DNA of 42,819 nt, taken from positions 1-42,819 of the IMG/VR virus record IMGVR_UViG_3300009151_000133; one strand, written 5' to 3'. Under the pieces are notes generated by a model. It saw only the letters and a list, made by a program, of their open reading frames with translations. It searched no databases and was not told the DNA's origin. A program made the translations under genes and the position numbers. This document shows, piece after piece, positions 1 to 42,819 of this stretch (positions within the stretch are counted from its first letter, which is position 1; each line of letters opens with the position of its first letter). The DNA comes from a virus.

Positions 1-1637
1 AAGAAAGGAGCTCCCCATTGATCACGACCTTTGCTTTTAGCATAGTCTATTTTGCCTTGTAACCATTCTTCGTTGGGTACATCAATGCTGAGACCTTCCG
101 CCACACCTTGCTTAACAAATTGAACATTTAATTTAGCATTTTTCCACAATGGATTTTTAGGATCCATTCTTTGTTGTAGCAACCATATAGCAGATACTCT
201 ATGTGCTCCATCTTCAAACTTGCCGTTTAACACTATTATTGGATCAAGTTGGGCTAATGACTCTGGATGTTTTTTAAAATACTCAGCATACTCTATTGCC
301 TTTTCAGTTACGTTCCAACTGTGGTAATCTTTAGCGTCCCAATCATCAACTACATTGTTATAGTAAGGCACACCGGGTATAGATGATATAATCTGGCCTA
401 CAGTCATTTGGCGAGTTTGTATGTTAGCATCAGAGCCAAACTGTTTTGGAGCACCTGAACTTGGTCCCGGTTGAGGGAAGCCCTCCGCCACACCTGACTT
501 GGTGGGTGGATAATATTTTACATCCACTACTTTAGTGCCAGAACCATCACTGTTCATTCTGAAATTATATTCAATCCAATCACCTGGATTGTGTGTGAGA
601 AAATACTCGATCACTTTCGGATCTCTGCGAATTTTTTCCGCCAATGGACCCAGCATCTGTAGCATTTTTTCTTGAATATTACTTTCACCTGGCTTGGTCA
701 CTGCCTGTTTTCCTGATTTGATTGTGTTCCAATTCTTTTGTGCAAATTCAGGATTGTACCAACGTTGAACCATTTTTGGGTCGGTCAATAACGGATCATT
801 GAGATATTTTTGAACTCCTGGACCAAGATACTTCAACATTGCCTGTTTGCGGTCTTGAATCCTCAATGGATCATTAGGATCTGGATCTTTGCCGCTGACC
901 AAGCCGGCAATATTGGTGATGATCACTGCTTCATCAATGCCACCGTCGCCCTGTTGAAAACTGCCAGGATCAACTGCAATTTTGGTCACAGCGCCACCCT
1001 TGCCTTGACCTGCCAGGGCCTGCCGAACGAAACTGGTGGCTTTTTCACCGTCGGGACTCATGTATGTGCCAATGTTGGCAGAACTTCCTGCTTTTCTCAA
1101 TAAGGGATAAGGCTTGCCAACACTGTCCTGTAATTGTTTTAATCTGTCAGATGACAGTATTGGTTCACCTCGATAAAACATATATGGTTGGTTTGATGCT
1201 TCCGCCACACTCGGCTTTTCAGGTGTCCACGACATACCCTTGCCGCCTTTGACAGTGGGTGTGAAACCTTGATCTCGGTAGAACTTGGTTAGTTTAGCTT
1301 GACTAACTTGACCTTTGTCCCAGGGAAACAATGTTAGCGTAATCCCATCTTGTCTGGCTAAATCTTGCAATACTTTCATGGCCCGAGTACCAACACCTTG
1401 ACGTAATGGATACGCCTGGAACCATTTGACTTCTACTGCATCTTTCTTGATCAGACTGGGAATTAAGTCAAACATGGCGAATTGCTGATCATCACCTTCA
1501 CCCCAGGTCATGACATGATTATTTTGCCACCTGCCAGGATACTCAGCATATACTTTGGCTATCCAAGCTCGTGCTTTACTCGGATCGGCGATACCTAATG
1601 TGTCATCTGCTTCTGGTATGAATTCATTTGCTCTCAT
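1..1637 (-). CDS. Partial multidomain polyprotein: leader, GNAT, ART-like, ParB/Srx-like modules
   Basis: The frame runs open from ATG 1637 to the window edge (545 codons), so the C-terminus is missing. Residues 1-9 (MRANEFIPE) look like a T4 capsid-targeting leader ending in Glu. A GNAT acetyltransferase module follows, with the acetyl-CoA loop RQGVG at 79-83 and a typical YRDQGF end. A module from about 148 has FYRGEP, GTYMSPDG and GIDEAVI, which could be the Arg, Ser and Glu motifs of an R-S-E ADP-ribosyltransferase. A ParB/Srx-like module has DGAHR. Modules are separated by SVAE|A (143-147), GVAE|G (382-386) and GVAE|G (511-515). It lies 7 nt after the stop of the upstream gene and has no clear Shine-Dalgarno, so translation is probably coupled. 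Domain names come from motifs only; the packaging role is inferred. Confidence 0.75.
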   Translation of the reverse strand, partial: MRANEFIPEADDTLGIADPSKARAWIAKVYAEYPGRWQNNHVMTWGEGDDQQFAMFDLIPSLIKKDAVEVKWFQAYPLRQGVGTRAMKVLQDLARQDGITLTLFPWDKGQVSQAKLTKFYRDQGFTPTVKGGKGMSWTPEKPSVAEASNQPYMFYRGEPILSSDRLKQLQDSVGKPYPLLRKAGSSANIGTYMSPDGEKATSFVRQALAGQGKGGAVTKIAVDPGSFQQGDGGIDEAVIITNIAGLVSGKDPDPNDPLRIQDRKQAMLKYLGPGVQKYLNDPLLTDPKMVQRWYNPEFAQKNWNTIKSGKQAVTKPGESNIQEKMLQMLGPLAEKIRRDPKVIEYFLTHNPGDWIEYNFRMNSDGSGTKVVDVKYYPPTKSGVAEGFPQPGPSSGAPKQFGSDANIQTRQMTVGQIISSIPGVPYYNNVVDDWDAKDYHSWNVTEKAIEYAEYFKKHPESLAQLDPIIVLNGKFEDGAHRVSAIWLLQQRMDPKNPLWKNAKLNVQFVKQGVAEGLSIDVPNEEWLQGKIDYAKSKGRDQWGAPF

Positions 1638-1644
1638 ATACGGC

Positions 1645-2514
1645 TTACATTACGTAAATATTGCCAACTGCACTTCTTAATACTTCAGCAAAATAGTCGG
1701 ACATGTCATCTGCTAATCCCTGTGCTTCATATTGTCTAGTAGACTCATCCCTATACTCCGGTTTTAACGTCATATATTTTGATGGCGTGCCCCAGTTTTG
1801 TTTTCCATAACCTAGATTAGCGGGCAATGGATTCAATGTTATTTTACCATCTTTGATATACTGAGCAAATAGTTCATATAGGAATTCGTATGGCCGTTTA
1901 ATTTGATTGCCACGGCTACTACGTTGTGTTCCTATGGCATTGAACAATGCATTATATTCCGGTGTTAGATCCCAGTTAGGAGCTCGTTGACTCTGGTTCT
2001 GCCCGGTTTTACCATATGCACGGTCTAATACTTGATTAACTGTACGGAAGAAGTATCCTTCGGCGTCGGGCCATGCACCTATTTTTGTATTCCTGCCACG
2101 GTTCCCAGCTTGAATAGCATGTCCAAATCTATGTGCCATGATCCAGGGTGTCATTAACTTTTTGGCCGCGCCCGAATTACCCACATACACTATTGTGATA
2201 GCATTTTCGCTGTTGGCTAAAATAGCCGCAGCATCTTTACCAAATATTGCTTTGATCAAGTCCGGTTCCATGGGGCCGTATTCATTGTATTTGCCGGTGC
2301 CGGGAATGTTGCTGAAAAATAATCTAAAATCGTAGGGTGTATTCTGCAGGAATTTCTGTGTCTTTAATTGGCTAACAGGATGTGGAATCAGCTTCTTATC
2401 CGCACCTCTAAATGGTCCTTGTTTGTCAAAGTTGCCCAGAGGCTGATAGTCAGCTAACGGGGCTTCCGTCACAGCTTGTTTACTAAGTTCAGTTATGAAT
2501 TCTACGGCTTTCAT
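1645..2514 (-). CDS. Putative head-packaged protein with HRFGH pseudo-metallopeptidase motif
   Basis: 289 aa. It starts with MKAVEFITE|L and has a second Glu-ending site, AVTE|A, at 14-18, so the first 17 residues look like a removable capsid-targeting leader. The core holds MAHRFGHAIQ (H128, R129, H132), which matches the zinc-binding helix of HExxH peptidases except that the catalytic Glu is Arg (codon AGA). A later LYELFAQYI helix could supply the third ligand. It may be an inactive peptidase fold, or a family that uses HRxxH. The ATG overlaps the stop of the upstream gene by 4 nt (ATGA). Function unknown; fold assignment tentative. Confidence 0.75.
   Translation of the reverse strand: MKAVEFITELSKQAVTEAPLADYQPLGNFDKQGPFRGADKKLIPHPVSQLKTQKFLQNTPYDFRLFFSNIPGTGKYNEYGPMEPDLIKAIFGKDAAAILANSENAITIVYVGNSGAAKKLMTPWIMAHRFGHAIQAGNRGRNTKIGAWPDAEGYFFRTVNQVLDRAYGKTGQNQSQRAPNWDLTPEYNALFNAIGTQRSSRGNQIKRPYEFLYELFAQYIKDGKITLNPLPANLGYGKQNWGTPSKYMTLKPEYRDESTRQYEAQGLADDMSDYFAEVLRSAVGNIYVM
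2488..2514 (-). repeat. 27-nt exact direct repeat coding the MKAVEFITE leader (copy 1)
   Basis: The 27 nt that encode MKAVEFITE are identical base for base to 3162-3188. Identity at silent positions indicates recent duplication or gene conversion of the leader alone, because the proteins diverge directly after it. Confidence 0.95.
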
Positions 2515-3188
2515 GTATACACCAAACTATCTATACGCTTATATTTAATATTAAACGCATTCATTAGTAATTCTACTTCCCGCAGACATTGATCTCGTGC
2601 ACCACCCATTAAATAAGCACCGTTAAACTGTTTTAGCTGTGCTACACTGGTCCAATTAACACTAATAGAATCTTCACCTAATTCTTGCATCGCTCCCATA
2701 ATCAATGATTGCTGTGGTGTTCGAGAATTAAATGGTGGAAACTGTAGATCTCTACTGTCAGATTTCTTTTGTTGGTATAACTCTCGTATAGTGGCAATGA
2801 TAGTTGCTGGTTCGACGCCTTGATCCATCCAAGACCTGAAATATCCATATCCTTTATCTACAATCTGAAAACGATTCCAATTTATAACTGGGCAATTGGG
2901 ATTTTCTATGTGCTCATCATTTTCTTCATCATATGAATATCTGACATCTTCTGGACAAATAGTATCATCCCAATATTGCTTTATATCTGCTACCGTATCA
3001 CCACTAAGCCCTTGATCTTCAGCATTAACAAACATCAATACAGGCCCGGTTTGTTTATTAACAAAATTAATAATCTCCGGAAATACAGCACTTTCGTCAC
3101 CATCATTCATACCACTATATTCGGGTTGAACATCCACAACTATACAAGGATGATTTGATCCTTCAGTTATGAATTCTACGGCTTTCAT
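2511..3188 (-). CDS. Putative head-packaged protein, possibly isochorismatase-like
   Basis: 225 aa. It begins MKAVEFITE|G, the same leader as the next gene, ending in a Glu-Gly cleavage-like site. The mature part starts with CIVVDVQ (Asp19), like the first strand and catalytic Asp of isochorismatase/nicotinamidase cysteine hydrolases. It ends with GGARDQCLRE (Cys201), placed like the catalytic Cys strand-helix of that fold. The intervening catalytic Lys was not identified, so this is a fold guess. ATGA overlaps link it to the genes on both sides, making it part of a translationally coupled chain from 5491 down to 1. Confidence 0.75.
   Translation of the reverse strand: MKAVEFITEGSNHPCIVVDVQPEYSGMNDGDESAVFPEIINFVNKQTGPVLMFVNAEDQGLSGDTVADIKQYWDDTICPEDVRYSYDEENDEHIENPNCPVINWNRFQIVDKGYGYFRSWMDQGVEPATIIATIRELYQQKKSDSRDLQFPPFNSRTPQQSLIMGAMQELGEDSISVNWTSVAQLKQFNGAYLMGGARDQCLREVELLMNAFNIKYKRIDSLVYT
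3162..3188 (-). repeat. 27-nt exact direct repeat coding the MKAVEFITE leader (copy 2)
   Basis: Identical to 2488-2514; see that entry. Both copies begin at the start codon of their gene. Confidence 0.95.
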
Positions 3189-5491
3189 TTCCCAGCCTTG
3201 GCCAAGCCTGCACCATTGTTAAAGCTAGGACTCCAGGATTCTGCATCAACTCCACCACGGGCCTTGCTCCAATCATATCCAGCACGATGTCCGGAACAAT
3301 CTTGTGTGCATGGACTGCCCAGAAACGATAACTCATCTAATTGCTCAGCATCACCAGGTATTAATAATTCTGGCATACGGTATTGACTAATATCAACTGG
3401 ATATGGCCGTAAGCTTTGTTTATATTCTTCAGCATATCGTTGCCGATCTTCCGGAGTTTTTGCCCTATAGAACTGATTTGCGATAGCCATATCCCCTACC
3501 AGGGTACCGGCAGCAATCGCTATCTTTTTTGGACCAAAGAATTTAAGTTTGTCACTATCTTTCATGGTTAGACTATAGAAGGTTGCTTCCCATTTATCCG
3601 GATGTAAAGCATATTTCACATTCTGTCTTTCCGGAACAATATCAGCTAATGTATCTTTACCTGGATGGAATCGCCCTAGCCGGGTTAACATCACTGCATT
3701 GTCTTCGTCTTCTTTAAGTAACAATGCCGGTGCACCCTTACTATCTACTTGCAAACCCATTTTATTTGCTTGTCGTGCAACTTCTCCTGGACGAACATCT
3801 TTAGTAAGGGCCATTACAAAACGAGGATCTCGAGCTTGTGCTCGGGTGGGGATATAACCGGCAGCACCTTCCGTAACTGAATCAAAATGTTCAGGATGCA
3901 ATTCAGCATAGTCACGCATCAACACACCGGCTAGGGAATTAGCTTGGTTTTCGTATTTGCTGCCTGTTTCACCACTGGTGTCAGGCATATCTTCTACCTC
4001 ACTTTGGCGTTGATGCACTAATTCATGTGCCACTGTACGCAATACATCCATGACATGTCTGTTGCCAATGCTTACTTCTAATGCCCCAGTCTCTGTGTTG
4101 AATCGTCCGAATGTTTTATTCCGTGCCGACCACTGTGGATCACGACGAAGCTGTATAGCAGGTGACTTTTCCAAGCCCAGATGCTCACTGCAGAATTTAA
4201 CAAAATCTGCGAGTATAGTCTTGGTACTAATCCTTTCTTTTTCCAGTATCATCTTAGTGGTTGGATTTACACCATCTGGGCTAATACTTGCATCTTCATT
4301 GGTTATTGTAATAGCAGGCAGTTCAGTATTAAACTTCAGGACTAATGCAGTTCTAAACTTATTATAATCCGCCGCTGTTGAAAAAGTAAAGGTGTGGAAC
4401 ACACTCAAATCTCTCATGATATCGGATGGATATGTTTTTTGTCCATGTGAGGACTTGAACACTAAACTATCTTGTGCTCTCGCCAGGAATTCCATATAAC
4501 TTGGCTGATCCAATGGCATTATCTTGTTATTAACCAGTGACAATGGAACCACAATATATTTTTGATTTTTCACTGGAGTCGTTGATAAGTCAAATAAAGA
4601 TACAAAATACTCCTTTTTATCTTGATCAATGGATTCTGTCAAATTACCTTTGATATAAAATTCTTCAAAGATACTCATTTTATCCTCCAGACTCAATCCT
4701 TCATCCAATGATGACCAGTCTAATCTTTTTGTATAATCTTCACTAACTGCAAAACCATACTTGACTGGCACTGGACGACGTTCAACCAAGCTTAGTTCTC
4801 GATCACGGCCGGCAGTTAAAGCATTAGCTAATCTGCCAATATCACCCTGTGTTCGTAGCATTTTAAATGCGAGATTTTCTGGACCAAACTCACCATTCCG
4901 AGCCAGACCTGCTTTACGCATATCTAATATCTTGTGCTTTAGATCAGACATGAGTTCTAAATCATCTGATGCGATGGCTTGTTTTATCCTTTGCTGCACA
5001 TCTTCATATTTGCTACGTGTGCTTACATCATTTACTGTGTGCTTTTGTCTACGTGGAACTTCCACCCAATCATTGTTCAACACACTATAAATGCCCTGGC
5101 TCACATGTGTTTGATTTACATCCTGCACATATAGTTCTACATCGTATCCGGAGATTTTAATATCATGTTTATCGTTGTATTCATACTTTTTTGCATTGAA
5201 TAATTCTTTATATACTTCGTTATTCATTTGTGGCAAATCTACCACCAGATGTAAATCTATATCACTGTGTGGAGTATAGTTATAAGCAGCATTAGAACCG
5301 GATATAGTTATATCCCGTAGTTCATAGCCGTTAACACCAAGGAATTCACGGAAATCATCTGCGATGCTTAATAGATGTCGGCGCACCTCCGGCAGCAAAT
5401 GTTCGTCTTTGCCAAAGAGTCGGGGATTCAGATGATCGTTAAATTTAACGGCATCTGCAAGATTATAGGATTCCAGCTGTTCAATGTTCAT
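3185..5491 (-). CDS. Polyprotein: pol-beta-type nucleotidyltransferase, HELVH peptidase, phage C-terminal modules
   Basis: 768 aa. Residues 60-85 hold GSNAAYNYTPHSDIDL (GS with Asp77/Asp79), the polymerase-beta nucleotidyltransferase signature. A zinc peptidase centred on AHELVH (H489, E490, H493) has a likely third ligand at E514. A module from 542 (GAAGYIPTRAQ, DPRF) is a type I associate with marine T4-like phages. A Cys-containing tail (CTQDCSGH) closes the protein. Glu-ending linkers fall at module borders: LDE|G 262-265, LTE|S 284-287, VTE|G 539-542, LDE|L 718-721. Unlike its downstream neighbours it lacks the MKAVEFITE leader. A late-promoter octamer sits 4 nt before the ATG. The enzymatic folds are fairly clear; substrates are unknown. 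Confidence 0.85.
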   Translation of the reverse strand: MNIEQLESYNLADAVKFNDHLNPRLFGKDEHLLPEVRRHLLSIADDFREFLGVNGYELRDITISGSNAAYNYTPHSDIDLHLVVDLPQMNNEVYKELFNAKKYEYNDKHDIKISGYDVELYVQDVNQTHVSQGIYSVLNNDWVEVPRRQKHTVNDVSTRSKYEDVQQRIKQAIASDDLELMSDLKHKILDMRKAGLARNGEFGPENLAFKMLRTQGDIGRLANALTAGRDRELSLVERRPVPVKYGFAVSEDYTKRLDWSSLDEGLSLEDKMSIFEEFYIKGNLTESIDQDKKEYFVSLFDLSTTPVKNQKYIVVPLSLVNNKIMPLDQPSYMEFLARAQDSLVFKSSHGQKTYPSDIMRDLSVFHTFTFSTAADYNKFRTALVLKFNTELPAITITNEDASISPDGVNPTTKMILEKERISTKTILADFVKFCSEHLGLEKSPAIQLRRDPQWSARNKTFGRFNTETGALEVSIGNRHVMDVLRTVAHELVHQRQSEVEDMPDTSGETGSKYENQANSLAGVLMRDYAELHPEHFDSVTEGAAGYIPTRAQARDPRFVMALTKDVRPGEVARQANKMGLQVDSKGAPALLLKEDEDNAVMLTRLGRFHPGKDTLADIVPERQNVKYALHPDKWEATFYSLTMKDSDKLKFFGPKKIAIAAGTLVGDMAIANQFYRAKTPEDRQRYAEEYKQSLRPYPVDISQYRMPELLIPGDAEQLDELSFLGSPCTQDCSGHRAGYDWSKARGGVDAESWSPSFNNGAGLAKAGK

Positions 5492-5495
5492 TTTA

Positions 5496-5504
5496 TATTT
5501 ATTA
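5496..5504 (-). promoter_or_regulatory. T4-type late promoter (TAATAAATA), 4 nt from ATG
   Basis: TAATAAATA read on the minus strand, followed by TAAA and then the ATG at 5491. It is close to the T4 late consensus TATAAATA. A start about 6 nt downstream would fall at the start codon, so a leaderless mRNA is expected. Confidence 0.6.
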
Positions 5505-5532
5505 CAAAAACAAAAGCCGCAGAATCTGCGGC
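5504..5532 (-). terminator. Rho-independent terminator after the glycosyltransferase gene
   Basis: On the minus strand a GCCGCAGA/TCTGCGGC inverted repeat (5516-5532) is followed by TTTTGTTTTTGT. It lies 28 nt past the glycosyltransferase stop and just before the late promoter of the next gene, separating two transcription units. Confidence 0.85.
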
Positions 5533-5559
5533 CTCGGTTCCGACACGATGCCGTTGCAG

Positions 5560-6537
5560 TTATGCTATTGTTTTACTTTTACTCTTGTTTTTCTTGCTAG
5601 TAGACATGATTTTCCCAACAAGTGGTGCAGGAGCAACAGCAACAGCAGGAGCATCAGGTACCCCACCGCCCAGTGCCGTCACATCAATAGCAGCCCGCGC
5701 CCCAGCTGGGACATCAACTGGTGCTGCCACTGCAACTCCTTGTGCAGCTTGATTTGCTTGTGCGATAACATGCAGTTCTTTATACACTTGATCCTGAGCA
5801 GCTTGATCAAACACATAAGTCCCCACGTGACGTAGCAACACACGTTTATCTACCCAAATCTTGCCACCAAGATCACGCCAATTTTCGCAGAATGCCCAGT
5901 CTTCACTGTAGTAGCGATTCTCACGTACCCCAGTATCAAAGTATGTTTTCATATCTTTGTTTAGTTCTGCCGGCAGTCCAATGTCGTTGATGAATGGTTT
6001 AACTGATGGGTGACCTTTCATTTTCTCAAATACCGCACGTTTGATCAGCATAAAGCCTGTGCCAGTTTTAGTGACTTCTTGTAAGCCATCTACGCCTTCT
6101 TCTGCGCCTTCAAAGCCATTCACACACCATTTGATGGGTAAGCTTTTCATGGGATACAAGCCACCAATGATGTCCACATCACGATTTAGCAGTACCAGCA
6201 AATGCCAAGGTTCCCAGCCAATATCAGCGTCGATAAACATAAGGTGGGTGCTGTCGGGATTGCTAAGGAATTTTGCTGTGAGTGTATTACGTGCCCGGGT
6301 AATAAGGCTTTCATTGGTCATTGTTTCTACTGTCCAATCAATGCCCAGCTGTCTGGCTGTGTTAGCCCATTTAACCGCCGACATAAAAAATTGTTCTGTA
6401 CACATTCCGCCGTACATAGGAGTGCAAATATGCACCTTGGTAGTTTTCAAATAGTCAATGTTTACTTGAACATTTTGTGGTTGATTTGGCAGTTGTGTAG
6501 CTGGCGGTGCTACAGGTGTTGCTTGTGGGTCAGACAT
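5560..6537 (-). CDS. GT-A type glycosyltransferase
   Basis: 325 aa. The fold starts at about residue 34 (KVHICTPMYGG). HLMFIDADIGWEP carries the DAD metal/nucleotide-sugar motif (103-105), as in GT-A glycosyltransferases. Later landmarks are a GTGFMLIKR strand and a YYSEDWAFCENW motif, typical of phage members. The first 25 residues and the stretch from about 265 are Pro/Ala-rich and low-complexity, and the protein ends in a Lys-rich tail. The Shine-Dalgarno AAAGGGAA precedes ATG 6537, with a late-like AGTAAATA about 25 nt upstream. It probably modifies phage DNA, a virion protein or the host surface; the acceptor is unknown. Confidence 0.85.
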   Translation of the reverse strand: MSDPQATPVAPPATQLPNQPQNVQVNIDYLKTTKVHICTPMYGGMCTEQFFMSAVKWANTARQLGIDWTVETMTNESLITRARNTLTAKFLSNPDSTHLMFIDADIGWEPWHLLVLLNRDVDIIGGLYPMKSLPIKWCVNGFEGAEEGVDGLQEVTKTGTGFMLIKRAVFEKMKGHPSVKPFINDIGLPAELNKDMKTYFDTGVRENRYYSEDWAFCENWRDLGGKIWVDKRVLLRHVGTYVFDQAAQDQVYKELHVIAQANQAAQGVAVAAPVDVPAGARAAIDVTALGGGVPDAPAVAVAPAPLVGKIMSTSKKNKSKSKTIA

Positions 6538-6616
6538 GTAATTCCCTTTATGTTTGTGATAATATTTACTACAGTTTACACCGGTGGCAAATATTTCTCA
6601 ACAAGGGAATACTAAG

Positions 6617-9600
6617 TTATCCTCTAAAAGGGTCTTCGTCTATGTAGTCCGGACCGTCGGTGAAATCCACACGATATTTGCCGGTTTCGGGATCGAGTCG
6701 TGTCACAGGCTTTTTGCCCTTGCGAGCAAGTTCTTTGCTGGCTGCTACTCTAGCTTTTAACCGACTTATAAGTTCGTCAGATCTATCATAATCGGGTACT
6801 TCGTCAGCCTCGGACATGGGTTTATGTTTGATCCATTCGTCGGGTATCATGTGATGTTTGTTCACAAACTTATCATGCAATTCTTCCGGAGTTATTTTGT
6901 GTTTTGCTGCCAGGTATTTCATCAAATGATCAATTGCCGCATAGTTGCTGTGTGGTTTCATATCGTGTTCAAGGTCGGTCACAGCATCTTCGTCTACCGC
7001 CGTTTCTCCTTTAAGTGCTTGTAACAATGCCCCGGCAACCACACGATCTTTTTCTTGTTCGTCGTTGGGTAACTGAGCATATTCTATGTTCATCAACTTT
7101 GCACGTTGTTGCAGTTTTGCTTCTAATTTACCAGCAGCTTTTAATTTCTCTGTATCGTCAAATTGCTCAGGATTTTGCACAAATGCTTTGGCTGTGACAT
7201 TCCATCCTTTGTGTATAGCATCGCTAATCTTTTCAATGTCTGTGACACCGGCATCGATCATGCGTTTAGCAAACTCTGCTGATTTTAAATTTGCTTGCCA
7301 ACCAAAAGTATTACCGGGACTGCTACGACCATACTGATAAGCATTATCTAATGCAGCATCACTGATAGTTGCCAGTTGTTGTATGCTTAACTGTGTTGCA
7401 TTTTCCTTGATACCCTGTATGTTTAGGGCAAAATTAGCACGTTTACGTTCTAATGGAGTACCATGAGCTTTAAGACTTTTTAGTTTTGTAGCGCCAATCT
7501 TCTTGTCAAGTGGAATGTGTTCTTGCTTGTGTAGCGCACCTTTCTTGACCAGTTTGGCAGCATCGGCTAGCGAGCCTTCCGCCACGCCTTGCTGTATTGT
7601 GCTTAGTCTAGCAAGTTCTTGTTCGCCTTCAGGAGTCAAAAACCAATAGCCGTCAGCATCTACAATCCATCCAGTGTCAGATAAACTGTCATACACTCTG
7701 CTTTGAGCACGACTTAGACTTTGACTATCTTCTTGAAATCCCAATCCATGATCATTTGCAACTTCAATAGCTTTGAGTAGCAAGGCCTTGCCATAACCTT
7801 TACCGCGCACATCATCAGTTACTTCTGCCTGATTGTGTACGTCATCAGTTTCGGGATCTCTAAAAAATGAAAAATGCCCAACATTTTTTCCATCAGCGAT
7901 TGCAGTAACAGTAAAACTACTTTGATAATTGTTAGTAGATGCTGTTTGGAATTGTACTGCTGATGCGTCAGCTTCATAAACCTGGTCTTCCTTAACCGCC
8001 TGTTGACTTTTATTTTCCAGTCTGACTAATTTCTTAACATGAGCGATAGCTTGATTTTTACTCATCATACCAATAGCAGGATTCTTCCTGTTCTTTTTGC
8101 GTTCTATGTCGTAGATAGTCCAGTATTGGTATGTGCCACCACCGTAGGATTTTAGTTTATGTCCTTCGGCAGGTTGCAACATGAATCTATCTTTTCCATC
8201 AACACTGATAGTTACTATAGATTTGTCATCTGAGATTTTGATATTTTCAGAGCCTTCCGCCACATCGTTGTCTTTGACTAAACGCAATGCAGTACCGGGT
8301 AAGTTATTTGCTTGGCCACCATCATCTAAATCAACATAATAAGTTTTTGGAGCACCGTTAAAAGCACCATGTTTAATTTCTCTAATCCAACCTGTCTTAC
8401 CAGAATCTGGGCCTTTAACAATCTTTACTTTCTTAGTCAGACTCTTGCTTTCCGCCACAGCCTGTCGAACGGTTGTTGGCCTATTTTGGTACCTAATTGT
8501 TCCAATCATCGGTGAAATTGCGGGATCTGTTATATTTTTTCCTGGTCTAGTAGAATTAGGAATAGGCATTTCTTTAACTCCTGCCTTTGCAAAAAGATTT
8601 CTAATTTCTTGTTGTTTAGCAGAGTCAACTGTAGGATTTATCATATATCCCACTATGCCAAGATCTTTGAATGGTATATAATTTAAAGGTGTCAATATAA
8701 CTTCTTCATATTCTGATCCAGTACTACCTCCTGCAGATGCAACAGATTTGCCTGCACTGGTTTTAACAAAATAACTAATAGCTTGTTTTATTTTTGATTG
8801 TGCATCGGCCAATGCTTGCTGATTAGTTTTATCTGCAAAATAAGTTTTAGTAGCAAAAATAACAAATTGACGACTGCCTGCTATATTTGCTCCTGCAATT
8901 TTAGATAGTACTACAAGATCGTCTGGTGTTAAATTTTCTACTCCGTCGGCTAAGCTATACAAGTCGGTTACTCGATTTACTCCAGGTAATGCGTTTAGTA
9001 TAAATCTGAGCGCATTTAGCTTATCGGCTGGTCGATCAACCGACTGCATTTTATTTTTTTGTCTAAGAATAGACTGATCTACTACAAATATAACTCCATT
9101 GGCAATACCGGATGACCCTTGATTATCATCGTCTTTTGTTGTAAGGGCATATCTCCAGTTTCTTGTAAAACTAACAGCTCTAAGTTTGGACCCCGTCCGT
9201 TGTTGATTACTAGTATTAGTTTTAAGACCGTTAATAATGATATCATTTAAATCGTTAATGTCAGTACCAGTAGCATGATAAAGATAATTGCCGCCTACTG
9301 CTTCATTCAAACTTTCCTCACTGCCAATTGCAGTATCCAGCATTTTGACCACAGTCTGTGCTAATTTTGGATTGCTTTGTGTTTTAGGATACAAACTCAT
9401 CACCAATGCTGTTTTGCGTTTATCATTCAATTTGGGCCATGCTGTACGTATCTCTGTGGCAGATGTCATTCCCGGTCCGAACTCCACTGTGGGCAAGTAG
9501 GCCATATACCCATTCTTGTTCATGGGATTTAATTCTGCTGTGATGGGCTGGAGATATGCCGGCGACCCATCTTTTTTAGTACCACCTGCCTGTGGTGGTT

Positions 9601-9898
9601 TCGTTCTATCTTTTTCACTACGGACGAATATTAGTGCAGTAGTCTCCGGATCATAATTCTGTGTTATTTCTCTTGCTTGGAATGGGCTTTTGACTTGTAT
9701 AAAATGCCCGGCTTCAACTCCAGCTAATTTTGCTAGTTTTTCTTTTATGGCAAATGGGAATGGACGCTCAGAAGTATCATTGGTTGCTGCCACATATACA
9801 TCTGCATCAGGAAATGCCTCGCGAGCAGATGTATACAGAGCCATGTGCCCGGCATGAAACGGATGGAAACCTCCCGGCATGATCACTAATTTTTTCAT
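6617..9898 (-). CDS. 1,093-aa polyprotein: HxGH nucleotidyltransferase, ART-like, KOW-like, GNAT and further modules
   Basis: ATG 9898 is chosen because the PGGFHPFHAGH domain starts directly after it; the upstream extension begins at a TTG inside the previous gene. Modules: nucleotidyltransferase with HAGH (15-18) and SATEIR (146-151), as in NMN adenylyltransferases; an ADP-ribosyltransferase-like module with YHATG (207-211) and VSFTR; a KOW/SH3-like module with KIVKGPDSGKTG; a small beta module; a GNAT module with RGKGYG (698-703); then helical modules. Linkers at the borders: LNE|A 197-200, VAE|S 481-484, VAE|G 546-549, VKE|D and VYE|A 635-643, VAE|G 772-775, IKE|N 830-833, MSE|A 1028-1031. 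It has no MKAVEFITE leader. The polyprotein reading is inferred from the regular linkers. Confidence 0.85.
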   Translation of the reverse strand: MKKLVIMPGGFHPFHAGHMALYTSAREAFPDADVYVAATNDTSERPFPFAIKEKLAKLAGVEAGHFIQVKSPFQAREITQNYDPETTALIFVRSEKDRTKPPQAGGTKKDGSPAYLQPITAELNPMNKNGYMAYLPTVEFGPGMTSATEIRTAWPKLNDKRKTALVMSLYPKTQSNPKLAQTVVKMLDTAIGSEESLNEAVGGNYLYHATGTDINDLNDIIINGLKTNTSNQQRTGSKLRAVSFTRNWRYALTTKDDDNQGSSGIANGVIFVVDQSILRQKNKMQSVDRPADKLNALRFILNALPGVNRVTDLYSLADGVENLTPDDLVVLSKIAGANIAGSRQFVIFATKTYFADKTNQQALADAQSKIKQAISYFVKTSAGKSVASAGGSTGSEYEEVILTPLNYIPFKDLGIVGYMINPTVDSAKQQEIRNLFAKAGVKEMPIPNSTRPGKNITDPAISPMIGTIRYQNRPTTVRQAVAESKSLTKKVKIVKGPDSGKTGWIREIKHGAFNGAPKTYYVDLDDGGQANNLPGTALRLVKDNDVAEGSENIKISDDKSIVTISVDGKDRFMLQPAEGHKLKSYGGGTYQYWTIYDIERKKNRKNPAIGMMSKNQAIAHVKKLVRLENKSQQAVKEDQVYEADASAVQFQTASTNNYQSSFTVTAIADGKNVGHFSFFRDPETDDVHNQAEVTDDVRGKGYGKALLLKAIEVANDHGLGFQEDSQSLSRAQSRVYDSLSDTGWIVDADGYWFLTPEGEQELARLSTIQQGVAEGSLADAAKLVKKGALHKQEHIPLDKKIGATKLKSLKAHGTPLERKRANFALNIQGIKENATQLSIQQLATISDAALDNAYQYGRSSPGNTFGWQANLKSAEFAKRMIDAGVTDIEKISDAIHKGWNVTAKAFVQNPEQFDDTEKLKAAGKLEAKLQQRAKLMNIEYAQLPNDEQEKDRVVAGALLQALKGETAVDEDAVTDLEHDMKPHSNYAAIDHLMKYLAAKHKITPEELHDKFVNKHHMIPDEWIKHKPMSEADEVPDYDRSDELISRLKARVAASKELARKGKKPVTRLDPETGKYRVDFTDGPDYIDEDPFRG

Positions 9899-9902
9899 AC
9901 AG

Positions 9903-9910
9903 TATTTAGT
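9903..9910 (-). promoter_or_regulatory. Late promoter-like ACTAAATA, 4 nt from ATG
   Basis: ACTAAATA-CTGT-ATG on the minus strand. It has the same 4-nt spacing to the start codon as the late octamers at 5496, 19184 and 20235. It lies just past the stop of the upstream gene. Confidence 0.5.
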
Positions 9911-9914
9911 GAAA

Positions 9915-10361
9915 TCACATGTTCTCAAGTATCCACAAATAGATTGGTGTTTTGAACGTCAGGATAACATCACCATTGCAGCCCATGTTCTCAAAAAACT
10001 CATGTTTTGCCATTGGCTGTGTACCATTGGTATCATGCATATAAGCAGTGGTTTTGTCTAAGAGATCGGTGATGTCAATCCCTTCAAAAGACAATTCTGT
10101 TATCCTGATATAAGCATCTTGTATGATCGTGCCTTCAGCATCAATTCGAGTATGTTCTGGCAATTTTCCACTTAGACGGAATATTAATGTATGATCACCA
10201 TCTACATCGGGCATATGATGTTCAAATTTCACTGGACTCAGTTCATGCATATAAGCAGAATGGAATATTTCTCGATCATCAAGCAATATTTGCATGCTTA
10301 GGGGCACAGCGGGGTCAGTGGTTTCTATCTGACAGTTAAACTGCACTGTGTTATCACTCAT
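9915..10361 (-). CDS. Uncharacterised beta-rich protein, probable virion component
   Basis: 148 aa. No known catalytic motif. Alternating hydrophobic strands (FNCQIETTDP, LSMQILLDD, HTLIFRLSGK) suggest a beta-sandwich similar to small binding or decoration proteins of T4-like cyanophages. AAAAGG precedes ATG 10361. It sits between other beta-rich small proteins and the large polyprotein gene, consistent with late expression. Function unknown. Confidence 0.8.
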   Translation of the reverse strand: MSDNTVQFNCQIETTDPAVPLSMQILLDDREIFHSAYMHELSPVKFEHHMPDVDGDHTLIFRLSGKLPEHTRIDAEGTIIQDAYIRITELSFEGIDITDLLDKTTAYMHDTNGTQPMAKHEFFENMGCNGDVILTFKTPIYLWILENM

Positions 10362-10373
10362 AAATTGTACCTT

Positions 10374-10742
10374 TTAATATGTGATGGTCACGCCAACAAT
10401 GGTGCCATCGCTAAAGTTAGTTATGCGGGCTCGCATCCAGGTAAAATTTCCCACGATATTTTCTGGATGGTAATCAGTCACAGTGGTGCTACTATCACTG
10501 CCGTATAAGTAGAGATCATTCCAGACCGCCGCTGCCGGATCGGTATTTAATGTACCTTGCAGGGTAATACCCCCGGTGAATCCCCTCACCTGTATAATAG
10601 CAGTTTGCAAGCTACCCTGACCAAGATAATATCCCACCGCTCGAGCAGCATCACTATAAAAATCTTCACTGCTGCCGTCATAATTCCCGGAAGCTATTCC
10701 ATATACTGTGGTGCCAAGTATAGTTAGAGTATTTGTGCTCAT
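10374..10742 (-). CDS. Conserved beta-rich virion structural protein
   Basis: 122 aa from ATG 10742; a GTG one codon upstream is also possible. The sequence (NYDGSSEDFYSDAARA, YYLGQGSLQTA, NIVGNFTWMRARI) resembles a small structural protein family I associate with T4-like marine phages, rich in beta strands with a bound-ligand type repeat. The ATG overlaps the stop of the upstream gene (TGATG), so the two are coupled. Exact virion location unknown. Confidence 0.75.
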   Translation of the reverse strand: MSTNTLTILGTTVYGIASGNYDGSSEDFYSDAARAVGYYLGQGSLQTAIIQVRGFTGGITLQGTLNTDPAAAVWNDLYLYGSDSSTTVTDYHPENIVGNFTWMRARITNFSDGTIVGVTITY

Positions 10743-10924
10743 CACTCAGTGGATATTTTAGATTCGATTACCACTGTGCCAGCACCGGACTCATTTACCA
10801 ATTGAGCAACTACTGCTTCAATTTGTTCAAGAGTGTCTGCTGTGAGTAATTCAATTGGAGTGTCACTATCTTTGCATAGTTTGCTGATGGTGATTGCTAA
10901 GGTGGTTGATTGTAGTTTTGCCAT
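10742..10924 (-). CDS. Small uncharacterised protein
   Basis: 60 aa. It has an amphipathic central helix (IELLTADTLEQIEAVVAQLV) and no recognised motif. Its stop overlaps the start of the structural gene downstream, so it is likely a partner or simply co-expressed. The segment before the ATG contains CATAAATAACTG, a late-promoter-like sequence. Confidence 0.65.
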   Translation of the reverse strand: MAKLQSTTLAITISKLCKDSDTPIELLTADTLEQIEAVVAQLVNESGAGTVVIESKISTE

Positions 10925-10930
10925 GATCAG

Positions 10931-11671
10931 TTATTTATGAGCTATTATATCAATGGTGCTGCGTACTAATTTAGCCGATATTAAATTTAACATGAGAATA
11001 TGGCTCATACTGTCATGATCAATAAAATGTGAATACCGTATCCAAGTCCTACGTTCAGTATCGACCCAGTTGGCAAGTTCGGGTGATAAGCGTATCTCTG
11101 CTGCATTTGCTTTAAAAAAACTCACCAAACTGCGTTTTTGTTCATGTGTAAGGGTGGAACTTCTAAAATATGTTCTATGTCGATGCTGCGGATTGTGCCG
11201 CACGATCGTGCCTTTTTCCCGTGTGATAATAGCTTGAGTAAATTGCCTAGTCATAAAAGAACTCTGACTAGCCGTGGAGTCACTCCGGGCAGTAAGATCA
11301 TTCAATGCAGATAGTAATTTTAACTCATTTGTATAAACATAAACCCGATTGGAATAAAATATTAATTTGACCTCCTGGGCCGTGTTTTGTAACAGATCCA
11401 CAAATTCAAATAACTCATTTGCATTGTTTAACTCTTTGCCAGTTAGTGCATCGTTTAACTCCATGCCCGGTGTTTGTTTCCACTTTATTCCCCAGTCTCG
11501 ATCCCACAGGCGGCGTTTTTTCAGCGACTTTATCACAGCGTCTTTGTCTGCTGTAATCGAATTTGCCGTACGATGTGGGCGTAGGGTACTGGCATTTTTT
11601 ATCCCGATACATGCACAGTATTTCCATCGGGAATGAAACAATCTGTCAGATTCTACTGGGGTAATTTTCAT
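10931..11671 (-). CDS. Uncharacterised protein, translationally coupled to clpA-like gene
   Basis: 246 aa, basic, no recognised domain. The first 60 residues are rich in Arg, Lys and Trp (WKYCACIGIKN, RLWDRDWGIKWKQ). A middle stretch (EVKLIFYSNRVYVYTNELKLL) resembles part of a small alpha/beta fold. The ATG lies in a 4-nt overlap with the stop of the ClpA-like gene, so it should be made together with that unfoldase; a link to its targeting is possible but unproven. Confidence 0.75.
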   Translation of the reverse strand: MKITPVESDRLFHSRWKYCACIGIKNASTLRPHRTANSITADKDAVIKSLKKRRLWDRDWGIKWKQTPGMELNDALTGKELNNANELFEFVDLLQNTAQEVKLIFYSNRVYVYTNELKLLSALNDLTARSDSTASQSSFMTRQFTQAIITREKGTIVRHNPQHRHRTYFRSSTLTHEQKRSLVSFFKANAAEIRLSPELANWVDTERRTWIRYSHFIDHDSMSHILMLNLISAKLVRSTIDIIAHK

Positions 11672-13935
11672 TGTTCGATCCGAATATAACCGTTGTCATC
11701 CACGATGGGAGTAGGTTCAATCTTGGTTGCGATTATCTCAAAATCCACTTTATCTTCTTTCATGACTGCTGTTACTGTGCAATCAACTAGGCGATCAAAT
11801 AATATACGTTTGCTTAATGGTATACGGATAAGTTGATCAATTTTACGTCCCAGGGGTCTTGCACCCATTTTAGGATCATAACCAGTCTTGGCCAAATGAT
11901 CCACCACAGTTTCATCCAGGTTCAGGGTAATGTTCTTGGGAGTCAGACTTGCTTTAAGTTCATCAACAAACTTGATCACGATCTTCTTCACAGCTAATTG
12001 ATCTAGTTTGGTAAATTTGCAAATGCAATCAATACGATTACGGAACTCCGGCTTGAAAAAGTCCTTCATTGCTTTATCTTCTTCGCCAACACGTTCCAAT
12101 GCTCCACCAAATCCAATGTTGTTATTTTCGTTTTCCTTTGCACCTAAGTTACTGGTCATGATAATGATGCAATTCTTAATATCAATCGTTTTGCCATTGC
12201 TGCTGGTTATCTTTGCTTCGTCCAGCATCTGCAACAAGATGTTGGTCACATCCGGATGTGCTTTTTCAATCTCGTCAAATAGTATGATTGAGAAGGGATT
12301 CTTGCTGAGATCAGATATTAGTTTGCCACCACCCACATTACCATCTTCAAATCCCACATAGCCCGGGGGAGCACCAATCAAGCTGGATACTGTATGACGT
12401 TCCTGATACTCGCTCATATCATACTTTAACAGTTTCATATCTAGGTTCTTGGCAAGCAATTTAGCTAGTTCAGTCTTGCCTGTGCCAGTTGGTCCAAGGA
12501 ATATGAAACTGGCCATGGGTCGTGTGGCATTTCCAATACCGGAAAAATTGATATAAACACGTTCCAATACTGCATCCACAGCTGAATCTTGACCGTAAAG
12601 CTTTTGCTTGATATTGCTTTCCAGCTCAACAATCTTGGTGCTACGTTCATTCTGTAAACGATCAATGGGCACACTGGTAGTTTTTGCTACTTGAGCCATG
12701 ATCATGTCTTTATCTATTGTGACTCTGCCTTTGTCCTTCACACGCTCACGGGCACAAGCCGCATCCAGCAGGTCAATGCTCTTGTCAGGATTTTTGCGAT
12801 CATGTATATAACGACTGCTGAGTTCCACAGCTGATAGTATTGCCTCTGTGGAGATCTCCACATTATGGAAGTGTCCAAGCCGTGGGCTAAGTCCAGTAAG
12901 GATAAGTTCTGTGGTTTTGTTCGAAGGTTCATCTATGCTTAGCCTATGGAAACGTCGCATAAGAGCGCGATCTTTTTCAAAGCTTTCGTAATATTCTTCC
13001 CATGTTGTACTTGCGATAACCTTTAGTTTACCTTTGGTAATAGCCGGTTTCAACATATTAGCAAAGTCAAGTGTGCTGCCACCCCCACCACCAGCACCTT
13101 TCATGGTATGTGCTTCATCAATAAACAGTATGCAATTCTTCTTGGTTTCAAGGGCGGAGATTACCATTTTGAATTTCTCTTCAAATTCACCACGATACTT
13201 TGATCCGGCCAACAAGCTACCGATCTCAAGACTCCAGACTTCGTGATCCCGGATAAACTCCGGCACTGTGCCTTTAACTATTTCCTGTGCCAATCCTTCT
13301 GCGATACAAGTTTTACCCACACCCGGATCACCCACCATGAGCACGTTGGCTTTGAATCGTCGAGCAAGCACAGTAATCATTTCCGCTAATTCTTCCTGAC
13401 GTCCAATCAGGGGTTCGAGTTTATCGTTTTCGGCTGCTGCTGTAAGTCCGATGCAGTATTCTTCCAGTATCTCGTCAGCTTGTTTGTTGGATAGTTTGTT
13501 TGTGCTTTTGTTATAATTCTTCTGCCAGAAATCAACAAACTCTTGTTTCTTAACACCATGTTTGAGCAGGAAGTAATGTGCATGGCTGTTATTTTCTGCC
13601 ATTATACTAAGATAGATATCGATTATCTCCATACCTTGACGGCCGGTGAACATGACCTGTGTCAGTGCCCGATTAAACATACGTTCTAACGCATTAGTTC
13701 TACGTGGAGGACTGTCAGAATTCCTAACAAGATTTACCAAGCCATTTAAGTATGTGTCGATGTCAGCATCCATAAGATCAACATCAACACCAAAGTTCTC
13801 AAGAAGATGTCTAAATGGCCGATGTCGGACCGTGGCCAACAGTAGATGTTCTGTTAGCACATATTCATGTTTTTTCTCTGTGGCAATCTCAACTGCAAGA
13901 TTTACTATCAGTTCAATTTCGGGATTTTGATTCAA
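11668..13935 (-). CDS. clpA: ClpA/ClpC-like AAA+ unfoldase
   Basis: 755 aa. It has an N-terminal Clp repeat region (about 1-130) and two AAA+ modules. D1: Walker A GDPGVGKT 202-209, Walker B ILFIDEA 269-275, pore KYRGEFE 246-252. D2: Walker A GPTGTGKT 481-488, Walker B ILFDE 551-555, pore GYVGF 525-529. The long ClpB middle coiled coil is absent. An IGF tripeptide at 607-609 sits where ClpA/ClpX carry the ClpP-docking loop, so it could work with host ClpP. The start is TTG 13935, chosen because AAGGA lies at proper spacing and the homologous N-terminus begins there. An early promoter precedes it. Likely role: remodelling or degrading host proteins. Confidence 0.95.
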   Translation of the reverse strand: MNQNPEIELIVNLAVEIATEKKHEYVLTEHLLLATVRHRPFRHLLENFGVDVDLMDADIDTYLNGLVNLVRNSDSPPRRTNALERMFNRALTQVMFTGRQGMEIIDIYLSIMAENNSHAHYFLLKHGVKKQEFVDFWQKNYNKSTNKLSNKQADEILEEYCIGLTAAAENDKLEPLIGRQEELAEMITVLARRFKANVLMVGDPGVGKTCIAEGLAQEIVKGTVPEFIRDHEVWSLEIGSLLAGSKYRGEFEEKFKMVISALETKKNCILFIDEAHTMKGAGGGGGSTLDFANMLKPAITKGKLKVIASTTWEEYYESFEKDRALMRRFHRLSIDEPSNKTTELILTGLSPRLGHFHNVEISTEAILSAVELSSRYIHDRKNPDKSIDLLDAACARERVKDKGRVTIDKDMIMAQVAKTTSVPIDRLQNERSTKIVELESNIKQKLYGQDSAVDAVLERVYINFSGIGNATRPMASFIFLGPTGTGKTELAKLLAKNLDMKLLKYDMSEYQERHTVSSLIGAPPGYVGFEDGNVGGGKLISDLSKNPFSIILFDEIEKAHPDVTNILLQMLDEAKITSSNGKTIDIKNCIIIMTSNLGAKENENNNIGFGGALERVGEEDKAMKDFFKPEFRNRIDCICKFTKLDQLAVKKIVIKFVDELKASLTPKNITLNLDETVVDHLAKTGYDPKMGARPLGRKIDQLIRIPLSKRILFDRLVDCTVTAVMKEDKVDFEIIATKIEPTPIVDDNGYIRIEQ

Positions 13936-13966
13936 GATATTTCCTTATATGTGACAACTCTATACT

Positions 13967-13995
13967 ATTATATAGTAGTTACGATAAAAAAGCAA
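13967..13995 (-). promoter_or_regulatory. Sigma70-type early promoter of the clpA-like gene
   Basis: On the minus strand TTGCTT (13990-13995), 17-nt spacer, TATAAT (13967-13972). It lies between the dnaJ stop and the TTG start of the ClpA-like gene, leaving a leader of about 25 nt with AAGGA. Confidence 0.85.
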
Positions 13996-13998
13996 CTA

Positions 13999-14781
13999 TT
14001 ACGCATAATCATCTATCTGTTTTTTAATCAAATCTACCAGTTCAATTGGGATATCGGCAGGAATAGATGTTTGTATCTGTACCAAAAGATCTCCTGGAGG
14101 ACCTTCGCGTTGTGTAAGCCCGCGACTTTTTAATTTCATTATAGTTCCGGGCTGTGTTCCTGCCGGAATGGTAAGTTTGAGTTGATTGCCCAAGATATCA
14201 CGCACTATAGTTTCACATCCGACTATCAATTGCCATATACCGATGGTATGTATTGTGCTTAGGGTCAGTCCCTGCCGTTGCCATGCTGGATGTGGATGGA
14301 TTCGAAACGTGATAACAAGATCACCACCGTTGGGGGATAATTTGGCATAATGTACATTATCACCATCATTGATACCGGGTGGTATTTCAATTTCTAATGT
14401 GGCCGTGCCATTGTTGGTTCCTACCCCAACTGTTTTTCTGCCGGCAGTGGCAACATCAGCCAGGGTTATCCATAAGGCCATTCTATCTTGCCGTGTTCGT
14501 TGTTGTTGTGGACGTTGTCCAAACATCGTGAATATAGAATCAAAATCGAATTGTCCAGCATTGCCAAACCCTGGTGGTATATGCTGCTGCCGCGGATTAT
14601 CATATGCAGCACGGCGTCCTGGATCGCTAAGAGTATCGTATGCGATTTGTATATTTTGGAAAGTAGCTGTATCGCCGCCCTTATCCGGATGATTCTTGCT
14701 GGCTAAACGTCGATAGGCAGTCTTGATCTCATCCGGAGTGGCTGTTTTGGATATGCCAAGTGTGCCATAATAATCGTTCAT
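13999..14781 (-). CDS. dnaJ: DnaJ/CbpA-like co-chaperone
   Basis: 260 aa from ATG 14781. The J domain (YYGTLGISK, HPDKGGD) contains the essential HPD. There are no CxxCxGxG zinc repeats and the Gly/Phe linker is short, so it is CbpA-like (class II/B) with two C-terminal beta domains (ADVATAGRK, PPGIND, IPAGTQPG). Longer frames start at an unlikely upstream codon and lack a ribosome site. TATAAT ends 7 nt before the ATG, so the mRNA should be leaderless. It likely steers host DnaK toward phage proteins and works beside the phage ClpA-like and GroES-like proteins. Confidence 0.93.
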   Translation of the reverse strand: MNDYYGTLGISKTATPDEIKTAYRRLASKNHPDKGGDTATFQNIQIAYDTLSDPGRRAAYDNPRQQHIPPGFGNAGQFDFDSIFTMFGQRPQQQRTRQDRMALWITLADVATAGRKTVGVGTNNGTATLEIEIPPGINDGDNVHYAKLSPNGGDLVITFRIHPHPAWQRQGLTLSTIHTIGIWQLIVGCETIVRDILGNQLKLTIPAGTQPGTIMKLKSRGLTQREGPPGDLLVQIQTSIPADIPIELVDLIKKQIDDYA

Positions 14782-14788
14782 AGAATAT

Positions 14789-14817
14789 ATTATAGCACAC
14801 CTTGCACTAAAAAGCAA
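14789..14817 (-). promoter_or_regulatory. Sigma70-type early promoter of dnaJ, predicts a leaderless mRNA
   Basis: TTGCTT (14812-14817), 17-nt spacer, TATAAT (14789-14794) on the minus strand, then 7 nt to the ATG. Same -35 variant as the promoters of the ClpA-like gene and the 24169-24654 gene. Confidence 0.85.
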
Positions 14818-14819
14818 CC

Positions 14820-15176
14820 TTAAAATACTGGTGGTTTCGCTGTTGGTGGTTCGATATTGGCCGCTATAGGGGCAGTAATACCACCATTGTTAGCACCGGC
14901 AAGTTTCTCTTGTGTACGTCCATAAGCGGATAAACCAAGCACAGCACCCATAGCTATATGGAATAAGCCGGCACCTTGTAATGTTAATGGTTGCCATTGT
15001 ATCTGAACACCACCCTTGAACAGAGCTTGTACCAAACTCCATAAAATAGGTGCTATGATAAAATCAAATACACACACAATCATATACATCCAACCCATGG
15101 ATGGTCGCCATTTTGAGTTCATCCAGTCTTCTTTTTTCTTTTCGCTGTCACTTGCTTGTTTTTGTTCTTCTGACAT
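14820..15176 (-). CDS. Holin-like membrane protein
   Basis: 118 aa from ATG 15176, chosen for the AAAAAAGGAA ribosome site; the longer frame has none. A charged N-terminus (SEEQKQASDSEKKKEDW) is followed by WRPSMGWMYM and a membrane helix (about 28-50), then a second helix (about 65-87) and a Pro/Ala tail. The 'RPxxGW' entry and helix arrangement match the GTA/phage 3TM holin family, although only two helices are clear here. It lies downstream of the endolysin and spanin genes, fitting a role in timed inner-membrane permeabilisation. Confidence 0.75.
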   Translation of the reverse strand: MSEEQKQASDSEKKKEDWMNSKWRPSMGWMYMIVCVFDFIIAPILWSLVQALFKGGVQIQWQPLTLQGAGLFHIAMGAVLGLSAYGRTQEKLAGANNGGITAPIAANIEPPTAKPPVF

Positions 15177-15189
15177 GGTAGTTCCTTTT

Positions 15190-15915
15190 TTAATATCCAA
15201 ATCTTCCTTTGTATTGACTGTACAGGGTCTGTACCTCTGCCAACGTGAGCACAGCATCGTATGCTTTGACAAATGCTATGTCAGCAGTTTGTACTTCTGT
15301 GCCACTAGATCTACTAAACAATCTCAACTGATTGAAACCACCGCCGCCGGCATTGGTCACAGCAAATGATGTACTAGTTGGCTGAGCACTTGTTGCTGTG
15401 TACAGTTGTCCTAGGCTTGTGCTGGTGTTCCAGGTAGCCCAGCCAAAGTTCCATATAGTGTTTGTTCCTGAGCTAGGCAAGTTAACTGCATAGTTGGGAT
15501 AGAAGGTATTTATAAAACCGTTGTAGGCGCCCATGAGCCAGTCTTTTGTGGCTTCACTTTGTGTGTTCAGCAATCTACCAGAACTTGTTGTTGTCAGTTT
15601 GTAAGCCATGAATACTGAATAACTCTGTCCAGTGACCCAGTTAGGACCGCCGTACATGACATCGGTGCCGGTAGAATTACTTTTTCTAAACACACCACCA
15701 TCGGCTGATTGCCAAGAGATACTGGAGCCAGCATTGGCCACAGTGAGTGTGCGTTGACCTGTGGTGCCTGTGCCAGCAACCACAGTTCCGTTAGTGGGCA
15801 TGGCCGCAAAGTTGGTCGCATCTAGATCGTACGTAAGATTGGCAGATATTACGGCCCCTCTTTCAAAGGTTATTCCGGGTCCTATATCAATTCCGGGTCC
15901 TATTACTGTTGCCAT
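15190..15915 (-). CDS. LamG/concanavalin-like virion or adhesin protein
   Basis: 241 aa. From about residue 25 it shows the beta-jellyroll pattern of LamG-like carbohydrate-binding domains (DLDATN, YSVFMAYKL, LFSRSSGTEVQTADIAFVKAYD, LTLAEVQTLY). The N-terminus (GPGIDIGPGI) is Gly-rich and probably a virion attachment segment. AAAAGG precedes ATG 15915. It sits inside the lysis block between the spanin and holin genes, an odd place for a tail adhesin. It could bind glycans on the host or decorate the head or tail. Confidence 0.75.
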   Translation of the reverse strand: MATVIGPGIDIGPGITFERGAVISANLTYDLDATNFAAMPTNGTVVAGTGTTGQRTLTVANAGSSISWQSADGGVFRKSNSTGTDVMYGGPNWVTGQSYSVFMAYKLTTTSSGRLLNTQSEATKDWLMGAYNGFINTFYPNYAVNLPSSGTNTIWNFGWATWNTSTSLGQLYTATSAQPTSTSFAVTNAGGGGFNQLRLFSRSSGTEVQTADIAFVKAYDAVLTLAEVQTLYSQYKGRFGY

Positions 15916-15926
15916 TTGTGTGCCTT

Positions 15927-16538
15927 TTATTTTATTGTTTCAAATATATGTTTTTGTTTTTTATACCAGTCTTGCCATCCCAATAATCTCTCTCTCATTT
16001 CGTAATAGGTGCCGTAGTTTTCGACGATAGTGACAAGGAGCTCACTGGCTTTAACATTGGAGGTGGTTCCATCAGCACTGCTGGCACCTCCGGAAACTTC
16101 ATTACGACTGGAACTGTCGTGCAAGCTGATAGCAGACACAGGAATAGTACACTGGGCATCCAGTTGCTTACCCACGACTTCTTTAATAATCTCTTTATTA
16201 ACATAAACGGTTTCCTTCACGACTTTGATTTTGGTCACAACCTGTGTTTCTATCACTGTATTTACTTGCTGTGACTTTGCTTCGGCTTCTGCCACTTGTT
16301 TTTGCAGATCATTAACACGTTGCCGCCACATCATTTCTGTGCCATACCCACCAAATAGATAAGCACCCGCTATCAGCAATACGATACCTAGCAGTTCTGC
16401 TGGTAATCTATATTGCATCATCAACGGAATCCATGACACCAATTTACTGGCAATATAAAGTACAGCACCAACTGCAAATAATGCATAAGTTATCCAGATA
16501 AAGATGCTATCAGGAATAAGGCTTATTAGCCAAAACAT
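15927..16538 (-). CDS. i-spanin-like inner membrane protein with periplasmic coiled coil
   Basis: 203 aa. Hydrophobic segments lie at about 2-33 and 46-64, followed by a charged helical region (70-125: RQRVNDLQKQVAEAEAK, VVKETVYVNKEIIKEVV) like the periplasmic coiled coil of Rz-type i-spanins. The C-terminal part is soluble and Trp/Tyr-containing. More N-terminal membrane segments than classic Rz is unusual. A lipoprotein gene is nested in another frame (15995-16204), the hallmark of embedded spanin pairs. The start abuts the endolysin stop. Confidence 0.75.
   Translation of the reverse strand: MFWLISLIPDSIFIWITYALFAVGAVLYIASKLVSWIPLMMQYRLPAELLGIVLLIAGAYLFGGYGTEMMWRQRVNDLQKQVAEAEAKSQQVNTVIETQVVTKIKVVKETVYVNKEIIKEVVGKQLDAQCTIPVSAISLHDSSSRNEVSGGASSADGTTSNVKASELLVTIVENYGTYYEMRERLLGWQDWYKKQKHIFETIK
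15995..16204 (-). CDS. Embedded o-spanin lipoprotein (Rz1-like)
   Basis: 69 aa, entirely inside the i-spanin gene in a different frame. It has a basic N-terminus (MLIKRLLKK), a hydrophobic stretch and the lipobox LLSAC (Cys28). A Pro-rich mature part follows (VPVVMKFPEVPAVLMEPPPML), as in Rz1-type o-spanins. The ribosome site GAAGGAA lies upstream of ATG 16204. A signal-peptidase II lipoprotein nested within a coiled-coil membrane protein next to an endolysin is strong context. It would anchor in the outer membrane and, with the i-spanin, fuse the membranes in the last step of lysis. Confidence 0.85.
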   Translation of the reverse strand: MLIKRLLKKSWVSNWMPSVLFLCLLSACTTVPVVMKFPEVPAVLMEPPPMLKPVSSLSLSSKTTAPITK

Positions 16539-16539
16539 A

Positions 16540-17169
16540 TCAAGCAGTCAGCACTTCAAGATTATGGATCATATGTGTTTTGCGTTCTTCTAAGCCCAAA
16601 ATACCACCATTGATCTTCTTGGTCATGGCAGTGATATTCCGTTCATCTGCTAAGGCATTTAAGTTATTGCAATTCCAGAAAAATGCAGCACTTTCAACAG
16701 CACCTTCTAGGGTTTCAGTATATGCGACTGTTTCTTCCAAGGTACGACCAATACTCTCAGCAAATGTCTCATAGTTGGCTTTGCCGGTGAGTTGTATAGC
16801 ACCGCGCCCACGATATAGCCAGCCATCGCCACTTGCTTCATCGCCATTGCCCAGGCGTGAAGAATAGACTTTGTTGGCAATGGCTTCGGGATTACGGTTA
16901 TAAGGAACGGCAGCGTCTTCGGATATAAATCGTGTTGGCCATGTTGCATGTAATCCCTTGGCTGAATAGTTAAGATTTTCGTGCAATATAGTAAAGTCTG
17001 CTGATTCGTGGCCGCATTGTGCAAGGAATGCAGCCACTCTATCAACAGTATTAATTTCATATCGGGGTAGCACAGCACTTAATGCGTCAAACAATGCTGC
17101 TGGATCTGTGTTACGGGCCAAACATTGTGCTAATTTCTCTGGGGTAAAGTCAAAACTCCAATTTTCCAT
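16540..17169 (-). CDS. Endolysin, glycoside hydrolase family 19 (chitinase-like lysozyme)
   Basis: 209 aa, a single catalytic domain. AAFLAQCGHES holds the GH19 catalytic Glu (E55) and LHENLNYS the second acid (E64). YRGRGAIQLTGKANY is the family signature around residues 119-133. No signal peptide is seen, so it needs the holin to reach the wall. AGGAGAG precedes ATG 17169, and a late-like ACTAAATA lies about 20 nt further upstream. It leads the lysis block and cleaves peptidoglycan glycan strands. Confidence 0.93.
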   Translation of the reverse strand: MENWSFDFTPEKLAQCLARNTDPAALFDALSAVLPRYEINTVDRVAAFLAQCGHESADFTILHENLNYSAKGLHATWPTRFISEDAAVPYNRNPEAIANKVYSSRLGNGDEASGDGWLYRGRGAIQLTGKANYETFAESIGRTLEETVAYTETLEGAVESAAFFWNCNNLNALADERNITAMTKKINGGILGLEERKTHMIHNLEVLTA

Positions 17170-17198
17170 GATACTCTCCTGGTCTATCGGTATTTAGT

Positions 17199-18047
17199 TC
17201 ATTTTATACCCATTTGTTTACGGATCTCCGTGCCCGAAATACTTGTAATTGCGTCATCAAACTTTTCTTCGGCAATAGTGTATCCCACACCACGACCATA
17301 ACCGATATGTGTAATATTAGGAACAACCTGTATAGTATATTGTCCTTGATATAATGGGTCAAGATTACGACGTATCGCTGCGGTAACTTGTGCGATAGCA
17401 AATGGGTTACTGCCCTGCCAACCTTGACAGTCCCGGATCATGATGCCGACTTGTCCGGTACGTTGCAATAGTCTTTCGAATAAAGCACGATGTCCGTCAT
17501 GCCAGGGTTGCCAACGGCCAAGCATTTCAACTGTTTCCTTCTGCCAATCAAACACTGGTCGACGTCGATTATGTAGAATATGGTCTCCAATAAATGCTGC
17601 CCATTTATCTGCATTTTGTTCGATAACTCTAAAGTCATAAAATTCTGGTGGGATAAACGCTTGATTAGTATCTTCATAGCGACCGGCGTCAATGGTATCC
17701 ATCCATATAGTCCAATCTGCTTTGAAGTTATTGCGTTGTTCCACAAGAGGAGCAACAAAGTCACAAATCACATAATCTTCAGTGCATTTCAAAGCAAATT
17801 CTGCCATGCGTAAGCTTTGTCGTATACGTCCATCATGACTGAAATCCCAATCATTAAACTTCTTGCGTATATCGTCCGCATTAAACCAATCTACCTTAGA
17901 TTTGTAATGTGTAGGAGCCATTTCCATTTGTGTCATACGACGAGTAGGCATAGTTTGGACTGATGAATTCTCTTCTAAGTATTTCTTAAGAGCAGCAGCC
18001 AGATATGTTTTACCAGAGCCAGGAAGGCCCATGATCAAGATTTTCAT
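17199..18047 (-). CDS. P-loop kinase fused to HxGH nucleotidyltransferase
   Basis: 282 aa. The N-terminal half is an adenylylsulfate-kinase-like P-loop protein (GLPGSGKT 7-14, NADDIRKKFNDWDFS, a small-kinase lid region). The C-terminal half is a cytidylyltransferase/NMNAT-type fold with GRWQPWHDGH (HDGH 183-186) and SGTEIR (271-276). The bifunctional layout recalls NadR-like NAD salvage enzymes in reverse order, but the substrate is not readable. TGGAGAT precedes ATG 18047. It joins two other HxGH proteins in the window. Confidence 0.85.
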   Translation of the reverse strand: MKILIMGLPGSGKTYLAAALKKYLEENSSVQTMPTRRMTQMEMAPTHYKSKVDWFNADDIRKKFNDWDFSHDGRIRQSLRMAEFALKCTEDYVICDFVAPLVEQRNNFKADWTIWMDTIDAGRYEDTNQAFIPPEFYDFRVIEQNADKWAAFIGDHILHNRRRPVFDWQKETVEMLGRWQPWHDGHRALFERLLQRTGQVGIMIRDCQGWQGSNPFAIAQVTAAIRRNLDPLYQGQYTIQVVPNITHIGYGRGVGYTIAEEKFDDAITSISGTEIRKQMGIK

Positions 18048-18095
18048 TGTTATATCTCCAAGAGTATTATTACTTACTTGTCTTGGATGCTATGC

Positions 18096-18641
18096 TTATA
18101 ATATTCCGGCCGCTTGTTGTATAGATTTCATATCTGCATCGCGTTCATATATAGGTTTAACAGCAAGCCCGGCTATAGTACGAACTTCATTCAAATCCTT
18201 TTCATACCGTTTGCGATAAGCCTTGGGTGTCATTGGCACTTGATCTTCAAATGCTTCTTGACTAAATGGAGTTGTTTTGTCCTTGTAATGCATGCTCCAA
18301 TCTTCTGGAGAAAACTCAGTGAGTGTGCCAAGGTCATCCAAGAGTGTATAAACATGTCCACCGGCAGTACTGCGCCGACGTATTTCTACGTAAACCAAAT
18401 AACGATTTGGTTTGATTTCGCCAGGACTACGGTCAGCATCAAGCACAAAATCATAACCTTTTTCAAACCAACTCATAAGATCTTTTGCTGCTTTTGCATC
18501 CCGAACAAAGAAACTGACCACGATAATATCGTCGTCCTCGCCCATTTTAGAGCTAAACTCATCAACGTGTATAGTTGGTTTAAGAATGCCTTCAAGATCC
18601 TTATAACTAAGGCTTTCAAATAGGGGCTGGTTGTTGAGCAT
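18096..18641 (-). CDS. Uncharacterised T4-like phage protein
   Basis: 181 aa, acidic in its first half. Segments DDIIVVSFFVRDAKAAKDLMSWFEKGYDFVLDAD and YLVYVEIRRRS suggest an alternating alpha/beta domain, followed by a charged C-terminal half with SPEDWSMHYK. No catalytic motif recognised. It starts 26 nt inside the end of the upstream gene, so the two are coupled and likely act together. It may be structural, but nothing seen proves it. Confidence 0.75.
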   Translation of the reverse strand: MLNNQPLFESLSYKDLEGILKPTIHVDEFSSKMGEDDDIIVVSFFVRDAKAAKDLMSWFEKGYDFVLDADRSPGEIKPNRYLVYVEIRRRSTAGGHVYTLLDDLGTLTEFSPEDWSMHYKDKTTPFSQEAFEDQVPMTPKAYRKRYEKDLNEVRTIAGLAVKPIYERDADMKSIQQAAGIL

Positions 18642-19179
18642 TTGGTTGTTCCGTTTGAGAAGCCTGTTCGGCCTCTTTATCTAAATCTTCTTCATAAGCT
18701 TGATCAAGATCTTCAAGATCAATATCTTCGTCTTCCATTTCAATGCTGCCGGTGCGTATATCACTCATAAGAGCCTTGGGCATAACGATCTCCACCAACC
18801 ACACAGTTTTCTTCATGATCTTGGCTTTGTGTGTGCCTGGTCTGTAGTCCGAAGGATCTTCAATTCTCACCGGTATTTCTATTTCAGTTTTCTTATAATT
18901 AACTTCGCAATCAAAAGGTAGTAATCTGCGTCCACCACGTGGATCGGGCATGAGTTTTTCTGGCCACATAAAGGTGCAACTCACACGATATTTCCCGATT
19001 TTTGGACCTGCTACCAATTCACCTATTTCCCAGTTCTTGAAAGCAAAAAGATCAAGTTCATCCAACACACGTTCAAAATCCAGCAGACTAAGCAAGGATC
19101 CTTCACTCATGTAAAGATTCTTGATTTGTTGTGCAACTTGCCAATAATCAGCACCAGATTTTAGAATATTTTTATCCAT
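18616..19179 (-). CDS. Uncharacterised T4-like phage protein with acidic tail
   Basis: 187 aa. A beta-rich core (GKYRVSCTFMWPEKL, FDCEVNYKKTEIEIPV, TVWLVEIVMPK) is followed by a strongly acidic, Gln-rich tail from about 145. TATAAATA ends 4 nt before the ATG, so it is a late gene with a predicted leaderless mRNA. Family function unknown. It faces phoH across an 80-nt divergent gap. Confidence 0.75.
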   Translation of the reverse strand: MDKNILKSGADYWQVAQQIKNLYMSEGSLLSLLDFERVLDELDLFAFKNWEIGELVAGPKIGKYRVSCTFMWPEKLMPDPRGGRRLLPFDCEVNYKKTEIEIPVRIEDPSDYRPGTHKAKIMKKTVWLVEIVMPKALMSDIRTGSIEMEDEDIDLEDLDQAYEEDLDKEAEQASQTEQPNAQQPAPI

Positions 19180-19183
19180 GCAG

Positions 19184-19191
19184 TATTTATA
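19184..19191 (-). promoter_or_regulatory. Canonical T4-type late promoter (TATAAATA), 4 nt from ATG
   Basis: Perfect TATAAATA followed by CTGC and ATG 19179 on the minus strand. A second weaker AATAAATA lies further upstream at about 19248-19257. Confidence 0.8.
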
Positions 19192-19262
19192 CCAGATTAC
19201 CCAAGTGTGCTTGTAATCAAAATCACTAATACATCGCCTGGATTGTATTTATTACAAACACT

Positions 19263-20099
19263 GTGAAATATTGGATCAAGGCTAGAAAAGTTATTTGCAC
19301 GCCTAAATACATTCAGCGACGGTACGTTGCTGTTGTACTCAACCACAGGAGAACTATTTTGAGCAGAAATAGAGCAACAAAATCAGCAAGACATCAGTTA
19401 TACCAAGTAGCAGAAACAGAAAATGTAATAAACATCCATAAGCACACTCGTGCAAAAAGCATCAGTTTAATCCCCAGAACGCTAAATCAAGAAAAATTAA
19501 TACTTGCATTACAAAATGTAGATCAGCACATAGTTGTTGCAACCGGCCCTGCAGGTACAGGAAAAACCTATCTGGCAATGTTAGCTGCAATACAAGCGTT
19601 GAAAACACGGCAATGTGATCGTATTATTTTAACAAGACCGGCTGTGGGAGTGGAAGGCGAACAGCATGGGTTTTTGCCCGGCAATTTGTTTGCTAAAATG
19701 TTACCGTGGACACGCCCTCTGCTTGACGTGTTGCGTGAATATTACTCGCAAAAAGATCTTCTTAGTATGATAGAAGATGAAGTGATTGAGATTTCACCAT
19801 TGGCCTTCATGAGAGGACGAACATTTCGACATGCTTGGATTGTGGCAGATGAATTTCAAAACAGTTCTGCCGCACAAGTGTTGATGCTTATGACTCGTAT
19901 CGGGGAAGGTAGTAAGATCGTAATAACTGGGGATGCCGATCAGGCAGATCACAAAAGAGGTAGTAATGGCCTAGTGGATTTATGCGAACGGTTACAGAGG
20001 GGAGGAATAAAAGGTATTTCTGTGTGTAATCTTGATGGTCGTGACGTTCAACGTCATCCTATAATCAAGGATATTCTCAAACTCTACGACGACGAATAG
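19263..20099 (+). CDS. phoH: PhoH-like P-loop ATPase
   Basis: 278 aa from GTG 19263. The start is uncertain because no ribosome site or alternative ATG is evident. The N-terminal 70 residues are basic. The core has IPRTLNQEK, Walker A GPAGTGKT, TRPAVGVEGEQHGFLPGNL, Walker B WIVADEFQN and TGDADQADHKRGSNGLVDL, all standard PhoH motifs. It is widespread in marine T4-like phages, with proposed links to RNA metabolism or phosphate stress. It is the first gene of a plus-strand island and is followed by a fragment of a second phoH. Confidence 0.92.
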   Translation: MKYWIKARKVICTPKYIQRRYVAVVLNHRRTILSRNRATKSARHQLYQVAETENVINIHKHTRAKSISLIPRTLNQEKLILALQNVDQHIVVATGPAGTGKTYLAMLAAIQALKTRQCDRIILTRPAVGVEGEQHGFLPGNLFAKMLPWTRPLLDVLREYYSQKDLLSMIEDEVIEISPLAFMRGRTFRHAWIVADEFQNSSAAQVLMLMTRIGEGSKIVITGDADQADHKRGSNGLVDLCERLQRGGIKGISVCNLDGRDVQRHPIIKDILKLYDDE

Positions 20100-20151
20100 G
20101 AGTATCTGTAAAGCAGTTGGTCGGGGTGCCATACAAAGATAAGGTATAGCA

Positions 20152-20226
20152 ATGTGTGGCTTAGAAGGAAAGGATATTCAACGCCATGCCATTATTGGTT
20201 CAGTTCTTAAACTCTATGCTGCATGA
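20152..20226 (+). pseudogene. Remnant of a second phoH (C-terminal 24 codons)
   Basis: ATG to TGA encodes MCGLEGKDIQRHAIIGSVLKLYAA. This aligns with the last residues of the intact PhoH (VCNLDGRDVQRHPIIKDILKLY) at 13 of 24 positions. The nucleotides differ much more than a recent duplication would, so this is the tail of a divergent phoH left behind by gene replacement. Confidence 0.75.
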
Positions 20227-20234
20227 TAAATGGG

Positions 20235-20242
20235 TATAAATA
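20235..20242 (+). promoter_or_regulatory. T4-type late promoter (TATAAATA), 4 nt from ATG
   Basis: Perfect TATAAATA on the plus strand followed by GAAA and ATG 20247. It is the only late octamer assigned here to the plus-strand island and has the same spacing as the minus-strand cases. Confidence 0.75.
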
Positions 20243-20246
20243 GAAA

Positions 20247-21737
20247 ATGCAGGATATAACACAGATCCAATCCGTCGATATTGTTATTATAGCTGTACCC
20301 GGAGTGATGAGAAAATCGCCACAAGCTGCTCCTGCACTACTGAAAGGTAGTGTAGAAGCAGCTGGCTTTACCTGCACTACTATTGATTTTAATATTCGAT
20401 TTTATCAAGAAGTAAACAATTACCACGCACTTGAAACTTATTTCGGAATAGGATTAAATACCGAAGAACATGATCGAGCAGACGCATTAGTTGAAAATTG
20501 GACAAAAGATATATTAAAACTAAATCCAAAATTTATTGGAATTAGTGTGTTCACTCTTCAGAATAGAATAGCAACAAAATTATTCTGTCAACATATTCGA
20601 AAATTATCAAGTGTTAAAATAATTTTAGGTGGGCAAGGACTGTCTGATGGGGGAATTTTAGGGTTATCTGGATTTGGCAAATCTATGTTTGATGAAAAAT
20701 TAACAGATTACTGGATACGTAGCGAAGGAGAAGTTAGTCTTGTTGAATTGCTTAAAAACAATATAGATTATCCTGGTATTAATGCCGACACTTTTAAACA
20801 AATTGACGATTTGAATAGTATTCCTTTTCCAAATTATGATGATTACGAATTAGATTTATATGAAAGGAGAAGCTTGCCAATAACTGGCAGCAGAGGATGT
20901 GTGAGATCTTGTAGTTTTTGTGATATCCATGATCACTGGAAGTATAGATACCGTAGTGGTCAGAATATGGCTGACGAAATTTTTCATCTCAACGAAAAAT
21001 ATGATATTAACGAATTTAATTTTTCAGACAGTTTAATAAATGGAAATCTTAAAGAATTCACAAAATTTACAAAAATTCTAGCAAATTATAATAGACAGTT
21101 TAATAAGCAGTTGACTTGGTCAAGCCAATTTATTGTTAGAGCTAGGAGTGGACAAGTAAACGAAGAGTATTGGCAAGATATCGCCGATTCAGGTGGGTTT
21201 AATTTAAGTATCGGTGTTGAGACTGGCAGTGATAGTGTTCGATTACATATGAATAAAAGATTTTCTAATGAAGATCTTGATTATACTATGACTATGCTAT
21301 CAAAATATAATATTACCTGCACATTTTTAATGATTGTGGGATACCCAACTGAAACTGAAAAAGATTTTCAAGATACAATAGATATGTTTACTCGCTATAA
21401 ACAATATACAAACATTATAACAAATACTAATATCAGTAGCGCAATGGGAATACTTCCCGGAACTCCATTATATTATAATGCTAAACAGCTCAATCTTGAG
21501 GTTGACAAGTATGAAATCAATTGGGTTGCATTAGATAATCCAACACTAACATTAGAACGCCGTATGCAAAGAAGGCAAATTCTTAAAGATCATGTATTAA
21601 AATTGGGTTTCGCTATACCAGATAATTCAACGACACACATGTTACAAGTGTTTGATAAGCAAAAAGAAATGTTTAAGTCTCGACTTGATCTAAAACGAAT
21701 GATAAGAATTAAAAATGGCACGTTAAATGCCGCGTAA
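20247..21737 (+). CDS. Radical SAM enzyme with N-terminal cobalamin-binding-like domain
   Basis: 496 aa. The N-terminal 170 residues (VDIVIIAVPG, KFIGISVFTLQN, KIILGGQGLS) fit the Rossmann-like B12-binding domain of class B radical SAM proteins. The classic DxHxxG is not visible, so cobalamin binding is doubtful. The radical SAM core has SRGCVRSCSFC (C218, C222, C225) for the 4Fe-4S cluster, then GVETGSD and FLMIVGYPTET. It is visibly more AT-rich than the minus-strand genes nearby. It overlaps the oxygenase-like gene, so the two probably act on the same substrate, which is unknown. Confidence 0.9.
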   Translation: MQDITQIQSVDIVIIAVPGVMRKSPQAAPALLKGSVEAAGFTCTTIDFNIRFYQEVNNYHALETYFGIGLNTEEHDRADALVENWTKDILKLNPKFIGISVFTLQNRIATKLFCQHIRKLSSVKIILGGQGLSDGGILGLSGFGKSMFDEKLTDYWIRSEGEVSLVELLKNNIDYPGINADTFKQIDDLNSIPFPNYDDYELDLYERRSLPITGSRGCVRSCSFCDIHDHWKYRYRSGQNMADEIFHLNEKYDINEFNFSDSLINGNLKEFTKFTKILANYNRQFNKQLTWSSQFIVRARSGQVNEEYWQDIADSGGFNLSIGVETGSDSVRLHMNKRFSNEDLDYTMTMLSKYNITCTFLMIVGYPTETEKDFQDTIDMFTRYKQYTNIITNTNISSAMGILPGTPLYYNAKQLNLEVDKYEINWVALDNPTLTLERRMQRRQILKDHVLKLGFAIPDNSTTHMLQVFDKQKEMFKSRLDLKRMIRIKNGTLNAA

Positions 21738-22347
21738 ATCTGCAGGACAATTAATGGATGTTTTTCAACCTGATGAAATTCAATCAATATTAACTGCATT
21801 ACGGAAATTACCGGATGCTAAAAACACCGGAGAGTTTTCGGCATATACAAATGGATTTGAAATTAGTGATTTAATATATCCGTTTATTAAAAAGAAAATA
21901 ATAAACAGATTAGAAATATTATTAGATTGCCAGATTAATTTAGTTCATGGCATGCTTTTAAAGTCTTTTAAACCCTTTGGAATACATACCGATTATGACA
22001 AAGAAGATGCTAACCCAGATATGGGAATTATAATCCCACTAAACAGCATACCAATCGATACACATACTATAATTTTTAACGAAGCTTGTACTAATACGTT
22101 TGACAAGTATATGTTAGATAATGTAAAACTAATCAATAATGCTGCAAGTATGCATAACACTCTCATGAGTCATGAAACAATTGATAGGCTTGAATATGTT
22201 AGTTTATTGGGATGTTTTAAATGGATACCTGGTTCTGTAATACATTGGGATAGAGAATTGCTACATGCCAGTGATGATTTCTTAAAGAATAATATTATAG
22301 AAAAAGAGGCATTGGTTTTATTTACAACTAATATTATTTTACATTAA
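21727..22347 (+). CDS. 2-oxoglutarate/Fe(II) oxygenase-like protein
   Basis: 206 aa. HTDYDK supplies the His-x-Asp metal pair, and WDRELLHASDDF supplies a distal His followed by a C-terminal strand (ALVLFTTN), the order found in small 2OG-Fe(II) oxygenases. No Arg for 2OG was firmly placed. It starts 11 nt inside the radical SAM gene and shares its AT-rich composition, so the pair seems to have arrived together. Possible role: oxidation of a nucleotide, sugar or peptide modified by the partner. Confidence 0.7.
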   Translation: MPRKSAGQLMDVFQPDEIQSILTALRKLPDAKNTGEFSAYTNGFEISDLIYPFIKKKIINRLEILLDCQINLVHGMLLKSFKPFGIHTDYDKEDANPDMGIIIPLNSIPIDTHTIIFNEACTNTFDKYMLDNVKLINNAASMHNTLMSHETIDRLEYVSLLGCFKWIPGSVIHWDRELLHASDDFLKNNIIEKEALVLFTTNIILH

Positions 22348-22371
22348 TATTATATGAGACATATTTTCGTG

Positions 22372-22959
22372 TTATTCTTCTGTGATACGTTCGTAAATCT
22401 CTTTCCAATTTTTAACTAATTTAATATGCGGATGTTCATACTTAAAATTGTGTCCATGTTCTATTAACATACTGCGTAATCCAATATTATGTCCGACTAG
22501 AGCATTTTCAATTTTATCCTCAATCCAAACACAACCGGTACCTTCATATTCTGCCAATGCTTGATCTTTATCTGCACCGGTGTCAAGACATACCACACGT
22601 TCAAATACTGTCGGTCCGAATAACTTACCAAGATTCATTTCTCGTAGGCGTTGTGCATTGACATCTTTACTCAGGCTGGTTATGCAATGGAATCTATATC
22701 CATGTTCTTCATGTAGACGTTTAACATAATATATGGCATCACGTAGAGCAGGTAAAAATCCAATGGCTGCACTTTCATTGAATATGCGTATAAGTTTGGT
22801 TACTTGATCTTTCGAAATATCATATCTCACACACATTTCATAACTGAGTTTGCTGCCAGGGACTTCTGCAAAGCCATGCTCCTGCATCCATATATTAAAC
22901 GCCCATTCCCAGTCGAGCAAGCATCCGTCACAATCTGATAAAATTACTCTATCTTTCAT
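22372..22959 (-). CDS. HAD-superfamily phosphatase
   Basis: 195 aa from ATG 22959; upstream extension belongs to the neighbouring gene. ILSDCDGCLLDW gives motif I (DxDGxL), FHCITSLSKD motif II, and a C-terminal VWIEDKIENA resembles motif IV acids. It could be a small-molecule phosphatase such as a nucleotidase; the substrate is not readable. TGA of the upstream gene is followed one nt later by this ATG, with GGAAG as ribosome site. It converges with the plus-strand oxygenase gene; no terminator is seen in the 24-nt gap. Confidence 0.85.
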   Translation of the reverse strand: MKDRVILSDCDGCLLDWEWAFNIWMQEHGFAEVPGSKLSYEMCVRYDISKDQVTKLIRIFNESAAIGFLPALRDAIYYVKRLHEEHGYRFHCITSLSKDVNAQRLREMNLGKLFGPTVFERVVCLDTGADKDQALAEYEGTGCVWIEDKIENALVGHNIGLRSMLIEHGHNFKYEHPHIKLVKNWKEIYERITEE

Positions 22960-22960
22960 G

Positions 22961-23233
22961 TCATGATTCTTCCACTTTAATTTCATGTCCATTTTCTGTA
23001 AATAACCTTTCAATTGTTGAAGCATAATGTTTGTAATAATATGATACGATCTTGTCCCAATCTTTTGGAACTACAACACCATCCATGGTACATCGTATCA
23101 CAACCTCGTCACGGAAATCGAGTATAACATTGCATAGTTGTAAATCACGAGGTTTAAGATTCTTTGTTACTGTCATGGACTCATCAATTTGTCCATTGGG
23201 CTTTTTAAAATATGTAAGACAGAGGTATCGCAT
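22961..23233 (-). CDS. Small uncharacterised T4-like phage protein
   Basis: 90 aa. It begins MRYLCLTYFKKPNGQIDESM and is a short beta-plus-helix protein with no catalytic motif. AAAAGGAT precedes ATG 23233. It lies directly after the clamp loader gene and before the HAD gene, in the position of replication accessory genes. Not recognisable as gp62 or RegA. Confidence 0.75.
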   Translation of the reverse strand: MRYLCLTYFKKPNGQIDESMTVTKNLKPRDLQLCNVILDFRDEVVIRCTMDGVVVPKDWDKIVSYYYKHYASTIERLFTENGHEIKVEES

Positions 23234-23244
23234 GTAATATCCTT

Positions 23245-24168
23245 TTATGTTATATGACCTAGTTCACAAAGCGTGGCACTAAGATTGATTTCTGTGTCGG
23301 CTATAGAACTATGATTAACCAGACCTTGACGTATGATGATGATAGCTTGATCTTGCTGTTCCGGTGTAGACCCCCACAGTCCAAGATTATCATACATCCA
23401 ACGGAAAATATCCTCTGCTTCTTCTGGAGTAGATTGTGTACATATCAGCAGCCTTGCGGCACGGATTTGACCAGCCTTAAATAGCTGAACACAATCTAAT
23501 TTCCAATCACCAATAGCTCTATCCGCCACATTGGGAATCAACAATGATCCAGTTTGACTGTTCTGTTGAAGTAATTGGATACATTTACGCAAATCTGGAT
23601 AGGTAGCTTTAACATAACTATCCAATGTATCGATATCAAATTCAATTCCTTCAGTTACTAATATTGTGGCCACACGAGCAGTAAACTCTGTATGATCGGT
23701 TTTTATAATATGAAATCCTTGAACACGAGAATGTAACGCCGGAATAATCTTATGAGGATGATTACAAGTTAAAATAAAACGAACATTACCACTGTATTCT
23801 TCCATAAGATTGCGTAATGCTGGCTGCACACTATCCTTATTCATGTAATCAGCTTCGTCAATCATTACTATCTTAATGCGACCAAATGGCATAGTTTGAC
23901 AGAAACTAATTAGTTTATCCACCCACTCGATTTTCCTCGCTTCTTTACTACCATTAGCATACATGACATCATAATCATCAACATCCAATGCTGCGATCAA
24001 TATTTTAGCTAATGTTGTTTTACCTGTACCTGGTCCACCACTAAACAATAAATGTGGGATGGTTTTGTTTTTAATCCAGGACAAGATTTGATCACGTTGA
24101 TTATCATCTGTGAATACATATCCATCCGCAGTTTTTGGCCTAAATTTTTCTACCCAAAGTTGTTGCAT
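23245..24168 (-). CDS. 44: Sliding-clamp loader ATPase, T4 gp44-like
   Basis: 307 aa, RFC small-subunit type. It has EKFRPKT at the N-terminus, Walker A GGPGTGKT (44-51), Walker B VMIDEAD (101-107), sensor FILTCNH and the arginine-finger motif SRVQ (147-150). In T4, gp44 forms the clamp loader with gp62 and loads gp45 for the replicase. Neither gp62 nor gp45 was recognised in the window, so they must lie elsewhere or be too diverged to see. It is in a minus-strand replication-type operon. Confidence 0.93.
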   Translation of the reverse strand: MQQLWVEKFRPKTADGYVFTDDNQRDQILSWIKNKTIPHLLFSGGPGTGKTTLAKILIAALDVDDYDVMYANGSKEARKIEWVDKLISFCQTMPFGRIKIVMIDEADYMNKDSVQPALRNLMEEYSGNVRFILTCNHPHKIIPALHSRVQGFHIIKTDHTEFTARVATILVTEGIEFDIDTLDSYVKATYPDLRKCIQLLQQNSQTGSLLIPNVADRAIGDWKLDCVQLFKAGQIRAARLLICTQSTPEEAEDIFRWMYDNLGLWGSTPEQQDQAIIIIRQGLVNHSSIADTEINLSATLCELGHIT

Positions 24169-24654
24169 CTAAATCTTCCTTGTATAATTATCAGTTTGAT
24201 TATTCTCAGAGTCAAAAACACGTTTGCGTAGACTGCTGCTACTAAACGAATGATCTCGACGATTAAACACTAATTCAATTCCACGTGAGATGCATTCACC
24301 ATGTCCAGTAAATGCTTTGTTTTGATATTCAATTCCAAGAATACGAACGTCAATTGGCAGTATAAGCAATAGATCAACTAGATCTTGTTCGGTATTATAA
24401 ACAACGATTTCATCCACATAGCGTGTGGCTGCTAACTGTATTTGTCGTTCTACAATAGTTTGTATTGGTGGATTCTTTGTTTCTGGACGATCCCAACTGG
24501 CATCATTTTGTAATGCTGCAATAAGATAATCACAATGATTTTTAGCTTCTGATAGCATGGCTATATGCCCTGCATGAAGTAAATCAAATTGACTGGCGGT
24601 GAATCCTATCTTAAAGCCTTGTTTCTTTAGTTCTTGGATTTTATTGAATATCAT
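24169..24654 (-). CDS. Cytidylyltransferase-like HxGH nucleotidyltransferase
   Basis: 161 aa, single domain. DLLHAGH (HAGH 27-30) and SSSSLRKR match the two signatures of glycerol-3-phosphate/phosphocholine cytidylyltransferase-type enzymes, and ALQND is typical of strand 2. Such short proteins occur in T4-like cyanophages with unknown substrate. It has its own early promoter, with CAAGGG before ATG 24654, and abuts the gp44 gene by one nt. Confidence 0.87.
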   Translation of the reverse strand: MIFNKIQELKKQGFKIGFTASQFDLLHAGHIAMLSEAKNHCDYLIAALQNDASWDRPETKNPPIQTIVERQIQLAATRYVDEIVVYNTEQDLVDLLLILPIDVRILGIEYQNKAFTGHGECISRGIELVFNRRDHSFSSSSLRKRVFDSENNQTDNYTRKI

Positions 24655-24682
24655 GTATGCCCTTGTAATTGCTTATGTTGTT

Positions 24683-24711
24683 ATTATACATGGTATAGAC
24701 AACACAAGCAA
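24683..24711 (-). promoter_or_regulatory. Sigma70-type early promoter of the nucleotidyltransferase and gp44 unit
   Basis: TTGCTT (24706-24711), 17-nt spacer, TATAAT (24683-24688) on the minus strand. It drives the 24169-24654 gene and probably the clamp loader after it. Confidence 0.8.
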
Positions 24712-24731
24712 CCACAATGGCAAGATACTTA

Positions 24732-25097
24732 TTAAGCGTTGTCACTCATAGTATCATCAGCAGGCTGGCTATCGGATACAAGTAGGATATCTTTAGGATC
24801 GATCTTACGGATAGTATTTTTCCCATTTTCATCTTCAATCTCAACACCACGTGTCCATCGACCATGTGCTACACAAACCCATTGTCCAGTACTAACATCC
24901 TGTTGTTCTGGACCAGTTGAGTATACCTTACCCCATCGTGGCCTAATGCCAGAACTTTTTCCATTATCACCAGGCAATACAATACCTCCGGTAGTAAAGC
25001 GTTCGGTAAACACCATATCGGCTACTAGCACTGTATCTTTAAGAGCCCGCAGTTGAAATTGAGAAATACGATGTGGAGCATAGGCAAATTTATTCAT
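24732..25097 (-). CDS. GroES/gp31-like co-chaperonin
   Basis: 121 aa. LRALKDTVLVADM begins the GroES beta-barrel. ERFTTGGIVLP is the mobile loop that docks on GroEL. The C-terminal strands (KIDPKDILLVSD) close the barrel. An insertion (DNGKSSGIRPRWG) recalls phage members such as T4 gp31, which replaces host GroES to fold the major capsid protein. The ATG overlaps the upstream stop, with AAAAGGAAG as ribosome site. Confidence 0.9.
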   Translation of the reverse strand: MNKFAYAPHRISQFQLRALKDTVLVADMVFTERFTTGGIVLPGDNGKSSGIRPRWGKVYSTGPEQQDVSTGQWVCVAHGRWTRGVEIEDENGKNTIRKIDPKDILLVSDSQPADDTMSDNA

Positions 25098-25399
25098 GAA
25101 CTTCCTTTTAGATTTGTTGGTACAACCGCATCGATTATGTCATCAATCGGCATATCATTAAATGCATCAGTTGGTACAGGTGCAGGTTTTGTAGGTTGTG
25201 GTGCTGCGACAGCTTGTCGTTTATATTGGCGTTGCGCTTGTTGTGTCTTCTTATCGATAATTCTATTGGTTCCATCTAGAGTATCACCACGTGCATTTAC
25301 TTTTTGATTTCCCACAGCTCGTGTATGTTCGTTACGCAGTACCAATGCACCCATGTCAACGGTTTTACCCATTGCTGATCTATATACTTTGTTTGTCAT
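25094..25399 (-). CDS. Conserved T4-like phage protein, unknown function
   Basis: 101 aa from the third of three tandem ATGs (25399), which gives proper spacing to AAGGAG; ATG 25405 is possible. The segment MGALVLRNEHTRAVGNQKVNARGD resembles a small family common in T4-like marine phages. The rest is a charged, Pro-rich linker with a short acidic C-terminal helix. It precedes the GroES-like gene and overlaps it. Confidence 0.75.
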   Translation of the reverse strand: MTNKVYRSAMGKTVDMGALVLRNEHTRAVGNQKVNARGDTLDGTNRIIDKKTQQAQRQYKRQAVAAPQPTKPAPVPTDAFNDMPIDDIIDAVVPTNLKGSS

Positions 25400-25424
25400 C
25401 ATCATCTCCTTGCGACATGTGTAT

Positions 25425-25943
25425 TTAACGTAGAAATTCAGCTATGTCTAAATTATAATGTAAAGCATCGATTTTATGTATGCCTAATTTATACAACACA
25501 AATGATGCTGTTGAACTGCCACGACCCACACCCCAAATAAGTCTATGCTCACGCATGAGATCTACTAGATAGCGGAGGAATTTTAATAGTTCAAACAAAT
25601 CCCGTTCTTGATACAATAGTAATTCTTGGCCACATCGTTGTAATTCAGCTTCGGATTTACATAATGAAAGGATATGTGCAGCAATGTCCATTGTCTTGTA
25701 TTCATCGGGCATGTGCCAATTATCTTGTTGAGCTTGATCAAACTTTGGTATAGAACAGTCTTGATCTTCAGGAAAAGTCCAAGTAAGAAACGCTGGAAAT
25801 GATGACAGATATTGTGCTGCTCGCTCTAATAGGCCTGGGGTATCCACAACAACTCCAATAAGTTTGGTGGCGGAATCCTGCATCAGCTGGTCGCATAAAT
25901 CAGCTTCTGAGAATATCATTTGTCCGAATTTATCTTGTTGCAT
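25425..25943 (-). CDS. Short DnaE-like (DNA polymerase III alpha) protein
   Basis: 172 aa. The C-terminal 39 residues contain WGVGRGSSTASF (GRGSS 140-144) and a helix ending in YNLDIAEFLR, closely matching the palm-entry GRGSxxxS motif and the following region of bacterial DnaE. The catalytic Asp residues and the rest of the polymerase are absent, so it cannot polymerise alone. Possible roles are a decoy or partner for the host replisome. The ATG overlaps the upstream stop (TGATG). Confidence 0.75.
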   Translation of the reverse strand: MQQDKFGQMIFSEADLCDQLMQDSATKLIGVVVDTPGLLERAAQYLSSFPAFLTWTFPEDQDCSIPKFDQAQQDNWHMPDEYKTMDIAAHILSLCKSEAELQRCGQELLLYQERDLFELLKFLRYLVDLMREHRLIWGVGRGSSTASFVLYKLGIHKIDALHYNLDIAEFLR

Positions 25944-26179
25944 CAGCTGATATCGATCTTATCATCAAAGGTTTTATCTGAATCGTTTGACTTGTATGAT
26001 TCTTGCAGACGTTGTTGATACTTGCTTTGATAGCTTTCCAAAGCCATACGAATTTGATCGCATAGATATCCATTGCCCATACGCATGGCAATACCAAGTT
26101 TCTTGTGTAACTCACTTATTTTGGTGCCAAGCTCGTCTATTGTTAGCGCGTCAAGGCTGGCAATTAATGGATGTTCCAT
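25943..26179 (-). CDS. Small helical phage protein under hairpin/promoter control
   Basis: 78 aa, mostly helical with a probable coiled coil (ELGTKISELHKKLGIAMRMG, IRMALESYQSKYQQRLQES) and an acidic tail. Function unknown. The ribosome site GAGGAG lies in the 3' arm of an 11-bp hairpin that overlaps a strong early promoter, so the gene appears to be translated from early transcripts only. It is followed without a gap by the DnaE-like gene. Confidence 0.75.
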   Translation of the reverse strand: MEHPLIASLDALTIDELGTKISELHKKLGIAMRMGNGYLCDQIRMALESYQSKYQQRLQESYKSNDSDKTFDDKIDIS

Positions 26180-26180
26180 A

Positions 26181-26220
26181 AACGAAAACTCCTCTATGCT
26201 GTATTATAACATAGAGGAGT
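26181..26220 (-). terminator. Hairpin with U-rich tract that can mask the ribosome site of the next gene
   Basis: Perfect 11-bp inverted repeat (26188-26198 with 26210-26220), 11-nt loop, followed on the minus strand by TTTTCGTT. It follows the tail-protein stop and works as a terminator or, on read-through, sequesters GAGGAG. Confidence 0.8.
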
Positions 26221-26231
26221 CATGCTGTCAA
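26203..26231 (-). promoter_or_regulatory. Sigma70-type early promoter overlapping the hairpin
   Basis: TTGACA (26226-26231), 17-nt spacer, TATAAT (26203-26208) on the minus strand. The -10 lies in the hairpin loop, so transcripts starting here lack the 5' arm and keep GAGGAG free. Confidence 0.85.
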
Positions 26232-26237
26232 TACAAA

Positions 26238-27134
26238 TTAGCCAAATGCCACACCATTATTGCCAATACAGAACCATTTAGAACTTATATATTGTAACGT
26301 GCATCCACTTCCAAGAACACTGAATGTTATAGTCCCAGTACCTGATGCTTTCCAACCAGCATTGGTAACAGTGATAACCATATTGCCAGATGTTATAGCC
26401 ACCGCAGAAAATGCCTTGATTTGTCCATTTGTACCTGCTGCCAGAGTGGCAGTTTCTGCTGCGCCGGTTGTAAAATAACTATTAGTCACTTTTAAACTTG
26501 CTGCCGCACCATTTGCAAGATCTTCACTGGAGGCAAGGAATATGGGATTGACAAAGGTAGTAAGTGGTCTATTCAAATCAAATATAGTTACTGTGGTGCC
26601 ACCATCATTTGTTACAAATTCAAATTCAAATGTCCCGGTGCTGGCAAATGTTATGACCTGTCCGGAGATTCCTTCGATACCTACGGTGCCAACTGTTACC
26701 GCCGCCGGCAGGGTCATAGTATGTGCTGTGCTGGATACTGTCACTTGCACACGCACTAGCCCAGCGTAACCAGCAGCTGGAAAATTGGTAAATGCCAATA
26801 TGATGCTGCCACTTGTAGTGACCGTTTGATAATGTCCAGCTGCATAGTTAATGCCAACCGACCCAGATACAGAACCTAGAGCCACTCGTGTGGCAGAAAA
26901 ATCCTGTATCTGTGCATTTATCAATGGAGAACCAAGCATGTCGTTGTTTAACGTGGTGCCGGTTAGGGCTGCTTTTAATACCGCTTTGCTTTGGAGATCG
27001 TTTATTTCAGTTTCAGCATAACCAAAGTTGGTTTTGGTGTTGGTGAAATTGTCGCGAAATCCTTGGCTGTTGTTATCTTGACCAGCAATAGGATATGTAC
27101 CGTCGATATTGTTGGGATTTATGGAACTTGTCAT
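26238..27134 (-). CDS. Tail-fibre type structural protein
   Basis: 298 aa. The N-terminus (INPNNIDGTYPIAGQDN, SQGFRDNFTNTK) is an attachment motif seen on structural proteins of T4-like marine phages. The remainder is Gly/Ser/Thr/Val-rich with repeating beta strands, as expected for a trimeric fibre. A late-like GCTAAATAACTG precedes the TTTAAGGATCC ribosome region and ATG 27134. A hairpin terminator follows. Confidence 0.8.
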   Translation of the reverse strand: MTSSINPNNIDGTYPIAGQDNNSQGFRDNFTNTKTNFGYAETEINDLQSKAVLKAALTGTTLNNDMLGSPLINAQIQDFSATRVALGSVSGSVGINYAAGHYQTVTTSGSIILAFTNFPAAGYAGLVRVQVTVSSTAHTMTLPAAVTVGTVGIEGISGQVITFASTGTFEFEFVTNDGGTTVTIFDLNRPLTTFVNPIFLASSEDLANGAAASLKVTNSYFTTGAAETATLAAGTNGQIKAFSAVAITSGNMVITVTNAGWKASGTGTITFSVLGSGCTLQYISSKWFCIGNNGVAFG

Positions 27135-27178
27135 TTGTGGATCCTTAAATTATCAGTTATTTAGCATGATATCAATCA

Positions 27179-29803
27179 CTACGCAAGTATTGTGCGTTTA
27201 GGGAATACTAAGAATCTATCAAAATCTGTAGTATTTGTATACATATCAACTGGTGCTATAAACTTCAGACTATTGCCATCAAAAACTGTGGCGGTGCCAC
27301 CAACTACTTCAAGGTCAAATTCAGCACCGACTCCGGCACCTGTTATGTTGGTGCCAGATATTCCTGTGTAAGTATCTCCCAACGAGAACAAGGGAGCAAA
27401 ACCAACAGCTTCAGCGGATTCAATAGTGCCCAATACGGTCACTGTGCCCACAGTTACAACAACATTATTAGCCCCATCAACACCACCCACTTGCGATCCT
27501 AATATAAGTACTTGATCACCTGTTTCGTAGCCTAAACCACCTATCAGTACGATACTACTACCATCAGCACCCGGCGATTGATAATGCAATTCTAAGTCAA
27601 ATGTAGTTGCAGCAGCAGGCGGTACCCAGGCGCCATGTGTACTGTCAGCAATAGGATCCCAATGTATACTTAATAGATGGTCCAACTCATATCTATCTAT
27701 TTCAAAATCTATTAAATTAAGTTTGCTGGCAAATTCTGTACGTATATTGTACGCTAACTGTCCACTCTTGCCTGGTTTAGTATATGCAATTACCCACGCC
27801 GGAGTAAATCCCAATACACGACCATTGCTCTGTTTGCTTATCATCCACAGTGGCAGGATATCACTTATTTTTCCCACGACGTCAATTACTTGATCACGCA
27901 TGTTCACAAGACTGTCAGGATATACTACATCAACTTCTGTTGAATCGCCGGCATTGAGTGGATATGGTAAAGTTACTTGTTTAGATACACTGGCACCGGC
28001 ATCATTAACAAGATTATCTATCACACGGCTATACACCACCTCATATATTACAGCACCGGTTGAATCTAGGGCTTGAGCAGTTTCTATGCTGCCCAGTGTG
28101 AGATAACGCCAATAATGATTTAGATTTAAACTAGAAACATATTCAGCAAATGTGGCACTGGTTAAACCAAATGCATGATCGTAAACCACATTTGTAGCAC
28201 GACCAAAATTTGGATCATCGGCTCTAAATAATAAATCCGGGACCAGGATGTCTTGATTTTGTAATAACGAGCTTATTAATGCTCGATCATCGTCTGGAGG
28301 CATGGCCTGTATATAAAGATTTTCGTATGGTTCGTTGTAAGCTCTAACAACGGTAATGAAGAATGTTTTATATACACTAACATATAAATTTTGGCTATAT
28401 GCATTTACAGTAAATGTATATCGAAGATCAAATGTGGTTTCGGTATTTTTACCTGCTATGGCTAATCCATTGTTAGTGACATCAAATGTGGTAGTACCAA
28501 GATCCATGGCAAATGTATTAAAGCTAACATGACCAGCAATATCACCAGATGGTAACAAGGTCAATCCTTGCGGCAATGAACTGTTACTACCTGACTTTAA
28601 TTGATAGTTCAATGGCAATCCATGTGTATTTGTGGCCGCTATGTATAACAAGCTAACTGCACCATTGTTAATAGTACCGAGATCAGCAGGCATCAACCAT
28701 GTAACTTGTGTATCAATGTTACCAGTCACTTCAAGGGAATAATTATATAGGGCACTTATGACATCTGGACTACCGGTTTTACGCACTCTTATTGCAAAAT
28801 TATAAATTATATCTGTTAATCCAAGATCAGGAATATATCCATATAGCCAACCAGTAACTGGATCTAATTGCAGCCCGGGTAATCCAATTGACGAATCACC
28901 AGGATCAAAATAAAGTTCAAATTCAAACGCATCACCATCTAAATCCAAACCAATAAAGCGGAATGCGAAAAAATTATCACTGAATACAGTACCTATACTT
29001 CCTGTTGGAGTTGTGATAACTGGTGTACGTGTTGGTGTAACATCTGCGGTGAGGAATGTATTATCGGCAGTAAAATCTGTGGTATCTGCAACCATGTCAC
29101 TACGGCTATACACATATATTGAAAAGGTTCGGACATCAGATGCCTTACCATCGTTTACTCTAAGTGTAAATTGATAATTGGTACTGGCACTCCTGGTGGA
29201 GAAATCAAATGGATATTGATCAAATGTACTACCGACATGGTCAAATCCTGCAGTCGCACCCGGAGATGCCAAAGGTTGAATGAATCCTGATATCTTACCC
29301 TTATTTGAAATAGTTAAACCAATTGGCAATTGTCCTGCAATTAAACTTACTGTGACAATATCACCTGGATCAGTATCTGTGTATGCGATTTGTAAATCAG
29401 TAACTGCCACGCCATCATAATATGTTGCTATCAATCCAGCAGGTGTAAGAAATACCGGAGGATTTTGCCCAGTCACAGTAATGGTATATGTTCGATCAGC
29501 AATACGGTCAACGATTGTATAATCATTGACTATCTTTTCTGTATATGCTCGTACTGCAAACTTACTAGTAACATCACGAGATACTTCAGCAGGAACACCT
29601 TCAAGGCTTGCAATAGCATGTGGTATACCCACTATTAATCCGGACTTTGCACATTGCATTCCGGCTGGAAGTTTTCCTGCGATGACTTCATAATACACAT
29701 CACCAGCGTCGGGGTCATATGCTAATAAGGGAAGTTGGAAAAATACCCCTTCCGCAACGGTTCCTAAACTACCAGCAGGTGTGATCCAAACAGGTTGCGC
29801 CAT
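27179..29803 (-). CDS. Large tail-fibre protein with He_PIG/Ig-like repeats
   Basis: 874 aa. Four similar repeats of about 100 residues (near 1-110, 112-245, 258-365, 368-490) show 'TPAGSLGTVxxG ... LPxGLxxxxxGxIxGxI', the He_PIG putative-Ig pattern also related to cadherin-like domains. The C-terminal half is beta-rich with Gly-rich loops (GGLGYETGDQVLILG). Such proteins form distal fibres or adhesins that contact host glycans. It starts 6 nt after the stop of the small tail gene without a clear ribosome site, so it is coupled. Confidence 0.85.
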   Translation of the reverse strand: MAQPVWITPAGSLGTVAEGVFFQLPLLAYDPDAGDVYYEVIAGKLPAGMQCAKSGLIVGIPHAIASLEGVPAEVSRDVTSKFAVRAYTEKIVNDYTIVDRIADRTYTITVTGQNPPVFLTPAGLIATYYDGVAVTDLQIAYTDTDPGDIVTVSLIAGQLPIGLTISNKGKISGFIQPLASPGATAGFDHVGSTFDQYPFDFSTRSASTNYQFTLRVNDGKASDVRTFSIYVYSRSDMVADTTDFTADNTFLTADVTPTRTPVITTPTGSIGTVFSDNFFAFRFIGLDLDGDAFEFELYFDPGDSSIGLPGLQLDPVTGWLYGYIPDLGLTDIIYNFAIRVRKTGSPDVISALYNYSLEVTGNIDTQVTWLMPADLGTINNGAVSLLYIAATNTHGLPLNYQLKSGSNSSLPQGLTLLPSGDIAGHVSFNTFAMDLGTTTFDVTNNGLAIAGKNTETTFDLRYTFTVNAYSQNLYVSVYKTFFITVVRAYNEPYENLYIQAMPPDDDRALISSLLQNQDILVPDLLFRADDPNFGRATNVVYDHAFGLTSATFAEYVSSLNLNHYWRYLTLGSIETAQALDSTGAVIYEVVYSRVIDNLVNDAGASVSKQVTLPYPLNAGDSTEVDVVYPDSLVNMRDQVIDVVGKISDILPLWMISKQSNGRVLGFTPAWVIAYTKPGKSGQLAYNIRTEFASKLNLIDFEIDRYELDHLLSIHWDPIADSTHGAWVPPAAATTFDLELHYQSPGADGSSIVLIGGLGYETGDQVLILGSQVGGVDGANNVVVTVGTVTVLGTIESAEAVGFAPLFSLGDTYTGISGTNITGAGVGAEFDLEVVGGTATVFDGNSLKFIAPVDMYTNTTDFDRFLVFPKRTILA

Positions 29804-29808
29804 GTTGG

Positions 29809-30075
29809 TTACCAGGGGGTCACACTGAATAATACACGTTTCCAGATTTCGGTAGATGCATCAAAATTTGCCACGCAAACATAAAAATAGCTAGTGTCGT
29901 ATGCAATCATTCCTGCTTTATCACCAATTTTTCCAGAAGAGGAGGTTGGCGGCGTTGCTTGCACTCTACTATAAAGCTCATCAAAATTGTCATTACATTT
30001 GATGTAAGCCGTGCGTATCGGATCGCCTAAGCCATCATTGGGCGTTGTTCCTACATTGATATGTTGTTTAGCCAT
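29809..30075 (-). CDS. Small tail protein with INVGTxPNDG attachment motif
   Basis: 88 aa. INVGTTPNDGLGDPIRTAYIK followed by NFDELY is a conserved N-terminal motif of phage fibres and neck or tail adaptors; here it stands almost alone as a short protein. It probably connects the large He_PIG protein, with which it is coupled, to the virion. CTAAATACTG (late-like) and AGAGGAA precede ATG 30075. Confidence 0.8.
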   Translation of the reverse strand: MAKQHINVGTTPNDGLGDPIRTAYIKCNDNFDELYSRVQATPPTSSSGKIGDKAGMIAYDTSYFYVCVANFDASTEIWKRVLFSVTPW

Positions 30076-30147
30076 AGATTATAGTTCCTCTGCAGTATTT
30101 AGCAGAAGTCTACAGCATTAACCAATTGTATTGGGAGTTAACCGGGG

Positions 30148-30190
30148 CTAAATAGAAGTGCAGTTCGCGGTGCTTGAAACACCCAACTGC
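30148..30190 (+). promoter_or_regulatory. Late-like octamer and structured leader of the HNH endonuclease gene
   Basis: CTAAATA (30148-30154) is followed by an imperfect hairpin: GCAGTT (30160-30165)/AACTGC (30185-30190) enclosing GGTG (30169-30172)/CACC (30180-30183). The predicted transcript starts at the hairpin base. AAAGGAG then precedes ATG 30216. Confidence 0.5.
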
Positions 30191-30215
30191 TCTAACGCTT
30201 AAAGGAGCAATCAGC

Positions 30216-30944
30216 ATGATATTTATTGATAACAAGTACACGACATGGTATTATAGCATTATTTCACGAGCACAAGCAAGAACTCTCCCAACACAATCTG
30301 GAATCGAAAAACATCATATTATCCCAGAATCTTTTTTTGTCCATCGTACCAGAAAAGGACCGCCAGGATGGGTAAATGGCGATTCAGAAAATGCTAACAA
30401 TATAGTAAAATTAACTGCACACGAACATTTTGTATGTCATTTATTACTTACAAAAATGACGGTAGGAGTAGCAAAAGCTAAAGCAGCATATGGGTTCTGG
30501 AGAATGGTAAAACAAAATAATAAGTTTCAACAAAGAACAACTGGTCGTTCTTTCGTATATGCTCGAAAATTATTTAATGAGAACAACCCATTTAAAAGAA
30601 AAGATGTGATCGACCTTGTGCGAACACGTATGATAAGCAATAATCCAATGAAGAATCCTGAAACCGTTAAAAAAGTAATTGCTGCCAATGCCGGGAAATT
30701 TATTGGTGAACTCAATCCGTTTTATGGTAAAAAACATTCTAAAAAATCAATAGATATTATTAGACAAAAAGCAACTGGTCGAAAAATGTCGGCCGCATCG
30801 CTTGAGAAACGATATGAAACTATAAGGAAAAACAATAGGCCTAGAATTTTATTAATTAAAATCTGTCCACATTGTGGATTAATTGGTAGCGGCGGCAATA
30901 TGACTAGATATCACTTTGATAATTGCATTACATTGAAAAGCTAG
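30216..30944 (+). CDS. Free-standing HNH homing endonuclease with NUMOD repeats
   Basis: 242 aa from ATG 30216, chosen for AAAGGAG at good spacing. EKHHIIPESF (His33/His34) with NNIVKLTAHEHFVCH forms the HNH site. Then come NUMOD3-like segments (NNPMKNPETV, NPFYGKKHSKKS) that bind DNA, and a C-terminal zinc knuckle (CPHCG ... H ... C). It is on the plus strand, flanked by minus-strand genes, and its 3' end overlaps the IscA gene by 17 nt. Its target is probably a nearby allele lacking the insertion. Confidence 0.9.
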   Translation: MIFIDNKYTTWYYSIISRAQARTLPTQSGIEKHHIIPESFFVHRTRKGPPGWVNGDSENANNIVKLTAHEHFVCHLLLTKMTVGVAKAKAAYGFWRMVKQNNKFQQRTTGRSFVYARKLFNENNPFKRKDVIDLVRTRMISNNPMKNPETVKKVIAANAGKFIGELNPFYGKKHSKKSIDIIRQKATGRKMSAASLEKRYETIRKNNRPRILLIKICPHCGLIGSGGNMTRYHFDNCITLKS

Positions 30945-31248
30945 AGCCGCAGCCGCAAGAGCCAGTAGAATCGGGGTTACTAATTATAAAACTGCTTCCA
31001 GTGATATCTTCTACAAAATTAATAGTCGAATTCTTTAAATATTCCCAACTCATTGAGTCGATCAATACAGTCACTCCGCTAAACTCTAATAAAAAATCAT
31101 CATCTTCTGCGGTTTCTTCTAGCGAGAATCCTTGCTGAAAACCACTGCATCCGCCGCCTTGCACAAATACTCTGAGTTTAATTGCAGGGTTGTTTTCTTC
31201 AGCCAATATCTCTTGTATTTTTGTTATTGCACTTGGTTCGAGTGTCAT
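30928..31248 (-). CDS. A-type Fe-S carrier (IscA/ErpA/HesB-like)
   Basis: 106 aa, full family length. Three ligand cysteines are present: GGGCSGFQ (C34) and CGCG near the end (C98, C100). It would accept and pass Fe-S clusters, for example to the two radical SAM proteins encoded here or to host enzymes. The ATG overlaps the SOD stop (TAATG). Related genes occur in some T4-like marine phages. Confidence 0.92.
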   Translation of the reverse strand: MTLEPSAITKIQEILAEENNPAIKLRVFVQGGGCSGFQQGFSLEETAEDDDFLLEFSGVTVLIDSMSWEYLKNSTINFVEDITGSSFIISNPDSTGSCGCGSSFSM

Positions 31249-31799
31249 TAAATTCTTTCATTACAAACATTCCAATTGATAATTTTCCAAATATCATCAA
31301 GATATTTAGATTTATTCCATTGGTATTGCAGCGAATAAGCATGTTCCCATACATCAACAAGTACACAGATATCCGTTCTTACCGCATGATTCCGTATGAT
31401 TTTTATTTCACCGGTTGTGCTAAGATAGCACCAACCACTACCCTGTATAGACATCGCTTGCTCTTTAAATGCGATGCGGAAATCATCGTAAGTTTTGAAC
31501 TTGCTTTCGATTAATTCCAATACTGCTCCACGTGGGCGATTTGCCCCTTTTGGTGCTTGTAGTTGTGGGAAGAATTTGTTATGTAAAAAGGATCCGGCAC
31601 GGTTAAAATCTGCATCTCCTTCGCCCGCATTATAGCGTTTAGCATAGGTTTTTGCAAGATGTTCATAATGATACTCTAGGGTATCTGCTGACATCACCGG
31701 GTCTAGATCTTTAAGACCATATGGCAAAGGTGTAGTTTCAAGCTTTGCTGGATGTGTAGTTGCTTCTACTATCTGTTGGAAATTATCTAAGGTGTCCAT
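31248..31799 (-). CDS. sodB: Fe/Mn superoxide dismutase
   Basis: 183 aa. All four metal ligands are in place: H44 (EYHYEH), H73 (FLHNKFF), D149 and H153 (VDVWEHAY); the YLDDIWKIINW tail also matches. It dismutates superoxide. The second-sphere Gln that tunes the metal is absent: Gly69 occupies the Fe-SOD position and His138 (RNHAV) the Mn-SOD position, so metal preference cannot be read directly. The N-terminus carries about 18 extra residues. No signal peptide, so it is cytoplasmic. GTAAATATTC near the ATG may be a late promoter. Confidence 0.93.
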   Translation of the reverse strand: MDTLDNFQQIVEATTHPAKLETTPLPYGLKDLDPVMSADTLEYHYEHLAKTYAKRYNAGEGDADFNRAGSFLHNKFFPQLQAPKGANRPRGAVLELIESKFKTYDDFRIAFKEQAMSIQGSGWCYLSTTGEIKIIRNHAVRTDICVLVDVWEHAYSLQYQWNKSKYLDDIWKIINWNVCNERI

Positions 31800-31807
31800 A
31801 TGAATAT

Positions 31808-32026
31808 TTACCTACGTCGTACAATACGCCCACGGCTTAGATCATATGGGCTAAATTCTATATCAACTTCGTCACCGGCCAGAACTTTGATGTTGTTTTT
31901 TCTCATCTTGCCTGATAGATGACCAAGTACTAATTTTTCCATGTTTTCTACACGAACTCTGAACATGGCGTTTGGGAGTAATTCCTCCACAAATCCTTCT
32001 AACAACATAACATCTTCCTTACTCAT
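31808..32026 (-). CDS. infA: Translation initiation factor IF-1
   Basis: 72 aa, the canonical length. [25 protein letters not shown] and [11 protein letters not shown] are the diagnostic segments of the OB-fold. It would bind the ribosomal A site with IF-2 and IF-3 during initiation. Compared with host factors it is complete and basic at the C-terminus (IVRRR). It lies between a WYL_2 gene and sodB. It could bias initiation toward phage or leaderless mRNAs; that is inference. Confidence 0.95.
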
Positions 32027-32042
32027 TAAATATCCGCACGGT

Positions 32043-32414
32043 TTATAATGCTCCTTTGTTATTACTTATGTCGATATCGCCGAGATCAAAGTTTATGCTT
32101 TGCAAACGATCAAAGCGAAAACTGCGCCAAGCTTGTTTTTCCACATCAAAAACGCGCAAACTATGTGGATCAGCTGGTACTGTTTTCTTGCCCTCTACAA
32201 TGGGTGCTACTGGTAATTGGTTGGGTTGTAGTGTGCATCGCATGGTACGTGCTGTGCCATCAGCTTTGGTAAAATCCAATGTGACCATCTGGCTAACCAG
32301 CAATCCATGCAGCCAAGTACGCATTAGTTCGCGATCCGGCTCTGACAATTGCTGATATCCATTGCCCGGTTGATCACGTAGTATGCGCCAAGTTTCTGTT
32401 TGTGCGAAATCCAT
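32043..32414 (-). CDS. WYL_2/DUF2693-type Sm-like protein
   Basis: 123 aa. The core [20 protein letters not shown] and [16 protein letters not shown] matches the WYL_2 (DUF2693) Sm-like SH3 beta-barrel family found in many T4-like phages. Ligand-sensing or nucleic-acid binding is suggested for WYL folds, but no function is known here. GAGGAGAGG and a TAATG overlap tie it to the upstream gene. Confidence 0.8.
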
Positions 32415-32803
32415 TACCCTCTCCTCATCTTGCTTATATCTATAGCATCTTGTTGGCTAAACACAGGAACAGCATTACTCTTGTGAAGCGTGGCAATCCC
32501 AATACAGGCTGTGCCGGTATATACTTTAGTAGCGGCAGCAGATGCTGTTCCTGCTCCGGTATCCAGGCTAGGAATCCGTGGATCAGTTGCACCACGATAA
32601 TTCAAAGGAGGGGGCATCCAAGTTTTCGCTGCCAGGCCTTTAATACGTTTCTTTTCATCGGCCACGCCATGTGTGCGTTTAATCTCCGCCCAACGTTCTT
32701 TAGAATCTCTTGATTCTCTGGCCACATCAGCATTGCGAAATTTCGCCTTGCCCTTGCGTTTACCTGTTGTGCTAAGCCAGGGACCCACCATGTGCATTGT
32801 CAT
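32414..32803 (-). CDS. Conserved basic T4-like phage protein, unknown
   Basis: 129 aa. A basic N-terminal half (TGKRKGKAKFRNADVARESRDSKERW) is followed by a Pro/Ala-rich middle and a short conserved-looking end (ATLHKSNAVPVFSQQDAIDISKMRR), a pattern I associate with a widespread marine T4-like family of unknown role. An early promoter lies upstream. Three in-frame ATGs fall close together; the first was taken. Confidence 0.78.
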   Translation of the reverse strand: MTMHMVGPWLSTTGKRKGKAKFRNADVARESRDSKERWAEIKRTHGVADEKKRIKGLAAKTWMPPPLNYRGATDPRIPSLDTGAGTASAAATKVYTGTACIGIATLHKSNAVPVFSQQDAIDISKMRRG

Positions 32804-32836
32804 TGTAATTTCTCTTAGATCGTTAATTTAACATAC

Positions 32837-32866
32837 ATTATACAATATAATGGTATTTGTTGTCAA
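32837..32866 (-). promoter_or_regulatory. Sigma70-type early promoter
   Basis: TTGACA (32861-32866), 18-nt spacer, TATAAT (32837-32842) on the minus strand, in the gap after the radical SAM gene. It drives 32414-32803 and probably the DUF2693 and IF-1 genes. Confidence 0.85.
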
Positions 32867-32872
32867 CTAAGA

Positions 32873-34048
32873 TTATATCAATTTTGCAAATTCAGAAAAG
32901 GTTACTTTAAAGTCTTCACCACGTATGATATCTAAATTTTCGGTAATTTCTAAAAACTGATCCCAATATTCAAGTTCAGCCGGTTGTTTCATTACCGAAA
33001 TTAACTCTTTGAAATCCTCTGCATCTCCAAGTTTTTGTATAACTGCTGCCTTGACATGATCGGGCATGTTTTTAATATACAAATGGTCAGGTTTTATTAA
33101 TAAATTCCAAAATGGTATTTGTGGTAATATCTTGGTTATTGCATCTTTAAGTTCGGGTAAATGATAAACATTTAATATGCTTACTGTGCTAATTGCATCT
33201 ATCCAAAATTTTGTATTATGCTGAGTGAAGAACGATTTGGCACTCTGTATATTATCAATTACTTCATCATAGTTTAGCCCATGGCGTTGGTAGCTAAATT
33301 TATCAGCAATGCCATCCAGGGATACTCCTAGTTCTACACATTTAAATTCTTTAACAAATGGCATTTTTTCTGGAATGTTTATACTACCATTTGTATTAAA
33401 GTATAAGGTTATATTTTTAGCAAGGTCGAGATCAACTATTCGTCTTAATAATACTTCTACCTTTTTATTGTATGTTGGTTCACCACCAAATAATTCTAAT
33501 CTAACTAAATTTGCAGATAGTTGTACAATTTCATCTAGTTGAGTATCATCCCAATTGAGTTCTTTTTGAGAGATGCTGTAATAATTCTTTCCGGTTAGTT
33601 CTTGTAGTTTTTTTGCATCAGCAGCCCATCTACTGCTGTCACCAGGATGACAGATACGACATTTAGCATTGCATATATTTCCATTCTTTATCGTCAGAAC
33701 CAATGGGCCAACTAGATAATTGTTGTTTGCAATACGTTGTTCGATCACAGCAGGAGTTGCAAATTCATAATCACTTGTATGGGCAACAGGATCAAACAAT
33801 CGTAATCTTAAGCTTTTCTTTCCATTTGATTCTTCATTCCAACATCTATAACACATATCGGGTTTTTTGTTTTTAAGGAAATCTTCCCGTAATTCTTCTA
33901 ACTTATTCCCAGTCCATTGTTGGATTATACTGGAGGAATCACCGGGCCATGTGGTCCCACCTAAATAAGGGCATGGACTACATGATCCACTTGGATGTGT
34001 TGTATGCTGTACAAATGGTGCTATGCAAAAATTCTCTGGTAATTTCAT
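32873..34048 (-). CDS. Radical SAM protein with N-terminal SPASM-like Cys cluster
   Basis: 391 aa from ATG 34048; a TTG frame extension exists inside the upstream gene. CNAKCRIC (C126, C130, C133) binds the SAM cluster. Before it, C8, C23, C26, C66 and C69 form a probable auxiliary cluster (twitch/SPASM-like) in an unusual N-terminal position. LFGGEPTYN and GVSLDGI are further core motifs. Related twitch-type radical SAM proteins occur in T4-like cyanophages. Substrate unknown; peptide modification is one possibility. Confidence 0.87.
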   Translation of the reverse strand: MKLPENFCIAPFVQHTTHPSGSCSPCPYLGGTTWPGDSSSIIQQWTGNKLEELREDFLKNKKPDMCYRCWNEESNGKKSLRLRLFDPVAHTSDYEFATPAVIEQRIANNNYLVGPLVLTIKNGNICNAKCRICHPGDSSRWAADAKKLQELTGKNYYSISQKELNWDDTQLDEIVQLSANLVRLELFGGEPTYNKKVEVLLRRIVDLDLAKNITLYFNTNGSINIPEKMPFVKEFKCVELGVSLDGIADKFSYQRHGLNYDEVIDNIQSAKSFFTQHNTKFWIDAISTVSILNVYHLPELKDAITKILPQIPFWNLLIKPDHLYIKNMPDHVKAAVIQKLGDAEDFKELISVMKQPAELEYWDQFLEITENLDIIRGEDFKVTFSEFAKLI

Positions 34049-34070
34049 ACTAAGCAAGTACTTGGATGAC

Positions 34071-34346
34071 TCATACCGCTCCTGGTACAAGATGCTGATG
34101 AATCATCAGCTCGTCAATCCTGGCCTGTTTTCTGTTTAGTTCGGCCTGTACGCGTTCTTTTTCTTCGTTTTCTAGACGATATGCCTCATGCTCGATCTCA
34201 TATCTCTCCTGCAAAGATTTAATTTTGTCAGAAAGTATATCGTAGTCTAGTTTTGCAACAACTAAACAATATGCTGTCTTCTTTTGCCCACCATCGAGGT
34301 ATTGGGTCATTTCCCAAACTTTTGGCGTATCACCGGTAAGCCCCAT
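34071..34346 (-). CDS. Small coiled-coil early protein
   Basis: 91 aa from ATG 34346, chosen because GGGAGG lies 5 nt upstream; longer readings overlap another gene. After a short beta part (VWEMTQYLDGG, KTAYCLVVAKL) there is a charged coiled coil (IKSLQERYEIEHEAYRLENE, AELNRKQARIDEL). No function known. It is the last of a run of small coupled genes from 35176. Confidence 0.72.
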   Translation of the reverse strand: MGLTGDTPKVWEMTQYLDGGQKKTAYCLVVAKLDYDILSDKIKSLQERYEIEHEAYRLENEEKERVQAELNRKQARIDELMIHQHLVPGAV

Positions 34347-34428
34347 GATTGCCTCCCTTATTCGGTGGTCCACCAAATCCTTCATCAATCCAGGAGGCAC
34401 TACAAATAGCACAGGAAAAATTACTCAT
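34330..34428 (-). CDS. Tiny CxxC protein
   Basis: 32 aa, too short for standard calling. It begins MSNFSCAICSASWID, resembling the first zinc knuckle of small phage proteins that continue with a second Cys pair; here the second pair is missing. The ATG overlaps the stop region of the upstream membrane protein, and the stop overlaps the next gene start, which supports a coupled real gene. It may be a truncated zinc protein. Confidence 0.45.
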   Translation of the reverse strand: MSNFSCAICSASWIDEGFGGPPNKGGNHGAYR

Positions 34429-34588
34429 CCCTGTCTGTCCATAAGGTCCTGTGTATATCAGAAAACATCATACCCCCGATAAAAAATAACACAAACGGAA
34501 TAATCCAAAGCGGAACTGTTATAATAACCAGTACCGTAATAATCCCTCGGACATACCGGTTTTTAATTTGTCTCATCATTTTCATCAT
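34421..34588 (-). CDS. Small membrane protein
   Basis: 55 aa. A basic N-terminus (MMKMMRQIKNRYVRG) is followed by a long hydrophobic stretch (about 15-42) broken by Pro, giving one or two membrane passes, and a charged tail. GAGGAG lies upstream of ATG 34588, which overlaps the previous stop. Probably an inner-membrane early protein of unknown role. Confidence 0.7.
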   Translation of the reverse strand: MMKMMRQIKNRYVRGIITVLVIITVPLWIIPFVLFFIGGMMFSDIHRTLWTDRDE

Positions 34589-34875
34589 TTCACTTGCTCC
34601 TCAATATTCTTAATACAATCTCTAACAGATAAAGTTGTTTCTCCGAGAGCAGTAAGACGATCTGCTGCGTCCTTGAGTTCGTGTAGCAGCCATTTGTTCT
34701 GCCCCCGCAGGAGGTCGATTTCGGCGGCTGCTTCTTCTAGCAAATCTGCTATACGGTCAGCGGCACCTTCTTGTACACTTTTACGTGAACCAATCTGCCT
34801 ACGTATTTCTGCTCGCTTACGCAAACGATATACTAAGCTCTGTTCTGCTACAGGTAAATCAGTATCGTCAATCAT
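34585..34875 (-). CDS. Ead/Ea22-like small early protein
   Basis: 96 aa, helical. RIADLLEEAAAEIDLLRGQN is the characteristic segment of Ead/Ea22-like phage proteins. GGGGGAAAGGAAAT precedes ATG 34875. It is coupled at both ends to neighbouring small genes. Function of this family is unknown. Confidence 0.72.
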   Translation of the reverse strand: MIDDTDLPVAEQSLVYRLRKRAEIRRQIGSRKSVQEGAADRIADLLEEAAAEIDLLRGQNKWLLHELKDAADRLTALGETTLSVRDCIKNIEEQVK

Positions 34876-35176
34876 ATTTCCTTTCCCCCATTCCTAATGC
34901 CGCTTCGATGTTGGCGTCATCGTATGAATTGCAAACACCTATGGCTGCGTCGATTTGGTCGTCATCAAATGAAGTGCAAACATCATCATCTATATACCCT
35001 ATAAATAAATTATCTTTTGCCCATTGATACCGTTCCGCATCTTTCTGATATTCCTTCAACTGCTCCCGCAGGGCGGCGATCCGGAGTTCGAGTTCTTTGG
35101 CTACACTGGCATGGACAACCATATTGCCAAGGTCAGCATCCCACGTTGCAGCATCCGTTATTGGTGTATCGCTCAT
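34868..35176 (-). CDS. Ead-like small early protein
   Basis: 102 aa. TPITDAA at the start, VAKELELRIAALREQL and EYQKDAERYQWAKDN form a pattern recurrent in phage early-region proteins of the Ead/Ea22 type. The C-terminal 35 residues are acidic. A strong early promoter begins 32 nt upstream. First gene of the 35176-34071 unit. Confidence 0.75.
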   Translation of the reverse strand: MSDTPITDAATWDADLGNMVVHASVAKELELRIAALREQLKEYQKDAERYQWAKDNLFIGYIDDDVCTSFDDDQIDAAIGVCNSYDDANIEAALGMGERKYD

Positions 35177-35207
35177 TTCTCATCACCTGTATTTTTACTA
35201 TACAAGT

Positions 35208-35236
35208 ATTATAGCAAAATCGGGATTATTGGTCAA
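35208..35236 (-). promoter_or_regulatory. Repeated early promoter cassette (copy 1)
   Basis: TTGACC (35231-35236), 17-nt spacer, TATAAT (35208-35213) on the minus strand. Closely similar over about 40 nt to the promoters at 40974, 41367 and 42538. Confidence 0.9.
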
Positions 35237-35379
35237 CTGGATCTTAATCCAATTGTAGCACGATATAGATACTGCTAGCCATGCTATATTGAAGCAAAAA
35301 TGCAACCTATTGATTTCATTGAGGTTTTCTCCAGATGTGAAAAACTGCCGGGCACGGTAAGTCATTGATTTTAAAGAGA
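35237..35379. other. Intergenic stretch with a TAAGTCATTGATT motif copy
   Basis: No supported gene. It holds a 22-codon plus-strand frame (35300-35368) without ribosome site. A TAAGTCATTGATTTTAAA sequence resembles the arm of the inverted repeats near 41415 and 42586. Confidence 0.4.
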
Positions 35380-35691
35380 TTATCTAAACAGCACTAGGGC
35401 CATTAACACCGCTTGTATCATAAACCCTACCCCAATTGTGACTATATTAAGATTGTCACGCAATACCACAGCTCGACCAAACATCAATACAAGCCCGGCC
35501 CATGCAAACAATACCACATCAAGATTGGGGGTGCGATCACTTAGCCCAGTCAGCAGTGCAAACAAGCTGGGAATGGTAGCACAATGTATCACTATTATTG
35601 CTAACCACCCCAAGGTATCTGCTGATATTTTGCTGAGTTTTTCACTGAGAAAACTGCGGGTAAAACTTGTTATATCATTTATTGATTTCAT
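35380..35691 (-). CDS. Three-helix membrane protein
   Basis: 103 aa. Three hydrophobic segments (about 28-48, 58-74 and 82-102) follow a polar N-terminus. It resembles a small membrane protein family seen in T4-like marine phages next to lysis-type genes. The ATG overlaps the SleB-type hydrolase stop (ATGA), so they are made together; a holin or hydrolase partner role is possible. Confidence 0.75.
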   Translation of the reverse strand: MKSINDITSFTRSFLSEKLSKISADTLGWLAIIVIHCATIPSLFALLTGLSDRTPNLDVVLFAWAGLVLMFGRAVVLRDNLNIVTIGVGFMIQAVLMALVLFR

Positions 35692-36272
35692 ACTCGTTCT
35701 CCGTAAAAAATGTGCCTACCAATTTTCTCAATACGAGGTTTACCCCAGTTTGGAGAAATATAGTCCGCATGATAAAATAATGCGGATTTGAGCCCGGGTA
35801 ATCGAAATCCCTCAAGCAGCACTTTCTTAGCCACCTCAGCACTTTCATCCCATAGCGGTTTATGTATAGCTCTTGTACGATGTGTGTTTTCACAAAACCA
35901 TGAAAATTGACAGACCACCTTTTCATAAAATACATTCTTTTGATATACTACACCACAGATCGAATCAGCAAACTTTCCCGACTCCACACGGTTTATGGTC
36001 ACCTGTGCAACTCCCACCTTACCTTCAAACGGCTCTTGGGCAGCTTCCCAATAAATGTTACGTGTAAGACAATCAAGTTCTCTTGTTCTAACTTCGGCAG
36101 TTGTGTATTTATTTTGCCAGGCGTTATCTACTGTTTTGAGTTTGTTAAGTTTGTTATTGGTTACGGTAAACACAGCAACTATTACCAAGCTGAGCCCTAC
36201 GGTATACAGCACAAACTTGGCCACTTTATACCACATACTTTCAAAAATATTAATGTCAATTGCTTGAATCAT
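35688..36272 (-). CDS. SleB/CwlJ-type cell-wall hydrolase, membrane-anchored
   Basis: 194 aa. A hydrophobic anchor (about 18-40) is followed by the Hydrolase_2 domain: NIYWEAAQEPFEGKVGVAQVTI with the catalytic-type Glu, NRVESGKFADSICGVVY, QFSWFC, and FYHADYISPNW. The family cleaves peptidoglycan. With a signal anchor the enzyme would act in the periplasm without a holin. AAGGAG precedes ATG 36272. It is separate from the GH19 endolysin block, so it may act at a different time. Confidence 0.87.
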   Translation of the reverse strand: MIQAIDINIFESMWYKVAKFVLYTVGLSLVIVAVFTVTNNKLNKLKTVDNAWQNKYTTAEVRTRELDCLTRNIYWEAAQEPFEGKVGVAQVTINRVESGKFADSICGVVYQKNVFYEKVVCQFSWFCENTHRTRAIHKPLWDESAEVAKKVLLEGFRLPGLKSALFYHADYISPNWGKPRIEKIGRHIFYGERV

Positions 36273-36577
36273 TATTTCTCCTTTTCAACCAATACGTGGT
36301 TGTTTCGCGGTTACCATAATGGCAAAACATTGGCAAACTAGATAGAGCGGTAGGTAAACCCTCGGGCCTCTTTGGCACACTACTCTGCTGCAGGATCTAA
36401 ACACAGTATATTGATACTGACCCTGCGCCGTCTAGTTGTCAACGAAGAGACCTTCCGAGGATCTCTTTCGAACAGCTTGCAAGATCGACTACCCTGCAAA
36501 CTGCAATGATTACCACATGCGTTACTGATTGGTGTGGATTCCAATTTATTGCAGTGTCCTTGTTATATTACACTACT
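36256..36577 (-). ncRNA. Long structured leader or small RNA upstream of the SleB gene
   Basis: About 300 nt between a strong promoter and ATG 36272 with no convincing gene. It can fold: an 8-bp stem (36390-36397 with 36419-36426) encloses AGTAT/ATACT; another hairpin pairs AAGAGA with TCTCTT near 36448-36472. A frame of 24 codons (36256-36330) overlaps the hydrolase start. No tRNA shape was found. Confidence 0.5.
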
Positions 36578-36607
36578 ATTATATAGCATAGTACAAGATA
36601 AAGTCAA
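36578..36607 (-). promoter_or_regulatory. Sigma70-type early promoter of the structured leader
   Basis: TTGACT (36602-36607), 18-nt spacer, TATAAT (36578-36583) on the minus strand, starting about 300 nt before the next gene. Confidence 0.75.
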
Positions 36608-36625
36608 ACATTATGGCGGAATTAT

Positions 36626-37072
36626 CTACGATTTTGGTGCTTTTTTCTTTAAAAGGGCCCATACCTGTTGTTTTTCTAAGATCTCTTTTTCTAAGAGCCG
36701 ATACTGCTCACCGAGACAACGTAATGATTCCCATTCCTCCTCAAGAGCAACATTGGGTGTTAACAGATTCAATCTATCCTGTATACCACGAAGTGTTTCA
36801 TTTAAACTGGCCCCATTTATTTTAATGTCTGCATCGGGTCCTTGTAATTTTACCACGTTCGATGCGTTTTCATCAATCCATATTGGATTGCTATTCCACT
36901 TATGAGTACCACTAATGGCATTATCAATCCAGGACGTTGTACCACTACCATCTGTAAGCCGCACCGTTGAACCATTAGGCACCGTTTGATTTGGTAGTGT
37001 ATAAGTTGTTCCAGTAGTTACAGTGGTGAAGCTTTTGCTGATATCCCAGGGATTTTCTTTTGAATTTTCCAT
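36626..37072 (-). CDS. Conserved T4-like phage protein, beta-rich head and coiled-coil tail
   Basis: 148 aa from ATG 37072, chosen because TAGGAAATGG precedes it; eight further codons upstream are possible. The N-terminal half has a beta pattern (SFTTVTTGTTYTLPN, GSTVRLTDGSGTTSW). The C-terminal half is helical: DIKINGASLNETLRGIQDRL then LEEEWESLRCLGEQYRLLEK. This pairing recalls a marine T4-like family of unknown function. It overlaps the upstream gene by about 55 nt. Confidence 0.75.
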   Translation of the reverse strand: MENSKENPWDISKSFTTVTTGTTYTLPNQTVPNGSTVRLTDGSGTTSWIDNAISGTHKWNSNPIWIDENASNVVKLQGPDADIKINGASLNETLRGIQDRLNLLTPNVALEEEWESLRCLGEQYRLLEKEILEKQQVWALLKKKAPKS

Positions 37073-37230
37073 GTTCCATTTCCTAAATCTGTCCATTCCA
37101 TAATATCACCCTCAACCCATCCCATACGTTCGCATAACTCTGTACCGAGATCCAACAACAGTTCTTCAGGATGGTCGGGATCTGCTACTACACTTCTGAT
37201 ACAGGAGAATGGTTCTTTATCGGGATTCAT
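37018..37230 (-). CDS. Small conserved phage protein
   Basis: 70 aa. DPDHPEELLLDLGTELCERMGW, GDIMEW and GNGTWKIQKK match a small protein type seen in T4-like cyanophages. Its 3' end overlaps the start of the next gene in another frame, an unusually long overlap for this genome. Function unknown. Confidence 0.75.
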   Translation of the reverse strand: MNPDKEPFSCIRSVVADPDHPEELLLDLGTELCERMGWVEGDIMEWTDLGNGTWKIQKKIPGISAKASPL

Positions 37231-37240
37231 ATACGCCTCG

Positions 37241-38020
37241 TTAGATTATTCGAACTGCTACTTCTTGATGATCGCTTGCATAGCCAATATATTCATACCT
37301 GACGCCATATATTTTACAATGTTCTTGCCAAGCTCGATATTCATGTTTTTTCCAAGTGGGATGATTCCAATATTCATTAAACAAAATTATAGTGCCCGGA
37401 ACAATCTGGCTACCAAATACATCCAACACAGTTCGTGTACTAGAATATAAATCAGCATCCAGATGCAATAACACAATGGGATCTTTATGCGTTGCCGCAA
37501 AAGTTTGGGCAGTATATTCTGCAATACCCGATGAGTCTTGCGGAGGTCTGGCACCAAACCAACCCGGTACTAGTCTACAGTTTCGGCTTACTTCGGGAAG
37601 TTGTTGTGCAAAATGTCCTGCAGGTAGATCATTAAATTGTTCTGATAATCCTTGCCAACTATCAAATCCATATATAGTTTGATTTGGCAACCAATATGCA
37701 AATTGATTTAATGTGCGACCAGTTGCTGTGCCAAATTCAAGTATCAAGCCATTTTTTAATAATGTAGTATCTAGTTGAGTAGTAGTTACCCAATGATATA
37801 AATCATAATCAGTTACACAATCCTTAAGATCCTCGAGATCATGCTCTTGCATATAACGCCAAGTGTCCTGAGTGGCTAATTCTTTACCCATGCGTTTGAT
37901 ATTTTTTACGTCGGTATTATATCCCAAACCTTTGAGTAGTTCGGAATTTTCTCCGTAACGTTGACGTTGCAGCTCGATATCAAGACTGCGATGTTCTTTG
38001 TTCATATACGTCGGGTGCAT
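37241..38020 (-). CDS. TylF/MTase_24-like SAM-dependent methyltransferase
   Basis: 259 aa. LILEFGTATGRTLNQ is the SAM-binding motif I, YGFDSWQGL the acidic motif, and LHLDADLYSSTRTVLD the metal-dependent catalytic region typical of TylF-type O-methyltransferases, often sugar-modifying. It may modify a glycan, perhaps together with the glycosyltransferase at 5560. It overlaps the upstream stop by 19 nt. ATG 38005 is a possible alternative start. Confidence 0.87.
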   Translation of the reverse strand: MHPTYMNKEHRSLDIELQRQRYGENSELLKGLGYNTDVKNIKRMGKELATQDTWRYMQEHDLEDLKDCVTDYDLYHWVTTTQLDTTLLKNGLILEFGTATGRTLNQFAYWLPNQTIYGFDSWQGLSEQFNDLPAGHFAQQLPEVSRNCRLVPGWFGARPPQDSSGIAEYTAQTFAATHKDPIVLLHLDADLYSSTRTVLDVFGSQIVPGTIILFNEYWNHPTWKKHEYRAWQEHCKIYGVRYEYIGYASDHQEVAVRII

Positions 38021-38202
38021 TCAAAACTGTCAGTTCCGATACGGAATGTATTTGAGTACCTACAGTCTTGGGAGATCTCTTGTCGTTCTACTTGCACACC
38101 AGTAAGATAACCTACATACACACATGATATAATCAATAGGATTGTTGGGGCGACACTCTTAAACCATGCTGTTGTGGCTTCAATTTCATTTGGTAATAGC
38201 AT
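38002..38202 (-). CDS. Small single-pass membrane protein
   Basis: 66 aa. A hydrophobic helix (SVAPTILLIISCVYVGYL, about 16-34) is followed by a polar tail with two cysteines (CRYSNTF, FECTRR). AAAAGGAAAA precedes ATG 38202. Orientation probably N-in; function unknown. Confidence 0.72.
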   Translation of the reverse strand: MLLPNEIEATTAWFKSVAPTILLIISCVYVGYLTGVQVERQEISQDCRYSNTFRIGTDSFECTRRI

Positions 38203-38238
38203 TTATAATTTTCCTTTTCGAGTTCAATAATAATGATT

Positions 38239-38469
38239 TCATTGCATAGTATGTCCAACTGTTTCATTTCCAAGAATCGTCACACGATCTTTTAACTCAG
38301 AGATCGATTCGATTATGCGATCATAATCATCTTCGGATAAGGCAGTACGATACAAAGTCAATGCTTGGGACAACATTACCGCGGCCACAGCAAGTACCTC
38401 ATTGGTATCTACCGCATCAAGTGTAACATTCCAATACCGGTCATATAACAAACTCATATCGTCTGCCAT
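38239..38469 (-). CDS. Small uncharacterised helical protein
   Basis: 76 aa, acidic and helical (TNEVLAVAAVMLSQALTLYRTAL, YDRIIESISELKDRVTIL). No known motif. AAGGAGG precedes ATG 38469, an excellent ribosome site. It lies in the early small-gene run behind the promoter at 38912. Confidence 0.7.
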   Translation of the reverse strand: MADDMSLLYDRYWNVTLDAVDTNEVLAVAAVMLSQALTLYRTALSEDDYDRIIESISELKDRVTILGNETVGHTMQ

Positions 38470-38479
38470 TATTGCCTCC

Positions 38480-38668
38480 TTATTTTGCTGCGGTTAAAGC
38501 TTCTTTTTCTGCGGTGATTTCCTTACGGCGTTCCTTGATAGCTTTGCTCATCTCTTGCAGCGATTTACGAGCACGAGCAGCGGCGGCTTTAACACCCTTG
38601 GTGGTAAACTTTTCATTCTCTGCTACATAGTTATCAAATGCGTTTTTTAGTGTTTCGTGGTTTGTCAT
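38480..38668 (-). CDS. Small basic histone-H1-like phage protein
   Basis: 62 aa, Lys/Ala/Arg-rich. FTTKGVKAAAARARKSLQEM followed by KAIKERRKEI is the pattern of small basic phage proteins often labelled histone H1-like; it could bind nucleic acid. AAAAAAGGAG precedes ATG 38668. The start overlaps the end of the upstream gene. Confidence 0.75.
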   Translation of the reverse strand: MTNHETLKNAFDNYVAENEKFTTKGVKAAAARARKSLQEMSKAIKERRKEITAEKEALTAAK

Positions 38669-38906
38669 GTTGTTTCTCCTTTTTTATGACTACTTCTATC
38701 CTGTCAGCAATGGCTTGAGCCAATAGCTTGGGATAATTGCCGGCATCGCTTTCTATCACACGATATGATCTATCATCTAGCCAATCCATCATACGTGTAT
38801 CTTTTTCAATATTTGGGTCGGATTCGGCACTTCCACTTGCCACCACTGCATCGTGTAAGGTGTATTCTAATAACTCACCTTCACCAGGCAATGGATGACT
38901 TGTCAT
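38634..38906 (-). CDS. Small uncharacterised early protein
   Basis: 90 aa, acidic front and strongly basic tail (IKKEKQHDKPRNTKKR). No known motif. TATAAT ends 5 nt before the ATG, so the mRNA is predicted to be leaderless. First gene of the 38906-38480 run. Confidence 0.72.
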   Translation of the reverse strand: MTSHPLPGEGELLEYTLHDAVVASGSAESDPNIEKDTRMMDWLDDRSYRVIESDAGNYPKLLAQAIADRIEVVIKKEKQHDKPRNTKKRI

Positions 38907-38911
38907 GATTT

Positions 38912-38940
38912 ATTATAACGTGTTAGCTGCATGATGTCAA
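38912..38940 (-). promoter_or_regulatory. Sigma70-type early promoter, predicts a leaderless mRNA
   Basis: TTGACA (38935-38940), 17-nt spacer, TATAAT (38912-38917) on the minus strand, then AAATC and ATG 38906. Confidence 0.88.
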
Positions 38941-38952
38941 CAACAATATTGC

Positions 38953-39240
38953 CTAATGTACAGTTGCATCGTCGGGAATCCCTAGTTGAACCAGGGCTTG
39001 TTTGGATAAATCATCTACATATTTTTTAAAATTGCTATCCAATGTGACTACAGAATTATCGAACTTTGCAGCTTCGGCATCAGACATTCCCATTATACGT
39101 ATCAATCCACCGAGATGGATTTCTGTATAGCCTAGATCAAACAATGCCATCATGGTATGTGCCATGGCTATTTTTACTTCCAATTCAATGTCGGTATTTT
39201 CCATATGATACGAAACATGCTCGGTAGTTTTCTTAACCAT
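38953..39240 (-). CDS. Small uncharacterised phage protein
   Basis: 95 aa, mostly helical (VKIAMAHTMMALFDLGYTEIHLGGLIRIMG, FKKYVDDLSKQALVQLG). The DLGY..IHLGGL pattern resembles a conserved marine phage protein, not linked to any function. The ribosome site is weak. It follows a terminator, so its own promoter must be near 39241-39275; only a poor TTGCTT match was seen. Confidence 0.7.
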   Translation of the reverse strand: MVKKTTEHVSYHMENTDIELEVKIAMAHTMMALFDLGYTEIHLGGLIRIMGMSDAEAAKFDNSVVTLDSNFKKYVDDLSKQALVQLGIPDDATVH

Positions 39241-39275
39241 GATATACTACTTATTGCTTGTAAAAAGCAAGCCAA

Positions 39276-39302
39276 ATAAAAAGCGGCACTTAGCCGCCTT
39301 TT
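39276..39302 (-). terminator. Rho-independent terminator after the 39319-39648 gene
   Basis: GCGGC (39283-39287)/GCCGC (39293-39297) with a 5-nt loop, followed on the minus strand by TTTTTATTT. The stem extends into A/T pairs, so it may act in both directions. Confidence 0.87.
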
Positions 39303-39318
39303 ATCATTGCCATCGAGC

Positions 39319-39648
39319 TTAGGCTTCGGTAGGTGCAACGACCTTGGTGGTCTTGGCTGTAACCTTAACCCCCACAACCTTGATCTCACCTTTCTTGGCC
39401 AGCTTGGTCTTCTCAGCCAACTTGGTGGACACTGCGAAACTCGCATCACCAGTTACACCCAATTCCTGCAGATGCTGCAAAGCTTGCATCTTGGTCATTG
39501 CATGGGGCAGCTCAACCAAGTTGATATCCGTACAGTTGTTCTTGGCCAGGATCTTGATACGAGCCACCAGGTCATTTGCAAAACGTACTTTGGTGTTGCC
39601 ATTCAAAGTTGCGGTACCAGCTACAGTAAAAGTTTTTTCAGTTGCCAT
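39319..39648 (-). CDS. Conserved small phage protein, unknown function
   Basis: 109 aa. The N-terminal region (EKTFTVAGTATLNGNTKVRFAND) and DINLVELPHAMTKMQALQHL match a type of protein widespread in T4-like marine phages. The C-terminus is Lys/Val/Thr-rich. Its codon use looks more GC-rich and regular than its neighbours, which suggests high expression. It has a private strong promoter, AAAGGTAA ribosome site and terminator. Confidence 0.8.
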   Translation of the reverse strand: MATEKTFTVAGTATLNGNTKVRFANDLVARIKILAKNNCTDINLVELPHAMTKMQALQHLQELGVTGDASFAVSTKLAEKTKLAKKGEIKVVGVKVTAKTTKVVAPTEA

Positions 39649-39706
39649 GATGTATTACCTTTGTAAAGTTAAAAAATTAAAATGCTGTTATTTGCAGTAC
39701 ATCAAC

Positions 39707-39735
39707 AGTATAGCAAATTCGGTATTGGTTGTCAA
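39707..39735 (-). promoter_or_regulatory. Sigma70-type early promoter
   Basis: TTGACA (39730-39735), 17-nt spacer, TATACT (39707-39712) on the minus strand, 59 nt before ATG 39648. Confidence 0.88.
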
Positions 39736-39766
39736 CCTTATTTGTTACTTTTGATACACTTGTTTT

Positions 39767-39800
39767 CCCAAAAGCTGACATTTGGTTATTTTGTCAGCTT
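39767..39800 (-). terminator. Terminator hairpin overlapping the end of the 42-aa membrane gene
   Basis: Perfect 9-bp inverted repeat (39772-39780 with 39792-39800), with the stop codon in the loop, followed on the minus strand by TTGGG. The U tract is short, so strength is uncertain. Confidence 0.6.
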
Positions 39801-39914
39801 CTGAGCTTGTTGCTTGACTTGAGCCACGCCCGAATCCAGCACTTGGGCCATACCACCAAACCCAATTGATGCTACCACTATTCCAACTACCACACCTATG
39901 ATAAAGTTCATCAT
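39786..39914 (-). CDS. Small membrane protein
   Basis: 42 aa (41 if the second ATG is used). MMNFIIGVVVGIVVASIGFGG is one membrane helix with GxxxG spacing, followed by a helical polar tail (AQVKQQAQKLTK). The start overlaps the stop of the lipoprotein gene upstream (ATGA). Function unknown; it pairs with two small lipoproteins in a membrane-directed run. Confidence 0.65.
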   Translation of the reverse strand: MMNFIIGVVVGIVVASIGFGGMAQVLDSGVAQVKQQAQKLTK

Positions 39915-40033
39915 TTGTTTTTCAACCATTCTCCGGCTTTATTTAGATCCTGCCCCATACCGGCCACTGTTCCACCTATTGTGCCACATGCAGAAAGCAA
40001 AGCGACCAACACAATTGCAATACAGACTTTCAT
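39911..40033 (-). CDS. Entericidin-like small lipoprotein
   Basis: 40 aa. A short basic start (MKVC), hydrophobic helix and lipobox LLSAC (Cys16) precede GTIGGTVAGMGQDLNKAGEWL, the pattern of entericidin A/B-type lipoproteins. AAGGAG precedes ATG 40033. It would be lipidated and placed in the inner or outer membrane. In bacteria, entericidins affect envelope stability; in a phage it may alter the envelope or exclude rivals. Confidence 0.75.
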   Translation of the reverse strand: MKVCIAIVLVALLSACGTIGGTVAGMGQDLNKAGEWLKNK

Positions 40034-40054
40034 TTCATCATCTCCTTGATATAA

Positions 40055-40207
40055 TTAATTGTCATAATCGATAGGTTTTAGAGCTCTTTTTGGCCTAGGT
40101 GGTTCCGCTATGTTCATTCTGCCATCTTCTGGATATGCTATCATCTGCCATACAGTGCCACAACCTGACAGCATAGTGATCATTAGCAGTATGACAATGT
40201 TTTTCAT
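40055..40207 (-). CDS. Small lipoprotein
   Basis: 50 aa. A hydrophobic N-terminus ends in lipobox MLSGC (Cys16). The mature part is short, Pro- and Arg-rich (EPPRPKRALKP). GGAGGTAGC precedes ATG 40207, a very strong ribosome site, and the ATG overlaps the upstream stop (ATGA). Envelope role likely, exact function unknown. Confidence 0.75.
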   Translation of the reverse strand: MKNIVILLMITMLSGCGTVWQMIAYPEDGRMNIAEPPRPKRALKPIDYDN

Positions 40208-40944
40208 GCTACCTCCGCAGTAAATTTAACACGGGTCTCGCCTGTCTTAATAAATTTAACACGGGTGAGTTGGGTATTGCCATCGCGATGCGCTTTAACT
40301 GTGCCTGACACTTTACCAAATGTACCGGGCGGCAGTTGCTCACGATACGAAAAAAACATGGATCGATTTTCATCATCAATTGCAGTAACATAATAGGTGT
40401 TATATTGGGCACTGTAGTTTGTTTTCAGCACCTCAATATTCGATGTTACCTTAGTACCTACGTTGCCCAGGTAGTCTCCGGTGGCAGCACGTACACGTTC
40501 CTGTACCTGTTCACGTGCCAAGCCCCGCTGCCAGCTATTTGGCAAACATGGGATTACAGCCAGTTGATAACTATTATAACCGGTGTCAAATTCTTCCAAT
40601 TCGCACACTTGCATCACAGCCTTGTCAAAGTCGGTTGCTTTGTTTTTCAAGGCCCGCACCAGGAGATCGCCTTGTAACCATTTGCGGCAATTCGCGCCCA
40701 TGACATGATCATGCTCGAACATCTCTTCCGGGGCAGCCAAGAACTTTGCCATAAGTTCGCGATTAGGTTCTAGTGACTGCCCAAGGCCTGATGGTCCTGG
40801 GCTCTTTATATATGCTCCATTCACACGATGTGCCGCACAAGCCGCCGCCCACACATCAGCAGCCGAATAGCGTTCGCCTGTGGGTTTCTTCACAGCCGGT
40901 TGGCTCCGGGCAGTACGGGGTGACATCGTGTAATATGAATACAT
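40204..40944 (-). CDS. Uncharacterised early protein with C-terminal OB-like domain
   Basis: 246 aa from ATG 40944, which has CAGGAGC at good spacing. The N-terminal two thirds are helical (AADVWAAACAAHRVNG, EEMFEHDHVMGANCRKWLQ). The last 65 residues (YNTYYVTAIDDENRSMFFSY, FGKVSGTVKAHRD, TRVKFIKTG) look like an OB-type beta barrel, so nucleic acid binding is possible. It is expressed from an early promoter and leads the lipoprotein run. Confidence 0.75.
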   Translation of the reverse strand: MYSYYTMSPRTARSQPAVKKPTGERYSAADVWAAACAAHRVNGAYIKSPGPSGLGQSLEPNRELMAKFLAAPEEMFEHDHVMGANCRKWLQGDLLVRALKNKATDFDKAVMQVCELEEFDTGYNSYQLAVIPCLPNSWQRGLAREQVQERVRAATGDYLGNVGTKVTSNIEVLKTNYSAQYNTYYVTAIDDENRSMFFSYREQLPPGTFGKVSGTVKAHRDGNTQLTRVKFIKTGETRVKFTAEVA

Positions 40945-40973
40945 ATCTGCTCCTGTTTGTTCACTATGCAAGT

Positions 40974-41002
40974 ATTATAGCAGTTCGGGTATTATTGGTC
41001 AA
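40974..41002 (-). promoter_or_regulatory. Repeated early promoter cassette (copy 2)
   Basis: TTGACC (40997-41002), 17-nt spacer, TATAAT (40974-40979) on the minus strand; about 40 nt nearly identical to copies at 41367 and 42538. Confidence 0.92.
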
Positions 41003-41009
41003 CCGAAAC

Positions 41010-41336
41010 TTAATCTGCCCTTGAACTCATGTATGCAGTGATGCCATGTGACTTGAGAACATCGGCGTAGGCTTGTGCGCCTGTTTCCTTGATGTCCATG
41101 CTTTGCGTGAAGCTACCACCAGGATTCCAAAGTTGAAGTCCGCCACCATATGCAGGCTTAAAGCCCACTGCCTTCAACGCACGACCCAATTTGGTTGATG
41201 CCTTTTCTCTCACATGTACCCAGGCAAAACCGCAGTAGCCTGGCTCACCGTGCTGAGCACGAAAGTCTGCTTCTGCCTTTTTAGCGGCAGAAACTGCGGT
41301 ATTATGAATAGATTCGATGTTATCTAGTGCAATCAT
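41010..41336 (-). CDS. Small uncharacterised early protein
   Basis: 108 aa from ATG 41336 with AAGGAG; a TTG two codons upstream is less likely. GYCGFAWVHVREKASTKLGR and GGGLQLWNPG are the most distinctive segments; similar short proteins occur in diverse phages. No catalytic motif. It is a one-gene unit between two promoter cassettes. Confidence 0.75.
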   Translation of the reverse strand: MIALDNIESIHNTAVSAAKKAEADFRAQHGEPGYCGFAWVHVREKASTKLGRALKAVGFKPAYGGGLQLWNPGGSFTQSMDIKETGAQAYADVLKSHGITAYMSSRAD

Positions 41337-41366
41337 TTTCAACTCCTTGTTAGTTACTATGCAAGT

Positions 41367-41395
41367 ATTATAGCAGTTCGGGTATTATTGGTCAA
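41367..41395 (-). promoter_or_regulatory. Repeated early promoter cassette (copy 3)
   Basis: TTGACC (41390-41395), 17-nt spacer, TATAAT (41367-41372) on the minus strand, preceded by the inverted repeat at 41415-41449. Confidence 0.92.
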
Positions 41396-41414
41396 CCGAA
41401 TCAATCCTGTTTAT

Positions 41415-41449
41415 AATCAATGACTTACAGGTGTGCTAAGTCTTTGATT
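41415..41449. repeat. Inverted repeat upstream of promoter copy 3
   Basis: 13-nt arms (AATCAATGACTTA and TAAGTCTTTGATT, one mismatch) around a 9-nt spacer, between the stop of 41459-41644 and the promoter. Possibly a weak terminator, operator or recombination site. Confidence 0.7.
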
Positions 41450-41458
41450 TGACAGTGT

Positions 41459-41644
41459 TTAGTCACTCACAGCCGTGTTATATCCGGATACGTAACCTGC
41501 GTCGTGACCAGCTTGATACCCATCATCGTTGTTATCTGCAATCCAAAACTCAAATTCCGCTTGAGTGATCGTACCATCCTTGACACCGTTAAATACTTGT
41601 CCAACGCACAATATACGCAATGCATCTTTTTGGGACTGTTCCAT
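41459..41644 (-). CDS. Small uncharacterised early protein
   Basis: 61 aa from ATG 41644 with AAGGAG; longer frames cross the promoter. The N-terminal part is helical, then ITQAEFEFWIADNNDDGYQAGHDAGYVSGY is acidic and Gly/Tyr-rich. It does not have a clear EF-hand. Function unknown. It has a private early promoter. Confidence 0.7.
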   Translation of the reverse strand: MEQSQKDALRILCVGQVFNGVKDGTITQAEFEFWIADNNDDGYQAGHDAGYVSGYNTAVSD

Positions 41645-41672
41645 TACATACTCCTTGTTTGTGTAGGTGTTA

Positions 41673-41701
41673 ATTATACTGCCAAACGGCACTGGTGTCA
41701 A
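41673..41701 (-). promoter_or_regulatory. Sigma70-type early promoter
   Basis: TTGACA (41696-41701), 17-nt spacer, TATAAT (41673-41678) on the minus strand. The -35 overlaps the last codons of the upstream gene. Different spacer from the repeated cassette. Confidence 0.9.
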
Positions 41702-42201
41702 CCCCGGGCTGTGGCCAACTCAGTGAAGTCTTTAACAAGAAAGTTATCAAACCCGCCATTGTAGTAGTCATTGGCTTGATTCCAGCGGATCCGCAGTTTC
41801 TCCTTAGAACCACCAGATTTCCCATAGCACTGTTCTCTCAGACCATACCACCGACTGAAAGGAATGTACATAAAGTCTAATGATCCTTTGAATGGATTGT
41901 AGATCGTGATCCGCAGACTGCCGATCTTGTTCTCAACACTGCTAACAACCGCTGTCTTGGATTTGCCATCGGGGATCACAGTAACAGTCTTTGAATCACT
42001 GTTCCACGCATCATTGAAGTCATATCCATCAGCGTCAACGAAGTCATAGCCACCAACATCAGCCAGACTTTCCTCTATCAGTCTCTCAACATTGAAGATC
42101 TCTGAATGCTTCATGCCGTAGCTCTGTAGTTCTTTACTCTTACGGAACTCTGGATGATAGATGCAGATTACATCCCTCATTAACACTAGACTCTTTGACA
42201 T
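41698..42201 (-). CDS. Uncharacterised early phage protein
   Basis: 167 aa. MYIPFSRWYGLREQCYGKSG followed by KEKLRIRWNQANDYYN resembles a phage protein type with beta strands then a basic WNxxxDxY motif. The acidic middle (VDADGYDFNDAW) may be a loop. GAGGAG precedes ATG 42201. No function known. Confidence 0.72.
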   Translation of the reverse strand: MSKSLVLMRDVICIYHPEFRKSKELQSYGMKHSEIFNVERLIEESLADVGGYDFVDADGYDFNDAWNSDSKTVTVIPDGKSKTAVVSSVENKIGSLRITIYNPFKGSLDFMYIPFSRWYGLREQCYGKSGGSKEKLRIRWNQANDYYNGGFDNFLVKDFTELATARG

Positions 42202-42211
42202 GGTTCACTCC

Positions 42212-42505
42212 TCACATCGACCAATACGTTTCTGAAGACACATCGCAGCACAGCGGAGTATTCACGCTTTGTGTCACCATCTTGCCCGACATCAAGTTAC
42301 GTACCTGCACAGTTTTTTCGATCTTGCGAAACTCAGCTACCGACAGGATATCAAAAAATATCGGATGTACCTTGCCCTGTTTACGGAGCCGAGTAAACCC
42401 TGCCTGCGCAGCCGCCGGGGTTTTGTACATCGCGTCCTGCCAGTAACCGTTACGCATAATGCGCACAATTTTGGTATTTACTTTTTCGAAAATTACGTAG
42501 CTCAT
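42212..42505 (-). CDS. Conserved small phage protein
   Basis: 97 aa. MSYVIFEKVNTKIVR, KTPAAAQAGFTRLRKQGKV, VRNLMSGKMVTQSVNTPLCC and the ending SSETYWSM form a pattern recurrent in unrelated phages; the conserved Cys-Cys end suggests a structural role. AAGGAG precedes ATG 42505. It is controlled by promoter cassette copy 4. Function unknown. Confidence 0.8.
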   Translation of the reverse strand: MSYVIFEKVNTKIVRIMRNGYWQDAMYKTPAAAQAGFTRLRKQGKVHPIFFDILSVAEFRKIEKTVQVRNLMSGKMVTQSVNTPLCCDVSSETYWSM

Positions 42506-42537
42506 TTCAGGTACTCCTTGTTATTTACTATACAAGT

Positions 42538-42566
42538 ATTATAGCAGTTCGGGTATTATTGGTCAA
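42538..42566 (-). promoter_or_regulatory. Repeated early promoter cassette (copy 4)
   Basis: TTGACC (42561-42566), 17-nt spacer, TATAAT (42538-42543) on the minus strand, with the same upstream inverted repeat as copy 3. Confidence 0.92.
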
Positions 42567-42585
42567 CCGAATCAATCTTGTTTAG

Positions 42586-42620
42586 AATCAATGACTTAGC
42601 ACCTCTGTAAGTTGTTGATT
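42586..42620. repeat. Inverted repeat upstream of promoter copy 4
   Basis: AATCAATGACTTA and TAAGTTGTTGATT (two mismatches) around a 9-nt spacer. Same placement as the repeat at 41415-41449. Confidence 0.65.
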
Positions 42621-42628
42621 TAACAGTG

Positions 42629-42819
42629 TTATTTAACATGATGATTTTCCATGGCCAATACAGCCGGATACATCAATATTGCTGCCGGTTGACCAAGCAG
42701 GGCCAATACCCGAACTTGCTCAGCAGGTAATGCCAGCAATGCCCCGGCGTGATCCCAAGCGATAAGGGCAAGTATCGCCTCCAACGCCGCATTACTCGCC
42801 GCATCCCTCGCCGCATCCC
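42629..42819 (-). CDS. Partial CDS: C-terminus of an alanine-rich repeat protein
   Basis: The 3' end of a gene entering from the right edge; 63 codons are visible before the TAA at 42629-42631. The visible part has DAA(R/S) repeats (DAARDAASNAALEA), encoded by a tandem repeat at 42797-42819. It continues LALIAWDHAG, LPAEQVRVLALLGQPAAILMYP. This 'AARDAAxDAA ... ALIAWD' layout is common in short phage proteins of unknown function. Confidence 0.75.
   Translation of the reverse strand, partial: DAARDAASNAALEAILALIAWDHAGALLALPAEQVRVLALLGQPAAILMYPAVLAMENHHVK

Follow-up and report, generated by a model that had tools for sequence, protein, structure and literature searches.

Mosaic cassette proteins of an uncultured phage as probable head-packaged effectors, joined by a putative cleavage and exchange element

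Five proteins encoded in one block of viral DNA are, as read from their sequences, mosaics of independent, in many cases enzyme-like modules joined by short flexible junctions ending in [VILM]xE, and they most likely belong to large T4-superfamily phages. We propose that these cassette proteins (P1, P2, P3, P4 and P6; n = 5, positions 1-9898) are probably head-packaged polyvalent effectors in which a single element would serve both as protease site and as recombination joint. The whole stretch analyzed, hereafter the window, covers positions 1 to 42,819 (42,819 nucleotides) of IMG/VR record IMGVR_UViG_3300009151_000133, and every feature located below lies on its minus strand.

In the mechanism we propose, a cassette polyprotein bearing a T4-type capsid-targeting leader would enter the prohead core; a gp21-like prohead protease would trim the leader and cut after the Glu of each junction (marked here by a slash). 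The freed mature domains would remain in the head beside the DNA and reach the host at infection. The approximately 20 bases of DNA encoding QGVAE/G would be the standard homology joint for recombining modules between phages, and each new cassette would therefore arrive in frame, already bearing cleavage sites. Cutting, packaging, injection and effector function are what we infer for the cassette proteins from the signatures described below. An earlier note on this DNA had likewise proposed multi-effector fused chains, and this is supported in part: the comparative evidence is strong for separable cassettes with T4-type leaders and gp21-type border sites, and in P4 and P6 we found no recognizable leader. 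If our reading is true, it would reveal the way in which phages assemble and renew multi-effector payloads, by in-frame swaps and head-protease cutting. Injected effectors would become findable by rule, a candidate being any domain whose preceding leader or linker ends in [VIL]xE/, and the same logic would give a naturally occurring plug-in rule by which cargo proteins could be put into phage heads.

Modules, junctions and leaders of the cassette proteins

Six open reading frames, all judged real, fill positions 3-9898 (residues around a predicted cut are called site positions, to keep them apart from the protein names; the junction Glu is site position P1). P1 (3-1637), which is incomplete and runs past the window edge, carries a leader and GNAT-like, ART-like and ParB-like modules. 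P2 (1645-2514) consists of a leader, a second site and an HRxGH protein, and protein P3 (2511-3188) of a leader and a hydrolase-like domain in which D19, K112 and C201 are invariant. This Asp-Lys-Cys set suggests that protein P3 is isochorismatase-like, an identity for which PDB and Pfam searches returned no match. P4 (3185-5491) holds a pol-beta-type nucleotidyltransferase (NTase), a HELVH metallopeptidase-like module, an SGYIP module, a module at residues 595-714 and a C-terminal module. P6 (6617-9898) holds NadD-like NTase, ART-like, KOW-like, uncharacterized, GNAT, helical and C-terminal modules. The remaining ORF (5560-6537), assigned to phrog_1574, lacks both a leader and a linker and falls outside the cassette set.

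Most of the modules have no Pfam match. Enzyme-like functions had been assigned to them in the earlier note, and a part of these assignments held: the GNAT in P6 is supported, the pol-beta-type NTase of P4 is backed by phrog_36119 and by a Pfam match in a relative, and ParB_N is matched in relatives. The P6 N-terminus (9314-9898) was modeled with pLDDT > 90 over residues 1-90, and its top structural match was the NadD of B. subtilis (1kam, E = 0.0015), in line with a NadD-like nucleotidyltransferase fold. The ART, KOW, HELVH and HRFGH peptidase calls stand at motif level only; HELVH of P4 gave a weak Pfam M78 match below the cut-off, and P2 returned only a weak fragilysin match from the PDB (E = 0.67).

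At least a dozen [VLI]xE[GAS] sites at module borders had been claimed, and we counted 15 in the cassette proteins versus 7.5 in shuffled proteins (p = 0.0065), 14 of them at a leader end or homology-block border. The exception is an IDE at residues 234-236 of P1, within a homology block. Taken alone, the excess of [VLI]xE[GAS] is modest. Narrower forms were rarer in shuffled proteins: VAE[GAS] occurred 6 times versus 0.19, VAEG 4 times versus 0.08 and QGVAEG twice versus 0.0005.

In P1, homology blocks span residues 1-148, 146-390, 381-517 and 502-545, with the leader end at E9 and junctions at E146, E386 and E515. Linker PSVAE/A (1197-1216) separates the GNAT and ART-like modules, and SGVAE/G (480-499) and QGVAE/G (93-112) lie before and after the ParB-like module, with DNA homology ending at 478-502 (shared with about 20 loci) and at 89-96, respectively. 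P2 contains a linker-like element, AVTE/A (2461-2480). The junctions of P4 are LDE264, LTE286, VTE541, LKE594 and LDE720. At VTE541 (3869-3877), the window reads SVTE/GAAGYIP and relatives read NVAE/SSGYIP, YNLNE/ASGYIP and IAE/ASGYIP; likewise, LKE594/DEDN matches QDVAE/GESN in relatives. Compared with all loci, P6 divides into blocks 1-205, 194-489, 478-546, 631-778, 826-972 and 967-1075, which meet at the junction residues E201, E483, E548, E642 and E774. Its sites are LNE/A after the NTase (9296-9304), QAVAE/S (8447-8466), NDVAE/G (8252-8271), QVYE/ADASAVQF (7973-7981), where DNA homology ends at 7975, and QGVAE/GS (7574-7593). Mature N-termini after the linker Glu in the window would be, for example, GSLADAAKLVK, GFPQPGPSSGAPK and ADASAVQF.

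The earlier note had also suggested a check of folds against these sites. In AlphaFold models of P1 and P6, all nine main sites fell in stretches with pLDDT < 50, a consistent result, although about 45% of residues were below 50 anyway. Because of this and of low mean pLDDT (52 for P1, 59 for P6), the test is weak. The NadD-like N-terminal domain and the helical module of P6 were modeled confidently. Fold assignment from the P1 model was rejected given its mean pLDDT of 52.

Three proteins begin with a leader, about 10 residues long and with L/I-x-E at its end, just as had been reported from the ITE or IPE endings: MRANEFIPE/ in P1 (1611-1637), which is capsid-targeting-like, and MKAVEFITE/ in both P2 and protein P3, with the ends FIPE and FITE and with DNA identical over 27 bases between the latter two. 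Leaders of homologues mostly have L or I at site position P3 and E at site position P1. Across related loci, 292 of 2827 ORFs carried CTS-like leaders versus 14 in shuffled N-termini. Modules at a gene start have a T4-like capsid-targeting leader (MRAxEFIxE/), and those inside a chain have a linker instead. In 7 homologues of protein P3 and 13 of P2, the domain sits inside a longer chain; in the rest it follows a short leader. We found the same mature start in two contexts, MRIQEILAE/GRAHPVIVVDVQPEYS and EKGVAEGSLNE/GLAHPVIVVDVQPEYS, and a second such pair, MRSQEFITE/APLADYQPLG and VQELNE/APLADYEPMG. The P6 GNAT is preceded by QVYE/ in the window and by the leader MRAQEFITE/GFLGE/ADASAVQF in a related locus (L217). 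As either a leader or a linker can stand before an identical mature domain, the two are therefore interchangeable ways of placing Glu directly ahead of it.

The same modules recur in differing contexts, bounded by junctions, across hundreds of related viral loci. A scan of viral contigs for P6 gave 70 loci, mostly matching just the 135-residue helical module (residues 836-972). This conserved module (6983-7423; residues 826-972) is present in about 60 other, quite dissimilar proteins, and its internal copies are flanked by junctions at both ends. By eye, it looks RyR-like. The ParB-like module (93-479; residues 387-515), whose approximately 400 bp of DNA are common to many phages in varied contexts, was found in 30 proteins and about 25 contexts, in most of which it starts after VAE/G-V-P-Q-P-G and ends in VKQGVAE/. 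In 255 mosaic ORFs, strict linkers divide the chains into up to 9 segments; clustering with mutual coverage required gave 45 segment families with at least 3 members, of which 39 have at least 2 different neighbors. The viruses carrying cassette proteins are uncultured, mostly freshwater and often jumbo-sized.

It is highly improbable, in our judgment, that the cassette proteins are tail, fiber or baseplate components with short conserved linkers. An isolate protein from MA01 that shares the P6 C-terminal module is annotated as a tail fiber protein, but the shared stretch is just about 60 of its 1883 residues. Its S-CRM01 relative lies between gp16 and gp17 and adjoins a protein with the leader MRTFESFLAE, and CTS-like leaders and enzyme-like modules are a poor match for fibers.

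The junction signature and the head protease

To describe the junctions, we aligned module ends without requiring any motif. In the resulting tables, where homologue counts are not independent events, Glu occupied site position P1 at 45/48 N-ends and 45/47 C-ends of the helical module and at 20/22 N-ends and 23/23 C-ends of the ParB-like module; the junction Glu was kept in 33 of 36 homologues of protein P3 and in all 40 of P2. At these module ends, site position P3 was almost always V, I, M or L, and site position P2 was free. Overall, [VILM]xE was present at 96-100% of module ends versus about half of random windows from the same proteins. Where the linker DNA has drifted, Glu at site position P1 and an aliphatic residue at site position P3 were kept while site positions P2, P4 and P1' varied. 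Judged by these residues, the junction signature resembles that of a T4 gp21-type head protease site.

The window is a fragment without gp21 or gp23. We found a Peptidase_S77 (T4 gp21-type) gene in 15 long contigs that carry cassette modules or homologues, and a gp23-type capsid gene in the same 15 contigs. The window's ClpA-like gene was present in all 10 relatives tested, with 68-70% identity in G029, G031 and G028; G029 and G031 carry both gp21-type and gp23-type genes. The N-terminal propeptide of the capsid proteins contains an invariant ALLEG, and all those read have L-x-E followed by S, N or T just ahead of the mature region, the position at which T4 gp23 has its cleavage site. The earlier note had called for comparing a gp21-like protease and its capsid site with the linker: protease and capsid genes were both found in these related contigs and the capsid site is L-x-E, whereas the linker differs in having V instead of L. 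Specifically, internal linkers are mostly V-A-E, with V at site position P3, where I or L stands in the leaders and in the capsid protein. The specificity of T4 gp21 has been reported as L/I-X-E only (PMC9026906), and the head protease of SPN3US cuts at A-X-E, such that related enzymes differ at site position P3 (PMC10052503). Because they differ in this way, V may be accepted by the gp21-like protease, or may make for a slower site.

Cutting could instead be ascribed to embedded metallopeptidases, namely HELVH in P4 and perhaps the HRxGH protein P2, with the head protease uninvolved. P4 does have a zincin-like motif, and the polyvalent-protein passages of PMC5512222 propose autoprocessing by embedded metallopeptidases. 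However, P2 lacks the catalytic Glu of HExxH, and no embedded metallopeptidase domain was found in P1 or P6, so that their cutting would be in trans. The site signature is also gp21-like and common to the leaders and the capsid protein. We regard this explanation as very unlikely.

The linker as a DNA element and exchange joint

Conservation of the main linker, QGVAEG, extends to its DNA (AGCAAGGTGTGGCGGAAGGC), which is nearly fixed. Neither this conservation nor the role of the linker as main recombination joint was seen in the earlier note. Among 153 non-redundant GVAEG sites there are just 20 distinct 15-mers, and two sites are codon-identical with probability 0.34 versus 0.007 expected from codon usage. 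The linker Ala codon is GCG in 90% versus 10% in the same genes. The DNA logo extends over about 20 bases, A[AG]CAAGGTGTGGCGGAAGGC, with background level on both sides. In the same pairs, fourfold-degenerate sites were identical at 0.79/0.90 in the linker versus 0.43/0.54 in adjacent modules. Among the matches listed for the exact 16-mer DNA pattern in viral contigs, 111 of 111 copies were in the VAEG frame, and 18 long contigs held 62 linker copies (up to 2 mismatches) versus 1 for the reversed pattern.

In bacterial genome contigs, exact 16-mers among the matches listed were singletons from unrelated phyla, at chance level, and on these matches we rejected both a bacterial origin of the linker and the idea of host copies. 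Searches of isolate phages gave chance-level matches to the linker DNA only, and hence no cultured phage with the element was found in the isolate collection.

We defined a breakpoint as the end of a DNA homology block inside a mosaic gene, assigned to a linker when one lay within 20 bases in both sequences. With loci fetched by the linker itself left out, 101 of 111 block ends (91%) at ≥95% identity were at linkers in both sequences, representing 30 distinct sites, and at ≥90% identity this was true of 236 of 278 (68 distinct sites); these counts are of locus pairs and are not independent events. Random positions in the same genes were near a linker at a frequency of about 0.08-0.09 (0.087 for the comparison at ≥95% identity), judged on one side only. 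Leaving out the linker-fetched loci did not alter the outcome of the test. In the window, a 402-bp GNAT block (7574-7975) is 91% identical to L217 and ends at QGVAE/GS, an 859-bp block (8447-9305) is 91.5% identical to L001 and ends at QAVAE/S, and the approximately 400-bp ParB block (94-495) is 85-93% identical to about 20 loci; the ends of all three lie no more than about 10 bases from a junction. Because DNA homology blocks stop there, linkers are, by this measure, the usual joints of module exchange and the points where recent exchange ends.

Being conserved as DNA and the principal joint of recombination, the linker needs a second function beside cutting. One could go further and hold that exchange is its only function, with linkers spreading because short identical DNA permits in-frame swaps of modules, and VAEG being a harmless flexible spacer in chains that act intact as multidomain (polyvalent) proteins. 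DNA-level conservation and breakpoints at linkers speak for this, and exchange alone would give a fixed reading frame. Nevertheless, Glu and the aliphatic residue outlast DNA drift at otherwise variable sites, and the same Glu ends N-terminal leaders that are unlike the linker in sequence; we consider the exchange-only account unlikely. A role of the linker DNA in RNA or translation, such as marking a pause or a point of mRNA processing between two domains, would account for the rare GCG and GTG codons, including the GCG excess given above. Yet the logo has no start-codon or Shine-Dalgarno-like spacing pattern, and exchange breakpoints and the invariant Glu would be left unexplained, making such a role extremely improbable.

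Returning to an element that serves both cleavage and exchange, we tentatively suggest, as a possibility rather than the expected outcome, that the linker is dual-coded, selected as DNA for the exchange of effector cassettes and as protein for cutting by the head protease. If so, any exchanged cassette would automatically be freed as a separate effector. The linker DNA is possibly recognized by a phage recombination enzyme or nuclease; alternatively, plain homologous recombination over the short shared sequence may suffice.

Relation to known systems

A literature search, with preprints outside its scope and thin coverage of subscription journals, returned no report of VAEG linkers, of phage polyproteins cut by a prohead protease or of leader-bearing fusions. 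Short conserved sequences act as joints of modular exchange in the gp38 adhesins of T-even phages and in the boundary sequences of lambdoid phages, as they do in the cassettes. Those joints are not known to be maturation cleavage sites, unlike what we propose for the cassette linker.

One of the closest likenesses is to polyvalent proteins, found in phages and conjugative elements (Iyer et al. 2017, PMC5512222). As described in the passages on them, these are large proteins with 2-15 disparate domains, predicted to accompany the DNA into the host and to undergo processing into units; they share GNAT, ART, pol-beta NTase, ParB-like and zincin domains with the cassettes. The cassette proteins, too, have disparate domains within one chain, several of the activities being motif-level only. 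The same passages name embedded metallopeptidases, or an assemblin-like peptidase at the C-terminus, as the agents of release, unlike the cutting proposed here, and place the pol-beta NTase in conjugative elements only, whereas here it is in phages. They mention neither a standard linker nor a joint in the DNA nor head-protease sites at all borders, features seen or proposed in the cassettes.

In T4, a leader of about 10 residues directs internal proteins into the head, and it has been suggested that the CTS could load varied proteins (PMC9026906). IPI-III and Alt, which gp21 cuts, resemble the cassettes in a leader ending in hydrophobic-x-Glu, in gp21/gp23-type head genes and in variable cargo downstream of a conserved leader (PMC9026906), but each T4 cargo is one protein bearing terminal propeptides, whereas cassettes have up to nine segments per chain and a repeated internal site. 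Head and ejection proteins of phiKZ/SPN3US are cut many times by gp175/gp245 after short x-x-E motifs, much as proposed for the cassettes; those cuts remove propeptides (PMC10052503), whereas cassette cuts would separate cargo domains. The domain set and the idea of one injected chain with many activities are thus already known from polyvalent proteins, and the leader system from T4. What is new is that each border carries a standard putative cleavage junction, which can take the place of a leader and doubles as a joint in the DNA.

Variant junctions and possible split cassettes

The junctions separating the modules of the cassette polyproteins are not all of the main form QGVAE/G, in which the slash marks the proposed head-protease cut. 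Many linkers (including those at the related viral loci L208, L022, L052 and L343) read QGVAEGSLNE; these possibly contain two tandem sites, VAE/GS followed by a cut after LNE, the second of which fits the canonical L-x-E. An IDE/A site in polyprotein P1 (amino acids 234-236; 930-938, minus strand) falls within a homology block and occurs in relatives too; it is either a chance match or an additional cut within the ART-like module. At two related loci (L174:12633 and L179:7050), the linker element stands at the end of the protein, immediately before the stop codon, and a gene with a leader start (MRAN...) follows directly downstream, an arrangement that resembles a cassette split off as its own gene.

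Leaders and folds at the chain starts

In the P3 family (2511-3188, minus strand, in the window), Asp19, Lys112 and Cys201 are invariant across the alignment. Judged from sequence, this set is the pattern expected of isochorismatase/nicotinamidase-like cysteine hydrolases; sequence searches of Pfam and PDB returned no match for the family. The alignment of the P2 family (1645-2514, minus strand) shows an invariant H-R-x-x-H in place of HExxH, with an invariant ExxxE downstream, and we predict a zincin-like protein that is either inactive or unusual. P2 and P3 share 27 identical bases of leader DNA (2488-2514 and 3162-3188, both minus strand), as if the leader were also a recombination joint or had been recently copied. 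In the window and its relatives, the nucleotidyltransferase modules seen in P4 and P6 stand at the protein start in nearly all cases, and no recognisable leader was found ahead of them at these N-termini.

A neighboring ClpA/B-like gene

A ClpA/B-like AAA+ gene (11668-13935, minus strand) lies near the cassette cluster. Homologues at 53-70% identity were found in all 10 long relatives tested (longer contigs with such modules or homologues), in several of them no more than about 15 kb from linkers. Its product may aid in unfolding or packaging of the chains.

Basic modules and cultured cyanophages

Basic modules with RRKSFCAR-type stretches recur among the segments between linkers (segment families 4, 5 and 33), frequently close to chain ends, and are present in cyanophage proteins as well; DUF6321 and DUF5872 are the Pfam matches listed with them. 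These modules could bind packaged DNA. Basic proteins with T4-like leaders (MRTFESFLAE/A and MKTYQELMEV) are encoded by Synechococcus phages S-CRM01 (L503:4683-5342) and MA01 (L505:3558-4259), both culturable and suited to work on leader function. In these phages, the leader-bearing genes lie two to three genes ahead of the large terminase gene and adjoin relatives of the P6 C-terminal module.

Follow-up and report, generated by a model that had tools for sequence, protein, structure and literature searches.

The first 10 residues of the T4 internal protein IPIII suffice for packaging; residues 4 and 7 of this leader act in targeting, and residues 8 and 10 in processing (PMC9026906). The protease gp21 cleaves after L/I-x-E, and IPII and IPIII have a common propeptide (PMC9026906). 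Cleavage of Alt falls at ITE-6, and Glu is the residue after which prohead proteases cut (PMC5694885). The leader is the sole common part of Ip1-3, proteins that block type IV restriction enzymes (PMC12373910). In the DNA of the neighbouring genes ipII and ipIII the leaders are identical at 30 of 30 nt, and the bodies that follow match at 19 of 60. For a different class, the polyvalent proteins of phages and conjugative elements, autoproteolysis by built-in peptidases has been proposed (PMC5512222).

We analysed an IMG/VR virus record of 42,819 bases (the window). The initial annotation had reported that two adjacent genes, here A and B, open with MKAVEFITE encoded identically at every base in front of unrelated bodies, and that a third gene carries a relative of this leader, MRANEFIPE. 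All three observations held when the features were located:

3162-3188, minus strand: MKAVEFITE leader that opens gene B, with E9↓G10 as the predicted scissile bond
2488-2514, minus strand: MKAVEFITE leader that opens gene A, base for base as in gene B
1611-1637, minus strand: leader MRANEFIPE of the third gene, on an ORF running off the contig end
2511-3188, minus strand: gene B, 225 aa, leader plus cysteine-hydrolase-like body (predicted isochorismatase/nicotinamidase fold, from AlphaFold, VIA-align and invariant residues)
1645-2514, minus strand: gene A, 289 aa, leader plus body with an HRFGH motif and a weak zincin-like fold (best Z only 3.7)
2464-2475, minus strand: AVTE↓APLADY, a further predicted site of gene A, whose Glu (residue 17) does not vary among homologues
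3185-5491, minus strand: gene C, polyvalent-type protein with a weak Pol-beta-type nucleotidyltransferase match and an HELVH motif, its stop overlapping the gene B leader ATG

The leader DNA, ATGAAAGCCGTAGAATTCATAACTGAA (27 nt), occurs exactly twice in the window, with 0 mismatches between the copies (27/27 nt), and a degenerate search allowing up to 3 mismatches returned the same two copies only (0 in 100 shuffles). Identity runs from the ATG to the Glu codon: upstream of the ATG the two genes have 0 nt in common, and the residue right after the leader Glu is G in gene B and L in gene A. BLASTP gives no match between the two bodies, and an ordinary tandem duplication of genes A and B is ruled out by this lack of similarity. 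Independent convergence on one peptide and one codon set would be helped by strong constraint on the leader and by biased codon usage. However, identical coding of MKAVEFITE, given the peptide and the codon usage of the window, has a chance probability of P = 0.0015, and copying of DNA is therefore favoured over convergence for the twin leaders. Moreover, identical twins on unrelated, adjacent bodies were found within single loci of three genomes (the window, L014 and L087; three pairs), whereas none of the 3572 leader pairs compared between loci on unrelated bodies was identical, which makes convergence very improbable.

It had further been proposed that the leader is a swappable unit, maintained by gene conversion or copied recently, and that proteins starting M(K/R)AxEFI(T/P)E should appear with many different bodies in related genomes. 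We collected 60 IMG/VR loci encoding relatives of body B, to which genome stretches were later added, and scored the pattern M[RK]x(1-3)[EDQ][FIL][ILV]xE at the start of ATG ORFs, with the residues after each Met shuffled as a control. Such leaders were present as predicted. The pattern opens 96 distinct ORFs, against an average of 0.86 (maximum 5) in shuffles, and their bodies form at least 42 families by single linkage, a conservative count in that polyproteins join unrelated modules. A DNA version of the pattern, run over 17 records, gave 39 matches against 0 in the control. Leader genes reach a density of nine in 12 kb (L091), and 61 of the 65 found in the first 60 loci share the same orientation. 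Among the cargo families are GNATs, Arr-type ADP-ribosyltransferases, amidoligases and ASCH proteins, several of these matches being weak, and one cargo matches a PHROG of protein kinases inhibiting host transcription. Leader-free homologues, which would have spoken for the opposite, were not found as a rule: homologues of both bodies A and B keep the same kind of leader with other residues, or carry the site inside a polyprotein.

The gene starts themselves offer another explanation, namely that the leader is a translation-coupling cassette in which selection acts on the ATGA overlap and the early codons and not on the peptide. In the window the gene B stop overlaps the gene A start in an ATGA, as the gene C stop does the gene B start; 35 of the 96 leader genes begin in an ATGA shared with the stop upstream, another 15 have a 1-nt overlap, and K/R at the second place favours ATGA. 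However, ATGA overlaps are common in phages and require no such peptide, and the Glu and a hydrophobic residue at P3 persist inside polyproteins that have neither the leader codons, nor its length, nor a start codon. We thus give translation coupling little credence.

This persistence is clearest for the gene B family: in 27 of 28 distinct contexts the Glu precedes the VIVVDVQ anchor by exactly 6 residues, with a hydrophobic residue two positions ahead of the Glu, while the remaining leader varies (MRYYNLLE, MKLIE, MIPFKQYIAE). In some phages body B is internal to longer proteins, where it follows the junctions SLNE↓G, DLAE↓G, AINE↓G, PLEE↓G or YIKE↓S. Its AlphaFold model has a pLDDT of 88.8, with leader residues 1-10 at about 49. 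Foldseek alone gave no match at E <= 0.001; the predicted fold could be assigned to the isochorismatase/nicotinamidase superfamily because VIA-align matched the model to 3eef (Z 10.7, rmsd 3.1, 122 aligned), the top rows all falling in the same superfamily, and because D19, K112 and C201 are invariant among 36 homologues. By analogy, these residues would be the Asp-Lys-Cys triad of a predicted hydrolase. Neither gene A, gene B nor ORF 3-1637 has a Pfam match, and the bodies of these three have no relatives in annotated phages.

In gene A, the second predicted site lies 8 residues after the leader. Its Glu (E17 in window numbering) is one of 20 invariant columns in 29 sequences, and order in the predicted model begins near residue 18-21, the body being of high confidence and the leader of low (pLDDT about 49). 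The homologue L097 reads MRSQEFITE↓APLADY where the window gene reads MKAVEFITE↓LSKQAVTE↓APLADY. L097 joins its leader directly to APLADY, and the comparison suggests that gene A gained its leader upstream of a junction, AVTE↓A, that it already had. As for the fold of gene A, a zincin-like identity was considered and no assignment was made (best Z 3.7).

A fixed register is also seen in a third family. An Fe/Mn superoxide dismutase (SOD; PF02777, PF00081) encoded at 31248-31799 (minus strand) of the window has an N-terminus that ends IVE↓A. Across 40 distinct phage homologues the peptide before the body is highly variable, yet by inspection the Glu is in place in 40 of 40, and [ILV]xE[AGS] is found in 39 of 40. 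Hence the Glu keeps one register in three body families (B, A and phage SOD) while other leader residues vary. The window SOD is predicted to be packaged in the head and injected. Elsewhere in the window are a chaperone set (minus strand; ClpA/ClpB-like AAA+ protein, 11668-13935; DnaJ, 13999-14817; Cpn10-like protein, 24732-25097), two radical SAM proteins (20247-21737, plus strand; 32873-34090, minus strand), a weak GH19 chitinase-like match (16540-17169, minus strand) and a Hydrolase_2 cell wall hydrolase (35688-36272, minus strand).

A Glu at the predicted cut point raises the question of the protease. Of the 17 relatives that reach 200 kb, 16 encode a gp21-type prohead protease (PF03420, Peptidase_S77), which was not seen in G005 (262 kb); the window record is a 42.8-kb fragment, too short to hold it. 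The head cassette of the relatives runs portal, small core proteins, protease, scaffold and capsid protein, names that reflect gene order and likeness to the T4 cassette. Judged on the capsid protein or the clamp loader, the nearest cultured phages are PA5oct-like Pseudomonas phages, Vibrio phage 2.275.O and Sinorhizobium phage Phosso. The strict leader DNA pattern has two matches in Phosso and none in PA5oct, Vibrio 2.275.O or T4; the leaders of PA5oct and T4, whose spacing or residues do not fit it, came to light when the proteins were read. One of these is PA5oct EST35_0150, which lies between the portal and protease genes, starts MKINDIITE↓GYYN and is annotated as a structural protein by ESI-MS/MS. 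Its homologues in G008 and G016 carry the leaders MKAKDLLVE and MRSKEFLRE.

Because of the spread of the leader, its fixed Glu register, the T4 ipII/ipIII parallel, the protease in relatives and the PA5oct head protein, we interpret the leader, with a probability of about 0.86, as a T4-type capsid targeting sequence (CTS) that ends in a predicted prohead-protease site, (I/L)xE↓, and that would pack unrelated cargoes and then be removed. In the proposed mechanism, the N-terminal peptide M-K/R-x-x-E-F/I-I/L-x-E would dock the cargo on the prohead core, a gp21-type prohead protease would cut after the Glu and free the mature cargo inside the head, and the mature cargo would be ejected with the DNA. 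The packaging machinery would read the leader only, so that any body fits, and copying from one gene to its neighbour would carry over the whole leader, ATG to scissile bond, in one piece. Since many of these leaders depart from the T4 CTS in their first residues, docking is less secure than cleavage. Short N-terminal tags on many proteins can in general be sorting signals, and the leader could likewise be a common signal that sorts proteins in the host or marks them for degradation, with no link to the head. This is highly improbable: the leader is not hydrophobic like a Sec signal, a Glu at P1 suits prohead proteases, and a head-cassette protein whose annotation places it in the virion bears the tag too.

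Sites of a similar kind recur within two longer ORFs of the window, both read as polyproteins:

3-1637, minus strand: leader-bearing mosaic polyprotein of at least 4 modules, open at the contig end
1200-1211, minus strand: SVAE↓A junction
483-494, minus strand: GVAE↓G junction, 5' border of a conserved 129-aa module
96-107, minus strand: GVAE↓G junction, 3' border of the 129-aa module, with the exact word GGTGTGGCGGAA
6617-9928, minus strand: leaderless polyprotein with a nucleotidyltransferase, later a GNAT and a widely shared C-terminal module, and internal VAE sites
8450-8461, minus strand: AVAE↓S junction
8255-8266, minus strand: DVAE↓G junction
7577-7588, minus strand: GVAE↓G junction (GGCGTGGCGGAA)

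Thus VAE followed by G, A or S recurs in both the ORF with the third leader and ORF 6617-9928. In Pfam, the GNAT of ORF 6617-9928 is above cut-off and the nucleotidyltransferase-like match below it, and in annotated phages this ORF has weak local relatives only. The HELVH motif of gene C was spotted by eye and has no Pfam peptidase match. About 24 other polyproteins contain the 129-aa module, flanked by unrelated sequence and in most cases bordered by VAE on both sides. Modules also switch between leader-led and internal positions: LSVDVPNE stands after the leader ITE in L014, L020 and L028 and after GVAE in the window and L015, and a GNAT module stands behind a leader in L015 but within the chain in the window. 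In polyproteins of L197, L160, L169 and L015, a second recurrent short piece, NFADGKxPGRKG, was seen after VAE or E.

Over 1934 non-redundant ORFs (600,226 aa), GVAEG was observed 129 times against 0.95 expected and GVAE 200 times against 10.9 expected, with 5 occurrences of EAVG and 7 of GVAD. The DNA is frozen too: GGTGTGGCGGAA is the coding sequence in 166 of 236 distinct GVAE contexts despite its rare codons (GTG makes up 19% of Val codons and GCG 9% of Ala codons), and pairwise identity of the word is 0.50 against 0.019 expected. Since loci were fetched by protein and not by GVAE DNA, this figure is not circular, though ORFs that share a module are not independent. Conservation extends over about 20 bp around the word and is at background level beyond; in large genomes the copies are clustered at few loci. 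The 20-mer has 3 matches in 257 Gb of bacterial genomes, which we take as near chance, and PA5oct, Phosso, Vibrio 2.275.O and T4 lack the word. In a scan of the collection, the longest ORF reads the word in the GVAE frame at 156 of 156 distinct exact occurrences. A frame-independent DNA signal was rejected on this count, and the strict reading frame makes a DNA-binding role for the word less likely. Homogenisation within genomes only was also rejected, identity being 0.48 within contigs and 0.50 between them. The simplest account of the frozen DNA is that modules recombine at the short shared word, which would keep it uniform between phages.

Could QGVAEG be a flexible linker only, between domains of uncut polyvalent proteins? 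It is Gly-rich and sits at domain borders, and many-domain polyvalent proteins are known (PMC5512222). Yet the same modules start after a leader ITE↓G elsewhere, and the polyprotein junctions of the B family (SLNE, DLAE, AINE, PLEE, YIKE) keep [IL]xE and not the linker sequence. Moreover, some GVAE sites lie 2-7 codons ahead of a stop, where a linker is unneeded, and one lies directly before the leader of the next gene (L376). We thus regard a mere linker as unlikely, and read QGVAE↓G, which separates modules in mosaic polyproteins, as a predicted protease-site linker and a recombination joint for shuffling packaged effectors. The same protease would cut QGVAE↓G junctions of linked polyproteins into separate effectors, even if the Val at P3 of GVAE falls outside the strict T4 L/I-x-E rule. 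That the polyproteins are cut at these sites in the head, one chain delivering several cargoes, is in our estimation probable. More tentative, at somewhat under an even chance, is the broader proposal that the in-frame element of about 20 bp, AGCAAGGTGTGGCGGAAGGC, encoding (K)QGVAE↓G, is at once a prohead-protease site and a homology joint, by which large uncultured T4-like phages would reshuffle their packaged effector modules, inside polyproteins as well as from polyproteins to CTS-tagged single genes and back.

A leader or a GVAE-bounded position would single out candidate injected effectors among the anonymous genes of uncultured giant phages. The candidates include GNATs, ART-like proteins, a cysteine hydrolase and a superoxide dismutase, and such cargo lists may point to new counter-defence functions because T4 internal proteins are anti-restriction factors. 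The GVAE joint, if true, would be a natural system that builds processed polyproteins by recombination at a protease site. No description of GVAE-jointed polyproteins was found in the papers searched, most subscription journals lying outside the coverage; as far as those papers show, they are an undescribed variant.

The closest parallel for the leader remains T4. IPI, IPII, IPIII and Alt likewise have a short N-terminal leader ending in (I/L)xE (here MKAVEFITE and MRANEFIPE); there as here the leader is common to unrelated bodies, and its DNA is identical in the neighbours ipII and ipIII. The gp21-type protease of T4 has its counterpart in the relatives, and ART-like proteins are among the bodies here. 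The E-F-I-x-E core of the T4 leader MKTYQEFIAE, which includes F7, I8 and E10 of IPIII, matches the window leaders, but its targeting Tyr (Y4) has no counterpart in them, and where T4 starts MKTYQE, leaders here usually start M-K/R-x-x-E. In the searches made, the bodies show no homology to IPI-III, cargoes are several times more numerous per genome than in T4 (up to 9 in 12 kb), and GVAE-jointed polyproteins are present here and not seen in T4. In phiKZ and SPN3US, head proteins are cut after Glu by a gp21 relative, a kind of site also predicted here, and SPN3US gp53 and gp54 have identical N-termini on diverged bodies, as in our twins (PMC5694885). On the other hand, SPN3US propeptides are mostly longer than 100 residues, with the motif AxE, and GVAE polyproteins are not described there (PMC5694885). 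The leader most likely belongs to the known T4 CTS kind, newly met in uncultured giant phages. For the GVAE-jointed polyproteins, the nearest known kind is the polyvalent proteins, which are also predicted to be injected and join several unrelated domains per chain (Iyer et al. 2017, PMC5512222), as do the nucleotidyltransferase, GNAT and metallopeptidase-like motif here. ORF 6617-9928 combines at least 2 disparate predicted enzymatic domains in one chain, a trait of that class; what sets our polyproteins apart is that each border has a prohead-protease-like site with frozen DNA.
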